64,000 nt of DNA from an uncultured Wenzhouxiangella sp. (GTDB lineage: Bacteria; Pseudomonadota; Gammaproteobacteria; Xanthomonadales; Wenzhouxiangellaceae): positions 55,231-119,230 of the forward strand of contig CAJXNL010000004.1 of the NCBI GenBank assembly GCA_913057195.1, read 5' to 3'. Shown here in pieces: positions 1 to 64,000 of this stretch. The notes beneath the pieces were generated by a model, which was given only the letters and a program-made list of their open reading frames with translations, did no database searches and was not told where the DNA came from. Position numbers and translations under genes: made by a program. Positions within the stretch are counted from its first letter, which is position 1, and the number at the start of each line of letters is the position of its first letter.

Positions 1-151
1 GGAGCTCAATCAGTTGACCGCAAGGCCAACCGTGGCCCGGTAGACGTTGGTCCAGAGCAGATTGGCCTGTAGAGACAGTGGGTGTGGGGGGTTGGACGCG
101 GCCACGCCAGATGTCTGTTCGGGTGTTTAGCAGCTGTTGCAATGCTTCCAT
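1..151 (-). CDS. imuA: ImuA-like SOS mutagenesis (translesion synthesis cassette) protein, N-terminal fragment, runs off window start
   Basis: Reverse strand from ATG at 151 reads MEALQQLLNTRTDIWRGRVQPPTPTVSTGQSALDQRLPGHGWPCGQLIEL. This resembles the ImuA N-terminus (xxWRGR...TGxxxLDxxLPGxGWPxGxLxEL). Exact LexA box 33 bp upstream. Absent from ORF track because it is truncated. Confidence 0.85.
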   Translation of the reverse strand, partial: MEALQQLLNTRTDIWRGRVQPPTPTVSTGQSALDQRLPGHGWPCGQLIEL

Positions 152-183
152 GAATTCAAACGATGAGCTGTTGGGGATTAAGA

Positions 184-199
184 CTGTAAATTAATACAG
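184..199. promoter_or_regulatory. LexA (SOS) box CTGTAAATTAATACAG upstream of imuA
   Basis: Exact CTGT-N8-ACAG match with an AT-rich core, 33 bp upstream of the imuA ATG. Confidence 0.88.
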
Positions 200-272
200 T
201 TATTGTAGGTTGGTCAAGGCACAATGTGAAGCACATTGCAGGTGTTTGGTTTAAACTGGCGTTCTAGGCCGC

Positions 273-366
<94 letters not shown>

Positions 367-398
367 TTCTAATAATTTTCTATATAATGGGCCCCCAC

Positions 399-490
<92 letters not shown>

Positions 491-636
491 TCCCCCGAAG
501 CCTTTGATCATCCCAAGAAAAAGCCACCATCTTGATGGTTCAACTGTGATGTTGAATCAAGCAAGCGGTGGCAGTGGTGGGTCCTACTTTTATGAGGTGA
601 GATGGGTGGCCAGTTTGACGCCACCAACACCCCATC

Positions 637-668
637 GCTTGGGCTGTCTTAACGAGCACAGCCCAAGC
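637..668 (-). terminator. Perfect 11-bp inverted repeat downstream of the fasciclin gene
   Basis: GCTTGGGCTGT-N10-ACAGCCCAAGC lies just 3' of the minus-strand CDS; no clear U-tract. Confidence 0.5.
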
Positions 669-695
669 TTGGATGGGCACTGATCAGCAAACCCT

Positions 696-1196
696 TTATT
701 CGGGCAAGATGACTGCGTCAATGACGTGGATTACGCCGTTCGATGCCTCAATGTCGGCTGTGACAACGTTCGCGCCTTTGATTGTGACACCGTCGGTGGC
801 ATCAATGGCCACGCTGCTGCCTTGGACTGTGTTGGGCGTGAGCGTTTGCCCAGCAATATCAGCCGACATGACTTTGCCCGGGAGGACATGGTAGGTGAGG
901 ATGCCTTGCAAGGTGGCCTTGTTCTCAGGCTTCAAAAGATCATCCAAAGTCCCTTCTGGCAATGCTGCAAATGCTGCATCAGTGGGGGCAAACACTGTAA
1001 AAGGGCCGTCGCCTTTTAGCGTTTCAACCAGATCAGCTGCATCCAACGCAGCAGCCAGGGTATTGAAAGACCCCGCGGCGACAGCGGTGTCCACAATGTC
1101 TTTTTGATCATGATTTCCATGGTTGTCGGCACTGGCCAGTGAGGCGAGAAGGGTCAGTGTGAATGTTAAAAAAATGTTTCTCAATTGTGATGACAT
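696..1196 (-). CDS. Secreted fasciclin (FAS1) domain protein
   Basis: Signal peptide [26 protein letters not shown]1 motifs [35 protein letters not shown]. Start trimmed from ORF-track 1328. Confidence 0.88.
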
Positions 1197-1494
1197 GGTG
1201 TCTCCCTTAAGTGTTAGACCGTATTGCGATGTTGGTGTATGTGGTGCGGAATAAACATAACCGCACCGAGTGAAGGTTGCGTGACTTGCGCATGCCACCT
1301 CGATGGCTGAATCCGAATCAATGCGCATTTCGATCTCGCGACCAATCTAGACGACCAACAGCTGCGAGAAGGGCTGGGTCTGATTGTGACCAATATGACT
1401 GGACAATTCACAAATGGAGGGAAGAGAGAAGTGGTTTTTCGGTGATGATCGAGGCAATGGTGTGGATGGACCTTTTGTGTTGTAGTATGGCTTC

Positions 1495-2595
1495 ATGTTG
1501 AGACTAACCAAGCTCGTTTCGGTGACCTTAGTGGCCCTGATCAGTGCCTGTTCGGGAGAGGTGCAACGCGAAAACAATGAGGGATCCCAGAGCCTAAATG
1601 CAGATGTTTTTCAGATAGGCATCACAGGCGGGCTGAGTCGCATTCCTTGGGAGGTCGCCAAACGGTCACAATTGATCAGTGCGATAGAACAAAAACACGC
1701 CTTGAGGCTGGAGTTCATCAGTTTTGCCAACGAGGCCGATGCCGTGTTGGCCTATTCTGCCGGCCAAATCGATGGGGTAACGAGCACACTCAACACGATT
1801 GTGGGGACGCTGCAGGGCAGTGCGGGGGACAGTCACCTTATTTTACTGACTGACTTTTCGCAGTCGTCTCATGCTTTGCTCAGTAAAAGCATCGATGACA
1901 TCCAGAGCTTGTCAGATCAACCCGTCCATGTCCAGTTGAACACGGCGAGTCATTATTTTCTTTTTCGTGCACTGGAAAACGCCGGGTTGGAATTAAGCGA
2001 TGTTGAGTTGATTGATGCGTCGACCTTTGATCTCCAAGAGGGAGCCATTGATGGCAGTATCGAGACCATGGCAGTGGGCGCACCACTGCTTGGGCAGCTC
2101 CGGCCATTAACCGAGTTTCGGCCAATCACCACAAGCGAGATGCTGTTTGGTGAAATGATCGGCGGTTTGGCCGTGAGTGCGGATGTTTTAGAAAGCAACT
2201 CCGCTTTGGGCGCTGCTTTGGTCGAGGTGTGGTTTGCAGCGGTTGAGGAAATTATGGCAGACGATGGGACGTTTACGCGGGCAGGGCTTTCTGAAGTTGC
2301 TCAGCTGGCCGGACTGTCACCCAGATTGGTGGGAGAGTTGCTCTCTCCGAGAGACATCATTGCTGATCCGAAGCGTGCTTTAAGTTTGTTGAATGGGGAT
2401 AATCTCGATGCAACAATCTCAGGTGGCCAGCGCTTTAGAACCGCCGCCGAGGCTGCCTCAGAAGAGTTAGATCTTATGGCGTGCGCGTTCGAGTGTGACG
2501 GCGATGTTCTTGACAACGGAGTTGGAACACAGCTGCGGCTTGATGCAAAGTATCTTGAAGCATTTGTGCAGGGTACCAGCGGTGATGAAGGCTGA
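1495..2595 (+). CDS. NrtA/SsuA/NMT1-like periplasmic substrate-binding lipoprotein
   Basis: Lipobox-like LISAC; SBP-type IGITGG...FANEADAVLAYSAGQIDGV pattern. No ABC permease or ATPase nearby. Confidence 0.7.
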   Translation: MLRLTKLVSVTLVALISACSGEVQRENNEGSQSLNADVFQIGITGGLSRIPWEVAKRSQLISAIEQKHALRLEFISFANEADAVLAYSAGQIDGVTSTLNTIVGTLQGSAGDSHLILLTDFSQSSHALLSKSIDDIQSLSDQPVHVQLNTASHYFLFRALENAGLELSDVELIDASTFDLQEGAIDGSIETMAVGAPLLGQLRPLTEFRPITTSEMLFGEMIGGLAVSADVLESNSALGAALVEVWFAAVEEIMADDGTFTRAGLSEVAQLAGLSPRLVGELLSPRDIIADPKRALSLLNGDNLDATISGGQRFRTAAEAASEELDLMACAFECDGDVLDNGVGTQLRLDAKYLEAFVQGTSGDEG

Positions 2596-3148
2596 GTTAT
2601 CCAATGCTTTATTCGATGCTCTGCCCAAAACAGGGTGGCTCTATCCCGATCTGACGTTATCAGCTGCCCAGATGTATGGTCAAGGCGTCAGGGCAGACGA
2701 TCTCCACGCTTTGGTCGAGCGGGGGCTGGCTGAATCTAAGGTGCTGTGTCGCTGTGCACGATGCCCGGCATGCCAAACACATCAGTGCAGCATTTGGGAG
2801 CGGTGCATGCGATGTGAGTCCGCCAATCTGACCGCCATACCTTTGTTTCACCATATTCTTTGCGCGGCAATTTTCGAAGCGCCCAATGGGCTTGCTGCGG
2901 TCGAACGATGTGAGAAATGTGATCAGCCATTGGCAGATGAACCAGCGATGGTCGAGCCGGTGGGTGACACTTATCGATGCCGTGACTGTGGAGGACACTC
3001 ACCCGAGCCAAAACTTGCATTCTATTGTTTTGGCTGTCAGAAGGTTCACGCTTTTGATGAAGTGACGTTCCACCGCTTATGGAAGTTCAGGCGCGCCACA
3101 ACCCACTCAGCGCTGACCGATTCTGTGAGGCAAAAAAACGATGTTTGA
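2585..3148 (+). CDS. Cys-rich zinc-ribbon-like protein of unknown function
   Basis: ATG overlaps the upstream stop. Motifs CRCARCPACQTHQC, CMRC, CEKC, CRDC, CFGC. Confidence 0.65.
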   Translation: MKAELSNALFDALPKTGWLYPDLTLSAAQMYGQGVRADDLHALVERGLAESKVLCRCARCPACQTHQCSIWERCMRCESANLTAIPLFHHILCAAIFEAPNGLAAVERCEKCDQPLADEPAMVEPVGDTYRCRDCGGHSPEPKLAFYCFGCQKVHAFDEVTFHRLWKFRRATTHSALTDSVRQKNDV

Positions 3149-4415
3149 TGTGCCCTATCTACTGGGTGTCTTCTTCGGAGCTGCCCCGTTGGCAACCCTG
3201 GCCACCGTGTTTATCTTCGATGTGCCTCGTGATTTGCTGGCGCTGGCGGGGGTTGCTTTGGCCCGCGGCCGTAAGTTAGGCAAGAGGCAAGGTGAGACGT
3301 TGACCGCCGGGCACGACGGTGACGTGACGGTCATTATTGCCTCATTGAATGATCCAGAAGGGGTCTTGTTAAGTTTGGAAAGTTTGAGGGCGCAGGACCT
3401 TCCGCCGGCACGCGTGATCGTTTTTAGTGATGGTTCAACCGACTGCTCTGTGGCCGTGTTGAGCACCCTGCAACGACGTGGTGAGATTGATTTGGTCGTT
3501 GTTAACGATTTCAGGCTTGGTCGGGCAGCGGCAGGCAATGTCGCGCTTCGCTACGTTGAGACCGAGTTTGTTTTATTTATTGATTCTGATACCCGCTTAG
3601 AACCTGGAGCGATTGCCGCACTCCGGCGTCGCTTACTGACGCGCCCCGAGGCCGCCGTTTGTTCTGGAAACATCAGTGTCAGTAATCATAAAGACAGCAT
3701 TTGGGCAGGTTTGCAGCAGTTGGAATACATGATCTCGATCGATTTTGGTCGAGAATTCTCAGATACACTGGGCGCAGTGGCCTGTTGCTCGGGGGCATTA
3801 AGCATGTATCGCAGCACAATGCTCCAAGACGCTGGCGGTTTATCCTCAGGATCAGGAGAGGACTTGGCCACGACATTGAGACTGCGTCGCATGGGTTATG
3901 AGGTCCACTTTGAGGCAGACGCCTGGGCAAGAACAGCCGTGCCCTCGACGCTCAGTGGCCTGATCGATCAGCGACTGAGGTGGGATCGAGACGCTTTTAG
4001 GATACAGGTCGTGCAGTTTCACCAGCTTCGTAAGCAAGGCGCTAATGAGCCCTTGGCAAACTCGATTCAACGCTATGATTTTGTTCTATTTACCTTTTTG
4101 CCCACGCTGATGATGCCTCTGTTCTTGCCCATACTCACACAGGTGCCTGCTGATCTGCTGCCGAGTTTTCTGGCTGGGGGCTATGTATTTTTGATGTTGC
4201 TTGCAGCATTGATTCTTGCGCCCGTATTTATTGGATATCGGGGGCAAGTGTCGGTATTTCAATTGCTGTTGCTGCCGATTTTTCCGCTTTATCAAGGCAT
4301 CTTTATGAAGGGCGTTCGGCTGTATGCTTATGTCAGCGAGGCGATTTTTCATGCCTCGGCTCGAGATCGATATGTCCCCGCTCGAGTGCGCCAACGACTC
4401 AACGGTAAGTGCTGA
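3141..4415 (+). CDS. Family 2 processive-type membrane glycosyltransferase
   Basis: SDGSTD, DSDTR, GEDLATT and QRLRW motifs plus C-terminal TM segments (BcsA/PgaC/Alg8-like architecture). Confidence 0.85.
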   Translation: MFDVPYLLGVFFGAAPLATLATVFIFDVPRDLLALAGVALARGRKLGKRQGETLTAGHDGDVTVIIASLNDPEGVLLSLESLRAQDLPPARVIVFSDGSTDCSVAVLSTLQRRGEIDLVVVNDFRLGRAAAGNVALRYVETEFVLFIDSDTRLEPGAIAALRRRLLTRPEAAVCSGNISVSNHKDSIWAGLQQLEYMISIDFGREFSDTLGAVACCSGALSMYRSTMLQDAGGLSSGSGEDLATTLRLRRMGYEVHFEADAWARTAVPSTLSGLIDQRLRWDRDAFRIQVVQFHQLRKQGANEPLANSIQRYDFVLFTFLPTLMMPLFLPILTQVPADLLPSFLAGGYVFLMLLAALILAPVFIGYRGQVSVFQLLLLPIFPLYQGIFMKGVRLYAYVSEAIFHASARDRYVPARVRQRLNGKC

Positions 4416-5398
4416 TGCATATTCTGCGCGGTGGTGGTCAAGCGGGCCAGCGCGATGAGCGATATAAAAGCTCAGGGCGGGTGGTGAGGCTGATATATTC
4501 TATGGCGGTATTGGCCGTCATTGCATATGCACTGTATTTTTTCGGTCGCCCCTATCTTATCCTCGAAGGAGCGGGGATCGTATCAGCACCTAAAAAAGAT
4601 ATCGCGGCTGATCATGTGGCTGAAGTTGAGCTTGTCCATATCGAGCCAGGTGATCGGGTATACCCGGGAGCCTTGCTTTTTACAATCAACCGCTCAGGTT
4701 TTGCTGAGCGTTTGGATGAAATTCGCACGACACTTGCAGATCGTGAGCAAGATATTGACAGAGTTCTTCAAGAGCTCAAGGTCGCCGAGCGAATGATGCC
4801 CGTGCTGAACCGCCGAGTGAGTGAATTGGGCGGTGTATTAAAGCGAGCAGACGATCAGCCTGAAATTATGGATCTTTCAACACGAAGCACCCTGCATCGT
4901 GAATATGCTGAGGCTTCACGACAGCTTGAACAGAATCGGGCGCAGCGAGAAAACTTACCTGGTCTGCTTGATCAGTTGCAGCAAAACAAACGTGCGCTTC
5001 AACAACGCCAGTCGGAGATATTGCTGACCTGGAGAAACCGTCAGGTGGTGGCTCAGGAGGCCGGTATTATCGGGCCTGAGGTTGTTTCTGAAGGTGAGAC
5101 AGTGTTGACCGGTGAGGTTATGGCACAACTGCTCGACTCAAGTCGCCTTTATGTAATTTGGGAATTGCCTCAGCGAATGCTTCGATTGCCGCGTCTTGGC
5201 GAGCGGGTGATTGTGAAAGGTGTTCGTGTGCAAGTGACAGGGCGAGTGGATCGATTTGCCGCGATGGCTAGTCCCTCGCCCGGGGATCAACAGCGTCGTC
5301 GACGTCTTGTGTATGTCGCCATCAATCGTGAAGATGCGAAGTTATTGCCCCTAGAAAGCAGCGTGACAGTTCAGATGAATTACTTCTGGAACGATTGA
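4415..5398 (+). CDS. HlyD/Alg44-like periplasmic adaptor (membrane fusion) protein
   Basis: N-terminal TM, barrel-sandwich-like VELVHIEPGDRVYPGALLFTI, coiled-coil region, second half VVAQEAGIIGPEVVSEGETV. Start overlaps glycosyltransferase stop (TGATG). Confidence 0.75.
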   Translation: MHILRGGGQAGQRDERYKSSGRVVRLIYSMAVLAVIAYALYFFGRPYLILEGAGIVSAPKKDIAADHVAEVELVHIEPGDRVYPGALLFTINRSGFAERLDEIRTTLADREQDIDRVLQELKVAERMMPVLNRRVSELGGVLKRADDQPEIMDLSTRSTLHREYAEASRQLEQNRAQRENLPGLLDQLQQNKRALQQRQSEILLTWRNRQVVAQEAGIIGPEVVSEGETVLTGEVMAQLLDSSRLYVIWELPQRMLRLPRLGERVIVKGVRVQVTGRVDRFAAMASPSPGDQQRRRRLVYVAINREDAKLLPLESSVTVQMNYFWND

Positions 5399-5665
5399 TC
5401 TGTCAGCTGAGCCGTAGGAGTCATGATCAGCCATAGGCTGCGATTTTAACGCGTTGATGACTGGCGCTGTCGGTGTTTCTGTGGCAGGCGATCCGTGCGA
5501 TTCAGATTCAGATTTAGATTCGGTTTCAGACGCTTTTGAGGTGCTGCGTCGGACTTCAGACCAGGATGAGAGGCCCTTGGGCTTGATTGCGGGCACTTCA
5601 ACATCTGCCGCACGAATTAAGAGAGTGATAAACTACCGGGATCATCGATTGTAAGGAGACAACCC

Positions 5666-6919
5666 ATGGGATTCCAACACGTCAAAATGCCTGAATCAGG
5701 CGATAAAGTGCGCATCGACAACGGCCGTTTGGTGGTCTCCGATCAGCCCATTTTGGGGTTTATTGAGGGTGATGGCATTGGTGTGGACATCACGCCCGCC
5801 TGCATGCGGGTTTGGAACGCCGCCATTGAAAAGGCCTATGGTGGCCAACGCAAGGTTCACTGGGCAGAGCTTTTCTTAGGGGAGAAAGCCGCCGGCATCT
5901 ACGACGGGGACTACTTTCCCCAGGAAACCCTGGATGCCATTCAAGATTTGACCGTGGCCATTAAGGGGCCGTTGACGACGCCGGTCGGTGAGGGCTTTCG
6001 CTCGCTGAATGTCTCGTTGAGGCAAACCCTTGATTTATATGCCTGTGTTCGGCCAGTGAAGTACTACAACGGCGTTCCCTCTCCGTTGAAAAAACCTGAA
6101 GATGTGGATGCGGTGATTTTCCGTGAGAACACTGAGGATGTCTATGCCGGACTCGAGTATGCATCGGGTACCCCTGAGAATAAAAAGCTGGCGACATTCC
6201 TGCGCGAGCAAATGGGCGCGGACTTCTTCGAAGATGCGGGTCTCGGGATCAAGCCGGTCTCGGCGGCGGGCTCAAAGCGCTTAGTCCGAAAAGCCATCCA
6301 GTACGCCATCGACAATAACCGCTCAAGCGTGACCTTGGTACACAAAGGCAACATCATGAAGTTCACCGAAGGCGCGTTTAGAAAGTGGGGGTACGAAGTC
6401 GCGGCCGAAGAGTTTGGGGATGTCACCATCACCGAAGACGAGCTGTGGGAAAAACACGACGGGAAAGCCCCCGAGGGCAAGATTGTCATCAAAGACCGAA
6501 TCGCCGACATCATGTTCCAGCTCATGCTGCTGCGGCCCGCGGAGTTCGATGTTTTGGCGACCATGAACCTCAATGGCGACTATTTGTCAGACGCCTTGGC
6601 TGCCGAAGTCGGCGGCATGGGGATTGCAGCGGGAGCAAACATGGCCGATCACGTTGCAGTGTTCGAAGCCACCCACGGCACTGCGCCAAAATACGCCGGA
6701 AAAGATCAAGTTAACCCGAGCTCACTGATGTTTTCGGGCTGCATGATGTTTGATTACATCGGGTGGCCTGAAGTGACTCAATTAATCGAAGCGGCGTTTG
6801 AAAAAGTGGTCTCTGACAAAGTGGTGACTTACGATTTCGCAAGGCTTCTGGAAGGCTCCACGAAGGTCTCCACCAGCGGATTTGCAGATGCCCTAATTGA
6901 CGCGATCAACCAAAGCTAA
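5666..6919 (+). CDS. icd: NADP-dependent isocitrate dehydrogenase
   Basis: [52 protein letters not shown]. Confidence 0.95.
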
Positions 6920-6950
6920 TGGGCACTGGATTTGGCAGCTTGGCTCGACC

Positions 6951-7784
6951 ATGACTGAGAATGTTTGGGAGCAGGCTCGGACGGCTTTGGCCGAAAGAGA
7001 TCCGTGGACCAAATGTGAGCAAGTGCAAGCCCTTTGGTCACTCGTGAGGCATCAGCCTGAGGGTTTAAAAGCCGACGACAAACCGAGTTGGTCCAGCGAG
7101 GAGCTGCCCTGCGGGCAGCCCGATCGTCCTGAGTTAATTCCACCGAATGAGCTGCCTCGGCGCGGCTTGGGATCTGTCGAGGGGCGAGTGGCTTTGATTC
7201 ATGCCATTGCGCATATTGAGTTTAATGCCATCAATTTGGGTCTCGATGCGGCCTGCCGCTTCCACGGAATGCCGGATGGCACGCACGGTACCGATCCGGG
7301 GCACTTTTATTGGGACTGGCTTAGCGTGGCCGCCGATGAGGCAAGACATTTTTTGATGTTATCTGGGCGTCTGTCAGATTTGGGCGCTCAGTATGGAGAC
7401 TTGCCGGCGCACAATGGTCTTTGGGCAATGGCGGTCAAAACACAGCACGATGTGCTTGTTCGAATGGCCTTGGTGCCGCGTGTGTTAGAGGCGCGTGGTT
7501 TAGATGTCACGCCCGGCATGATCGACAAGCTCAAGCAAGCCGAGGACCACGAGACCGTCAGACGATTGGAAATCATTTTGGAAGAAGAGGAAGCGCACGT
7601 CACCATCGGGACTCGCTGGTTTCGCTATTGCTGCGGTCTGGTGGGCTTGGAGCCTGACTCAACCTTTGATGAGCTTCTGCACACTTATTTTCAGCCGCCC
7701 CCCAAGGGGCCCTACAATGAGCCAGCAAGAAAGCGCGCGGGCTTTAGTGAGACAGAGCTTGCCCGTTTGAGAAAGAACGGATAA
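6951..7784 (+). CDS. DUF455 ferritin-like protein
   Basis: HAIAHIEFNAINLGLDA, AADEARHF, EEEEAHVTIG metal-ligand-like motifs. Confidence 0.8.
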   Translation: MTENVWEQARTALAERDPWTKCEQVQALWSLVRHQPEGLKADDKPSWSSEELPCGQPDRPELIPPNELPRRGLGSVEGRVALIHAIAHIEFNAINLGLDAACRFHGMPDGTHGTDPGHFYWDWLSVAADEARHFLMLSGRLSDLGAQYGDLPAHNGLWAMAVKTQHDVLVRMALVPRVLEARGLDVTPGMIDKLKQAEDHETVRRLEIILEEEEAHVTIGTRWFRYCCGLVGLEPDSTFDELLHTYFQPPPKGPYNEPARKRAGFSETELARLRKNG

Positions 7785-8376
7785 CACCCACCGCCAATCC
7801 CTCAACGGCAAACTCTTGGCCTGATCGCACTTTGATGGGGGGGTAAGCGGGATTGTGCGCGACAAGCTCAATGCCTCGCCCGCGACGTTTAAGCTCTTTG
7901 ACAGTGATCTCATCATCGATGCGCGCGACAACGATTTGGCCCGTTCTGGCCTCAGGCGTTTTATGCACCACCAGCATGTCACCATCGTTAATGCCTGCAT
8001 CAATCATGCTGTCACCGTTGACCTTAAGCAAAAAGTGCGGTTTGGGTGAAAAGGCTGATGGATCAACAGAAAGTTGGGCTTGCTGGTGTTCGACAGCCAA
8101 AATGGGTCGGCCTGCACTCACTCGCCCAATCACAGGCAGTGATTTGGCGCTCGCCGGGTTGGAATCACGAGCGATAACCCGAATGCCTCGGGCGGTGCCT
8201 TGTATCAACTCAATCACGCCTTGACGCTCTAAGGCTTTCAGATGGCACTGCGCCGCGTTGGGTGAAGAAAATTTGAAGTGTTTGACGATTTGAGCGCGCG
8301 TGGGCGGCCATCCGTGGCGATCGACGTGATCGGCAATGAAGTCGTAAATGGCCTGCTGGCGCTTGGTCAATGGCAT
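7744..8376 (-). CDS. lexA: LexA repressor
   Basis: N-terminal wHTH, cleavage site VSAG-RP, GDSMIDAGI serine and ITVKEL lysine. ATG at 8376 (GTG at 8379 also possible). Confidence 0.95.
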   Translation of the reverse strand: MPLTKRQQAIYDFIADHVDRHGWPPTRAQIVKHFKFSSPNAAQCHLKALERQGVIELIQGTARGIRVIARDSNPASAKSLPVIGRVSAGRPILAVEHQQAQLSVDPSAFSPKPHFLLKVNGDSMIDAGINDGDMLVVHKTPEARTGQIVVARIDDEITVKELKRRGRGIELVAHNPAYPPIKVRSGQEFAVEGLAVGVIRSFSNGQALSH

Positions 8377-8383
8377 CACATTA

Positions 8384-8399
8384 CTGTATCAAAAAACAG
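8384..8399. promoter_or_regulatory. LexA (SOS) box CTGTATCAAAAAACAG upstream of lexA
   Basis: Exact CTGT-N8-ACAG immediately upstream of the lexA start; consistent with autoregulation. Confidence 0.88.
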
Positions 8400-8448
8400 T
8401 TCTGGCGTCACCTGTGCTCTTGGCCAGCGTCCGAGGGACGTTGTGTGG

Positions 8449-9033
8449 TCACTTGCCGTCGTCGGGCGCCTTTCTCTGTACGGGCACATAAATGCGCTGA
8501 ACCGGGTAGTTGTAGGGTCCCCAAAATCCTGTATAGAACCCAGCATAGCCCCAGCGCCGGTCGTCTTTTTCCGAGCGCTCAGGCCACAAGTAAATGCTCT
8601 GTGCAGTCACCATGGGGTAGCGGTACGTGTATTCCCCAATCAGGTTTTCGGTGAATCCCGTCAGTTCGCCAACCACGGTCACCTCTCGACCCTGCGTGTA
8701 GACCGCTGGATCTCGAAACCCGGGGCCGCAGGCCATGAATCGACCAAAATGCACATCATTGCCAACAATGGGGCGGGCGCTTCGATCCAGCTGGCGCGCC
8801 AACAGCTCTAGACATGTGCGATTCGTTTGCGGTTCAGTGCTGACCAAAACGCCCCCCCAGCGCACCCGTTGTCCAATCGCTTGGGGGGTCGCCTGATTGG
8901 CCACGGTGGAAGAAAACTGGCTGGCGTCGCCTGCGATGGGGTCGGGAATGGTGGCGCAAGCGCTGAGCAGGGCTGCGGTCAGTCCAGCCAGCATGAGCTT
9001 GATAGAGTGCGTGAACTGAGGATGGTCTGTCAT
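8449..9033 (-). CDS. Slp family outer-membrane lipoprotein
   Basis: Lipobox LLSAC, then Slp-like VRWGGVLVS...GREVTVVGELTGF...IGEYTYRYP. Confidence 0.85.
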   Translation of the reverse strand: MTDHPQFTHSIKLMLAGLTAALLSACATIPDPIAGDASQFSSTVANQATPQAIGQRVRWGGVLVSTEPQTNRTCLELLARQLDRSARPIVGNDVHFGRFMACGPGFRDPAVYTQGREVTVVGELTGFTENLIGEYTYRYPMVTAQSIYLWPERSEKDDRRWGYAGFYTGFWGPYNYPVQRIYVPVQRKAPDDGK

Positions 9034-9046
9034 GGTCTGTTGCTCC

Positions 9047-9388
9047 TTATCCTGTCACCAACGCGTCGATGCGGGCAGCACAGATGAAGTCATTTTCGCT
9101 GAGTCCACCAATGGCATGTGTGGTGTAGTGCACCTGGCATCGATTATAGCCAGCCTCAAAATCCGGATGATGGTCTTGTTGGTTGGCCACCCATGCCATT
9201 GCATTGATAAAAGCGATGGTCTGATAAAAATCTTTAAATCGAAATGTGCGGCTGATGGTTGAGCCATCTTCACTGATGGACCAGCCCTCGATTTGGTTCA
9301 AAAGTGAGTGTGCAATGTCTTTGGATAAAGGTTCCGTGCCACCTTCACAAGGCTGACAAGTTTTTTGTGTCAGTGTCATTTCGCTCAT
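9047..9388 (-). CDS. phhB: Pterin-4a-carbinolamine dehydratase
   Basis: FRFKDFYQTIAFINAMAWVANQQDHHPDFEAGYNRCQVHYTTHAIGGLSENDFICAARID. Confidence 0.93.
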   Translation of the reverse strand: MSEMTLTQKTCQPCEGGTEPLSKDIAHSLLNQIEGWSISEDGSTISRTFRFKDFYQTIAFINAMAWVANQQDHHPDFEAGYNRCQVHYTTHAIGGLSENDFICAARIDALVTG

Positions 9389-9606
9389 ATTCACAGTGCC
9401 TTCAAGTGTTCAATGAATCCCAGCGTGCCTGTCTTATTGTGACCGACCAACGCTGTATAAGTTTCAGTCTACAGAACGGGATGTCAACACACTGGGAACT
9501 GTTTCAGCGAGGCCTCGAGCCTGTTATCCCGTTGAGGTCGGATGGCCAGTGTAAAATACCCGATCACCCATCACCGCAGTTTTGGCAAAACAGGAGTTGC
9601 CCGACA

Positions 9607-11064
9607 ATGACCAGCGAGATTTTGACCCGCCAAGCCGAGCGACCGGACCCCGATGCACTTTTGGTGGCCATTGCCGAGTATGTGTGTGGAGAACCCTGCC
9701 AGTCCAGCGAAGCCCTCGAGACCGCGCATCATTGCCTTAAAGACTCTTTGGCCTGCGGAATGTTGGCCTTGGCGTTTCCTGACTGTGTTCGGCTGCTGGG
9801 GCCAGTGGTGCCCGAGGCACAACTGAGTTCAGGGGTCTCTGTCCCTGGGCGATCTGACGAGCTGGATCCGGTTCAAGCGGCTTTTAATATTGGCGTGTTG
9901 ATCCGCTATTTGGACTTTAATGACACTTGGTTGGCCGCAGAATGGGGCCATCCCTCCGACAACCTGGGCGCGATTTTGGCAGTGGCGGACTATGTCTCCA
10001 AGCAACGCATCAAGCAAGGCGAGCCCCCCTTGATCATCCAGGATGTGATCCAGGCCATGATCCAGGCCCATGAAATTCAAGGCGTGCTGGCGCTTAAAAA
10101 CTCGTTCAATCAGGTGGGTCTTGATCATGTGCTGCTGGTGCGTGTCGCGTCTACGGCCGTGGTCACACGCCTTTTGGGTGGGCGACAGGAGCAGGTGATT
10201 GACGCGCTCAGTCAAGCCTGGTTGGACGGCGGTGCACTTCGAACCTATCGACATGCGCCCAACACAGGGCCTCGGAAAAGCTGGGCCGCGGGTGATGCCT
10301 GCCGGCGTGCCGTCCAATTGGCGCTCATGACGCTGAATGGCCAGATGGGCTATCCATCGGCGTTAACCGCACCCGGTTGGGGTTTTCAGGATGTGTTGTT
10401 TAATGGCGAGGCCATCGCGCTTGAGCGTCCACTGGGCAGTTACGTGATGGAAAACGTTTTGTTTAAAATCGCGTTTCCAGCGGAATTTCATGCCCAGACC
10501 GCTGTGGAGTGCGCATTGGCCCTGCACCCCCAAGTGGCCAATCGCCTCGATGAGATCGAGCGGATTGAGATTGAGACGCAAGAGGCTGGCGCCCGGATCA
10601 TCGACAAGACCGGCCCGTTGAACAACTACGCTGATCGCGATCATTGCCTGCAGTATATGGTTGCTGTGCCCTTAATTTTTGGTGAACTGACCGCAGCGTC
10701 CTACAGCGACGAGGTTGCATCTGACCCGAGGATTGACGCGCTGCGAGAGACCATGGTCGTGCGCGAAAATCCTGAGTTCACACGAGCGTACTTTGATCCG
10801 GAGCAGCGCGCGATCGGCAACGCAATCCAGATCCATTTTAAAGATGGTACTCAGACCGAACGGGTATCGATTGATTTCCCGATCGGCCATCGCCGCCGAC
10901 GAGATGAGGGCATCCCGAAGCTGGAAGAGAAGTTTAAGCACGCCATCGAATCGACGTTCGAACCCGATCAGGCAAGCCGCATTCAGGCGTTGATGGCGGA
11001 TGCAAACCAGCTGGATAGGGTGCCTGTGCCCGATTTCTTGGCCACTTGGAAGCGCCCCAACTGA
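9607..11064 (+). CDS. MmgE/PrpD family protein (2-methylcitrate dehydratase-like)
   Basis: NDTWLAAEWGHPSDNLG, long PrpD-type alignment by eye, C-terminal HRRRRDEG. Start trimmed to ATG 9607. Confidence 0.85.
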   Translation: MTSEILTRQAERPDPDALLVAIAEYVCGEPCQSSEALETAHHCLKDSLACGMLALAFPDCVRLLGPVVPEAQLSSGVSVPGRSDELDPVQAAFNIGVLIRYLDFNDTWLAAEWGHPSDNLGAILAVADYVSKQRIKQGEPPLIIQDVIQAMIQAHEIQGVLALKNSFNQVGLDHVLLVRVASTAVVTRLLGGRQEQVIDALSQAWLDGGALRTYRHAPNTGPRKSWAAGDACRRAVQLALMTLNGQMGYPSALTAPGWGFQDVLFNGEAIALERPLGSYVMENVLFKIAFPAEFHAQTAVECALALHPQVANRLDEIERIEIETQEAGARIIDKTGPLNNYADRDHCLQYMVAVPLIFGELTAASYSDEVASDPRIDALRETMVVRENPEFTRAYFDPEQRAIGNAIQIHFKDGTQTERVSIDFPIGHRRRRDEGIPKLEEKFKHAIESTFEPDQASRIQALMADANQLDRVPVPDFLATWKRPN

Positions 11065-11071
11065 CGCGCGA

Positions 11072-11665
11072 TCACTCGTCAGCCAGACGATCTTGTGCAG
11101 CACGCACCACCATTCCAACAATGGGGAGGTGGGCGTACAAAGCGCTTGCGCTGTCCCAGTAGTCTTGATGCAAGATGACCTGGCCTTGCGCATTGAAGCG
11201 CAGATGCGTCATGCCAATTGAGCGCGAATCAATGGCTTCATCGCCTTCGCCGATCACAAAGTGCATGGTCCAGCGAACAAACACGTCTGTGTTGTCGCGG
11301 ATGACTTGGTGGATGGTGATCTCGCTTGAGGTTAAGTTCTCACCGGTTTGACGCATGTAGGCCACCAGCGCATCGCGATTGGTGATCGTGTGGACGGTGT
11401 CATTAAAAAAAATATTGGGGGCGTAAACCGCCTCGATGGCTTGACCAATGTCGGGCGCTGCCAGGTCTTGATACGCCTGTTCAAAACGGGCCAGACCAGA
11501 CTCAATGCCCGTGTCGTTGCCAGGGAAGCGCTCCAGGGCAGACAAGTATGCGTTAACACTGGCCTCGGCGCGCTCAGCTGCCTGTTGATTGCCGGGTGTG
11601 TTGCAACCCGATAGGGTGATGGCCAAAGCCACCAAGAAAAGCGTCGGTAGAGTGGGATGATTCAT
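11072..11665 (-). CDS. NTF2/SnoaL-like fold lipoprotein
   Basis: Lipobox LSGC; SnoaL-like FFNDTVHTITNRDALVAYM...GMTHLRFNAQGQVILHQDYWD. Confidence 0.7.
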   Translation of the reverse strand: MNHPTLPTLFLVALAITLSGCNTPGNQQAAERAEASVNAYLSALERFPGNDTGIESGLARFEQAYQDLAAPDIGQAIEAVYAPNIFFNDTVHTITNRDALVAYMRQTGENLTSSEITIHQVIRDNTDVFVRWTMHFVIGEGDEAIDSRSIGMTHLRFNAQGQVILHQDYWDSASALYAHLPIVGMVVRAAQDRLADE

Positions 11666-11790
11666 GGATGCTCGCTTGGATGATTAAACAGCGCCAGTGT
11701 GGCGGACGCTTGTCAATCTCCGATGAAGGCGGGGTTTTGGAGCTGAGATGCTTCACAAGGCCCTGACCGAGTAAGCGCCATAATTCAAAC

Positions 11791-12348
11791 ATGCGCCGGA
11801 ATTTTTGGATTAATCATGGTCTTTTTCAGATCAGCTGGCCCGCCTGTGTTGCGGGGGCGGCCTATGGGTGGGGCTGGCCTGGATTTGTGGTGGTCGGCGC
11901 GTTGGCGTTATGGCAACTGCACCCAACCAACCGTCACCCCCTTGACTGGACCATGGTGGGCGTCTGCGTGGTCCTCGGGTTGGCCCTGGACACCGCCTGG
12001 ATTCAACTGGGATTGATTGAATACGCCATGCCGTGGCCCTGGGCTGGGGTTGCTCCATTTTGGATCATGCTGCTGTGGCTGGCATTGGCGTTGGCCATCA
12101 ACCATTCTTTGCAGTTTTTCAAAGCCAAACTGTGGCTTGCTGCATTGCTCGGCGGATTGGGGTCACCGATGTCATACTATGCAGGGTCTAAGCTTGGTGC
12201 GGCCGAGTGGGTGGGGCCGACATGGCAGGTAATTCTAGCCACGGGGCTCAGCTGGGCGATTGTGCTGCCAGGGCTTTTTTGGTTGGGGCGGTCACGACAC
12301 GCCAATGAGCTGCCGCCAACCCAGAACATGGAAAAAGAGGCATTATGA
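11791..12348 (+). CDS. DUF2878 family membrane protein
   Basis: NHGLFQISWPACV, DTAWIQLGLIEYAMPWPWAGVAPFWIMLLWLALALAINHSL. Confidence 0.75.
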   Translation: MRRNFWINHGLFQISWPACVAGAAYGWGWPGFVVVGALALWQLHPTNRHPLDWTMVGVCVVLGLALDTAWIQLGLIEYAMPWPWAGVAPFWIMLLWLALALAINHSLQFFKAKLWLAALLGGLGSPMSYYAGSKLGAAEWVGPTWQVILATGLSWAIVLPGLFWLGRSRHANELPPTQNMEKEAL

Positions 12349-13370
12349 GTGCAGTCGATTGGGCAGAGCGAGGCTGGGTGCCGGACACTCTGATTCGCTG
12401 GAGTATCCGTCAGAGACTGAAACAAAAGCTGGTGACGGAGCACGTCTACGATGTTGAGCGCCAATCTGAGCGCATCCAGGGGCTGGTTGATGCGCTGGCG
12501 TCCTCGCCAATTGCTGTCGATACTGATAAAGCCAACGAGCAGCACTACGAGGTCGCGGCGGGGTTTTTCGAAGCCGTTTTGGGTGAGCAGTTAAAGTACT
12601 CATCAGGCCTTTGGAGTCCAGGCATCAGTCACTTGGATGAAGCTGAAAGTGCCATGCTCGAGGCCAGCTGCGAACATGCCCAGCTGGCCAATGGGCAGCG
12701 TGTGTTGGAGCTCGGCTGTGGTTGGGGATCGCTGTCTTTGTGGATGGCGCGCCACTACCCCGACAGTCAGATCACGGCGGTGTCTAATTCTGCATCGCAA
12801 AAAGCATTCATTGATGCAAAAGCGAAATCGCTCGGGGTGGCCAACTTGACGGTGGTCACTGCTGATGTCAATGAACTTGAGTTGACTGAGCGTTATGACC
12901 GAGTGGTCTCAGTCGAAATGTTTGAACACGTGAGGAACTACAAGCAGCTGTTGAATCGCATTGCTCAATGGCTAAACCCGGGTGGCCAGCTTTTTGTGCA
13001 CATCTTCTGTCACCGGTTCTTGGCTTACCCATTTGAAGTGGCATCAACAAACGACTGGATGGCCCGTCACTTCTTCACAGGGGGGTTGATGCCTGCGGCA
13101 GACACCTTGCTGCACTTTCAAGATGACTTGTTGCTTGACCGGCGCTGGCTATACAGCGGGCAACACTATGCCAGCACGCTGCGCGCTTGGCTGAATAAAA
13201 TGGACGCCAATCGAGCGAGTGTCGACCCGATCTTGAAGGCCGTTTATGGGGATGAGTGGAAGGTCTGGGGACAGCGCTGGCGCATGTTCTTTATGGCTTG
13301 CGAGGAGCTATTTGCATATGACCATGGGCAAGCTTGGCAGGTGGCGCACTACCGCTTTAGCCGGCGTTGA
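12345..13370 (+). CDS. Cyclopropane-fatty-acyl-phospholipid synthase-like SAM methyltransferase
   Basis: ELGCGWGSLSLWMA, SNSASQKAFID, VSVEMFEHVRNY, HIFCHR; overlaps DUF2878 stop (ATGA). Confidence 0.85.
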   Translation: MSAVDWAERGWVPDTLIRWSIRQRLKQKLVTEHVYDVERQSERIQGLVDALASSPIAVDTDKANEQHYEVAAGFFEAVLGEQLKYSSGLWSPGISHLDEAESAMLEASCEHAQLANGQRVLELGCGWGSLSLWMARHYPDSQITAVSNSASQKAFIDAKAKSLGVANLTVVTADVNELELTERYDRVVSVEMFEHVRNYKQLLNRIAQWLNPGGQLFVHIFCHRFLAYPFEVASTNDWMARHFFTGGLMPAADTLLHFQDDLLLDRRWLYSGQHYASTLRAWLNKMDANRASVDPILKAVYGDEWKVWGQRWRMFFMACEELFAYDHGQAWQVAHYRFSRR

Positions 13371-13373
13371 GGC

Positions 13374-14699
13374 ATGACGCCGCGAGCCTGGGTGGGTCGA
13401 GGGGGCATCAACACAAAGTTGGTGCGCGTTTTTGTGCTCCAGATCGTTGCCATCAGTGTGGCCACGGTTCTTGGGGTGTTTTCAGCCGGATTGATTGCTG
13501 AGCGGGTGCTGGTCAAAGAGGCGCTCAACGGTGAGGCTGAACACTTTTGGGCGCATTATGAGAAAGACCCGGCCTTTCCGTTGCCCAACACCAATAATCT
13601 GACTGGGTATTTGAGCGTGGCAGGCGATGAGCGCAGGCTGCCTGAGTGGCTTCAAGATCGTGACGATGGTTACTTTCGCGTTGATGCTGAGGCGGGTTTT
13701 GAGCCATTGGTGTTGATTTCCTCCCACCAAAATGCTCGACTTTTTTTGGTGTTTGATGAGGTGCAGGTTTCACAATTGGCGCTGTACTTTGGTCTGGCAC
13801 CGTTAACCGCAGTGCTTCTTTTGATCTATCTGTTGACATGGGTGGGGTATGTCGCCACACGCCGCGCGGTCTCCACCATGGTGAAGCTGGCTGATCGGGT
13901 CCGCAATTACGATGTTAAAGCGGGCCATTTTGAGCCCATTTCGAGTCAAGAGTTTGGTGGGGTCGACGATAGCGAGGCCATCACGCTGGTCAATGCATTC
14001 AATCAGTTTGTTCACCGAATGGAGTCGTCAATTCATCGTGAGAGAAACTTCACGCGCAACGCCAGCCATGAGCTGAGAACGCCGTTGGCCGTGATCAAGG
14101 CAAACCTGGATCTGCTTGAGCGCTTTGATCAGCCTGATAAGCGCCAAAAAGTGATCGGTCGAATGCGCCGCACGGTTGATGGTATGGAAGACCTGGTTGA
14201 GACATTGCTCTTGCTTGCCCGCGATGCAGAATCCTCGTTGACCAGTGAGCGAGTGGATATCAACGCGCTTTTGACCGAGCTGCTTGATGAAGTGGCTCAG
14301 GCCTTAGGAAGCACAGATGTGACGCATCGTTTGGTTGCGCGAGGGCAGCTTGAAGTCGAAGCGCCCAAGCGGGTGCTGGTCATCCTTTTTACCAATTTGG
14401 TCAGAAACGCTATGATGTACACCGACCAGGGTGAGGTTGAGGTGGTCATTTGCCGTCGTGGCGTCATGATCAACGACACTGGCCGCGGGATGGATGAGGA
14501 GGATCTTGATCGCATGTTTGAACCGTTCGTCAGGGGCCATGACCGAAGCAACGAGGGTCATGGGCTGGGTTTGGCGATTGTGCGACGCTTGTGTGATCGT
14601 TTTGGCTGGGATCTTCGCGCGGCCAGTGAGCTCGGCGTGGGGACCCAGATTCATATTGAATTCCCCAGAGCGCGCTTTTCGCCCGCGTCGGCGGCATGA
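13374..14699 (+). CDS. Sensor histidine kinase
   Basis: Two TM segments, H-box NASHELRTPLAVIKANLDLLE, N-box, G-boxes INDTGRGM and GHGLGLAIVRR. Confidence 0.93.
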   Translation: MTPRAWVGRGGINTKLVRVFVLQIVAISVATVLGVFSAGLIAERVLVKEALNGEAEHFWAHYEKDPAFPLPNTNNLTGYLSVAGDERRLPEWLQDRDDGYFRVDAEAGFEPLVLISSHQNARLFLVFDEVQVSQLALYFGLAPLTAVLLLIYLLTWVGYVATRRAVSTMVKLADRVRNYDVKAGHFEPISSQEFGGVDDSEAITLVNAFNQFVHRMESSIHRERNFTRNASHELRTPLAVIKANLDLLERFDQPDKRQKVIGRMRRTVDGMEDLVETLLLLARDAESSLTSERVDINALLTELLDEVAQALGSTDVTHRLVARGQLEVEAPKRVLVILFTNLVRNAMMYTDQGEVEVVICRRGVMINDTGRGMDEEDLDRMFEPFVRGHDRSNEGHGLGLAIVRRLCDRFGWDLRAASELGVGTQIHIEFPRARFSPASAA

Positions 14700-15685
14700 G
14701 CGGGCCCCAGATGACACCCACCCGAGCACGTGCCGGCGCGAACATTGCGCTGATCAAATACTGGGGCAAGCGCGGGGCAGGCGATTTAAACCTTCCAGCG
14801 ACCGGCTCAATATCGATCACCCTCAATGAACTGGAGACGGTCACGACGGTGACGCCGGACACGGCGCTGTCTGGCGATGTCTTCTCGCTCAACGGGGCCC
14901 TCATAGAAGATGCACGCGTATTGAGATTGGTGTCTCGAATGCGCGCGGCGTATCCAGCAATGGCATCGTACTGCCGAATCGAGTCGGTGAATTCGTTCCC
15001 AACGGCGGCTGGATTGGCGTCATCGGCGTCTGGTTTTGCGGCACTTGTCCTGGCGCTGGACGCGGCTTTTGAATTGCAAGCACCCACCGACGAGCTGGCT
15101 CGATGGGCACGCATTGGCTCCGGTTCGGCAGCACGGTCATTATTGGGTGGCTTTTGTCGAATGCATCGTGGTCAAGCGCAAGATGGGCATGATGCGATCC
15201 CTGAGCAGCTCTTGGACCATACTGCCTGGCCATTGGAGGTGGTGGTTGCCATCACTCAAACCCAGGCCAAGGGCACCTCGTCGCGTAAGGGGATGACGCA
15301 CACAATGGCCACCTCGCCATACTATTCGGCTTGGGTCAGACACAATGAGCAGGTGCTCGACGAAGCCGAGAAGGCCATTGTGTCGAGAGATTTTGACAGG
15401 CTGTCAGAGCTCAGTGAGGCCAGCGCGCTGCAAATGCACGCCTCCGCACTGGCAGCGGAGCCGGCGGTGCTCTACTGGAACGGTTCGAGTGTTGAGTGTC
15501 TGCACGCCATCCGTGAGCTGCGGCAAAGTGGCCACGGTGTCTTTTTCACCATGGATGCAGGTCCTCAGGTAAAGGCCGTTTGCCTGCCCGGTCACGGCGA
15601 ATCTGTTGCGACCCGTTTGCAGCAAGTGCCGGGTGTGCAGTCGGTGGTGAGCTCAGCGCTGGGCCCGGGAGGCTGCCGGATATGA
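14696..15685 (+). CDS. mvaD: Diphosphomevalonate decarboxylase
   Basis: NIALIKYWGKR, SFPTAAGLASSASGFAAL, GSGSAARSLLGGF; ATGA overlap with kinase gene. Confidence 0.93.
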   Translation: MSGPQMTPTRARAGANIALIKYWGKRGAGDLNLPATGSISITLNELETVTTVTPDTALSGDVFSLNGALIEDARVLRLVSRMRAAYPAMASYCRIESVNSFPTAAGLASSASGFAALVLALDAAFELQAPTDELARWARIGSGSAARSLLGGFCRMHRGQAQDGHDAIPEQLLDHTAWPLEVVVAITQTQAKGTSSRKGMTHTMATSPYYSAWVRHNEQVLDEAEKAIVSRDFDRLSELSEASALQMHASALAAEPAVLYWNGSSVECLHAIRELRQSGHGVFFTMDAGPQVKAVCLPGHGESVATRLQQVPGVQSVVSSALGPGGCRI

Positions 15686-16728
15686 TTGCAGCAAGCGCGC
15701 CGGGTAAAGTCATCTTGGTTGGGGAGTACGCCGTTCTGGACGGCGCACCGGCGCTGGCGATGGGGGTTGATCGACGCGTCAACGCACATTGGCATCCGCG
15801 CAAAAGCGGCGGCATTGAGTTGGACTTGCCGCCTCTGACAGACAAACCGCTGACGCTGCCGCTGGGCGAGTCGGATTGGACGCGGGCGGTGGGTGATCAC
15901 CAAAGTCACCTCTGCTCAGCGCTGGGGGCCTTGCAACGGTTGATTGAGCATGGGGAACCGGCATGGCTGGCGGGCCCGAGCACGCTGCATGTTGACTCTC
16001 GCGCACTGTATGCGGACACCGCCGCCAAGCTCGGATTGGGTTCAAGTGCCGCGGTGGCTGCAGTGGTGGCGGGCATGGCAATGCGGTCGCGCCATGGCAA
16101 GGCTCCGGCGCCGGCAGACCTTCATGCTGTTGTGCGCGCCTTGCCGTCTCATGTGCAAGGCAGCGGCCTTGATCTGGCCGCTGTGATCCACGGCGGCGTG
16201 ATTGAGTATCGCTTGGGATCGGCGTCTCCGCACCCGCCCACTTGGGGAGCTGTGCCTTGGCCTGATTCGCTGTCAGGATTGATTGTTTGGTCCGGTGAAA
16301 CTGCTTCGAGCTCGAACTTCGTGGCGCGATATCAGGCATGGAAGGAGGCCGAGCCTCAAGCATGGTCTCGGCAATTTCGGGTGTTGCAGCAGCTGGCTGA
16401 GGCGTCCATAAAAGCGTTGAAAAGCAGTGACATAGGTGGTTTTATTGAGAGCCTTGCAGACTACAGCCAGCAAACGGGTACAATGGGCGGTTTGATGGGG
16501 GCTTGCATTGCGACGCCGACACATCGCCAACTCGCATCCATGGCTCGGGCCCATGGGGTGATGTATAAGCCCAGCGGCGCGGGCGGTGGTGACATTGGGG
16601 TGGTATTGAGCACCGACATCGACGCGACCCAGGCCGTCAAGGCAGCCATGGCTGACGCAGGCTTTTGGGCCATGGCACTGACGCCCAGCGAGGATGGGTT
16701 AACGTTTGAGTCCAAGCCGCAAGCGTGA
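15682..16728 (+). CDS. mvaK2: Phosphomevalonate kinase (GHMP family)
   Basis: SAPGKVILVGEYAVLDGAPALAMGVDRRV, KLGLGSSAAVAA, KPSGAGGGDIGVV; ATGA overlap with mvaD. Confidence 0.88.
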   Translation: MIAASAPGKVILVGEYAVLDGAPALAMGVDRRVNAHWHPRKSGGIELDLPPLTDKPLTLPLGESDWTRAVGDHQSHLCSALGALQRLIEHGEPAWLAGPSTLHVDSRALYADTAAKLGLGSSAAVAAVVAGMAMRSRHGKAPAPADLHAVVRALPSHVQGSGLDLAAVIHGGVIEYRLGSASPHPPTWGAVPWPDSLSGLIVWSGETASSSNFVARYQAWKEAEPQAWSRQFRVLQQLAEASIKALKSSDIGGFIESLADYSQQTGTMGGLMGACIATPTHRQLASMARAHGVMYKPSGAGGGDIGVVLSTDIDATQAVKAAMADAGFWAMALTPSEDGLTFESKPQA

Positions 16729-16769
16729 GCGCACCAAAACACAAATAACGATCAGTGGAGCCAACAGCG

Positions 16770-19088
16770 ATGGCCGGGGACACGCCAAACAAACAGCAAA
16801 AAGACGCTCGGGTGGATCAATCACGCATTCCTAAGTTCTATAAGATGAGCGTGGCTGAGCGGGTTCAAACTGTCCATAATCATGGTTGGCTGAACCACAG
16901 CGACTTCCAAGCACTGCAGTCTGGTCAGCACACCTTGTCTGTGAACCTCGCCGACAAGATGATTGAAAACGTCATCGGCGTCATGGGCTTGCCGGTGGGT
17001 TTGGGCTTAAATTTCTTGATCAATGACAAAGACCATGTGGTGCCATTGGTTGTTGAGGAGCCCTCTATTGTGGCCGCGCTCAGCGCGGCAGCCAAGCTTG
17101 CCAGGGAAGCCGGCGGTTTTCAGGTGGACAGTCAGCCCCCGATGCTCATTGGCCAGGTCCAAATTGTCGATGTGCCCAACCCCGCGCAAGCCAAGGCGGC
17201 CCTGCTGCAGCGCAAAGGCGAGATCCTAAATTTGGCCAACAGTCTGCATCCAAAGATGATTGCTCGCGGTGGGGGTGCCAAGGATCTGGAGGTGTTTGTT
17301 CACCCCTCCCAGGGTCCCGGTGGGGACATGGTGGTGCTGCATTTGTTGGTTGATACCTGTGACGCCATGGGTGCGAATCTGGTCAACACCATGTGCGAGG
17401 GCGTGGCATCGCTTGTCGAGACCATCTCCAAAGGACGGGTGTTTCTTAGGATCTTATCGAACTTGGCAGACCGCGCGTTGGTTCGGGCGAGAGTGCGGAT
17501 CCCCACGGCGTTACTCAGCGGCAAGGGGTTCGATGGTGAGCAGGTCAGAGACGGCATCATCGTGGCCAATGATTTTGCGCGTGTCGACCCGTATCGCGCC
17601 GCCACGCACAACAAAGGCATCATGAATGGCATTGATGCAGTGGCATTGGCTACGGGCAATGACTGGCGTGCCATCGAGGCCGGTGCACACGCCTATGCCG
17701 CTCGGGGAGGCCATTACACCGCGCTGACTGAATGGTCCAAAGCCGACAATGGCGATTTGCTCGGTGAGCTCGAGGTCCCAATCAAAGTGGGCACGGTAGG
17801 GGGTCCTTTGCAGACCAATCCCACGGTGGCGCTCAATCTGCGATTGATGAAAACATCCTCAGCGCGTGAGCTGGCGGAAGTGATGGGTGCGGTGGGTTTG
17901 GCTCAAACGTTTTCAGCGCTGAGAGCGTTGGTCACCGAGGGCATTCAGCAGGGCCACATGACGCTGCACGCCCGGTCGGTGGCGACCGCGGCAGGCACGC
18001 CGCCAGAGCTCTTTGACACCGTCGTTGACCGGCTTGTGGCCTCAGGTGAGATTAAGATTTGGAAGGCACAAGAGATCATGAAGGCTGTTGAGGCGCAAAC
18101 GCATCCTCAAGTGGCCGCAGGTCACAGCGAAACGGCTGAGACGCTGGAAGGTGAGCCGGTGGGTGCGGGACATGGCAAGATCATTTTGCTCGGTGAGCAC
18201 TCGGTCGTCTATGGGCGTCGAGCCATCGCGGCACCAATCCCGCTGGCCATCCAGGCGCGGATCGACGATCAGCGTGAGCACAGCGAGTTGATCATTCCTC
18301 GGTGGGGCATTGAACAGCGGTTGGACTTTGGCGCCAAGCATCCCCCATCGTTCACCCGCTCCATCGCGCGCGTGTTGGAAGCGTTGGGCTTGATGGATCG
18401 CTCAATTCGCATCGAGGTGTTTCCCAATGTTCCAAGGGCGATGGGCCTGGGTGGGTCCGCGGCTTTGGCTGTGGCCGTGATTCGGGCTTTGGATGCCCAT
18501 TTTCAGCTTGGCCTCAATGATGATCGCGTCAATCAATTGGCTTTTGAGTGCGAAAAGATTGCGCATGGGACGCCGTCAGGGCTGGACAACACGTTGGCGA
18601 CGTTTGGAGAGTTCATGCTCTATCGAGCCGGAAATGCGCCAGCGCGCGACATTATCGAGCCGGCCCGTCCTTTGCCCATGGTCATCGGGATGACCGGGAT
18701 TGAGGGTTTGACTGCAAAAACCGTCGCGCGTGTTCGCGAGGCTTGGCAGCGCAATCCGGTGTTGTATGAGCGGCTTTTTGATGAAATTGATGGTTTGGTG
18801 GGGCTGTCTTTGGATGCTTTGGAGGCTGGAGACCATTCCGCGCTGGGTGAATTGATGAATGTCAATCAAGGCTTGCTCAATGCGATGCAAGTCTCAAGCC
18901 CTGAGATCGAGGAGCTGATTCAAATTGCGCGCAACAATGGCGCAATTGGCGCAAAACTGACCGGCGGCGGCGGTGGTGGTTCCATCATCGCATTGGCCCC
19001 CGACAGCAGCCGAGATGTCGCGCGCGCGATGCGCGAGGCGGGCTATCACGCGCTTGAAGTGGAGGTCGGAGGGGTCTCAGGCCCATGA
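16770..19088 (+). CDS. Class II HMG-CoA reductase fused to mevalonate kinase
   Basis: N-terminal HMGR: ENVIGVMGLPVGLGLNF, DAMGANLVNTMCEG, THNKGIMNGIDAVALATGNDWRAIEAGAHAYAAR, LHARSVA. C-terminal MVK: GKIILLGEHSVVYG, PRAMGLGGSAALAVAV, HGTPSGLDNTLATFG, GAKLTGGGGGG. One uninterrupted frame. Confidence 0.93.
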   Translation: MAGDTPNKQQKDARVDQSRIPKFYKMSVAERVQTVHNHGWLNHSDFQALQSGQHTLSVNLADKMIENVIGVMGLPVGLGLNFLINDKDHVVPLVVEEPSIVAALSAAAKLAREAGGFQVDSQPPMLIGQVQIVDVPNPAQAKAALLQRKGEILNLANSLHPKMIARGGGAKDLEVFVHPSQGPGGDMVVLHLLVDTCDAMGANLVNTMCEGVASLVETISKGRVFLRILSNLADRALVRARVRIPTALLSGKGFDGEQVRDGIIVANDFARVDPYRAATHNKGIMNGIDAVALATGNDWRAIEAGAHAYAARGGHYTALTEWSKADNGDLLGELEVPIKVGTVGGPLQTNPTVALNLRLMKTSSARELAEVMGAVGLAQTFSALRALVTEGIQQGHMTLHARSVATAAGTPPELFDTVVDRLVASGEIKIWKAQEIMKAVEAQTHPQVAAGHSETAETLEGEPVGAGHGKIILLGEHSVVYGRRAIAAPIPLAIQARIDDQREHSELIIPRWGIEQRLDFGAKHPPSFTRSIARVLEALGLMDRSIRIEVFPNVPRAMGLGGSAALAVAVIRALDAHFQLGLNDDRVNQLAFECEKIAHGTPSGLDNTLATFGEFMLYRAGNAPARDIIEPARPLPMVIGMTGIEGLTAKTVARVREAWQRNPVLYERLFDEIDGLVGLSLDALEAGDHSALGELMNVNQGLLNAMQVSSPEIEELIQIARNNGAIGAKLTGGGGGGSIIALAPDSSRDVARAMREAGYHALEVEVGGVSGP

Positions 19089-19675
19089 GCCATCACGTGG
19101 TTTCTTCCGATGATGAAATGTTGATCCTGGTCGATTCGAACGACCAAGCCATCGGCGAGTTGTCAAAAGGGGCATGCCACGATGGTGAGGGGGTTTTGCA
19201 CCGCGCTTTTTCTGTCTTTTTATTCGATGAGCAGGATCGTTTGTTGGTCCAGCAGCGCGCGTCAAGCAAGCGATTGTGGCCATTGTATTGGGCCAACAGC
19301 TGTTGTTCGCACCCTCGAGTGGGCGAGAGCATGACATTGGCAACCCAGCGGCGCGTGGAAGAAGAGCTGGGGTTGTCAACGCCGCTGTCGTACGCTTATC
19401 AATTCCAATACCATGCTCAGTTTGGAGACCTGGGCGCTGAGTCTGAGCTGTGCTCTGTCTTTCTTGGGCGCGCGAAACTGGCGGAGGTCTCCCCCAATCC
19501 CACCGAGATAGCGTCCATCCAATGGCTGGGGCTGGAGGAGGTGGATGCCTGGACAGATCCTAACCATTCAGGTCACGCTGTGGCGCCCTGGTTTCGTATG
19601 GAGTGGCAGCGTTTTCGCGGTGGGCATGCCCACGTGCTCGAGACTTTCTTGCAAGGTCAGCCGCACTCGAGGTGA
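19085..19675 (+). CDS. idi: Isopentenyl-diphosphate delta-isomerase, type I (Nudix)
   Basis: LHRAFSVFLFD, WANSCCSHPRVGE, RRVEEELG; ATGA overlap with the fusion gene. Confidence 0.93.
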   Translation: MSHHVVSSDDEMLILVDSNDQAIGELSKGACHDGEGVLHRAFSVFLFDEQDRLLVQQRASSKRLWPLYWANSCCSHPRVGESMTLATQRRVEEELGLSTPLSYAYQFQYHAQFGDLGAESELCSVFLGRAKLAEVSPNPTEIASIQWLGLEEVDAWTDPNHSGHAVAPWFRMEWQRFRGGHAHVLETFLQGQPHSR

Positions 19676-20377
19676 TTACACCTCGTCGGGCAGGGCGATC
19701 TTGAAGCCCAAGCCTTGGACCGTGTGGAGGAGCTTCGTTTTATAGGGACGATCCAGCGATTTTCGCAGGTTATACATGTGCGATCGCAGGGTATCCGAGT
19801 CTGGCAGCATGTCACCCCACAGCTCATGTTCGAGCTGTTCTCGCGTGACAAGCTTAGGCGATTCTCGCATCAAGACCTTGAGGATGCGTACCGAGGTGGG
19901 CGATAAGTTGAGGCGTTTTCCTTCTCTTTCTACACGCATGGTCCGCGGATCAAATATCAAATCGCCCACGCGAATGGCGCCATCGGATACTTCGCCACGT
20001 GCCCGCCGAATCAGCGCCTTAATTCGCATCTCCAGCTCCTGCATCGCAAACGGCTTTACAAGGTAATCGTCAGCGCCCGCCTCAAAACCCTGCACCTTGT
20101 CTTCAATTTGGTCTCGGGCCGTGAGCATGAGAATCGGTGTGCCGTCCCCTTGGTCTCGCAGTGATTTGCAGACCTTAATTCCATCGACTTTGGGAAGCAT
20201 TAAATCAAGCACAATCAAGTCGTACTTGTTGTCTTCTAAGAGATTCAGTGCGATCGAGCCGTCGGCGGCGAAATCCATCGCATAGCCCGCGCTCTCAAGA
20301 TAGTCCCCAACGCTTGCGGCCAAATCGCTGTGGTCTTCCACCAAAAGGATGGTGATGTGCGCATCTTGTTCGGTCAT
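19676..20377 (-). CDS. OmpR-family response regulator
   Basis: Receiver LLVEDHSDLA, LDLMLP, ML TAR, LVKPFAMQELEMRI; winged-helix C-terminus with LRSHMYNLRKSLD. Confidence 0.93.
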   Translation of the reverse strand: MTEQDAHITILLVEDHSDLAASVGDYLESAGYAMDFAADGSIALNLLEDNKYDLIVLDLMLPKVDGIKVCKSLRDQGDGTPILMLTARDQIEDKVQGFEAGADDYLVKPFAMQELEMRIKALIRRARGEVSDGAIRVGDLIFDPRTMRVEREGKRLNLSPTSVRILKVLMRESPKLVTREQLEHELWGDMLPDSDTLRSHMYNLRKSLDRPYKTKLLHTVQGLGFKIALPDEV

Positions 20378-20446
20378 TAAAGGTGACCCTCGTTATTGCA
20401 AAATTTCTCTATGGTGATGGACACTTTCTGAATCGGCAGGTTCCCA

Positions 20447-21703
20447 TCAGCGCTTCATCGAATTGAAAAATTCTTCATTTGTTTTGGTGATTTTGAGTTT
20501 ATCCAGCATGAATTCAATGGCTTGGGCCTCATCCATCGGCTGAAGAATGCGTCGAAGAATCCATGCTTTTTGGAGGGTTTCATTGCCGACCATGAGCTCT
20601 TCTCGTCGGGTCCCGGAGCGGTTGATATCAATCGCAGGGTAGGTCCGTTTCTCAGCAATTTTCCGGCTGAGATGAATCTCCATGTTGCCCGTGCCCTTAA
20701 ATTCTTCGTAGATCACTTCGTCCATCTTCGATCCGGTATCCACCAAAGAAGTGGCAATGATGGTTAAGCTGGCGCCGCCTTCGATATTTCTGGCCGCACC
20801 GAAAAAGCGTTTCGGACGCTGTAAGGCATTGGCGTCCACCCCGCCGGTCAGCACTTTGCCAGAGCTTGGTACGACGGTGTTGTATGCACGAGCCAAGCGC
20901 GTGATGGAGTCGAGCAGAATAATCACATCGTGTTTGTGCTCCACAAGTCTTTTGGCGCGCTCGATGACCATATCAGCGACTTGAACGTGGCGTGTCGCGG
21001 GCTCATCAAAAGTTGAGGAAATGACCTCAGCATCAACACTGCGCTGCATTTCTGTGACTTCTTCAGGCCGCTCATCGATCAGCAAAATGATCATGTAAGC
21101 TTCAGGGTTGTTGGCTCGGATGGCGCTGGCAATGGATTGGAGCATCATGGTCTTACCGGCCTTGGGCGGGCTAACAACCAGGCCTCGCTGACCCTTGCCA
21201 ATGGGTGCAATCAAATCAATCACTCGGCCGGTAATGTCTTCAGTGGAGCCATTGCCGCGCTCCAATACGAGCTGCTCTCTTGGAAACTCAGGTGTGAGGT
21301 TCTCAAAGAGAATTTTGTTCTTGGCGTATTCGGGTTTGTCAAAGTTCAGCTCTTCGACTTTAAGAAGCGCGAAGTACCGCTCTGAGTCCTTGGGCGGGCG
21401 AATTTTCCCCGAAATCATGTCACCTGTTCGGAGGTTAAACCGGCGGATTTGGGAAGGTGAGACGTAAATGTCATCGGGCCCTGCCATGTAGGAGGCTTCC
21501 GCGGAGCGCAAAAAGCCAAATCCATCTTGCAGAATTTCTAAGACCCCATCTCCATAGATGGACTCTTTCTTGCGTGCCTTGGCTTTGAGAATCGCGAAAA
21601 TAACGTCTTGCTTTCGCGAGCGACCGATATTTTCGATCCCCAAGCTTTCGGCCATTTCAATGAGTTCGTGTACGGATTTTCGTTTGAGTTCTGTGAGGTT
21701 CAT
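20447..21703 (-). CDS. rho: Transcription termination factor Rho
   Basis: [50 protein letters not shown]. Confidence 0.98.
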
Positions 21704-21955
21704 GGAGATGTCTGTTGAGAAAGGTTGAGTGACAATGAGGTTGGGTGGAACGCACGATCGCCCCAGGCCTGACCGGCAGAATTAACCATCTGGATTAGGT
21801 CAAAGTTCTATTTAAGATCTATTGAGAGTCTGGTTGGCAGGCGATCGAACTCGCTACAGAATGCTTATGTTAGCACCATTGGGCGGGGGCGTCCAGTGGG
21901 GTGGCCCGGCAGATTGTGCCGCCGGGTGTGGCTTCCGCCTTTGGTGTGGTCCGAC

Positions 21956-22282
21956 CTAAATGGTCGAGTCCACAAACTCTTTCAGGGCCGATTTTGTCAT
22001 GGCCCCGACTTTGGTGCCCTGAGGTTCACCATCTTCGAAGATCATGAGGGTCGGAATGCCCCTGATTTTGAAGCGGTTTGCAATTTGTGGGTTCTCGTCG
22101 ATGTTGACCTTGGCGATCGTCAGTTTATCGCCGTACTCACCAATCAACTCATGTAAAATCGGATCAATCATTTTGCATGGACCGCACCATTCAGCCCAGT
22201 AATCAACTAAGACGGGTCCATCGGCGTTAATGACCACCTCATCGAAGGTGCTCTCAGACACATGTACTGGATTGACGCTCAT
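21956..22282 (-). CDS. trxA: Thioredoxin
   Basis: DYWAEWCGPCKMIDP active site; trxA-rho order. Confidence 0.97.
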   Translation of the reverse strand: MSVNPVHVSESTFDEVVINADGPVLVDYWAEWCGPCKMIDPILHELIGEYGDKLTIAKVNIDENPQIANRFKIRGIPTLMIFEDGEPQGTKVGAMTKSALKEFVDSTI

Positions 22283-22387
22283 GCTGAAACTGCTCCTTAA
22301 GCTGGGTGGAACTGCAGTAAGTGGCCTTCATGGTAACGGATTTAACTGGACCATGCGACGGCCAAATCTAAATTACTAGGAAATTTT

Positions 22388-23674
22388 GTGGACACTGATT
22401 ACACCGACACGCCCGCCGCCGCCAGTCAAGAGACCGTATTGACGGAGTTGGCCTTTGCCGAGCTGGCACTGGATGAGCGCATTCAGCGAGGCCTTGATGA
22501 GGCCGGCTTTAGCCACTGCACGCCAATTCAAGCCAAAACGTTGCCCACGGCATTGGCGGGGCGTGATGTGCTGGGTCAGGCGCGCACTGGAACCGGCAAA
22601 ACGGCGGCCTTTCTGCTCGCCGTGTTTCAAAAGCTGCTTCAGTCGCCGTCGACTCAGGCTGGCCGCAATCCTCGCTCTGTCATTATCGCGCCCACACGCG
22701 AACTGGCCATCCAAATCCACAAGGATGCTGAAAGCCTGGGCAAGCACACCGGCTTGACCACGCTTTTGGCCTATGGCGGCGTTGATTATCAACGCCAGAA
22801 AGATGCGATCGCTGAGGGAGTGGATATCCTCATCGGCACACCCGGTCGCTTGATCGATTTCCTCAAACAAAACATCTACGACTTAAAGTCAATCGAAGTT
22901 GCGGTGTTGGATGAGGCAGACCGGATGTTTGATTTGGGGTTCATTGCCGACATTCGTTTCATGTTTCGACGCATGCCCAGCACGGATCAACGCCAATGCC
23001 TGATGTTCTCAGCCACGTTCCCACTGAAAGTGACCGAGCTGGCTTATGAGCACATGAAAGACGCACAGACCATTCGGATCGAAGAAGAGCAAATGACCAC
23101 CGAGCGAGTCAAGCAGGTGGTGTACTACCCGGCCAACCGGGAGAAACTGCCGCTGCTGTACTCGCTTCTCAAAGAACGATCCTGTGCGCACACCATGGTG
23201 TTTGTGAACACTCGCCACGGCGCGGACACGGTGGCGCGGACCCTCAAGGCCAACGGAATGAATGCAGCCATGTTGGCGGGCAATGTGCCCCAGGCCAAGC
23301 GCCAGAAGTTGCTCAAAAGATTTCATGATGGCGATATCGATGTCATGGTCGCCACCGATGTCGCCGCACGGGGTCTGCACATCCCGGATGTCTCGCACGT
23401 GATCAATTACGATTTGCCGCAAGACGCTGCAGACTATGTGCATCGCATTGGACGAACGGCACGTTTGGGCGCATCAGGCGATGCCATCAGTTTTGCGTGC
23501 GAGGACTACGCCTTTTACTTGCCTGAGATTGAAGCCTTTATCGGGCTTGATTTGCCCGTCGTGAACCACGATCCAGATGCGTTGCCCACGCTCAAACGCC
23601 CACCGCCACGAAAAAAATCTTCTGGATCCGGTCAGCGTGGGCGGTCGAGGTCGGGCAGGCGGCGGCGCCAGTAG
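22388..23674 (+). CDS. rhlB: DEAD-box RNA helicase, RhlB-like
   Basis: ARTGTGKTAAF, PTRELAIQ, VLDEADRMFDLGF, SATF, RIGRTAR; divergent from trxA. Confidence 0.92.
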   Translation: MDTDYTDTPAAASQETVLTELAFAELALDERIQRGLDEAGFSHCTPIQAKTLPTALAGRDVLGQARTGTGKTAAFLLAVFQKLLQSPSTQAGRNPRSVIIAPTRELAIQIHKDAESLGKHTGLTTLLAYGGVDYQRQKDAIAEGVDILIGTPGRLIDFLKQNIYDLKSIEVAVLDEADRMFDLGFIADIRFMFRRMPSTDQRQCLMFSATFPLKVTELAYEHMKDAQTIRIEEEQMTTERVKQVVYYPANREKLPLLYSLLKERSCAHTMVFVNTRHGADTVARTLKANGMNAAMLAGNVPQAKRQKLLKRFHDGDIDVMVATDVAARGLHIPDVSHVINYDLPQDAADYVHRIGRTARLGASGDAISFACEDYAFYLPEIEAFIGLDLPVVNHDPDALPTLKRPPPRKKSSGSGQRGRSRSGRRRRQ

Positions 23675-23755
23675 AATCAAGCGTGGGTGCTTTGGGGCGG
23701 CGTGTGCTAACCTCCAATAACTCATGGGTACAGGCCTTTTAGGGAGGCGGTGTTG

Positions 23756-24724
23756 ATGACCCTGCAGGCGATCAAAGACCGATGGATGGAGCGTCGTGAA
23801 GGTGCGGTGGACACAGCTGCTTGGGCCGCTCGTGCCCCCTTGATCGTGACAGTCGCTCTGGTGATGATGGCCGCTTGGCTGGTGGCGCGGCTTTTTTGGC
23901 TATTGATTGTGGGCCCAGAGGTGAATCACTCGACTTTGGGAAGTCGCGATTTGGCTGATCAAGCGGAGCGCTCTGTGCCGGCCGGCGCCAGTCACAATGT
24001 CGACTGGACGCTGTTCGGTGGTCAGACCCGGGCTCGCGCCACCGACGTTGCCCGGCTGCCTGTCGATGAGAGCCGTTTGTCGCTGGTGGGCGTGGTGTAC
24101 ACAAAAGACCCACAATCGCCGAGTGATTCGACTGGTTATGCGTTGATTCGCGGGCTGTCGTCGAGAGACGGCATGTTTCGGGTGGGTGAGACATTGCCCG
24201 ATGGGCGGACCATCGAACAGATTGAGCCCACTGCGGTGGTGTTAGGCGGGCCACAGGGTCGCCGCGTGCTGATGCTCCATGAGCGTGAGGCGCAAGACCA
24301 TTCGGATGCGTCAGCGAGCACGCCCGCCACGCGTGCATCCAGGGTCGAAGAGCTTGATTGGACACAAGGGGTGGGTGTGGCGTCGGTGAGCGGGTTGCCC
24401 AGCGAGTCACCATTGGATTCGGTTGCCGTGCGGCGAGGCGGTGTCGCAATGATGGCCGTGCCGTCAGGTGGGTTCAGGTTGCGACCGGGTCCCGAGGCGG
24501 AGTGGTTTGCGCGCGCTGGCCTACAGATCAATGATGTGCTGGTGGCCATCAATGGACAGCCCGTCGGGTCGCAGTTGCCATCGGGGGGAGATCTCACCGA
24601 TTGGGTCACACAGATCGCATCCGGTGAGCGCATGACATTGACGGTCGATCGAAACGGCCAACGGGTTACCATTGAACCCTCGGCTGAGGGGCTTCGCCAG
24701 ATGTTGGAGCCCACGGGTGGATGA
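23756..24724 (+). CDS. gspC: Type II secretion protein GspC (HR + PDZ)
   Basis: N-terminal TM, HR-like LSLVGVVYTKDP...YALIRGLSSRDGMFRVGETLPDG, C-terminal PDZ; precedes gspD. Confidence 0.85.
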   Translation: MTLQAIKDRWMERREGAVDTAAWAARAPLIVTVALVMMAAWLVARLFWLLIVGPEVNHSTLGSRDLADQAERSVPAGASHNVDWTLFGGQTRARATDVARLPVDESRLSLVGVVYTKDPQSPSDSTGYALIRGLSSRDGMFRVGETLPDGRTIEQIEPTAVVLGGPQGRRVLMLHEREAQDHSDASASTPATRASRVEELDWTQGVGVASVSGLPSESPLDSVAVRRGGVAMMAVPSGGFRLRPGPEAEWFARAGLQINDVLVAINGQPVGSQLPSGGDLTDWVTQIASGERMTLTVDRNGQRVTIEPSAEGLRQMLEPTGG

Positions 24725-24787
24725 TGGCTGAGCTGTGACAGGTTCTCGCATGGATTGCAACGGTTGGAGTGGAGGGTGCACGAAACC

Positions 24788-26737
24788 ATGAACAGTCTTT
24801 TCGTCTCAAAACTCAGGTCTTGGTTGGCCATCAGTTGGCTGGCCATGGCTTGTTTGCTGATTCCAACGGCGCATGTTTGGGGTCAAGATGAACAAGATGC
24901 CCATGTGCTCAACTTTACCGACGCCGACATCCGAACCGTGATTAATGCTGTGGCAGAGATGACGGGACGGACGATGATTATCGACCCGCAGGTGGCAGGT
25001 CAGGTCAGCGTGGTCTCAAATGAGGCACTGGATGATGCGGCGGTCTACGACGTATTTTTGGCGGTGTTGGCTGTGCATGGATTTAGCGCCATCGAAGATG
25101 GGGTGACGACTCGCATTATTCCCGACAGCGACGCCCAAGCCTCCGGCCGGGTGCCTGTGGATCAGATGCGGGCGTCGGGTGATGAGCCCGTGATGAGGAT
25201 CATTGCCACTGACCATGTGGACGCCGGCGAGGTGGTGAGCCTCCTTCGCACTTTGGTCCCAGCCTCCGCGTATTTGGCGCACCATGCCCCCTCAAACGTG
25301 GTGATCGTGTCTGATCGTGCAGCCAGTGTTCGCCGAATCGAGACCATCATCCAACGTTTGGATGCCCAAAGCAAAGAAGAGCTGGAGGCCATTGCGCTTT
25401 CTCATGCCGATGCCACCGAGGTGGTGAGTCTGATCGAGCGACTGTACGCCAACGCCAGCCAAGCGCAGGCCGTTGCCGACGCGCGGACGAATACGGTCAT
25501 CTTGTCGGGGGACCCCAGCCGCAGACTTCGGTTACGGACGTTGGTGGCGCACTTGGACACGCCGCTGTCGGTGGACGGTCAAACGCAGGTCATTTACCTT
25601 CGTTACGCAACAGCCGCTGATCTGGTGCCTGTGTTGCAAGGCATGTTGGCAGAGCCCAGCGAGCAGGGTTCAAGCCGAACCAAGATCCAAGCCGATGAAG
25701 CCACCAACGCGTTGGTGGTGACGGCCAATCCGTCGGTGTTCCGCACGATCGAGTCTGTCGTTCGCCAGCTCGACATTCGCCGTGCGCAGGTCCAAGTGGA
25801 GGCCATCATCGCGGAGGTGGCGATGGACACCAGTCAAGAGCTGGGAATCCAGTGGCAAGCATTTGCCACAGGCGATGATGGGTTGTTCGGCGGCACCAAT
25901 TTCCAATCGGGGGGGAACAACATCCTAACCCTCAGCAGCGCGGCAGGTCAGGGTGGGGAGGCGGCGAGTTTGACGTTGCCCGGCCAAGGGCTGAACTTGG
26001 GGTATGTTCGCGGTCGGTCTGACCTGTTGGGATTGGACATTTTAGAGATTGGTGCGTTGGCCCGTGCACTGAGTCAAGATGCCAACACCAATGTGCTTTC
26101 CACACCCTCGGTGGTCACGATGGACAACCACCCTGCGAGCATCAGTGTGGGTCAAGAGGTGCCGTTTGTTTCAGGCAGCTTTTCTGCCCAAGGCATCGCA
26201 TCGTCCGATGGGCAAGTGAACCCTTTCCAAACCATTGAGCGAAAAGAGATTGGAATCAAACTCAACGTCACGCCACACATTAATGAGGGTGATCAGGTGA
26301 TGCTGGCCATTGAGCAAGAGGTGTCTACATTGGCGCCCTCATCTGGCGCGGTTGATTTGATCACCAATAAGCGAACAATTGCCACTCGAGTCATGGTGCC
26401 CGACGGGGCCATCTTGGTGCTGGGAGGTTTAACCACAGAAGATGTTCAAGAGCAGTTGGAGTCTGTTCCAGGCCTGGGGCAGATCCCGGTGCTGGGCGAG
26501 CTGTTCAAATATCGCCGAAACAACAACGTCAAACGCAATCTGATGGTCTTCATTCGGCCCGTGATTTTGCGCGATGATCAGGTGCTCGATGAGGTCACTG
26601 GCCGCAAGTACTCCATCATTCGCGACGCGCAACAGCGAAACATCGATCAGGCACAATCGCTCAGTCCCGCCAAGGACGCGCCGCTGCTGCCTGAGCTGAG
26701 TGATTTTTTACAAAATCCACCGCCGAATGAACGCTGA
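24788..26737 (+). CDS. gspD: Type II secretion secretin GspD
   Basis: N0-N3 domain repeats, VQVEAIIAEV, secretin core VPFVSGSF...GIKLNVTPHINEGDQVMLAIEQEVS, VPDGAILVLGGL. Confidence 0.95.
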   Translation: MNSLFVSKLRSWLAISWLAMACLLIPTAHVWGQDEQDAHVLNFTDADIRTVINAVAEMTGRTMIIDPQVAGQVSVVSNEALDDAAVYDVFLAVLAVHGFSAIEDGVTTRIIPDSDAQASGRVPVDQMRASGDEPVMRIIATDHVDAGEVVSLLRTLVPASAYLAHHAPSNVVIVSDRAASVRRIETIIQRLDAQSKEELEAIALSHADATEVVSLIERLYANASQAQAVADARTNTVILSGDPSRRLRLRTLVAHLDTPLSVDGQTQVIYLRYATAADLVPVLQGMLAEPSEQGSSRTKIQADEATNALVVTANPSVFRTIESVVRQLDIRRAQVQVEAIIAEVAMDTSQELGIQWQAFATGDDGLFGGTNFQSGGNNILTLSSAAGQGGEAASLTLPGQGLNLGYVRGRSDLLGLDILEIGALARALSQDANTNVLSTPSVVTMDNHPASISVGQEVPFVSGSFSAQGIASSDGQVNPFQTIERKEIGIKLNVTPHINEGDQVMLAIEQEVSTLAPSSGAVDLITNKRTIATRVMVPDGAILVLGGLTTEDVQEQLESVPGLGQIPVLGELFKYRRNNNVKRNLMVFIRPVILRDDQVLDEVTGRKYSIIRDAQQRNIDQAQSLSPAKDAPLLPELSDFLQNPPPNER

Positions 26738-28193
26738 TTTTCGCCCCCATTACCGGTTTGCCAAACACCGCGGTGTTGCCGTGGTCGATCAGGGTGAAGG
26801 TGATCTGACCCTCGCTGTCCGTGCGCCTGCAGATGCTGCGGCGGTGCAGGATGTTCTTCGCCACTTGGGGCGGGAGGTGGCCATTGAGACCATGCCACCG
26901 GCAGCATTTGATGGTCTACTGGCTCGACTCTATGAAAACCCGAACGCCAGCGCCCAGCAGGTGATCGATGATCTTGACGATGACTTTGATTTGTCTCAAC
27001 TGGCTGATGACTTGCCACAGTCATCCGATCTTTTAGACAGTGAGGATGATGCCCCCATTATTCGCTTAATCAATGGGGTGTTGACTCAAGCGCTGAAAGC
27101 TCAAGCGTCAGATATTCACTTTGAGCCTTTTGAGGATCGTCTGGCCATTCGGTTTAGGGTCGATGGGGTGCTGCATGAGGTTATGGCGCCCAGTCGGGCG
27201 CTGGCCTCGTTGATCGTTTCTCGGTTGAAAGTCATGGCCGAGTTGGATATTGCTGAAAAGCGGGTGCCGCAAGATGGACGCATTGGCTTGACCATTGGTG
27301 GCCGGGCAGTGGATGTTCGCGTGTCAACGCTGCCCTCGAGCCATGGCGAGCGCGTTGTGCTCCGCTTGCTCGATAAGCAGGCGGGTCGGCTGGACCTCAA
27401 TGAGTTGGGCATGTCAGACCAGGCGCGCGGGACCATGGATGAGCTGTTGTCGAGGCCGCATGGCATCATCTTAGTCACAGGGCCGACGGGCTCAGGCAAG
27501 TCGACAAGTCTGTACGCCGCCATCTCGCAACTCAATGATCGCAGCCGAAACATCATGACGGTCGAAGACCCCATTGAATATGATCTCGATGGTGTGGGTC
27601 AAACCCAAGTCAATCCGAAAGTTGATTTGACTTTCGCCCGAGGTTTACGAGCGATTCTCAGACAGGATCCGGACGTGGTCATGGTTGGAGAGATTCGTGA
27701 CGTCGAGACGGCTCAAATGGCGGTGCAGGCCTCATTGACCGGTCATTTGGTTTTGTCCACGCTGCACACCAACACGGCGCTGGGGTCGGTGACCAGGCTC
27801 ATGGATATGGGAATAGAGCCCTTTTTGTTGGCCTCAAGCCTGATTGGGGTTGTGGCACAGCGCTTGGTGCGGGTGGTCGACCGCGAAGCCTGTGAGCAGG
27901 TGTGGACAGCACCCGATGTGCTCGGGTTGGAGGGCGCACCCGTTCAGGCATGGCGACCGCGCACCGATCTTTCTCAAGGGCAGACAGGCTATCGAGGACG
28001 CACCGGAATCTATGAGGTGGTCAAGGTCACGCCTGGCTTGAGAGACGCCATTTATGCCGGCTCAAATGAGCACGCCCTCAGTGCGATCGCCCGAGAGCAT
28101 GCCCCGTCAATTGTTGCCGACGGTTGGGAGAAAGTCAGTCAAGGGATCACTTCGATAGAAGAGGTCTTGCGCGTGACTCGCCAAGCGCAATAA
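26727..28193 (+). CDS. gspE: Type II secretion ATPase GspE
   Basis: GPTGSGKSTSLYAA, VEDPIEYDLDGVGQTQVN, RQDPDVVMVGEIRD; overlaps gspD end. Confidence 0.95.
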   Translation: MNADFRPHYRFAKHRGVAVVDQGEGDLTLAVRAPADAAAVQDVLRHLGREVAIETMPPAAFDGLLARLYENPNASAQQVIDDLDDDFDLSQLADDLPQSSDLLDSEDDAPIIRLINGVLTQALKAQASDIHFEPFEDRLAIRFRVDGVLHEVMAPSRALASLIVSRLKVMAELDIAEKRVPQDGRIGLTIGGRAVDVRVSTLPSSHGERVVLRLLDKQAGRLDLNELGMSDQARGTMDELLSRPHGIILVTGPTGSGKSTSLYAAISQLNDRSRNIMTVEDPIEYDLDGVGQTQVNPKVDLTFARGLRAILRQDPDVVMVGEIRDVETAQMAVQASLTGHLVLSTLHTNTALGSVTRLMDMGIEPFLLASSLIGVVAQRLVRVVDREACEQVWTAPDVLGLEGAPVQAWRPRTDLSQGQTGYRGRTGIYEVVKVTPGLRDAIYAGSNEHALSAIAREHAPSIVADGWEKVSQGITSIEEVLRVTRQAQ

Positions 28194-28197
28194 AGTC

Positions 28198-29400
28198 ATG
28201 GGTGCTTTCGAGTATCAAGCCATTGATGCGGCGCAAAAGATCAAGCGCGGGGTGGTTGAGGCCGATACCGCACGCCAAGCCAGAGGACTGATTCGCGAAC
28301 AAGGCATGGTGCCGTTGGAGGTGCAAGCCGTTGAGCGCACGCAAAGCACGAGACGGCATTGGGCCAGTGCCAGCGAGCGTGCCATCATCCTTCGCCAGTT
28401 GGCGACTTTACTTCAGGCCGGCATGACGCTTGAGGAGGTGTTGGGGGTCTTGACGGAGCAGGCCGACCGCAACAGCACGCGGCGTGTGCTCGCGGCGATT
28501 CGCTCTCAGGTCTTGGAAGGCCACAGTCTGTCACAAGCGATGAGTCAGTTCCCATCAATGTTTCCCAAGCTCTATAGCGCCTCGGTCGCTGCCGGCGAGC
28601 GGACGGGTCAGCTGGGCCCTGTCTTGGAGCGGCTGGCTGAATATGCGGCCAAGCGTCAGTCCATGCGGCGAGGGATTGGGTTGGCTTTGGTGTACCCGGC
28701 GTTTTTATTCGTGGTGGCCATGGGGGTTGTGGGCGCGCTGATTGGGGTCGTGGTGCCTCGAGTGATCACTGTCTTTGAAGGCGCGGGCCAAACCTTGCCT
28801 TGGATCACCCGCTCAATGCTTGCGCTGTCGGAGATCGTCACACGATATGGCGCTGTGGGCGCTGTTGGGTTGGTGCTGATGGGGGTTGTGGGGGTTTTGG
28901 CGTATCGTCAGCGCGCGGTGCGGTGGCGAGTGGATGTGTTGGCTTTGCGACTGCCTCTGATTGGGCGAGTGATCTCGGCCCATCAGACATCGCTGCTGAT
29001 GCGAACGTTATCGATCATGGTCTCGAGTGCGGTGCCATTGGTGGCGTCTTTAAAAGTCAGTGCCAGCGTCTTGGGCAACCAAGTGGCCAAAGCTGACATT
29101 GAGACGGTGGGTCGTCGGGTGAGTGAAGGGGCATCATTGTCCAAGGCGCTTGCGCAATCGCCTTGGGTATCGAGCATCGCCCAGCGCCTGGTCCATGCCG
29201 GTGAGAAAAGCGGTGAGTTGGGCACGATGCTCGAGCAAGCTGCCGACATTGAAGAGCGGGGCCTGGATGCGGCCCAGTCGGTGGTGCTGTCGGTGATTCA
29301 GCCAATAATGATTTTGTTGGTGGGTTTGGTGGTCATGTACATTGTGTTGGCCATCATGCTGCCCATCCTGAACATGAGCCAACTGTTGGGCGGCGTATGA
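28198..29400 (+). CDS. gspF: Type II secretion inner-membrane protein GspF
   Basis: GspF/PilC repeat architecture; LRQLATLLQAGMTLEEVLGVL; C-terminal VVMYIVLAIMLPILNMSQL. Confidence 0.95.
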   Translation: MGAFEYQAIDAAQKIKRGVVEADTARQARGLIREQGMVPLEVQAVERTQSTRRHWASASERAIILRQLATLLQAGMTLEEVLGVLTEQADRNSTRRVLAAIRSQVLEGHSLSQAMSQFPSMFPKLYSASVAAGERTGQLGPVLERLAEYAAKRQSMRRGIGLALVYPAFLFVVAMGVVGALIGVVVPRVITVFEGAGQTLPWITRSMLALSEIVTRYGAVGAVGLVLMGVVGVLAYRQRAVRWRVDVLALRLPLIGRVISAHQTSLLMRTLSIMVSSAVPLVASLKVSASVLGNQVAKADIETVGRRVSEGASLSKALAQSPWVSSIAQRLVHAGEKSGELGTMLEQAADIEERGLDAAQSVVLSVIQPIMILLVGLVVMYIVLAIMLPILNMSQLLGGV

Positions 29401-30065
29401 TTCAGTTTGAGCGCGTCTCCAAGCAATATCCAGGCACGGGCCTGGCGCTGAGTGATGTCAGCTTCAGCCTCGATCGGGGTGAAATGGTTTTCTTGACAGG
29501 GCACTCAGGCGCCGGGAAATCAACCCTGCTTAAACTGATTGCTTTGATCGAGCGTCCCACGCGGGGACAATTGCTTTTTGACGGCCGCAATGTGGCTCAA
29601 TTGTCTAAGCGCCACGTGCCCCACCTTCGTCGCCAAATTGGTGTGATCTTTCAAGACCACCGTCTGTTAGAAGACCAGCGGGTGTTTGATAATGTTGCGC
29701 TGCCTTTGGTGATCGCAGGCGTTGAGTATCGGGAGATCAAGCGCAGAGTCAGAGCAGCACTGGACAAAGTCGATCTGTTGGACAAAGAGCGCGCTTATCC
29801 ACCGATGCTTTCAGGTGGCCAGCAGCAGCGGGTTGGCATCGCCCGTGCCATCATTGCAAAGCCTGCGGTGCTTTTGGCTGACGAGCCGACGGGCAACCTG
29901 GATCCTCATTTGTCCAAAGAACTGATGCGCTTTTTTGTGAACCTCAACGAGTTGGGGATGACGGTGTTGGTGGCCACGCACGATGTGGATTTAATTTCAG
30001 GCTTTGATAAGCCCCGTTGGACACTCGCTCAAGGTGGGTTGGTGGATGGGCAAGGCGCGCTTTAA
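29397..30065 (+). CDS. ftsE: Cell-division ABC ATPase FtsE
   Basis: [51 protein letters not shown]. Confidence 0.95.
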
Positions 30066-31023
30066 GTCGCGTCCGCCGATGCGGCCGCGCGTTTCTATGC
30101 GCGATGCCGTGCGTGCTTGGGCTCGGCGGCACGGCTACAGTTTTTTCTCCTCGCTGGGTGAGTTTGTTCGCCGGCCGGTGGCCTCTGCCATGACCATCGT
30201 GGTGCTTGCATTGGCGCTCAGCTTGCCGCTTTTGCTTCATTTGGCCGTCAGTCAGCTTGATGCCGTGGCTGGTGACATGGATGCCCAAGTCACGCTGTCA
30301 GTTTTTGCTGAGCGTGAGCTGTCCGACACTGAGGTGCGGCGTCTAAGCGCCCGGTTAGCGGCTCGGCCCGATGTGGTCACCGCTGACCCGATCAGTCCCG
30401 AGGCCGGGCTGAGGGAGGCGCTAAACAACCTCGGCTTGGCCACGGCGCTCGAGGACATTGCTCGTTTTTATGAGGACAATCCGCTGCCTTGGGTGGTCGT
30501 ATTGGGGGTTGACCCTCAAGCCTCTACCGATGCCTTGGTGGCTCAACTGCAAGACACTTCGGGCATTGCGCAAGTGATTGTTGATCAGGCCTGGCTGCAG
30601 CGGTTCAGGTCATTGCTGGAGGTGGGTCAGCGATTGGTGGTGATCTTGTCAACGCTGTTGTTGCTTGCCGTTGTGTTCGTGGTTGCGCACGCCATTCGCA
30701 TGGACGTTCACCAGCGCAGGCATCAGATCGAGGTGATGGCATTGATCGGGGCGACGCCGGGCTTTATTCGCAGGCCATTTTTATACTCGGGCTTTTGGCT
30801 GGGCACCTTTTCTAGCATGTTGGCCATTGCGCTGGTTTATGTCGTGATTGGCGCCTTGCATGGCCCGATAACGGCGCTGGCTGACAGTTATGGCAGTGCT
30901 TTTGAATTGGAGGGCCCGAGCGCGGCAACGATGATCGCGACAATGGCAATGATGGGGTTGATCGGCGTGTTTGGGTCCATGATCGCGGTCCATCAGCACC
31001 TGACAAAGCGCGGTTTGAATTAA
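30046..31023 (+). CDS. ftsX: Cell-division permease FtsX
   Basis: FtsX topology; VTLSVFAERELSDTEV, HQRRHQIEVMALIGATPGFIRRPFLYSG. Confidence 0.92.
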   Translation: MGKARFKSRPPMRPRVSMRDAVRAWARRHGYSFFSSLGEFVRRPVASAMTIVVLALALSLPLLLHLAVSQLDAVAGDMDAQVTLSVFAERELSDTEVRRLSARLAARPDVVTADPISPEAGLREALNNLGLATALEDIARFYEDNPLPWVVVLGVDPQASTDALVAQLQDTSGIAQVIVDQAWLQRFRSLLEVGQRLVVILSTLLLLAVVFVVAHAIRMDVHQRRHQIEVMALIGATPGFIRRPFLYSGFWLGTFSSMLAIALVYVVIGALHGPITALADSYGSAFELEGPSAATMIATMAMMGLIGVFGSMIAVHQHLTKRGLN

Positions 31024-32198
31024 GCCAAGCCTGCGACCGACGGCTCGTTGAGCGTGGCGGTGATGCGCTGATACTCCGCCATGGACGATCGCCCCTCAAG
31101 CACGTGCGCCAATGCCGCTTGATTAAGGGTCTGCCCGCCTTGTTTTTGAATTTGTGCGGCCAAGCCCACGTCCGAGTGGCCCTGGGCAATCTGGGCTTGC
31201 AGTGTTTGAGTGATCGGCAAGGTCTCAAACACCCCCGTGCGGCCCAAATAGCCGCGTCGACAGGCCGGGCACCCGACGGCCCGATACACTTTGGCGCCGG
31301 GGCTTTTGGCCATCAGGCGCTGGGCGGAGGTTGATCGATCATGTGTTTTACATGCGTGCAAGGTTCGCATGAGGGTTTGCGCGATGATGAGTCGGCATGC
31401 CGATGCAACATCGGCGCGGTCAACGCCCAAGTGCAGCAAGCGTGTCAAGGTGGCCAGCGCGGTGTTGGTATGCAGGGTCGACAAAATAAGATGGCCGGTC
31501 TGTGCCGCTTGGACGGCAATTTTGGCGGTGGTTCGGTCACGGATCTCGCCAATCATTAAAACATCAGGATCTTGCCTGAGAAAAGCGCGCAGCGCATGGG
31601 CAAACGTCAGTCCGATGCCCTCATGGTGGGCGACTTGGTTGACCCCTGGAAGGGTCATCTCAATCGGGTCTTCGATGGTTGAAATATTGCGATGCGTTTG
31701 GTTGAGCTGCTGGAGGGCAGCATACAAAGTCACTGTTTTCCCCGAGCCTGTGGGTCCGGTGACCAAAATCAGCCCCCAAGGACACGCCAGGGCTGCCTCG
31801 AGCTGGGCGTGCTGCTCCGAGCGCATGCCCAACTGGTCTGTCTTGGGCAGATGGATCAGCGCATCCACATGACGAAGCACGATTTTTTCGCCAAACAAAG
31901 TGGGGCAGGAGGACACTCGAAACTCATGCGCTGCGTTGGCTTGGGTGAGTTTTAATCGGCCATCTTGCGGCAGACGCTTCTCTCCAATATCCAACTGTGC
32001 CATCACCTTGATGCGCGCGGTGACCGCGTCGGTCAGGTGTTGAGGCAGCTGCGCATGCTCCTCCAATAAGCCGTCGATTCTGAGCCGAATGCGGCACGTG
32101 GCGCCGAGCGGTTCAAAGTGGATGTCAGAAGCCCGTTTCGCCACGGCATCGGCCAGAACCTGATCGACCCACGCGACCGCTGAATCGGGCGCGGGCAT
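31020..32198 (-). CDS. pilB: Short GspE/PilB-type pilus assembly ATPase
   Basis: GPTGSGKTVTLYAA, STIEDPIEMTLPGVNQ, RQDPDVLMIGEIRD. Start placed at MPAPDSAVAWVDQVLADAVAKRASDIHFEP, just after the pilD stop; ORF-track N-terminus overlaps pilD and is unlikely. Confidence 0.85.
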   Translation of the reverse strand: MPAPDSAVAWVDQVLADAVAKRASDIHFEPLGATCRIRLRIDGLLEEHAQLPQHLTDAVTARIKVMAQLDIGEKRLPQDGRLKLTQANAAHEFRVSSCPTLFGEKIVLRHVDALIHLPKTDQLGMRSEQHAQLEAALACPWGLILVTGPTGSGKTVTLYAALQQLNQTHRNISTIEDPIEMTLPGVNQVAHHEGIGLTFAHALRAFLRQDPDVLMIGEIRDRTTAKIAVQAAQTGHLILSTLHTNTALATLTRLLHLGVDRADVASACRLIIAQTLMRTLHACKTHDRSTSAQRLMAKSPGAKVYRAVGCPACRRGYLGRTGVFETLPITQTLQAQIAQGHSDVGLAAQIQKQGGQTLNQAALAHVLEGRSSMAEYQRITATLNEPSVAGLA

Positions 32199-32200
32199 GT

Positions 32201-33049
32201 CTAAAACATCAGCCAATCGCCCAGCAGGGCATGCCAGATCAGCGCCAACCAACCGGCCAACGCCAAGTGTGGGCCAAATGCAATGGGCGTGTCGCGCCCG
32301 CGCTGCGCGAGCACCATCCCCAATAGTCCTGCCACTGAGCCCATCAGGCTGGCCAAAAACAGCACGATCGGGAGCAGCGACCAACCCAGCCAAGCGCCCA
32401 ACGCGGCCAACAGCTTCAGGTCGCCGCCGCCCATGCCCTCCTTGCCAGTCAAGAGTCTGAACCCGTGAAGCACCAGCCACAAGATCGAAAACCCAGCCAC
32501 CGCGCCCCAGATGGCGTCGCTGGGGGTTGCGAACCAGCTCCAAGTGGCATTGATCAATAGGCCGGCCCACAACAGGCCAAGGGTCAATACATCGGGCAAC
32601 AGATGGTGCTCAAGGTCAATCGCGGAGGCGGCAATCAAGGTCCACGCCATGCCGGCAGCGGCCAGCGTTGGCCAGCTGAGCCCCCATTGCCAGACAACAA
32701 GCACGGTGGCCGCGGCACACAACACCTCAACGATCGGATAGCGCCAGCCGATGGCGTTTTCGCAATGGCGACAGCGGCCTCGCAGCACCAACCAAGAGAT
32801 GACCGGGATGTTGTCATGCCATGCGATGCCATGATGGCAATGGACACACCGTGAGCGAGGCCAAATCAGCCCGGGTGGGGCGGGGGTGTCGGTGTGATCG
32901 GACTCAGACACCATGACATGCCAAGCGTGCATCAGCCTGGCGGGCAGCCGCACGATCACGACATTGATAAAGCTGCCGACAATCAGGCCCATCACGCCAG
33001 CGATAACAAGCTGTGCCCAGGTTGGCCAAGCCAGCAATGTTTCAATCAA
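32201..33049 (-). CDS. pilD: Prepilin peptidase / N-methyltransferase
   Basis: GSFINVVIVRLP, CVHCHHGIAWHDNIPVISWLVLRGRCRHCENAIGWRYPIVE, GMGGGDLKLLAALGAWLGW. Confidence 0.96.
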   Translation of the reverse strand: MIETLLAWPTWAQLVIAGVMGLIVGSFINVVIVRLPARLMHAWHVMVSESDHTDTPAPPGLIWPRSRCVHCHHGIAWHDNIPVISWLVLRGRCRHCENAIGWRYPIVEVLCAAATVLVVWQWGLSWPTLAAAGMAWTLIAASAIDLEHHLLPDVLTLGLLWAGLLINATWSWFATPSDAIWGAVAGFSILWLVLHGFRLLTGKEGMGGGDLKLLAALGAWLGWSLLPIVLFLASLMGSVAGLLGMVLAQRGRDTPIAFGPHLALAGWLALIWHALLGDWLMF

Positions 33050-33101
33050 TTCAGGCTCCTTGAGTCCTCAGGTTCAGTGACCTCAACAAGGATCAGTGAT
33101 G

Positions 33102-34163
33102 TCACATCATGACGCTCGACAGATTAAAAATCGGCAGGTACAGTCCAATCAGCAGGCCACCCACCAACAATCCGACCGTGACCATCATAATCGGTTCAAC
33201 CAGCGCGAGCGAGCGATCCAGAGCATTGTTGACATCGCTTTGCAACATTGAAGCCACCTGATCAAACAATGCATCCAGCCGCCCGCTGCCCTCGCCAATG
33301 CCAACAAGGTGCACCATCCACTCAGGAAAGGCGGCCGTTTGAGCCAGCCCTTGAGCCAGTGACCCGCCCTGGGTGATGTGCCGATGGGTGTCTTCTAACG
33401 CTTGTCGGTGCGCCACATGTGCTGTGGTTTGGCTCACCAACTCGAGCGCTTGAGCCAGTGGCAAGCCCGCGCGCAACAAAGTTCCCATGCTGCGAGTGAC
33501 GGTGAGTGCGCTTTTGGCACGGAGCAATGCGCCAAGCACGGGCGCATGATCAACCAGGCTTGCACCAAGCGCCCGAACCCTGGGGCTAAGTCGGTAGGCC
33601 AAAATCATACCCAGACCGGAACCCATCCCCCACGCCCAGTCGCTCCAACCCAGGCTTCGCACGGCATTGGATGCGCTGAGAATGGCCAAGGTGGGGCCTG
33701 GCATCGGGGCATCCAACCCGTCAAACAGCGCCTCAAATTGCGGCACCACGCCCAGCAGCAGCCCAAAAGAGACCAAGGCGGCAACCATGAGCACGCTGAC
33801 GGGATAGGCCAGCGCACTGGTCAGCCGTTGGGTGGCCTCGTGGTGGGCTTTCTGTTCACTGGCCACATCCGCGATGGCTTGGGTGAGGGTGCCGGTTGTC
33901 TCCCCCGCCTGAATCATGGCTGTTGCAGTTTTGGGAAACAGCGGTTCGAGTTGCCGAAATCCATGGGCCAGCCCATGCCCTTGTTGCACAGACGCCAGCC
34001 ATCGATCAACCACCTGGCGAGCCGCGCCGTGAGGGTGCACTCGCCCAGCCACCCGCAGCGCTTCCAAAATGGGAAGATGGGCCACCAACAGCGTGTGCAG
34101 TTGGTCGAGCAGCGCGATGCGTTGACTCGCCCGCAACCTGGCGGGTGCTGACTTAAGCCTCAT
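33102..34163 (-). CDS. pilC: PilC/GspF-type pilus assembly membrane protein
   Basis: Duplicated GspF domains; SGRLDALFDQVASMLQSDVNNALDRSLALVEPIMMV. Start ATG 34163 overlaps pilin gene end. Confidence 0.9.
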   Translation of the reverse strand: MRLKSAPARLRASQRIALLDQLHTLLVAHLPILEALRVAGRVHPHGAARQVVDRWLASVQQGHGLAHGFRQLEPLFPKTATAMIQAGETTGTLTQAIADVASEQKAHHEATQRLTSALAYPVSVLMVAALVSFGLLLGVVPQFEALFDGLDAPMPGPTLAILSASNAVRSLGWSDWAWGMGSGLGMILAYRLSPRVRALGASLVDHAPVLGALLRAKSALTVTRSMGTLLRAGLPLAQALELVSQTTAHVAHRQALEDTHRHITQGGSLAQGLAQTAAFPEWMVHLVGIGEGSGRLDALFDQVASMLQSDVNNALDRSLALVEPIMMVTVGLLVGGLLIGLYLPIFNLSSVMM

Positions 34164-34626
34164 TGCTTTGACAACTGTCGGGAATGAACGCCGATGGCAG
34201 ATCGCTGATACAAGACCAACGCCCTTGCGCTCCGTCGCGTTCAAATCGAACCGTATGCCCCTGGATTTGGGGGCTTCCAAGCAACGAGCAGATGAGTGCA
34301 CCGTCGCCTGAGTCTGGGTCGGGCAACTCCATCGATAAGGTGCATCGCTGCGTGGCGTTGCCTTCACCCGTCGCCCCAAGATCAACCAGCTCAAAATCCG
34401 TGATCCCCCGCAGCGCAAGGTCCTCATAGGCCGTGGTTAACGCGCGGACCTCGCTCATGCCGCCCATCACGTGTGAGCGGGCCACTTGGTTTTGAAACCC
34501 CGGGATGGCAACGCTGGCGAGCACGGCGATGATGACAATCACAATCATCAGTTCAATCAAACTAAAGCCTTGCAGGCGAGGGGTGTGGTGCGCCAGTGAG
34601 GCGCTTTGGCTTGGGTCGATGCGCAT
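34153..34626 (-). CDS. Type IV pilin
   Basis: Prepilin motif QG-FSLIELMIVIVIIAVLASVAIPGFQNQVARS; C-terminal Cys pair (WSCISDLPSAFIPDSC). Confidence 0.92.
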   Translation of the reverse strand: MRIDPSQSASLAHHTPRLQGFSLIELMIVIVIIAVLASVAIPGFQNQVARSHVMGGMSEVRALTTAYEDLALRGITDFELVDLGATGEGNATQRCTLSMELPDPDSGDGALICSLLGSPQIQGHTVRFERDGAQGRWSCISDLPSAFIPDSCQSNEA

Positions 34627-34777
34627 GGAAACCTCCTTTAATGTGAGTTGGATAACGGCCAAACAATGATGGCCACACTCTTGGAGGGTGCAACGACTGT
34701 GCCAATCTGGCGGGGCGAGGGATGGGGCTTGGCGACCAGGGCGTGACACTCAGTGTCGCCACTGAGGCGCGCGGGTG

Positions 34778-35395
34778 TCAAAAAATGGTCAGTTGGCTCA
34801 GGCCTTGTGCGACAACCAGCGCGACGCCAAAGCTGACCGTGGTCTGGATCGAGCGGGTTTGTGTGAGGTGGCGATAGGCATCAAACAGCAGCCAAATCAT
34901 CCATGCCAGGCCCAGCAGGCTGGGCAATGACCACAGCATCAATTCCATGGCAGGCAGGAGGTGCGTGGCAGGGGCCATGACGTGGTTGCCATCGTTGACA
35001 TCCAGTGCACTGAGTCGGGTGCTCAGTTCGATGATGGTCTCGCTCACGCCAGGCAAGGCGAGATAGGCGCTCACCCCCACCAACGGCCAGCGTGCAAAGG
35101 ACACGTGGGCCAGCCAGTCCAGCCAGGCCACGGGCGCTTTGATGACGTGCGAGGCCACCAGCAAAGCCAATGCCATCCAAACAACATTCGCCAAGCCTTG
35201 CGCCAGGTGTTTCAGACCGCTGTTTTCGGTGGTCTCGGAGAGGCTGTTGAGGGCGTGGTAGTCGAGGTTCAACACCCCGTCGGTGATCAGTCCGCCCACG
35301 CTTGCCAACGCGGCCACGATGACCAGCACCAATCCGCCTCCAATCAGCGCTTGGGTTCGGCTCAGCACGCGCGCAGGATGCAGCAAGACGTTCAC
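34778..35395 (-). CDS. Multi-TM membrane protein, possibly Yip1-like
   Basis: Several predicted TM segments; no firm family match. Confidence 0.45.
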
Positions 35396-36444
35396 TGATC
35401 AGGCACCTCGCCGGTCCAGTCACACACCACTTTGCCGCATTGACCTGAGGCCATCAGCTCAAACCCCTCCGACCAGCGGGTGATCGGCAGATGGTGAGTC
35501 AGCACGGTCTCGAGTGGAAAGCCGGTGAGCGTCATCTGCGTCATTTTGTACCAGGTCTCATACATCCGCCGGCCATAGATCCCGTGGAGCTCCAGCCCCC
35601 GGAAAATGACCGTGTCCCAATCAATGCCGGTGTTTTTGGGCAGAATGCCCAGCAAGGCCACATGCGCACCGTGGTACATGCACGCCAACAAATCATTGAA
35701 GGCCTTTGGATTGCCCGACATCTCTAAGCCGATGTCGAACCCGTCGATGTTGAGCTCGTGAACAACGTCGATCAGTGACTCATCTTGGACATTGACGGTG
35801 CGCGTGGCACCCATGCGCTTGGCGAGATTCAAGCGATAATCATTAATGTCACTGACGACGATATGGCGCGCGCCCACGTGCTTGGCGATGCCAGCGGCTA
35901 TGATGCCGATGGGCCCGGCGCCGGTAATCAAAACATCCTCACCGACCAGATCGAATTGAAGTGCGCAGTGGGCGGCGTTCCCAAAAGGATCAAAAAAAGC
36001 GGCCAGTTTAGAAGGGATTTCATCGGGCAGTGGCCACAGGTTCGATGCCGGCACCACAACGTACTCAGCAAATGCGCCGTGGCGGTTCACGCCAATGCCC
36101 TCGGTGTTTGGGCACAGATGGGGTCGACCCGCGCGGCAATTTCGACAGATGCCGCAAACCACATGACCCTCGGCAGAGACGCGTTGGCCGACATCATAGC
36201 CGCTGACACCGGCGCCCAATTCAACCACTCGGCCCATGAATTCGTGGCCAATGGTCAGCGGCGTGTTGATGGTGCGTTGTGCCCACTCATCCCAAAGGTA
36301 GATGTGCAAGTCAGTCCCACAAATTGCGGTTTTTTCAACTTTGATCAACACCTCGTTGGCACCCACCTGGGGCACCGGCACAGTCTCCATCGAGAGCCCA
36401 GGGGCAGGGTCGGCCTTGATCAAAGCCTGCATTGTGGCGCTCAT
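35392..36444 (-). CDS. tdh: L-threonine 3-dehydrogenase
   Basis: [46 protein letters not shown]. Confidence 0.95.
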
Positions 36445-36519
36445 ATCAAGACTCCTCTTTTAGGGGGGGTGAGCGATGAGAAGGCGCATTATATCAGCCG
36501 GATCTGTCAAAATAGCCCA

Positions 36520-37881
36520 ATGGCCAAAGTCAAAACCGAATACATCTGCCGCGCTTGCGGTGCCCGCTTTCCGAAGTGGGCTGGCCAGTGCCCCGACTGT
36601 GGTGAGTGGAACGCCCTCGAAGAGGCCGTGAGCGCCCAAACCCCCCAGGGTCCGGCCTCGCGCGGTCACTGGGCGGGGGCTTCGGCCGGTGAGGTGGTCA
36701 ACCTCGGTGAGGTCAGCATGGACACGCCCGCCCAGCGCCTGGCCAGTGGTTTGAGCGAGTTGGACCGCGTCCTCGGGGGCGGCTGGGTGGCGGGGTCGGT
36801 GGTGTTGCTGGGGGGTGATCCGGGCATCGGCAAGTCGACACTGTTGCTGCAAGTTCAAGATGCCATCGCCCAGGCTCATCGAACGCTCTACGTGACCGGC
36901 GAAGAATCCGCCGCTCAGGTCGCGCTGCGGGCTCAGCGGGTGGGTTTGGCGCCCGATGCATTGGCGTGTTTGACTGAAACATGCGTAGAAACGATCCTCG
37001 CCACGGCGGAGGCCCAAAAGCCACAGTTTTTGGTCGTGGACTCGATCCAAACACTTTGGACACAAACCCTTCAGTCCGCCCCCGGCGCCGTTGCTCAGGT
37101 CAGAGAATCGGCCGCGCGGTTGGTGCAGTATGCCAAAACCACCGGGTGCACCGTGGTGCTGGTGGGCCATGTCACCAAAGAGGGGGCCTTGGCTGGCCCG
37201 AGGGTGTTGGAGCACATGGTCGATGCGGTGCTCTACTTCGAGTCAGACTCAGGCAGTCGCTATCGTCTGATCCGTGCGGTCAAAAATCGGTTTGGCGCGG
37301 CCAATGAGCTTGGGGTGTTTGCAATGACAGACGCCGGTCTCAAGCCGGTGGGCAACCCGTCGGCGATTTTCTTGCAAGGTCAAGCACAACCGGCGGCGGG
37401 CAGTTGTGTGATGGTCTCCCGCGAAGGCACCCGACCCTTGTTGGTGGAGATTCAGGCTTTGGTGGCGCCCTCTTCGCTGTCTAACCCCCGCCGGGTGGCG
37501 GTGGGGCTTGATCCCAACCGCTTGGCCTTGATCTTGGCGGTGATGCACCGCCATGGCGGCGTGATGATTGGGGATCAAGACATTTTTGTGAGCGTGGCCG
37601 GCGGCATTAAGATCCAAGAAACCGGGTCGGATTTGGCCATTGCATTGGCGCTGATGTCCTCGCTCAAGCAACGGGTCCTGCCGCAGGGGCTGGTGGCCTT
37701 TGGCGAGATTGGGCTCTCAGGCGGGTTACGACCGGTCTACAACGGGGAAGAGCGCTTGCGCGAGGCCGCCTCCCAAGGGTTCGATCAGGCGATGCTGCCC
37801 CAAGCGAACCTCAAAGGCGTTCGCACAAAAATAAATGCTCAAGGTTTCAATACCTTAAGCGATGCTCTTCATGCCATTTAA
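36520..37881 (+). CDS. radA: DNA repair protein RadA
   Basis: MAKVKTEYICRACGARFPKWAGQCPDCGEWN, GGDPGIGKSTLLLQ, KNRFG motif. Start trimmed from ORF-track 35785. Confidence 0.97.
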   Translation: MAKVKTEYICRACGARFPKWAGQCPDCGEWNALEEAVSAQTPQGPASRGHWAGASAGEVVNLGEVSMDTPAQRLASGLSELDRVLGGGWVAGSVVLLGGDPGIGKSTLLLQVQDAIAQAHRTLYVTGEESAAQVALRAQRVGLAPDALACLTETCVETILATAEAQKPQFLVVDSIQTLWTQTLQSAPGAVAQVRESAARLVQYAKTTGCTVVLVGHVTKEGALAGPRVLEHMVDAVLYFESDSGSRYRLIRAVKNRFGAANELGVFAMTDAGLKPVGNPSAIFLQGQAQPAAGSCVMVSREGTRPLLVEIQALVAPSSLSNPRRVAVGLDPNRLALILAVMHRHGGVMIGDQDIFVSVAGGIKIQETGSDLAIALALMSSLKQRVLPQGLVAFGEIGLSGGLRPVYNGEERLREAASQGFDQAMLPQANLKGVRTKINAQGFNTLSDALHAI

Positions 37882-37903
37882 CTTCATAGGCTGAGCCTGT
37901 CGC

Positions 37904-39259
37904 ATGCCCCGATCACCCCGCCGCAGACGCCGCTCTCTTCCGCCAACCCCCGTTGAGGTGGCCATAGATGACTTGGCCCACGATGGCCGGGGCGTGGGTC
38001 GCTTGGTTGCCGGCGAGCAGGCTGGGAAGGCCGTCTTCGTCCACGGTGCGTTGCCTGGAGAAACGGTCAGCGCCCGGCTGATTGGGCGCAACCGGCAGTT
38101 TGATGAGGCGGTTGCTGTTGAGGTGGGCGCGCCCAGCCCCGACCGAGTGACGCCGCCGTGTCCGTTTTTTGACCGATGCGGGGGCTGTGCGCTCCAACAC
38201 CTGTCCCCCAGCGCTCAAATTCAGTTTAAACACAAACGCTTGGTGGATAATTTTGAGCGCTTGGGCGAAGTCACGCCCGTGCGCTGGGCCGAGCCCATTC
38301 AGGGCCCGACTTGGGGGTATCGGCGCCGCGCGCGGTTGAGTGTTCGCGATGTTCCGGGCAAAGGCCGTGTGCTGGTCGGGTTTCGTGAGCCTCAAGGGCG
38401 GTACGTGGCCGACATCGCCCACTGTGACGTGCTCGATCAGGCCTTTGCCCATCGATTGGAGGCCCTGTCTGATTTGGTGGGGACACTGTCGGTGCGCCAT
38501 GCTATCCCGCAAATTGAGCTGGCCGCTGGCGACGACGGCCAAGCGATGATTGTGCGTCACCTGGCGCCTTTCAGCAGCGATGATGTGTTGGCGCTCAAGC
38601 GCTTTTCGGATGCACATGATGTGGCCATCTACCTGCAGTCCAAGGGCCCAGACACCATTGAGCGGCTCACGCCAACGACGCATGCTTTGCACTACACACT
38701 GGCCCAATTTGGACTTCGCTTGGCGTTTCAGCCGGATCATTTTATTCAAGTGAACCGCGCAATCAACGAACAACTCATCGACCAAGCTTTGGAATACTTG
38801 GCATTGGACAGCGACGCCCGGGTCCTTGATTTATTTTGTGGGCTTGGAAATTTCAGCTTGCCGATGGCGCAGCAAGCCAAGCACGTTACCGGCGTGGAGG
38901 GCGCTCAGGCGCTGGTTGAGCAGGCCCGGTACAACGCGTCTTTGAACGCGCTCGACAACGCTGAGTTTTACGCGGCTGATTTGGCTGACTCAGCAGCTTT
39001 TAAAGATTGGTCTCAGGCGACATACTCCCACGTGTTGATCGATCCGCCACGCTCGGGTGCAGCGGAAGTGTTGGACGTGATCGCAGCCACCGGCGCTGAG
39101 AAGTTGGTGTATGTCTCATGCAATCCAGCCACGTTGGCACGCGATGCCGGCGCGCTGGTTCAGCAGCACGGGTTTCGTTTGATTGAGGCGGGCATCGCCG
39201 ATATGTTCCCGCATACCGCGCACGTCGAGTCCATTGCCTACTTTGAGCGTGCTCGATGA
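37904..39259 (+). CDS. rlmD: 23S rRNA (uracil-1939-C5) methyltransferase RlmD
   Basis: TRAM-like N-terminus, CPFFDRCGGCALQHL Fe-S cysteines, DLFCGLGNFSLP, SCNPATLARD. Confidence 0.94.
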   Translation: MPRSPRRRRRSLPPTPVEVAIDDLAHDGRGVGRLVAGEQAGKAVFVHGALPGETVSARLIGRNRQFDEAVAVEVGAPSPDRVTPPCPFFDRCGGCALQHLSPSAQIQFKHKRLVDNFERLGEVTPVRWAEPIQGPTWGYRRRARLSVRDVPGKGRVLVGFREPQGRYVADIAHCDVLDQAFAHRLEALSDLVGTLSVRHAIPQIELAAGDDGQAMIVRHLAPFSSDDVLALKRFSDAHDVAIYLQSKGPDTIERLTPTTHALHYTLAQFGLRLAFQPDHFIQVNRAINEQLIDQALEYLALDSDARVLDLFCGLGNFSLPMAQQAKHVTGVEGAQALVEQARYNASLNALDNAEFYAADLADSAAFKDWSQATYSHVLIDPPRSGAAEVLDVIAATGAEKLVYVSCNPATLARDAGALVQQHGFRLIEAGIADMFPHTAHVESIAYFERAR

Positions 39260-40275
39260 GTGCGCTGGGCCCGTTGATCGTTGGCATCGATGGCTTAAGC
39301 CTGGACGCGGTCAGCCGCGAGCGGTTGCAGCATCCGCATGTTGGCGGGGTCATTTTGTTTGCCCGCAATGTCCAATCACCCGCGCAGCTGAAGGCCTTGT
39401 GCGCGGAAATCAAAGCGTTGCGCGATCCTCCATTGTTAATCAGCGTCGATCAAGAAGGCGGGCGTGTGCAGCGGCTCAAAACACAATTCACGCCCTTGCC
39501 GCCGCTGGGGCTGTTGGGCCGGTGGTATTCACGTTTCCCCGACCGGGCGCTGGATCTGGCCTATCGACACGGTCGGGTGATGGCATCAGAAGTATTGGCC
39601 TGCGGGGTGGATTGGAGTTGGGCGCCGGTGCTTGATTTGAATGGGGTCAGTGAGGTCATTGGCGATCGGGCCATGAGCGATGACCCGGACGCAGTGGTGG
39701 CCTTGGGGCAATACTACATCGCTGGGATGCGAGATGCAGGCATGGTTGCCTGCGCCAAGCACTATCCTGGACACGGGTCGGTTAAAGCCGATACCCACAC
39801 CCATCAGGCCGTGGATGATCGCCCCACCGAGGCCTTGTGGCGCGATGAAGCGCCGTTTCGGGCGTTGGTCAACTCGGTGGCGTTGGTGATGATGTCGCAT
39901 GTCGTTTACCCCGCTGTGTCTGGGCAACCGGCTGGTTTTTCATCCACCTGGATTCGGTCTCGGTTGCGAGATGTCCTTCATTTCACGGGCCTGGTGGTGT
40001 CGGATGATTTGGATATGGTGGGCGCGCACGTCGCAGGTGACTTGATTGGGCGGTTGTCGGCCGCTTTTGAGGCCGGGTGCGATTTGGTGTTGGTCTGCGA
40101 CCCCCAATCGGTGGATCAGGTGTTGACATACGGTGGGGCGTGGCCCCAACCCCCTCCGGCGGCCATGGCGCAGCTGGTGGGGCAGGCAATGCTCAGTTGG
40201 GATGAGCAGATGCAGGTCTCTGAGTTTAGGTTTTGGCGGCAATCATTGGCCCAGTTGGCTGAGGAGTCGAAATGA
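39256..40275 (+). CDS. nagZ: Beta-N-acetylhexosaminidase NagZ
   Basis: SVDQEGGRVQRL, ACAKHYPGHGSVKADTH, VVSDDLDMVGA. Confidence 0.95.
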   Translation: MSALGPLIVGIDGLSLDAVSRERLQHPHVGGVILFARNVQSPAQLKALCAEIKALRDPPLLISVDQEGGRVQRLKTQFTPLPPLGLLGRWYSRFPDRALDLAYRHGRVMASEVLACGVDWSWAPVLDLNGVSEVIGDRAMSDDPDAVVALGQYYIAGMRDAGMVACAKHYPGHGSVKADTHTHQAVDDRPTEALWRDEAPFRALVNSVALVMMSHVVYPAVSGQPAGFSSTWIRSRLRDVLHFTGLVVSDDLDMVGAHVAGDLIGRLSAAFEAGCDLVLVCDPQSVDQVLTYGGAWPQPPPAAMAQLVGQAMLSWDEQMQVSEFRFWRQSLAQLAEESK

Positions 40276-41387
40276 ACGCGTGGATTGAACCTTTGAGTCA
40301 ATGGCTTGGCATTCCTGTGTGGGTGTTTCAGGCTTTTTTTGTGGTGCTGGCGGCTTTTCTGTTGGAAGTGATCTACCGCGTGTTTGTGGCGCGACTGGAT
40401 TCGGTGGCGAAAAAAACCCCAAGGCTTTGGGATGATGCCATTGTTTATGCAGGCAAACGGCCCATCTCACTATTGATTTGGTGGCAAGGCGTGGTGATGG
40501 CTGCGCGCGTGGTCAGTCCACACACTCAAGCGTTTGGATTCGATGCTGGCCTTTTAAATGCGGTGGGTCAGCTGGGGTTGGTGCTGGCGGCCACCTGGTT
40601 TGGGGTGCGGCTCACCACAGGGTTTGAGCAAGCCTTTGTTGATCAACGTCAACGAAAAAATAAAGCCTATGACATCACCACGGTGTCGGTCCTGGGACGG
40701 GTGGTTCGGATCGCGGTGGTATTGACGGGGGTCCTCACGGCTCTGAGCATCTTGGAAATCCCAATTTCTGGGTTTTTGGCCGCCGGTGGCGTGAGTGGCA
40801 TCGCGGTGGGTTTGGCTGCCCGTGAGCTGCTGGCCAATTTTTTTGGCGGCTTGATGGTGTTTATGGATCGGCCTTTTTCAGTGGGCGATTGGATCCGCTC
40901 GCCCGACAAGGACATTGAAGGCACCGTTGAAGCGATCGGTTGGCGGGTGACAACGGTCCGAAAATTTGACAAGCGGCCCATGTATGTGCCCAACGCCACC
41001 TTCGCCACCGTGACGTTGGAAAACCCGTCTCGCATGACCCATCGGCGTATCTTTGAACAGGTGGGGATTCGTTACGATGATCAGGCGCTGATCGAGCCGG
41101 TCGTCAGTGACATTCGCTCGATGCTGCAGGCCCATCCTGATATCGCTACAGACCAAACCCTGATGGTCCATTTCAACGCCTTTGGTCCCTCGTCGTTGGA
41201 TATCATGATCTATTGCTTTACCAAGACCCGAGAGTGGACGGAATACCACCGTGTTCGCGAGGCGGTCCTCCTAGAGGTGGCCTCGATTATTGAGCGTCAC
41301 GGGGCTGAAATCGCCTTCCCAACGCGCACACTCAAAATTGAACAGGCCGAGGCATTGGCCCAGATGGAAGGACGCAACGTGACATGA
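40272..41387 (+). CDS. MscS family mechanosensitive ion channel
   Basis: SGFLAAGGVSGIAVGLAARELLANFFGGLMVFMDRPFSVGDWI. Confidence 0.93.
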   Translation: MNAWIEPLSQWLGIPVWVFQAFFVVLAAFLLEVIYRVFVARLDSVAKKTPRLWDDAIVYAGKRPISLLIWWQGVVMAARVVSPHTQAFGFDAGLLNAVGQLGLVLAATWFGVRLTTGFEQAFVDQRQRKNKAYDITTVSVLGRVVRIAVVLTGVLTALSILEIPISGFLAAGGVSGIAVGLAARELLANFFGGLMVFMDRPFSVGDWIRSPDKDIEGTVEAIGWRVTTVRKFDKRPMYVPNATFATVTLENPSRMTHRRIFEQVGIRYDDQALIEPVVSDIRSMLQAHPDIATDQTLMVHFNAFGPSSLDIMIYCFTKTREWTEYHRVREAVLLEVASIIERHGAEIAFPTRTLKIEQAEALAQMEGRNVT

Positions 41388-41917
41388 CCGATCGCACCCA
41401 TTGGCCCGAAGGCGCCAAACAACTTCTGGATCGCGCCGCCATTCAAGACGCGTTGGACGCCCAAGCGAAGCGCCTCACTCAGCGGCTGGCGGATGCAAAA
41501 GAGGTGACGGTCATGGCATTGATGACCGGGGGCATGATCCCGGCCACCGCGCTGGCCAGGCGACTTCAATTGCCACTGAAGCTGGACTACGTGCACGCGA
41601 CGCGGTATCGCGATCAGCGCACGGGGCAAGATCTGCAGTGGGTGCGAGCACCCGAAGCGATCAGCGGTGTGGTGGTGTTGGTCGATGACATTTTTGATGA
41701 GGGCGAGACCATGTCACAAGTCAAAGCACATCTGTTGGCTGTCGGCGCCGATCAGGTCATTACCGTGGTGGCCGTGATCAAAGACCACGCCCGGGGTTTG
41801 CCACGAGACTGGGTCGATGATGCGGCGATGCGCGTCCCCGATGAGTACGTGTTTGGGTTTGGAATGGACTTGGATGGCTTTTGGCGTCAGCTTGACGGCA
41901 TTTGGAGTGTGCCATGA
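41384..41917 (+). CDS. hpt: Hypoxanthine-guanine phosphoribosyltransferase
   Basis: VLVDDIFDEGETM PRPP-binding motif; synteny with nagZ/mtip. Confidence 0.88.
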   Translation: MTDRTHWPEGAKQLLDRAAIQDALDAQAKRLTQRLADAKEVTVMALMTGGMIPATALARRLQLPLKLDYVHATRYRDQRTGQDLQWVRAPEAISGVVVLVDDIFDEGETMSQVKAHLLAVGADQVITVVAVIKDHARGLPRDWVDDAAMRVPDEYVFGFGMDLDGFWRQLDGIWSVP

Positions 41918-42702
41918 ACGCTCAGCCGCTTGCCCAACATCGACTGGGGTTGATTGGCGGCACAGGCGCGTTGACGCTGCTGCCGGCCAGCGAGCAATAC
42001 GTGGTTGAAACGCGCTGGGGAGCGCCCTCGTCGGCATTGTCGAAAGTGGCTGTGGGCCCAAACGATGCGCCAGAACAGGCTTGGATGATTGCGCGCCACG
42101 GCGACCCGCACCGAATCCCGCCCCATCGAGTGAACTACCGCGCCAACATTCAAGCGCTTAAAGACGCCGGAGTCAGGCAGCTGATCGCCATCAACGCCGT
42201 TGGAGGCATCAATGCTGACTTTGCGGTGGGGGATCTGGTGCTGGTCGATCAGCTGATTGATTACACCTGGGGACGTGCCCACACCTTCAGCGATGGTCCT
42301 GAGCATCCGTTGGCGCACATTGAGTTCGCCCAGCCGTTTGATGGCGCCACGCGGACAGCGCTGATCCGTGCCGCGCAAGCCGCCGGCGTGGCGCTCCATT
42401 TGAGTGGGTGTTACGGGGCCACACAGGGCCCGCGACTCGAAACTGCCGCAGAGATCTTACGCCTTAAACGCGACGGATGTGATGTGGTCGGCATGACGGG
42501 CATGCCGGAGGCGGCCTTGGCGCGAGAGGCCGGCATGGATTGTGCTTGCTTGTGTGTCGTCGCCAACCCCGCGGCGGGACTGTCAACTGAAGCCATTTCC
42601 ATGGAGGCGCTTCACGCCGCCTTGGGTGAGGGCATGAAACAGGTGGGGCGGTTGCTGGCCCATTGGGACGGTCGGGTCGAACAAGGCGGCGTTGGTCAGT
42701 AG
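41914..42702 (+). CDS. S-methyl-5'-thioinosine/thioadenosine phosphorylase
   Basis: LGLIGGTGALTLL, HRVNYRANIQALKDAGVRQLIAINAVGGI, TQGPRLETAAEI, DVVGMTGMPEAALAREAGMD. Confidence 0.92.
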   Translation: MNAQPLAQHRLGLIGGTGALTLLPASEQYVVETRWGAPSSALSKVAVGPNDAPEQAWMIARHGDPHRIPPHRVNYRANIQALKDAGVRQLIAINAVGGINADFAVGDLVLVDQLIDYTWGRAHTFSDGPEHPLAHIEFAQPFDGATRTALIRAAQAAGVALHLSGCYGATQGPRLETAAEILRLKRDGCDVVGMTGMPEAALAREAGMDCACLCVVANPAAGLSTEAISMEALHAALGEGMKQVGRLLAHWDGRVEQGGVGQ

Positions 42703-45700
42703 CGCAGTTTGGCCGCTGCAATGCCCTCGATGGCGTTAACAGCGGCCAGCAGCTCAGCCGAAGGTGCCACGTGCCAGTCCTCTCCCAGTTTCACTAAGGC
42801 TTGGGCGCGCGTGTTTTGATAGCGCAAGATGACCGGGGTCTGACCGCGTCGATACGGCTGCAGCGCAGCGGCCAGATTGACGTCGAGTGCGCCGGTGTTG
42901 CCGTTGACTTGGATTTCCAAACCGCGCGCAAAATGTCCGCGCGCCTCATCAAGGTCCATGATCTCATCGGCCACCATGCGATGGCCGCCACGGTACTCAT
43001 CGACTTCGACTCGGCCCTTAATGACGAGCACGGCGTCGACGGCCAAGCGGTGGCCAATCTGCGCAAACAACTTCTCAAACACCGCCACCTCAACGCGCCC
43101 TGTCCCATCATCCAGGGTCAGAAAGTGCCCGCGTCCAATGCGTTTTTGCATGGCCATCACAATGCCGGCCAGGGTCATCTCAACCCCGCGCTGGCGCCCA
43201 TAGCGCCCGCCGCCTTGGTCGGTTTCTGTTGGGCTGGGCTGGGGCGCGGCGATCAATGCGCTCAAGCCCTCCATGGGGGTGGTGGTGAAGGCAGTGACCT
43301 CATCGCGCACTTCATCCATGGGGTGGCCAGACAAAAACAATCCCAGCGCTTCGCGCTCCGCTTTGAGCTGTTGGAGGGGCGTCCAGGTCGGCATCGGGGG
43401 TGACGACGCTAGATCGGTCGCCGCTTGAGCGGCTGTCACCTCATGGTCCTCGCTGGCGGCCTCAGGTGCCAGACCGAATAGGCTGGCTTGGCCTGCCGCC
43501 CGGTCCTTTTGGATTTGTTCAGCGCGCGACAGCGCATCACCGAGACGATGCATCAATTCAGCGCGGTTGTCATTGAGCTGATCCATAGCGCCGGCCTTGA
43601 TCAGCCCTTCGAGCGTTCGTTTATTGACTTTGCCCATGTCAATCTCGGTGCACAAGCTTTCGAGGTCATCAATGCCCCCTAGGCGCTGTCTGGCCTCGAT
43701 GAGGTTTTCAATGGCGCCAACGCCGACACCTTTGATCGCGCCCAACCCGTAGCGAATGTCACCATTTTCAACTTGGAATCGGTGGTTGGAGGCATTGACA
43801 TCAGGTGGCAGCACCGACAGGCCCATGGCTTTGCAGTCGTCGATGAGCATCGCGATCTTGTCGGTTTTATCGAGATCAGCGCTCAGCACCGCCGCCATGA
43901 ATTCAGCAGGGTAGTGTGTTTTAAGCCAAGCGGTTTGATAGGCCACCAGCGCATAGGCCACTGAGTGCGACTTGTTAAAGCCATACCGAGCAAAAGTCTC
44001 CATCAAGTCAAAAATGGATTCGGCTTGTTTGGCCGACAGGCCATTGTCTTGGGCACCGGCCACAAACCCGACACGCTGGCGCTCCATCTCATCGACATTT
44101 TTCTTGCCCATCGCGCGCCGGAGGATATCGGCCTGACCTAAGGTATAGCCGGCCAGATCCTGTGCAATTTGCATGACTTGTTCTTGATATAGGATCACGC
44201 CATAGGTGGGTTTAAGGATGGGTTCGGCCAGTGGATGCGGATATTTAACTGGGGTCTTGCCGTGTTTTCTGTTGATGTACTCATCCACCATCCCGGCATC
44301 CAGCGGCCCGGGTCGGTAGAGCGCCACCGCCGCCACTATGTCATCAAAGGCATCGGGCTTGAGTTTTCGAAGCAGCTCTTTCATGCCCGCTGACTCAAGC
44401 TGGAATACCGCTGTCGTATGCGCTTTTTGCAGCGTTTTAAAAGACGCCGCATCATCGAGGGGGATGTCATCTAGACTGATCGCAGACTCACCTTGTGCGC
44501 TGCGGTTGGCATTGACGGCTTTTAACGCCCAGTCAATGATGGTGAGGTTTCTCAGGCCCAAAAAGTCGAATTTCACCAGCCCGACAGATTCGACATCGTT
44601 TTTGTCATATTGCGTCAGCACAGAGCTGCCGTCGGGTTCGGTATACAGCGGGGTGAAGTCGGTCAGTGCTGAGGGCGCAATCACCAACCCCCCTGCATGT
44701 TTGCCTGCGTTGCGCGCCAGGCCCTCCAATGAACGAGCCAAGTCGATGATGGAGCGTGTGTCTTCCTCGCTGTCATAGCGCTGGGTCAGCTCTGGCTCTT
44801 CTTCAAACGCTTTTTCCAGCGTCATGTCTGGCCGGGCGGGGATCAACTTGGCAATGGAGTCGACAAAGCCGTAGTTGTAGCCCAGCACCCGACCACAGTC
44901 TCTGACCACGGCTTTGGCCGCCATCGTGCCATAGGTGATGATCTGGCTCACTTGGTCACGTCCGTAAGTGTCGGCCACATACTCGATAACGCGATCTCGA
45001 CCTTCGACACAAAAGTCGATATCAAAGTCGGGCATGGACACGCGGTCGGGGTTTAAGAAGCGCTCAAACAGCAAGTCATACCGCAGCGGATCCACGTCGG
45101 TAATGCCCAAAGACCAACCCACAACCGATCCCGCGCCTGAGCCACGGCCCGGACCAACGGGGACGTCGTTGTTTCTTGCCCAAGCGATAAAATCGGCCAC
45201 GATCAAAAAATACCCTGCAAAGCCCATTGACAGGATGACACCCAATTCATGCTGGAGACGCTGGGTATAGTCGTCTTCGGTCATCGCCGGAGCCAAACCG
45301 TGGCGATCCAAACGCGCCTTGAGTCCCTGTTGGGCTTTTTGGGTTAAAAACTCTGCCTCTGTTTGACCTTCGGGCACTGGGAAAGCAGGCAGGGCATATT
45401 CGCCCAGGCGCATCTCAAAATTGCAGCGCTTGGCCAATTCCACCGCGTTAGACAAGGCAATGGGCAAATCAGCGAATGTGTCGGCCATGGCTTCGGGGCT
45501 TTTGAAATACTGCTGATCAACAAACTCACGCGCGCGTCGTTTGTCGTCCAATAGGCGGCCTTGGTGAATGCACACCCGTGCCTCGTGGGCAAAGTAGTCT
45601 TGCTCATGTAAAAATCGCACATCGTTGCTGGCGACAATGGGCACCTCATGGTCGATGGCGAGCTTCAGCATGAAGGGTTCGAGTTGGCGTTCAGTCTCTC

Positions 45701-46223
45701 GGCCCAGGCGCTCAATGGCGATATACAAGCGATCATCGAACTGAGCCTGATAGGCTTTTAATTGTTTCGAGGCCAGATCGGGTTTGTTGTGCTGCAGCGC
45801 GTGTCCGAGCACCGAGTCTTGGCCCAACAGGCACATCAAGCCCTCGCTGTGCCGCATCAGCCAGGTGAAATGGATCACCGGGCGGCCGCGGGCGTTGCGG
45901 CCCTCTAGAAAACTTTTTGAGATCAGCTGGCACAGGTTGAGATAGCCTTGCGTGTTTTGCACCAGCACGGTGACCACCCCGATCTCCTGTGTTGATTCAG
46001 GGTCCTGGATCAACAAGTCCGCGCCGCAGATGGGCTTGATGCCGCTGGCGATCGCGCGTTGATAAAATTTAACCCAGCCAAACAGATTGGACCAATCAGT
46101 GATTGCCACGGCTGGCATGTTCAGCTCGCAGGCTCGATCGATCAGTTCGTTGATTCGAACAATGCCGTCTTCCAGCGAATATTCACTGTGCACGCGAAGG
46201 TGAACGAACCCAGACTGGCTCAT
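42696..46223 (-). CDS. dnaE: DNA polymerase III alpha subunit
   Basis: FVHLRVHSEYSLEDGI; GPGRGSGAGSVVGW; PDFDIDFCVEGRDRVIEYV. Start trimmed from ORF-track 46376. Confidence 0.97.
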   Translation of the reverse strand: MSQSGFVHLRVHSEYSLEDGIVRINELIDRACELNMPAVAITDWSNLFGWVKFYQRAIASGIKPICGADLLIQDPESTQEIGVVTVLVQNTQGYLNLCQLISKSFLEGRNARGRPVIHFTWLMRHSEGLMCLLGQDSVLGHALQHNKPDLASKQLKAYQAQFDDRLYIAIERLGRETERQLEPFMLKLAIDHEVPIVASNDVRFLHEQDYFAHEARVCIHQGRLLDDKRRAREFVDQQYFKSPEAMADTFADLPIALSNAVELAKRCNFEMRLGEYALPAFPVPEGQTEAEFLTQKAQQGLKARLDRHGLAPAMTEDDYTQRLQHELGVILSMGFAGYFLIVADFIAWARNNDVPVGPGRGSGAGSVVGWSLGITDVDPLRYDLLFERFLNPDRVSMPDFDIDFCVEGRDRVIEYVADTYGRDQVSQIITYGTMAAKAVVRDCGRVLGYNYGFVDSIAKLIPARPDMTLEKAFEEEPELTQRYDSEEDTRSIIDLARSLEGLARNAGKHAGGLVIAPSALTDFTPLYTEPDGSSVLTQYDKNDVESVGLVKFDFLGLRNLTIIDWALKAVNANRSAQGESAISLDDIPLDDAASFKTLQKAHTTAVFQLESAGMKELLRKLKPDAFDDIVAAVALYRPGPLDAGMVDEYINRKHGKTPVKYPHPLAEPILKPTYGVILYQEQVMQIAQDLAGYTLGQADILRRAMGKKNVDEMERQRVGFVAGAQDNGLSAKQAESIFDLMETFARYGFNKSHSVAYALVAYQTAWLKTHYPAEFMAAVLSADLDKTDKIAMLIDDCKAMGLSVLPPDVNASNHRFQVENGDIRYGLGAIKGVGVGAIENLIEARQRLGGIDDLESLCTEIDMGKVNKRTLEGLIKAGAMDQLNDNRAELMHRLGDALSRAEQIQKDRAAGQASLFGLAPEAASEDHEVTAAQAATDLASSPPMPTWTPLQQLKAEREALGLFLSGHPMDEVRDEVTAFTTTPMEGLSALIAAPQPSPTETDQGGGRYGRQRGVEMTLAGIVMAMQKRIGRGHFLTLDDGTGRVEVAVFEKLFAQIGHRLAVDAVLVIKGRVEVDEYRGGHRMVADEIMDLDEARGHFARGLEIQVNGNTGALDVNLAAALQPYRRGQTPVILRYQNTRAQALVKLGEDWHVAPSAELLAAVNAIEGIAAAKLRY

Positions 46224-46345
46224 GGGTGTTGCCTCATTGGGGGCAAATGGTTTGAGTCGGCCGGCATCGATTGAGGGGTGGGATGGTTTCTCGTTCAATC
46301 TCGGAGATCCATTGTGCCAGATTTCGGATGGTATAAGATAGGCGG

Positions 46346-47800
46346 ATGTCGAGTTCGCCTGAAAACCCGTCCTCAAGTCCCAGTTTGGCTCAGGCGCTGT
46401 TGCCCATTGCGCTGCTGATCATAATGTTGGCCACCTCTGTTGTGCTGTTTGGTGACAGCTCGTCGTATGGCCCCAATCAGATCGCGTTGCTGATTGCCGC
46501 AGCGGTGGCGGTGCTGGTCGGGCTCTACAATGGCCTGAGTTGGTCGTACCTACAAGAAGGCATTGTCCAAGGCATTTCGGTGGCTTTGGGCGCGATTTTG
46601 ATCATCTTGACGGTGGGCGCATTGGTGGGCACTTGGCTGCTGGCCGGAATTGTGCCGACCATGATCTATTTTGGCCTTGAGTTGCTGAGCCCGTCGTGGT
46701 TTTATGCCGCCAGCTGCCTGATGTGTGCGGTGGTGGCGGTGTCAATCGGCAGCTCTTGGACCACCGCCGCCACCATTGGAGTGGCGCTGATGGGGATCGC
46801 TTCAGGCCTGGAGCTGTCGCTGCCGATCGCCGCCGGCGCGGTGGTCTCTGGCGCCTACTTTGGCGACAAAATGTCGCCTTTATCTGACACGACCAACCTG
46901 GCCCCCGCGGTCAGCGGCAGCGAGCTGTTTGCCCACATGCGCTACATGCTTTGGGTGTCTGTGCCTGCTTTGGGGCTGGCCTTGATCGCCTATACCGCAC
47001 TGGGCTTGTCAGGGGATGTCTCGAGCACAGGACAGACGCTTGTTCAGATGCAACGAGATCTCGATGAGTTGTTCAACATCAGCCCTTTAATGTTGATTCC
47101 ATTGGGATTTTTATTTGTTTTGGCGGCACTCGGGCAGCCGGCGTTGCCCAGCATTTTCGTCGGTGCCTTACTGGGGGCGGTGTGGGCGCTGATTTTTCAG
47201 CCTGAGCGGGTGGCAGCCATGGCAACCGATGGAGATGGGCTTTTGTCGGGCGTGCAAGCGGTGTGGCTGGCGTTATCCGACGGCACCACGGTGAGCAGTG
47301 GCAATGAGACTTTGGATGAACTGCTCAGTGGCGGTGGCATGTCATCCATGCTGAACACGGTCTGGCTGGTCATCTGTGCCATGACCTTTGGCGGTGTGAT
47401 GGAACAAACCGGTCTGCTCCGTCGGGTGCTGACCACGTTGCTTGGCTTCATTAAGACCACCGCCTCGTTGATCACCACCACCATCTTGACCGCTTTTTCA
47501 ACCAATATCTTGACCGCTGATCAATACATCGCTTTGGTGTTGCCAGGGCGCATGTTCAAAGCCGAGTACGCCGCGCGTGGACTTGACCCTAGGGTGCTGT
47601 CAAGGAGCCTTGAGAATGGGGGCACCATCACATCGGTGTTGATTCCGTGGAACACCTGCGCGGTGTTTATGTTTGGTGTGCTGGGAGTGAGCCCGATTCA
47701 ATACGCGCCGTATGCCTTTTTTGCGTTGCTGGTTCCCCTGATCGGTATCGGCTACGCCTTTTTCGATTTCAAGATCCTGCGCTTAGCTGAGACACCATAG
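46346..47800 (+). CDS. nhaC: NhaC family Na+/H+ antiporter
   Basis: GSSWTTAATIGVALMGIA, SGAYFGDKMSPLSDTTNLAPA, NGGTITSVLIPWNTC. Confidence 0.93.
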   Translation: MSSSPENPSSSPSLAQALLPIALLIIMLATSVVLFGDSSSYGPNQIALLIAAAVAVLVGLYNGLSWSYLQEGIVQGISVALGAILIILTVGALVGTWLLAGIVPTMIYFGLELLSPSWFYAASCLMCAVVAVSIGSSWTTAATIGVALMGIASGLELSLPIAAGAVVSGAYFGDKMSPLSDTTNLAPAVSGSELFAHMRYMLWVSVPALGLALIAYTALGLSGDVSSTGQTLVQMQRDLDELFNISPLMLIPLGFLFVLAALGQPALPSIFVGALLGAVWALIFQPERVAAMATDGDGLLSGVQAVWLALSDGTTVSSGNETLDELLSGGGMSSMLNTVWLVICAMTFGGVMEQTGLLRRVLTTLLGFIKTTASLITTTILTAFSTNILTADQYIALVLPGRMFKAEYAARGLDPRVLSRSLENGGTITSVLIPWNTCAVFMFGVLGVSPIQYAPYAFFALLVPLIGIGYAFFDFKILRLAETP

Positions 47801-49059
47801 ACAACCCCGCGATCCATGTGCCGGCTGCCGAGCCGAGGTTGGATAAGAAAAAGACCAAAAATACCCGTGAGATGCGATTTTGGTACCAACCTTTGAGGGT
47901 CATGGCATCGTCTCGCAACGCGTCGAAGTCACCCACAGTGGGTTTGCGCAGCCAAGCTTCTGTAGCGCCGGTGACCATACCCGCTCCGACGGTGGGGTTC
48001 AGTGAGGTCAGTGGCGCTGCCAGTAACGCGACAATGACTGTGAGTGGATGGGCCCGTGCCAGTGCCGCGCCCACGGCAGACAAGCCCCCATTGATCAATA
48101 CCCAGGTCGATACCAGTGCCCAACCCAGCTCGGGCGAGCGTGAAAAACCCACCGCAAATCCAAACACCACCAAGACCAAAATGGCCCACGGCACGACCTT
48201 CCACAGCGAAGATTTCGGTGGGGCGTGCTCCAAGGATTCGATGGTGGTCTCAGGCGGCGCGGTACTTTTAAGGGCGTGTTCGGTGCCAGCGAGGTGACCT
48301 GCCCCGATCACTGCCAGGACTTTCTTGCTTTGGTTGTCGGTCGCGGGCTCGGGGGCATCCAACAGGAGCTTGGCGGCCATATAACGGTCTCGTTCTGCGA
48401 TCAGCCCCTCATAGAGCTCGGGACTGGCTTCAGAAAACTGCGAGAACGTTTGATCAAGCAGATCGCCTTGTTTGAGGTTCTCGATCTCCTCGGCGGTGAC
48501 TTGCTCTTTTGAGAACATCGAGAAGAAAAGCCCATTGAGCATCACCCAGCGACGCCACCAACCCAAGTGGGCGCTGGCCCGGCGCAGCGTGATGCCGATA
48601 TCACGATCAATCAGTTGAATTGGCAGATCATGTGCCTGAGCGCGTTCCACCGCGACTTTCATCTCAGCGCCGGGTTCGATTCCCAGCTGCTCAGCGATCC
48701 GACGCTGATAAGCCGACAGCGCCAGTGAGGCCATCATCATTCCGGCCTTGCCCTGACGCAAGACCGCAAACAGGTCCATGTCTCGCCATCGGTTGTTTTC
48801 TGTCAGCGCTTGGTAGCGTGGTTGACACAGCTCGACCGCCACCGCATCAAAGTAGTTGGTCTCAATAAGGTCTTTAACCACAGCAGCGCTGGTTTGCGAG
48901 ACATGGGCGGTGCCCAACAAAACGTATTGCGCCCCTTGGGTGTTGACCACAGCGAGGGGCTCATCGCCTGCCAGCGTTCGGATGGTCTCTGGCAATTCGA
49001 GGAGATCGCTCCCCGCGGGCGGGTTGTGGGGTTGATCAGTGGGTTGATCGGTCATGTCC
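47769..49059 (-). CDS. TraB/PrgY-like membrane protein
   Basis: YVLLGTAHVSQTSAAVVKDLI, VELCQPRYQAL, VIGAGHLAG plus C-terminal TM region. Start approximate, near MDMTDQ. Confidence 0.85.
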
Positions 49060-49172
49060 ATTCGCTTGGCGTCGGGCGAGATACAAAGACGCTCAGTGTA
49101 GCCAAAATGGACCAGAGGCACACAAGAAACTTGTTATGATTTCGATCGGTTGCTGGAGCATGGAAGGTTTAA

Positions 49173-49553
49173 ATGATTGAGACTGGCGTGAGTTTTTGGG
49201 CAGGTCTGGGCTTTGGTACATTGCTGGGCGGACTGCTGGTGGGTTTGATGGTCTGGTGGCGTGCGCATCATCTGAACCAAAGCGGGCGCTCAATTGAAGC
49301 ACTCGAGGCAGAGCATGCCAAGTTTAGAAGCCAAGTCAACGACCATTTCGTTGAGACTGCTGAGTTAATCAACCGCCTGACTGACAGCTATAAGGAAGTG
49401 TTTGACCATTTGAGCCAAGGGGCTGATCAGTTGGTCGAGGACGCTGTGATTCGACAATCCATGCCAAAAGTTGGAGATCAGGAGGTGAGATTAAAGCACA
49501 TTGGCCACCGAGTGACCATGGAAGACGAATCAACCAAGAAGAATAATACCTAG
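49173..49553 (+). CDS. YhcB/DUF1043-like protein
   Basis: Single N-terminal TM, coiled coil, NDHFVETAELINRLTDSYKEVFDHLSQGADQLV. Confidence 0.85.
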   Translation: MIETGVSFWAGLGFGTLLGGLLVGLMVWWRAHHLNQSGRSIEALEAEHAKFRSQVNDHFVETAELINRLTDSYKEVFDHLSQGADQLVEDAVIRQSMPKVGDQEVRLKHIGHRVTMEDESTKKNNT

Positions 49554-49593
49554 AATTCAGTCCCGACTTCCACTCCCACAGACATCGGCGCTA

Positions 49594-49635
49594 TTGGCCC
49601 TCATCATCGGTGTGCGTATCGATGATGAGGGCCAA
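49594..49635. terminator. Perfect 16-bp inverted repeat between convergent genes
   Basis: TTGGCCCTCATCATCG-N10-CGATGATGAGGGCCAA between yhcB-like (+) and S9 peptidase (-); no U-tract on either strand. Confidence 0.6.
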
Positions 49636-49647
49636 AAGCCTCATCGA

Positions 49648-51735
49648 TCAGGGTGAGCTGTTGGAGCCGCCACTGGTCCCGTTGTCGGGATAGCGGTCAA
49701 ACCATTCCAGGATGTTGTCTATTTTGGCGATCAGGCGCGAGGGCCGACTGGCGATGCCATGGGCGGTTCCAGGCAGTCGGACCATCACGGTCTCAACACG
49801 CGCCAATTGCAACGCTTGATAGTACTGCTCTGTTTCAGACATGGGGGTTCTGAAGTCCTCCTCACCAGTGATCAGCAAAGTCGGTGTCGTGACATTGCCC
49901 ACGAGCGACAGTGGTGAGCGCTCCCAGTAGTGTTCAAACTCCTCCCAAGGCATGCCGGGGAATTGATGCTTGATTTGGCCTGGATAGTAATCGCCCGTTA
50001 AAGTTTTGGATATCCAGTTGATGACGGGCTTGGCCACGGCCGCGGCTTGGAAACGATCGGTCAGGCCTATGGCATACGCCGTGGCGATTCCGCCGGCTGA
50101 GCCACCGGTAATGTAGAGCCGGTCCGGGTCAATAAAGCCCTGATCGATCATGGCATCCACCCCCGACATGTGATCACCGAAATCTTCATCGGAGGAGTAT
50201 TTGTACTCTAGGAGCATGCCAAAGTCTCGGCCATACCCCGCTGAGCCACGGTGGTTGTCGTAGAAAACGACATACCCTTCAGCGGCCATCCGCTGCATCT
50301 CAGCCGAAAAGTGCGGGCCATAAGCGAGGTGTGGGCCTCCATGAATTTCAAGAATCAATGGGTAAGTCTTGTTGGGGTCAAAGCCTGGTGGGGTGAGGTA
50401 CCAGCCTTGAATCTCGGTGCCATCAACAGAGGAGTTATAAACAATCTCATGGACATCGCCCAATTGACGTTGTCCTAACAAATTCGCATTTAAGTCGGTG
50501 AGTTGCCGCACTTGGCCTTGGCCGGGATGAATCCAGACATTGGCCGGTGTTTTTTCAGTGCCATGGGTGTAGACAATGGAACCGTTGCCGGACACGGCAT
50601 AATCGCCACTGACATAAGGTCTGCCGATGGTGGTGCCGTTTAAGCGGTCAATCAAGACCTCGGTGTCGCCGTCCAAGTCCATCCGAGCGACTTTCCGCCA
50701 GCCCCGGTCGGTGTAGTGAAAATAAATCGATGCCCCATCCGGCGCCCAGTGTGGCTCCTCGATGGAGCGATCCAAGTCTTCACCAAGGATCCGCAAGTTG
50801 CTGCCATCGGCGTCAATCAGGCCCAGGCTGTTGATGGTGTATTGGCGTCCTTGGTGATCATCGCGCTCGAAGGCGATGGTTTGCCCATCGGGTGAGACCG
50901 CGGGCGATCCTTCTTCACCTGGAAAGTCGGTCAGCTGCGTGAGCTCATTGCCGGCAATACTGATCCTGTAGAGATCGCGTTCGGTCAATTCGTATTGCCA
51001 ATCCTGGTTGCGGTTGGCTGAAAACACGATGCCGCTGCCATCAGGCATCCAGGCCAAGGGTCCGTTGTGGTTGTAATCACCCGATGTCAGCTGGCGCGCA
51101 GCACCGCCATCCGTGGGCACCACAAACACGTGCCGGAAGCCAGGTTCCAAGTAGCCGCGGCCATCGAAGCGGTAAACCACGCTGTCGATCACCACCGGAG
51201 GCTCCGCCCATTTGGCGTTGTCGGGTTTGGCTGGGGGGGTCGCCAAGGCGGGCTTTTCAGCGGGCACATGCATTGTGAACGCGATGAATTGACCGTCCGG
51301 GGACCAGGCCATCGATGAGGGGGATTCGACAAGATTGCTGATCATGGCAGTTTGACCCGTCGACATCCAGCGAACAAACAGCTGGCTGGTCCCTGCCTCG
51401 TCTTTGGCCACGTAAGCCAAGCGATCACCGCTGGGTGAGAAGCGCGGCGAGGTGTAGTTGCCGCGTCCAGACAAAAGGGGCTGATGGCCGCTGCCGTCTG
51501 CGCTGATTGTCCAAAGGTTGGAGCGCACGCAATCACACATGATGTCGTGGATGGCGCGTGCATAAACTATGTGTTCGCCATCAGGTGAGATCTCGACATC
51601 GCGGACATATTGCAAGTCGAACAGGTCTTCAGATTGCAGCGTTGAATCTGTGGCGAATGCCCCTGTTGAGACCGAGGGTGCGGCGAGCACGAGGCCCAGT
51701 GAAAACCCAACTAACACTCCAAGGTTGGTGCGCAT
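49648..51735 (-). CDS. S9 family (prolyl oligopeptidase-like) secreted peptidase
   Basis: Signal peptide, beta-propeller repeats (SPDGxxIAF), GGSAGGIATAYA, LLITGEEDFRTPMSE, HGIASRPS. Confidence 0.93.
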   Translation of the reverse strand: MRTNLGVLVGFSLGLVLAAPSVSTGAFATDSTLQSEDLFDLQYVRDVEISPDGEHIVYARAIHDIMCDCVRSNLWTISADGSGHQPLLSGRGNYTSPRFSPSGDRLAYVAKDEAGTSQLFVRWMSTGQTAMISNLVESPSSMAWSPDGQFIAFTMHVPAEKPALATPPAKPDNAKWAEPPVVIDSVVYRFDGRGYLEPGFRHVFVVPTDGGAARQLTSGDYNHNGPLAWMPDGSGIVFSANRNQDWQYELTERDLYRISIAGNELTQLTDFPGEEGSPAVSPDGQTIAFERDDHQGRQYTINSLGLIDADGSNLRILGEDLDRSIEEPHWAPDGASIYFHYTDRGWRKVARMDLDGDTEVLIDRLNGTTIGRPYVSGDYAVSGNGSIVYTHGTEKTPANVWIHPGQGQVRQLTDLNANLLGQRQLGDVHEIVYNSSVDGTEIQGWYLTPPGFDPNKTYPLILEIHGGPHLAYGPHFSAEMQRMAAEGYVVFYDNHRGSAGYGRDFGMLLEYKYSSDEDFGDHMSGVDAMIDQGFIDPDRLYITGGSAGGIATAYAIGLTDRFQAAAVAKPVINWISKTLTGDYYPGQIKHQFPGMPWEEFEHYWERSPLSLVGNVTTPTLLITGEEDFRTPMSETEQYYQALQLARVETVMVRLPGTAHGIASRPSRLIAKIDNILEWFDRYPDNGTSGGSNSSP

Positions 51736-51881
51736 GAAAGAACTCCCAGTTGATCGATGCCGAATAAAAAGTCTAGCACAGAGTGCTTGAGTCGCTATTG
51801 GGGCTGCTGATGATGCCAGCGCATGCTCAAGTGGCCCCAGTCTAAAGTGGCGGGGTGGTGGTGGATGGCAGACCAACTATG

Positions 51882-51907
51882 CCCAATCACCAAAATCGGT
51901 GATTGGG
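51882..51907 (-). terminator. Perfect 10-bp inverted repeat just 3' of tmRNA
   Basis: CCCAATCACC-N6-GGTGATTGGG, 13 nt past the tmRNA 3' end on the minus strand. Confidence 0.65.
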
Positions 51908-51920
51908 ACTTGGAGGAATT

Positions 51921-52277
51921 TGGTGGAGGCGGCGGGAGTCGAACCCGCGTCCGCAAACCATCTGATCTCGGTTCTACATGCTTAGCCCGCTCGATTTTTT
52001 CTTATCAACAGGCCGCCCGAGGGGCAGGGCATACCTGGTGACCAGTTGCGGTTTGATTTAACGCATCACCCCGAAACTCGATGATGCGCGATCCTACTCA
52101 ATGATCTCTAGTCGGAAGCGTAGGCTCAACCGGTAGAGAGCAGGCTGGGTTTATGCAGCCAGTGCGTAGTTGTCGTCGTTGGCAACTAACTTTTTTACAG
52201 CCAGATTTAACGAGGGTTGCTGTCTCCTCGGCATGCCCCAAGGTACGTCCGATCCACGTCGAAGCCGGTACGCCCCC
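51921..52277 (-). ncRNA. ssrA: Transfer-messenger RNA (tmRNA)
   Basis: 5' GGGGGCG pairs with 3' CGCCTCC-ACCA; TTCGAnTCCCGCCGCC T-arm; tag ORF at 52183..52151 encodes ANDDNYALAA-stop; next to smpB. Confidence 0.95.
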
Positions 52278-52360
52278 AATAGGGATAATCTTCAGTCTAC
52301 CATTTAGGAACGCTGGGGTGACAGAAAGTTCCCAACAATGCCCATCGGGCCGATATGAGC

Positions 52361-52822
52361 CTATTTTTGCCGAAGCAGCCGGCCTTTCTGCCGCTCCCAG
52401 TCGCGGTCTTTTTCAGCGCGGCGCTTGTCGTGGGTCTGTTTGCCACGCGCGACCGCAATTTCGACTTTAACCTTCCCGCGTTTCCAGTACATGGCTGTCG
52501 GGATGAGGGTGAATCCTTTGCGCTCGACCAACCCCACCAAGCGGTCGATTTCACGCCGATGCAACAGCAAAGGCCGGGTGCGCATGGGATCAACTGAGGT
52601 GTGGGTGGAGGTGGACACCAGCGGGGTGATGAGGCACCCAAATAAGTAGGCCTGCCCCCGTTTGATGAGCACATAGCTCTCGCCGAACTGGATCTTGCCC
52701 GCGCGAAGCGCCTTGACCTCCCAGCCCTCAAGCGCGATCCCTGCCTCTACGGTCTCATCGAGGTGGTACTCAAACCGAGCGCGCTTATTCAGTGCGATGG
52801 TGGCAGAACCTGGCTTTGTCAT
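52361..52822 (-). CDS. smpB: SsrA-binding protein SmpB
   Basis: IALNKRARFEYHLDETVEAGIALEGWEVKALRAGK. Confidence 0.97.
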   Translation of the reverse strand: MTKPGSATIALNKRARFEYHLDETVEAGIALEGWEVKALRAGKIQFGESYVLIKRGQAYLFGCLITPLVSTSTHTSVDPMRTRPLLLHRREIDRLVGLVERKGFTLIPTAMYWKRGKVKVEIAVARGKQTHDKRRAEKDRDWERQKGRLLRQK

Positions 52823-52893
52823 GACAACCCATGCGACCGATACAACATCGAAACATGATACCGCACCGACATTGATTCAAGTATTATTGCGCC

Positions 52894-53331
52894 ATGCCAG
52901 ACGTTCATCGATTTGCCCTGGTGCCGTATGCGCCCCAACAAATGTTTGATTTGGTCCAAGATGTGGCGCGGTACCCGGAGTTTTTGTCGTGGGTCAACAA
53001 AGCCGTGGTCCATGACCATACGCCAAGCCACCAACATGCCACATTGGGCCTATCATTGGCAGGATTTCGGCCTGAGTTCTCAACTCAAAACACGCTCTCA
53101 GCGCCTCATCAAGTCGATATGACGTTGGCGTCCGGGCCATTTAAAAGTCTCTCAGGTCAATGGCGATTTGTCCCAATGGGATCGGGCACGCAGGTCAGTC
53201 TAGATTTGCACTTTGAGGTGGCGGGCGGTTTGCTGTCGCGAGCACTCTCAACCAGTTTCGGCCGCGTGGCGGATCGAATGGTGGATGACTTTTGTCAGCG
53301 CGCCATTGAGGTGTACGGCGATGAAGATTGA
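52894..53331 (+). CDS. ratA: RatA/COQ10-like START domain protein
   Basis: YAPQQMFDLVQDVARYPEFLSWVNKA; FGRVADRMVDDFCQRA; divergent from smpB. Confidence 0.93.
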   Translation: MPDVHRFALVPYAPQQMFDLVQDVARYPEFLSWVNKAVVHDHTPSHQHATLGLSLAGFRPEFSTQNTLSAPHQVDMTLASGPFKSLSGQWRFVPMGSGTQVSLDLHFEVAGGLLSRALSTSFGRVADRMVDDFCQRAIEVYGDED

Positions 53332-53614
53332 GGTGGTGGGCGGTTTTCGGGACCGGCAGGCCCTGATTGAGCTTGATCTGGCTGAAGGCACCACCGTCTG
53401 GGAGGCCATTCAGGCCAGTGGGCTTCAAGATCAGCTGCCTGACTTGCCCATTGATCCTGCTCGATTGGGGGTGTTTGGGCGTCTGTGTTCGCCCGATCGG
53501 GTATTGGAGCCCGGAGACCGGGTCGAGGTTTACCGCCCGCTGCGAGCTGATCCGAAAGAGGTCCGGCGTCAGTTGGCCCAAATCGAGCGGGCCAAGCGCA
53601 ACTCCGTGGTTTAA
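53321..53614 (+). CDS. ratB: RnfH/RatB ubiquitin-like protein
   Basis: VEVVGGFRDRQALIELDL..., LGVFGRLCSPDRVLEPGDRVEVYRPLRADPKEVRRQLA. Confidence 0.92.
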   Translation: MKIEVVGGFRDRQALIELDLAEGTTVWEAIQASGLQDQLPDLPIDPARLGVFGRLCSPDRVLEPGDRVEVYRPLRADPKEVRRQLAQIERAKRNSVV

Positions 53615-53633
53615 GACGGCCTGCCAGCCCTGA

Positions 53634-54086
53634 TCATGGCGTGGCCATCTCCTCATCGTTGACCTGCTCAGCGGCACTTTGTAATTGACGAAGCAGCTCG
53701 GCCGTTTCCGAATCTTGCTCAAGATAACTGCCATCAATTGACACCAGCCGGTTGTTGGCAAACACCAAGGTGAGGGTTCGAGAGACAAAATCCTCACCGC
53801 GACGGGCATAAGTGTTCACATAGTCCCAGCGGTCATTGTGAAATTGACTCTGTACCGAAGGCGAGCCCAGCAGCGCCTGAACCTGTCGCTTGGTCATATC
53901 GAGCTCGAGCTGATTGAGGTCCTCCTCCTCGAGCACGTTGCCTTGCTGAATGTCTTGCTTGTACACCCAGTCGGCGCAACCGGCCAAACCGAGCGTCAGC
54001 GTCACCGTTAAGGCCAACCACCACAGGGGCAAGCGAACAGGCTGGGCTGATGCCATGCTGAGATCCTTTGAAATCGTTGTCATCAA
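53634..54086 (-). CDS. bamE: Outer-membrane assembly lipoprotein BamE
   Basis: LAGC lipobox, YKQDIQQGNVLEEEDLNQLELDMTKRQVQALLGSPSVQSQFHNDRWDYV. Confidence 0.95.
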   Translation of the reverse strand: MMTTISKDLSMASAQPVRLPLWWLALTVTLTLGLAGCADWVYKQDIQQGNVLEEEDLNQLELDMTKRQVQALLGSPSVQSQFHNDRWDYVNTYARRGEDFVSRTLTLVFANNRLVSIDGSYLEQDSETAELLRQLQSAAEQVNDEEMATP

Positions 54087-54109
54087 ACCTCAATGATACA
54101 ATACCGTTC

Positions 54110-54535
54110 ATGGACAAGCAGGACAAAGACCTCAAAGACGCTGGGCTCAAAGTCACCCAACCGCGGCTGACCATTTTGAGGTTTTTGGAGGGTGCCACCC
54201 AAAAGCATTTGACCGCCGATGAGATTTATCGCCAGCTGAATGAGGGGGGCCATGAGATCGGCTTGGCGACGGTCTATCGGGTGCTGGCGCAGTTCGAGGC
54301 CGCTCAGCTGATCCACAAGCACGTCTTCGATGACGGCAGTGGTCGACCCGCACAGGCCTGTTACGAACTGGCCGTTGATGATCACCATGACCATATGGTG
54401 TGCGTCGATACCGGGGAGGTCATCGAATTTTACGATCCGCAAATAGAAGCGCGTCAGGAAGAAATCGCCCGTCAGCACGGCTATGACATCGTCGATCATG
54501 CGCTGGTGATGTACGTCCGCCGCAAGCCACATTAG
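54110..54535 (+). CDS. fur: Ferric uptake regulator Fur
   Basis: LKDAGLKVTQPRLTIL, GLATVYRVLAQFEAAQLI, DHHDHMVCVDTGEVIEF. Confidence 0.96.
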   Translation: MDKQDKDLKDAGLKVTQPRLTILRFLEGATQKHLTADEIYRQLNEGGHEIGLATVYRVLAQFEAAQLIHKHVFDDGSGRPAQACYELAVDDHHDHMVCVDTGEVIEFYDPQIEARQEEIARQHGYDIVDHALVMYVRRKPH

Positions 54536-54553
54536 GCCGCTTGGCCGGCTCAG

Positions 54554-56227
54554 TCAGTCAGTTTGCGCGATCAACTCGCGAGCGTGGGCCAAGCTCTTGG
54601 CCGATTGGGCATCGCCGAGCATGCGTGCGATCTCACCGGGTCGCTCTTTGGGCGACAAGCGCTGGATTGAGACGTCGGTGTGATCGCTGAGTGACTTGGT
54701 CACTTGAAAGTGCTGATCGGCGCGCGCGGCAACCTGTGCCAAATGGGTGACGCACAGCGCTTGTGATCGGTTGGGGCAGGCCTGGCCAACGGCTTTCAAG
54801 AACTGGCCAACCGCATGCGCGGTTTCGCCGCCGATGCCCGCATCCACCTCATCAAAAATCCGTGTCACGGGTTGGGAGGGCTCTCCGAGCGCGAGCATCA
54901 GGGCCAAGCCGATCCGCGACAGCTCACCGCCCGAAGCCACTTTTGACAACTTTTGGGGGCTTTGGCCTGGGTTGGCGCTGAACAAGATTTCCACATCATC
55001 CAGTCCCAGCGGGCTGGGCTGGCGTTCAGCGTGCTTTTGGACATCAATCGTTAAGCTTGCATGCCCCATGCCCAGGGTTTTCAGCGCCTCAATCGCCTCA
55101 GCGGCCAGCGCCTTGGCGGCTTTTTGGCGCGCTGCACTCAATCGCTCAGCGGCCTGCCGCCAATCGCGCTCGGCCTCGGATATCGTTGTGGTCAATCGCT
55201 CGCGCTGATGGTCTTGATCCTTCATTTTTTCCAAGCGCTGGCGCAGTGACTCGGTTAAGTGAGGCAGCTCGTTGGGTTTGACATGGTGTTTGCGAGAGAG
55301 GTCTAAGGCCACAGACAGGCGTTGATTGATGTCGGCGAGGGCCTGTGGGTCAGCCTCTGGCGTGCTGGCGAGCTGATCAATTTCGGAGGCCGCTTCTGAT
55401 AACGCGATGCTGGCATCGTCGAGCAGGGTCGCGACATTGGCCAAGCGCGGATCAAGGTCGGTGATGGGCGCCAGTGCAGCAGCGGCGTGCGCGATGAGTC
55501 CACGCGCATTCGGCTCGTCGTCCCGATCAAGGCAGGCGCTGGCCAAGCTCAGCGCACTTTGGATTTCATCCTGTCGCTGCAGGCGTTCTTGATCGGCCTC
55601 CAGCTGCTCGTACTCGCCGGCGGTGAGTGCCAAGCGCGTCAGCTCCTCGACGTGGAACGTCAGGAGCTCCAGCTGGGCCGGATCACCAAGATCGGCCTCG
55701 AACTGCTCCAGGGCGAGCTTGGCTTCGCGCCAAACGCGGTGGGCATGAATCACCGCTTCTTTGACCGTGGCGGGGCATTGGCTGTCCAGCAGGCCCCTTT
55801 GATAATCGGATTTTGACAGCCGCTGATGGGCGTGCTGGCCGTGGATTTCAACCAAGTGCTTGCCCAGATCCTGAAGCTGTGAGGCGGTGGCGGGGTGGCC
55901 ATTGATCCAGGCACGCGAGCCCCCTGAGGCTTGGATGCTTCGACGGATCAGCACCGTCTCGTCGGTCTCGGCCATGGCGTTGGACTGGAGCCATTCGGCG
56001 GCTGGCGAATCGCCATCCAGTTCGAAATGGGCACTGAGCTCGGCCTTGTCTTGCTGCTGAGCCACCACGCTCGCATCGGCTCGTGCACCCATCAGCAGGG
56101 CGAGGGCATCCACCAAAATCGACTTGCCGGCCCCTGTCTCTCCGGTCACCACGCCAAACCCCGCCTCGAGCTCAAGCTCGGCGTGGTCGATGATGGCAAA
56201 ATTGCGGATGGTCAATGCACGGAGCAT
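54554..56227 (-). CDS. recN: DNA repair ATPase RecN
   Basis: MLRALTIRNFAIIDHAELELEAGFGVVTGETGAGKSILVDAL; VASGGELSRIGLAL; FDEVDAGIGGETA. Confidence 0.96.
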   Translation of the reverse strand: MLRALTIRNFAIIDHAELELEAGFGVVTGETGAGKSILVDALALLMGARADASVVAQQQDKAELSAHFELDGDSPAAEWLQSNAMAETDETVLIRRSIQASGGSRAWINGHPATASQLQDLGKHLVEIHGQHAHQRLSKSDYQRGLLDSQCPATVKEAVIHAHRVWREAKLALEQFEADLGDPAQLELLTFHVEELTRLALTAGEYEQLEADQERLQRQDEIQSALSLASACLDRDDEPNARGLIAHAAAALAPITDLDPRLANVATLLDDASIALSEAASEIDQLASTPEADPQALADINQRLSVALDLSRKHHVKPNELPHLTESLRQRLEKMKDQDHQRERLTTTISEAERDWRQAAERLSAARQKAAKALAAEAIEALKTLGMGHASLTIDVQKHAERQPSPLGLDDVEILFSANPGQSPQKLSKVASGGELSRIGLALMLALGEPSQPVTRIFDEVDAGIGGETAHAVGQFLKAVGQACPNRSQALCVTHLAQVAARADQHFQVTKSLSDHTDVSIQRLSPKERPGEIARMLGDAQSAKSLAHARELIAQTD

Positions 56228-56383
56228 GGTCTTAGGCCGCTCAACCGGCAATTTAGGGGCGCATTTCACGGTAGCACCGAAACCGCTGGGCCTGCAAACG
56301 CCAGAAAGCCATAGGGAGTTGTAATTGCCGAGCACCAACCCCATATCAGGTCCCGTTACTGAGAATTTTAAGGGCTACGTGTC

Positions 56384-56986
56384 ATGAGCGACGAAAAAGA
56401 TCAACAAAATTCACCCCACAGCGTCGATGAAGGCCCAGCCTCGCAGCAGGAGGCTATCGACGGTTCGGTGGACGGCAACCCGACAGCGCACTCGCCAAGT
56501 GACGAGGCCGCTGGCACTGCCGCAGAGGATGCCCAAGCGTTGGATGATGACGAGGCCGAGTCTCAAGAGGCTCAGCTCCGTGAGGCGCTGCTCAGGACCC
56601 GAGCCGAGATGGACAATTTAGAAAAGCGCACCCAGCGAGAGATGGAGAAAGCTCGCAAATTCATGTTTGAGCGGGTGTTCAAAGACCTGTTGCCCGTCAT
56701 TGACAGCTTGGATCAAGGACTCGAGGCCACAGGCGGAGATGTCGATGGCGATGAGGGCCTGGCGTTGACCCGAAAGCTCTTGATGCAAACGCTCGAGCGA
56801 CACGGGCTCGAAGCGATCGAGCCGATGGGTGAGCCGTTTGACCCGCAGTGGCATGAAGCCATGAGTGCTCAGCCAAGCGACGAGCATCCCGCCCAGACGG
56901 TGCTGATGGTGATGCAAAAAGGCTATCGACTCAACGAACGTCTGCTGCGTCCGGCGCGCGTCATTATTTCAGCCGAGCCCGAGTAA
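56384..56986 (+). CDS. grpE: Nucleotide exchange factor GrpE
   Basis: LLRTRAEMDNLEKRTQREMEKARKFMFERVFKDLLPVIDSLDQ. Confidence 0.96.
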   Translation: MSDEKDQQNSPHSVDEGPASQQEAIDGSVDGNPTAHSPSDEAAGTAAEDAQALDDDEAESQEAQLREALLRTRAEMDNLEKRTQREMEKARKFMFERVFKDLLPVIDSLDQGLEATGGDVDGDEGLALTRKLLMQTLERHGLEAIEPMGEPFDPQWHEAMSAQPSDEHPAQTVLMVMQKGYRLNERLLRPARVIISAEPE

Positions 56987-57018
56987 GGCGGCCGCTTGAG
57001 TTAAGCGCGCGAAAAACC

Positions 57019-57057
57019 CTTGAAAAGACGTTGAAATGGCCCTCATTGGCCCCAACT
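57019..57057 (+). promoter_or_regulatory. Candidate overlapping sigma-32 promoters upstream of dnaK
   Basis: CTTGAAA(57019)-N14-CCCTCATT and GTTGAAA(57030)-N13-CCCCAACT resemble CTTGAAA-N11-16-CCCCATNT. Confidence 0.45.
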
Positions 57058-57107
57058 TATTGGTGAGACCCGACAAACGAATTTGGATAAGACAGGCTTA
57101 AAAGACT

Positions 57108-59039
57108 ATGAGCAAAATCATTGGAATTGACTTAGGAACGACCAACTCATGTGTGGCGGTGATGGAAGGCGGTAAAACCCGCGTCATTGAGAATGCCGAG
57201 GGCGATCGCACCACGCCATCAACCGTCGCATTCACAAAAGACGACGAGGTTCTCGTCGGTCAGCCAGCCAAGCGCCAGGCGGTCACCAACCCCAGCCGCA
57301 CGCTGTATGCGGTGAAGCGACTGATTGGTCGGAAATTTAAAGAAGACGTTGTTCAAAAAGACAAGGGCTTGGTGCCTTACACGGTGATTGAGGCCGACAA
57401 CGGCGACGCTTGGGTTCAGGTTGACGACAAGAAGATGGCGCCGCCTGAGGTCTCAGCGCGGGTGTTGATGAAAATGAAAAAGACCGCCGAGGATTATTTG
57501 GGCGAGGAGGTCAAAGAAGCCGTCATCACTGTGCCTGCGTATTTCAATGATTCACAGCGCCAAGCGACGAAAGACGCCGGCAAGATCGCAGGGCTTGAGG
57601 TCAAGCGCATCATCAATGAGCCCACGGCGGCTGCTTTGGCATATGGCCTCGACAAGGAAGGTGGCGATCGGACAGTGGCCGTCTATGATTTGGGGGGTGG
57701 AACGTTCGATATCTCCATTATCGAAATTGCTGACGTGGATGGCGAAAAGCAATTTGAAGTGCTTGCCACGAATGGCGACACGTTCCTTGGGGGTGAGGAC
57801 TTTGACCTGCGCCTGATCAACCACTTGGCCGATGAGTTCAAGAAAGAACAAGGCGTGGATCTGCACAATGACCCGCTGGCGCTCCAGCGGCTGAGAGAGG
57901 CTGCCGAGCGAGCCAAAATCGAACTGTCTTCGGCTGAGCAAACCGAAGTGAACTTGCCCTACATCACCGCAGATGCCTCAGGGCCGAAGCACCTGGTGGT
58001 CAAGGTCACACGCTCGAAGCTTGAGTCGTTGGTTGCCGACTTGATCGAACGCTCAATCGAGCCTTGTAAGGTGGCGTTGAAAGATGCAGGGCTGGATGTG
58101 GGCAAAATCAACGAGGTGATTTTGGTCGGGGGTCAGACCCGGATGCCCAAAGTGCAAAGCGCAGTGGCCGAATTCTTTGGTCGGGACGCTCGCAAAGACG
58201 TCAACCCCGATGAGGCCGTGGCCATGGGTGCGGCCATTCAAGGCGGGGTCATGGCCGGTGACGTGAAAGACGTTTTGCTTTTGGATGTAACGCCATTGTC
58301 TCTGGGCATTGAGACTTTAGGGGGCGTGTTCACCAAGCTGATTGAGAAAAACACCACCATTCCGACCAAAGCATCGCAGGTCTTTTCTACGGCAGAAGAC
58401 AATCAAAGTGCAGTGACTGTGCACGTGCTGCAAGGTGAGCGTGAGCAAGCGGCCGCCAATAAGTCGCTGGGTCGATTTGATTTGACGGGCATCCCCGCTG
58501 CGCCCCGCGGCATGCCTCAAATTGAAGTCACCTTCGACATTGACGCCAATGGGATTTTAAATGTCTCAGCGAAAGACAAGGCCTCCGGCCAAGAGCAACG
58601 CATCGAAATTAAGGCGGGCTCTGGGTTGTCGGAAGATGAGATTGAGAAAATGGTGCAAGACGCAGAAACCCATCGCGAGGAAGACAAGAAGTTCAATGAG
58701 TTGGTCACGGCCAGGAACAATGCTGATGGGGTGGCGCATGCCACACGCACATCACTGAGTGAACATGGTGACGCGGTCGACGAGGCAACCAAGGCACAAA
58801 TCGAAGCTGCGCTGGAGAAGGTTGACGAAGCGATCAAGGGCGATGATAAGGACGCCATTGACGCGGCGGTCAATGAATTGCAACAGGCCGCCACCGCCCT
58901 CTATCAGAAGGCCGCTGAGAAAGCTCAAGCCGACGCTGGGCAGGGGCAGGACGGTGGCAGCTCGCAAGCGGCCGACGCCGCCGATGACGTGGTGGACGCT
59001 GAGTTTACAGAGGTCGACGACAGCGCTGAAAATAAGTAA
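57108..59039 (+). CDS. dnaK: Chaperone DnaK
   Basis: [38 protein letters not shown]-terminal VVDAEFTEV. Confidence 0.98.
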
Positions 59040-59080
59040 TCTCTGATCGTCACGATCGGTGATTGATAGAGTGCTGACCA

Positions 59081-59112
59081 ACCGCCTGCTGGTCATCGTG
59101 CCAGCGGGCGGT
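59081..59112 (+). terminator. 12-bp hairpin in the dnaK-dnaJ gap (possible attenuator)
   Basis: ACCGCCTGCTGG-N8-CCAGCGGGCGGT, one G-U pair. Confidence 0.5.
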
Positions 59113-59137
59113 TCGTTGTTGAGTAATTGAGGGTGAT

Positions 59138-60262
59138 ATGGCAGCAGATTATTACGACATCTTGGGTGTGGCACGCGATGCATCGGCTGACGATCTCAAA
59201 AAAGCCTATCGCCGGCTGGCCATGAAATATCACCCCGATCGAAACGACGGTGACGACGGCGCTCAGGACAAATTCAAAGAAATACAAAAGGCCTATGAGG
59301 TCTTAAAAGACCCCGAAAAGCGAGCCGCGTATGACCGCTTTGGCGAGGCGGGTGTCTCTGGAATGGGGGGCGCTGGGGGCGGTGCGGCTGATTTTGGTGA
59401 CATTAACGACATATTTGGCGACATCTTCGGGGACATTTTCGGCGGTGGACGTCGGCGTCAACGTCAACAGTCCAGGCGTGGGCAAGACCTTCGTTACGAG
59501 TTGGCCATCGAACTGGAGCAAGCCGTTGAGGGCACCGTCAAAGAAATTGATGTGCCCACGCTGGGGGCATGTCAGACATGTCATGGGTCAGGCTCCTCAT
59601 CTGGGGAGCACCAGGTCTGCACAACCTGTGGGGGGCAGGGGCAAGTTCGAATGAGTCAGGGGATTTTCTCCGTCCAACAAACCTGTCCCAACTGCGGCGG
59701 CAGCGGGCAAACCATTAAAGATCCGTGCCGCGCCTGCAATGGGTCGGGGCAGGTGCGAGAGACCCGCACCCTGGAGGTCAAAATACCGCCGGGCGTGGAC
59801 ACCGGTGACCGCATTCGTCTGAGCGGTGAGGGGGCGGCCGGCGGACAAGGAGGGCCGGCCGGCGATTTATATGTGGACATCATCGTCAATCCCCACACGC
59901 TTTTCGAGCGCGAGGGTGACGATCTGTTTTGTGAGGTGCCGATTCCGATGACCACCGCTGCGTTGGGGGGTGAGCTCAAGGTGCCGACGCTCAACGGATC
60001 TGTGGTGCTCAAAGTGCCAGCGGGCACACAAAGTGGCAAGCTCTTTCGGTTGCGAGGCAAAGGGGTCCAGTCGGTGCGATCTCGCGCCGTGGGGGATTTG
60101 TTGTGCCGAGTGGCGGTCGAAACGCCGGTCAATTTGAATGCGCAGCAAAAGGCGCTTTTGGAGGAGTTTCAGTCTCTGTCCGGCACAGGCCATGGGCACC
60201 ATCCAGAGTCACAAGGCTGGGCCGATAAGGTCAAGGGTTTTTTTGACCGCATGGGGTTTTAG
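59138..60262 (+). CDS. dnaJ: Chaperone DnaJ
   Basis: J-domain HPDRN, G/F region, four CxxCxGxG repeats. Confidence 0.98.
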
Positions 60263-61303
60263 ATGAGCGCTTTGGCTCGTTGGGGGTGGGCGGTTGTGCT
60301 CATTGTGGTTGCGGTTGCCGTGGCTGCGGCCGGGCTCATTCGCCCGGATTTGCCCCCCGAGACCCTTCAACCGATTTATGCCCAACCCCCCAGTGAGTTT
60401 GTTGACATTGACGGGATGTCAATACATCTGCGGGATGAAGGTCCTCGCGACGCCCCAGCGGTGCTGTTGCTGCACGGCACATTTGCCTCATTGCACACTT
60501 GGTCTGGGTGGGTCGCTGAACTCACTGAGACCCATCGCGTCGTCCGCATTGACTTGCCTGGGTTTGGACTGACCGGCCCGCATCCAAACAAAGATTATTC
60601 TTTGGCCGCAACACTGCACCTGCTTGAGACACTCAGAACTCGACTGGGTCTTAAGCGTTGGGCGGTGGTTGGAAACTCTCTGGGGGCCGGCTACGCGTTG
60701 GCCTATGCCCAGCATCACCCTAAGCGGATATCGGCGGTGGGTCTGATCAGCGGGGGGCGGATTCGTTTGAGCGAGGCAGAGTATTCAGCTCGCCGGGCTG
60801 AAGTTCAGGCCGCTCAGGCCAATGCGCGGGGTGGGTCTTGGATCATTCAGGCATTGCAGGAGCCGATTGTGCGCGCGATGCTCACTCAAGTGACGCCTCA
60901 ATTTTTGGTGCGCTGGGCGCTTGAGGATGTCTACGGCAACCCAGACCAGGTGGATGAGGCGCTGGTGAATCGCTACCAATCGATGCTTCGCCACAGCGGC
61001 AATCGTCAGGCCTTTGTTGATCGCTTCATCAAGTCTGAGGGCACCAGCCCCCATACAGAGACACTGACAACGCCTGCCTCGCCAGTTGACCTCCCCATGC
61101 CCATTTTGATTCAGTGGGGTGAGCAAGACACGTGGATTGATGTCGAGCAGGGGCTGACACTGGCTGCAGCGCTGCCCACCTCGACGTTGGTGACCTATCC
61201 CTCGCTCGGGCATGTCCCCATGGAAGAGGCACCAAGGGAGACCGCAGCAGATTTTTTGGCGTTTTTACACACTGGCCAGCTGACGCAGCGTCAGGCACCA
61301 TGA
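60263..61303 (+). CDS. Alpha/beta hydrolase, membrane-anchored
   Basis: N-terminal TM, LLHGTFASLHTW, GNSLGAGYALAYA nucleophile elbow, LGHVPMEEAP. Confidence 0.88.
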   Translation: MSALARWGWAVVLIVVAVAVAAAGLIRPDLPPETLQPIYAQPPSEFVDIDGMSIHLRDEGPRDAPAVLLLHGTFASLHTWSGWVAELTETHRVVRIDLPGFGLTGPHPNKDYSLAATLHLLETLRTRLGLKRWAVVGNSLGAGYALAYAQHHPKRISAVGLISGGRIRLSEAEYSARRAEVQAAQANARGGSWIIQALQEPIVRAMLTQVTPQFLVRWALEDVYGNPDQVDEALVNRYQSMLRHSGNRQAFVDRFIKSEGTSPHTETLTTPASPVDLPMPILIQWGEQDTWIDVEQGLTLAAALPTSTLVTYPSLGHVPMEEAPRETAADFLAFLHTGQLTQRQAP

Positions 61304-62034
61304 GCAATATGAGTGACAACACTGCTCGGCCGAAGACAGACGCGTCAAGGCTTTCAGTGATGCTCAGCGGCGCCCGCGGCACGCTCGGGCAGGCCATTGA
61401 GCGCTGTGTGGCACGTGACGATCAAAGCCATGTCGTGGCCCGCTATCAGCCAGATGAGGGATTTTTGGGCCAGCCGTTGGGCGATGTGATCATTGATGTC
61501 TCACACCACACCCGAACGGCGGCGGTTGTGGCGTTCGCCTGCCAACACGCTCGGCCCATTTTAATTGGCACCACCGCCCTGAGTGCTTCCACGCTTGAGC
61601 AAATTGAGCAGGCCAGCCAAACCATACCGGTGTGCGTTGCGGCCAACTTCAGCGCAAGCGCCTGGGCATTCGAACAGATTGCTCAATGGGCAGCCATTCA
61701 TTTGCCCTCTTTTCAGATTGCCCTTCGAGAGGCGCACCATATCCACAAACAAGACGCCCCCTCCGGCACTGCGCTCAGGCTTCAAAGTGAGCTGGGTCAG
61801 CACCGGAGCGCCCCAATCCCGATTGAATCCGTGCGCCAGGGTGAGATCGTGGGCCAACATGATGTGTGTTTGCAAAGGGGCGGGGAGCGTTTGAGCATCC
61901 ACCATGAGATCACTGACCGCGATGTGTACGCGCAGGGCGCGCTGACGCTGGCGCACGTGCTCGCGGCTCAGGCAAAGGGGCGCTACTCGGTGGGCGATTT
62001 GTGGCGCAAAACCCAGTTGGGATCGGATGACTGA
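61300..62034 (+). CDS. dapB: 4-hydroxy-tetrahydrodipicolinate reductase
   Basis: SGARGTLGQAI, PILIGTTALS, EAHHIHKQDAPSGTAL, HEITDRDVYAQGAL. Confidence 0.88.
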   Translation: MSNMSDNTARPKTDASRLSVMLSGARGTLGQAIERCVARDDQSHVVARYQPDEGFLGQPLGDVIIDVSHHTRTAAVVAFACQHARPILIGTTALSASTLEQIEQASQTIPVCVAANFSASAWAFEQIAQWAAIHLPSFQIALREAHHIHKQDAPSGTALRLQSELGQHRSAPIPIESVRQGEIVGQHDVCLQRGGERLSIHHEITDRDVYAQGALTLAHVLAAQAKGRYSVGDLWRKTQLGSDD

Positions 62035-62172
62035 TCAGATAACACCGGCGCCATGGCCGATGTGTCGCAGCAGCCAAAGGTTGTTCCAGGCGGATCGATC
62101 CGGCACAATTTAGAAACATCGGGGCTAACCGAGTCGCCGGCTGATCACCTAAATTCAACAGCAGGTACGGAC

Positions 62173-63843
62173 ATGACGCAACGCTCAACCCAGGGCGGGA
62201 CATTGAAGACCACGCATGAGGTGTTCAATCAACCCCCTGTTTTGGCAGACTACAATCTGTTTGATCGCGATCCGGCATTGCAAGACGGGCTCGATCAGTG
62301 GGCCTCGTCGAGCGAGGCTGAAAAGCTGCATGAATTTGGCGCTGCCGTGGGCTCATCACAGATGCTGGCGCGCGCTGAACAAGCCAACGCCAACCCACCC
62401 GGGCTGGTGACCCATGACCGATATGGGCATCGCATTGACGAGGTGCAATTTCACCCGGCTTACCATGAGCTCATGGCGTTTTCGATTGAGAACGGCTTGC
62501 ACGCCAGTCCATGGACCGAGCCGGGACCCGATGCGCAACTGAGACGCGCCGCTCGCTATTATCTTCTCGCCCAGATTGAGGCCGCACATGGCTGCCCCAT
62601 TACGATGACCTATGCGGCCATTCCGGCTTTGCGTCATCAGCCAGACCTTCTTGCGCGATGGGGCGATCAGATCACCGCTCGGGTGTATGACCCCGCCAAT
62701 CGGCCGATGGCTCAAAAGAGAGGGCTGACGGTTGGCATGGCCATGACCGAAAAGCAGGGCGGGTCGGATGTGCGGGCCAACACCACGCGAGCTTTTCCGG
62801 TAGACGATCCGGGTCCGGGGCAAGCCTATGAGCTTATTGGCCACAAGTGGTTTGTCTCGGCGCCCATGAGCGATTTGTTTTTGGTGTTGGCTCAAACCGA
62901 TGAAGGGCTTGGGTGTTTTCTATTGCCGCGTTGGCGCCCCGACGGGCAGAAAAATGCCCTGGAGATTCAGCAGCTGAAAAAGAAAATGGGCAATGTCGCC
63001 AACGCCTCATCTGAGACCGAGCTTCGCGGGGCACTGGCGTGGATGGTCGGTCCGCCCGGACGAGGCATTCAGACCATCATCGACATGGTGTCCGCCACGC
63101 GCTATGACTGCATGATCGGTTCAAGCGCTGGCATGCGTCAGGCGTTGTCGCAAGCGATCCATCACTGCCGCCATCGATCAGCATTCGGTCGCCCGCTGAT
63201 CGCGCAGCCATTGATGCAAAACCTGCTCAGTGATCTTGCCTTGGAGAGTGAGGCGGCGATGTGGCTGGCTCTGCGAACCTCGCATGCCATGGACCATCAA
63301 GACGACGCCCATGAGAAGGCGTTCGCTCGCTTGGCCACACCGGTGGGCAAATACTGGATTTGCAAGCGCGCACCCAACCACGCTTACGAAGCGATGGAGG
63401 TGGTGGGTGGCACAGGCGTGATGGAGACCCACGTGATGGCGAGGTTGTTCAGAGAATCTCCTGTCAACGCCATTTGGGAAGGCAGCGGCAATGTGCAGTG
63501 TCTCGATATCTTGAGGATCATGGACAAAGCCCCTGAGGCGGTGGCGGCGTGGTTTGCCGAAATGGATCGCGCTAAGGGCGGCAATCGATTATTGGATCAG
63601 CACATCGCTGGGCTAAAAAGTGACCTTCAAAAGTCACAAGACTGGACTTGGCAGGCGCGAACGCTTGCGGACCGGTTGGCCGTTGGCATGCAGGCGTCGC
63701 TGATGGTTCGATTTTCGCCCAACGCTTCAGCGGATGCTTTTTGCGCCAGTCGGCTTGCTGAGCATGGGGTGCACCACTACGGCTGTCTCAAACCTGGATT
63801 CGATGCGGACAGACTGCTCGATCGGGCATTTCCAGCCGCCTAG
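62173..63843 (+). CDS. AidB-like acyl-CoA dehydrogenase
   Basis: THEVFNQPPVLADYNLFDRDPAL, GMAMTEKQGGSDVRANTT, EVVGGTGVMETHVMARLFRESPVNAIWEGSGNVQCLD. Confidence 0.92.
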   Translation: MTQRSTQGGTLKTTHEVFNQPPVLADYNLFDRDPALQDGLDQWASSSEAEKLHEFGAAVGSSQMLARAEQANANPPGLVTHDRYGHRIDEVQFHPAYHELMAFSIENGLHASPWTEPGPDAQLRRAARYYLLAQIEAAHGCPITMTYAAIPALRHQPDLLARWGDQITARVYDPANRPMAQKRGLTVGMAMTEKQGGSDVRANTTRAFPVDDPGPGQAYELIGHKWFVSAPMSDLFLVLAQTDEGLGCFLLPRWRPDGQKNALEIQQLKKKMGNVANASSETELRGALAWMVGPPGRGIQTIIDMVSATRYDCMIGSSAGMRQALSQAIHHCRHRSAFGRPLIAQPLMQNLLSDLALESEAAMWLALRTSHAMDHQDDAHEKAFARLATPVGKYWICKRAPNHAYEAMEVVGGTGVMETHVMARLFRESPVNAIWEGSGNVQCLDILRIMDKAPEAVAAWFAEMDRAKGGNRLLDQHIAGLKSDLQKSQDWTWQARTLADRLAVGMQASLMVRFSPNASADAFCASRLAEHGVHHYGCLKPGFDADRLLDRAFPAA

Positions 63844-63935
63844 GGTGCGCGGGGGTAAATCGCCCTCAGCCGGAAAATTGCGCGGTGTGCAGTGGACACG
63901 CGTGAGTTTGGTGATAAAATGACGGGCTTGGGTGC

Positions 63936-64000
<65 letters not shown>

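Follow-up and report, generated by a model that had tools for sequence, protein, structure and literature searches.

A predicted Mxd-like polysaccharide synthase and export core with a bare TackOD1 subunit and an orphan substrate-binding lipoprotein in an uncultured Wenzhouxiangella

Organization of the operon and its genomic site

The window analysed here is a 64,000-nucleotide stretch of DNA from an uncultured Wenzhouxiangella sp. Inspection of its open reading frames (ORFs) agreed with an earlier note on this DNA, which had described four overlapping co-directional genes: four ORFs lie on the same strand at 1495-5398, and each overlaps the next. The first gene (1495..2595, + strand) encodes a substrate-binding lipoprotein (SBP) of 366 aa with the lipobox ISA/C, and the second (2585..3148, + strand) encodes a TackOD1 zinc-domain protein of 187 aa that resembles a stripped MxdA. 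They are followed by a gene for an MxdB-like, processive-type membrane glycosyltransferase (GT2) of 424 aa (3141..4415, + strand; PF13641, 7.4e-24) and by a gene for an MxdC-like periplasmic adaptor of the HlyD type (4409..5398, + strand; PF13437, 2.9e-05). An ATG at 2585 gives gene 2 an 11-bp overlap with the end of the SBP gene, and there is no need to assume the longer ORF with its GTG start at 2495; for the HlyD gene, the ATG at 4415 (TGATG overlap) is a more likely start than the GTG at 4409. The gene set is not a chance assembly: every one of the proteins matches a family in its own right, and three of these families recur together in other genomes. According to the ORFs and Pfam matches in the window, no permease or ATPase gene adjoins the SBP gene and no homologue of PgaA, PgaB or PgaD is encoded in the operon. 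The operon also has no dedicated outer-membrane gene and no ORF that would correspond to mxdD, as icd comes after the HlyD gene.

The operon occupies a variable site that is bordered on the left by tRNA-Ser(gga) and tRNA-Ser(tga) (273..488, + strand) and on the right by icd, the gene for isocitrate dehydrogenase (5666..6919, + strand; PF00180). Congeners retain the order tRNA-Ser, icd and DUF455 and carry other or little cargo between tRNA-Ser and icd. In the window, the segment from tRNA-Ser(tga) to icd (488-5666) contains the four operon genes and a divergent gene for a fasciclin-domain protein (696..1328, - strand; PF02469, 2.9e-38), which relatives lack between tRNA-Ser and icd and whose product is a possible adhesion partner. 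The SBP was not found in 100 relatives and gene 2 was not found in 60 relatives; among 399 genomes of the order, no other genome had a PF18551 match above the cut-off and one had a match below it. Because the cargo of congeners differs and the SBP, gene 2 and PF18551 were not found in the sampled relatives, the comparison suggests that the four-gene block was gained horizontally at this site. A search next to icd for an att-like direct repeat matching the end of the tRNA was negative.

Gene 2 and the Shewanella mxd operon

A Pfam search identified the product of gene 2, previously labelled Cys-rich and unclassified, as a stand-alone TackOD1 zinc domain (PF18551, 1.1e-17), a domain whose function has been described as obscure (PMC5847659). 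Alignment to relatives shows no loss among the five CXXC pairs or at the His/Cys position, and the protein aligns solely to the zinc core of TackOD1 relatives. Its AF2 model has a mean pLDDT of 78, with much of the core above 90, and a fold search with this model against solved structures returned no significant match.

In Shewanella, the mxdABCD operon encodes the glycosyltransferase MxdB, the efflux-like MxdC and MxdA, which is reported to affect or bind c-di-GMP, and mutants in mxd form neither three-dimensional biofilm nor aggregates (PMC3691769, PMC7666153, PMC11395469); the chemical identity of the mxd product is not given in these three papers. The operon of S. oneidensis MR-1 was located by searching 130 Shewanella genomes with the mxd promoter primers from PMC3691769. 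One exact match was obtained and two further primers match directly upstream of an ORF of 462 aa (MxdA), and the identification as the MR-1 mxd operon rests on these primer matches. MR-1 MxdA comprises TackOD1 (4.7e-71) and a weak, degenerate GGDEF domain, and downstream of it lie a GT2 (MxdB), an HlyD adaptor (MxdC) and an ORF of 122 aa.

The window operon thus has TackOD1, GT2 and HlyD genes in the same order as mxdABCD, likewise overlapping and likewise without a dedicated gene for an outer-membrane component. In contrast to MxdA, gene 2 encodes neither the extra N-terminal region nor the degenerate GGDEF-like domain with its RxxD motif, the R and D of which do not vary among the first nine relatives, and its identity to MxdA proteins is only 15-21%. 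Moreover, mxd includes mxdD and no SBP gene, whereas the window operon includes an SBP gene and no mxdD. The system had been put forward as undescribed, and a match to a characterised exopolysaccharide locus had been named beforehand as the finding that would speak against this. Such a match was obtained for genes 2-4, which correspond to the characterised Shewanella mxdABC (PMC3691769, PMC7666153).

The glycosyltransferase and the HlyD-like adaptor

The glycosyltransferase contains the motifs SDGSTD, DSDT, GED and QRLRW, as had been claimed, and its catalytic residues (D, D, ED and QxxRW) are invariant across 38 aligned glycosyltransferases. It scored 208 bits with an MxdB-type profile, compared with 167 bits for PgaC and 110 bits for NodC, and the HlyD-like protein scored 74.6 bits with an MxdC profile; the MxdB and MxdC profiles were built without window sequences, and these matches are hence non-circular. 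The best solved matches of the AF2 model of the glycosyltransferase (mean pLDDT 80) are hyaluronan (HAS), cellulose (BcsA) and chitin synthases.

The protein is small, has few predicted membrane helices and ends soon after the last of them, and it is distantly related to the chitooligosaccharide synthase NodC. These features would also suit a GT2-HlyD pair whose product, made or exported, is a short oligosaccharide or a glycolipid and not a polymer, a reading that we regard as quite improbable because the QRLRW motif and the fold match processive synthases and three-dimensional biofilm depends on the mxd operon (PMC3691769).

The closest glycosyltransferase found is that of Sinorhizobium medicae (39% identity). 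In the glycosyltransferase tree, the window protein sits on a long branch and joins S. medicae near the alphaproteobacterial and group-A loci, outside the clade of MxdB proper to which the mxd enzyme belongs, with PgaC and NodC interspersed among the lineages. Because of this placement, the long branches and the position of PgaC between lineages, we refer to the window system as Mxd-like and not as a member of Mxd.

No PilZ domain was matched in the operon proteins in a Pfam search, which agrees with the earlier remark that the N-terminus of the adaptor has no obvious PilZ domain. The Alg44-type likeness proposed for the adaptor is weaker than its likeness to MxdC, and an alginate reading was rejected because the adaptor lacks a PilZ match. 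A cellulose reading was also rejected. Among NCBIfam equivalog models, the one nearest to the glycosyltransferase is PgaC/IcaA, known from E. coli pgaABCD (PNAG); a PNAG reading was rejected because the TIGR03937 score is 109.5 against a cut-off of 422 and PgaA, PgaB and PgaD are missing from the operon.

TackOD1 loci in other genomes

A genome scan yielded 552 relatives of TackOD1-GGDEF proteins, and 79 loci were kept. TackOD1-GGDEF loci occur in Vibrio, Photobacterium, Aliivibrio, Shewanella, Pseudoalteromonas, Pseudomonas, Aeromonas and other genera, and plasmid records contribute further ones from Plesiomonas, Rhodobacterales and Phyllobacteriaceae. Altogether, 109 of 111 TackOD1 loci have a co-directional GT2 gene no more than 1 kb away, and GT2 is accompanied by HlyD (within 5.5 kb) in 108 of them, in a sample that is uneven and in which related genomes are counted separately; two of the three exceptional loci sit near contig ends. 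Because TackOD1 was the main criterion for choosing the loci (L220 and L232-L236 entered via the glycosyltransferase), the linkage to GT2 is largely not a product of construction. An OEP-type gene was detected at 35 of the 111 loci and none was detected at the other 76.

The module attached to TackOD1 is variable. It is GGDEF-like in gammaproteobacteria and REC in Roseibium and Palleronia, where the genes adjoin GT2 and HlyD, and no extra module was recognised in Alisedimentitalea, Phyllobacterium, Aminobacter and Methylocystis. At two loci (L240 and L241), REC-TackOD1 lies beside GT2, HlyD, Hpt and sensor genes, possibly a phosphorelay version. Because the linkage to GT2 and HlyD is near-constant and the signal modules are exchangeable (GGDEF, REC or none), the data suggest that a widespread class of polysaccharide synthases has TackOD1 as its control subunit. 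Together with the content and order of the MR-1 operon, the linkage across loci identifies genes 2-4, by sequence comparison, as an Mxd-like polysaccharide synthase/export core.

Three further arrangements can be compared with that of the window. A plasmid record of S. medicae that carries no annotation contains GT2 and HlyD genes followed by an ORF for an 81-aa TackOD1 core (L220:8320-8562). As in the window, TackOD1 is cut to a stand-alone core; it differs in that TackOD1 comes after HlyD and no SBP was recognised adjoining. Group-A loci (for example L042, L040 and L234) encode an OEP-like protein of 690 aa, HlyD, TackOD1 and GT2 and thus have the three core families in common with the window; in the tree, their glycosyltransferases and the window enzyme group on one side, away from MxdB proper. 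However, their HlyD gene precedes that for TackOD1, which is full length, and a large OEP-like first gene stands where the window has the SBP gene. The conserved protein of about 690 aa (L042:4324-6414, L038:4622-6700 and others) has no Pfam match and is OEP-like according to a local profile, and its conserved C-terminal domain, judged by eye, resembles a putative TIM-barrel glycosidase. The rhizobial bgsBA system for mixed-linkage beta-glucan also pairs a GT2 synthase with an HlyD-like partner, but it is bicistronic, has no TackOD1 gene and places the HlyD gene first, the reverse of the window order. The bgsBA synthase bears a C-terminal c-di-GMP-binding domain (PMC9495663), unlike the window enzyme, which has little sequence beyond its last membrane helix.

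Control of the synthase and the substrate-binding lipoprotein

No GGDEF match was found in the genome of the window, which is 98.9% complete; the same search was positive in 8 of 14 control genomes. Because only the zinc core of TackOD1 remains and the search detected no GGDEF proteins in the genome, the window synthase is, judging from these sequences, probably not controlled by c-di-GMP. A bare TackOD1 in a genome without a GGDEF match would be a natural minimal version of the system. What is known here is the TackOD1-GT2-HlyD core as in mxd; what is new is the loss of the c-di-GMP-sensing parts and the presence of an orphan SBP in the operon.

The SBP belongs to the nitrate/sulfonate/urea-type family of ABC substrate-binding proteins (urea/NMT1-type; TIGR03427, 8.7e-32 across the whole length), in line with its earlier description as a nitrate/sulfonate-type protein without ABC permease or ATPase. 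Many of its relatives adjoin permease and ATPase genes, and those in the class that have readable neighbours are mostly ordinary transporter subunits. An ABC-importer reading was rejected because no permease or ATPase gene adjoins the SBP gene. Because the SBP retains 25 of 72 columns that are conserved in 16 family relatives, a change of ligand, if it still binds one, is probable. The co-occurrence of the four genes in other genomes, on which the earlier note had staked its proposal, held for the families of genes 2-4 (108 of 111 loci) and not for the SBP, which is encoded at none of the 111 TackOD1 loci. Because of this, and because the four-gene set was found nowhere else, the SBP is a local oddity of the window operon.

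That the SBP has a sensing or scaffold role is a reasonable guess. The absence of the gene from every other TackOD1 locus checked, its restriction to a single genome, the missing transporter partners and the strong divergence would all be expected of a hitchhiker, that is, a decayed ABC transporter subunit co-transcribed by chance and unrelated to the polysaccharide. We consider this somewhat unlikely because the 366-aa ORF is intact and has a signal peptide, and the 11-bp overlap with gene 2 suggests translational coupling. The SBP could instead be a lipoprotein that binds and guides the glycan, an outer-membrane or periplasmic polymer chaperone that replaces the missing outer-membrane component rather than a sensor. 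It occupies the first position, as the OEP-like protein does in group-A loci, most residues conserved in transporter relatives are lost and the residue after the lipobox Cys is Ser, which favours outer-membrane sorting. However, the family consists of small-molecule binding proteins, and many TackOD1 loci have no extra outer-membrane gene (the 76 without a detected OEP), which leaves a guiding function unlikely.

Proposed mechanism

The explanation that we prefer, and hold with fairly good confidence as a whole, is an accessory, Mxd-like exopolysaccharide synthase-exporter that is no longer gated by c-di-GMP and has the SBP as a possible periplasmic input. In this part the earlier proposal of glycan synthesis and secretion is supported, both by the matches of the glycosyltransferase model to hyaluronan, cellulose and chitin synthases and by the conserved TackOD1-GT2-HlyD unit. 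GT2 would polymerise an activated sugar and thread the polymer across the inner membrane, and the HlyD adaptor would carry it over the periplasm, probably to the single TolC-type OEP protein that is encoded, unlinked, on another contig of the genome. The TackOD1 zinc protein would act as a cytoplasmic control subunit, serving as the output part in contact with the synthase. In MxdA relatives this subunit bears a signal module, either a degenerate GGDEF with RxxD or REC, whereas the window protein consists of the zinc core alone. The co-translated SBP would most likely provide a periplasmic ligand input on the adaptor or the synthase; because the SBP arrangement is known from one genome, this step is the weakest and a hitchhiker is possible.

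A more speculative extension, which we hold to be rather doubtful, is that nutrient sensing by the SBP gates the synthase via the adaptor or the membrane, replacing second-messenger control, and that the bare TackOD1 core is the part of the switch that all versions need. If true, the window and S. medicae proteins would represent natural deletions and thereby define the minimal function of TackOD1.

Elsewhere in the window, a 777-aa ORF (16755-19088) encodes an HMG-CoA reductase fused to a GHMP kinase, probably mevalonate kinase, and a diphosphomevalonate decarboxylase-like gene lies at 14696-15685; together they indicate a mevalonate pathway in this genome. The region 24755-34427 contains GspD/E/F-type genes followed by a second E/F pair on the opposite strand.
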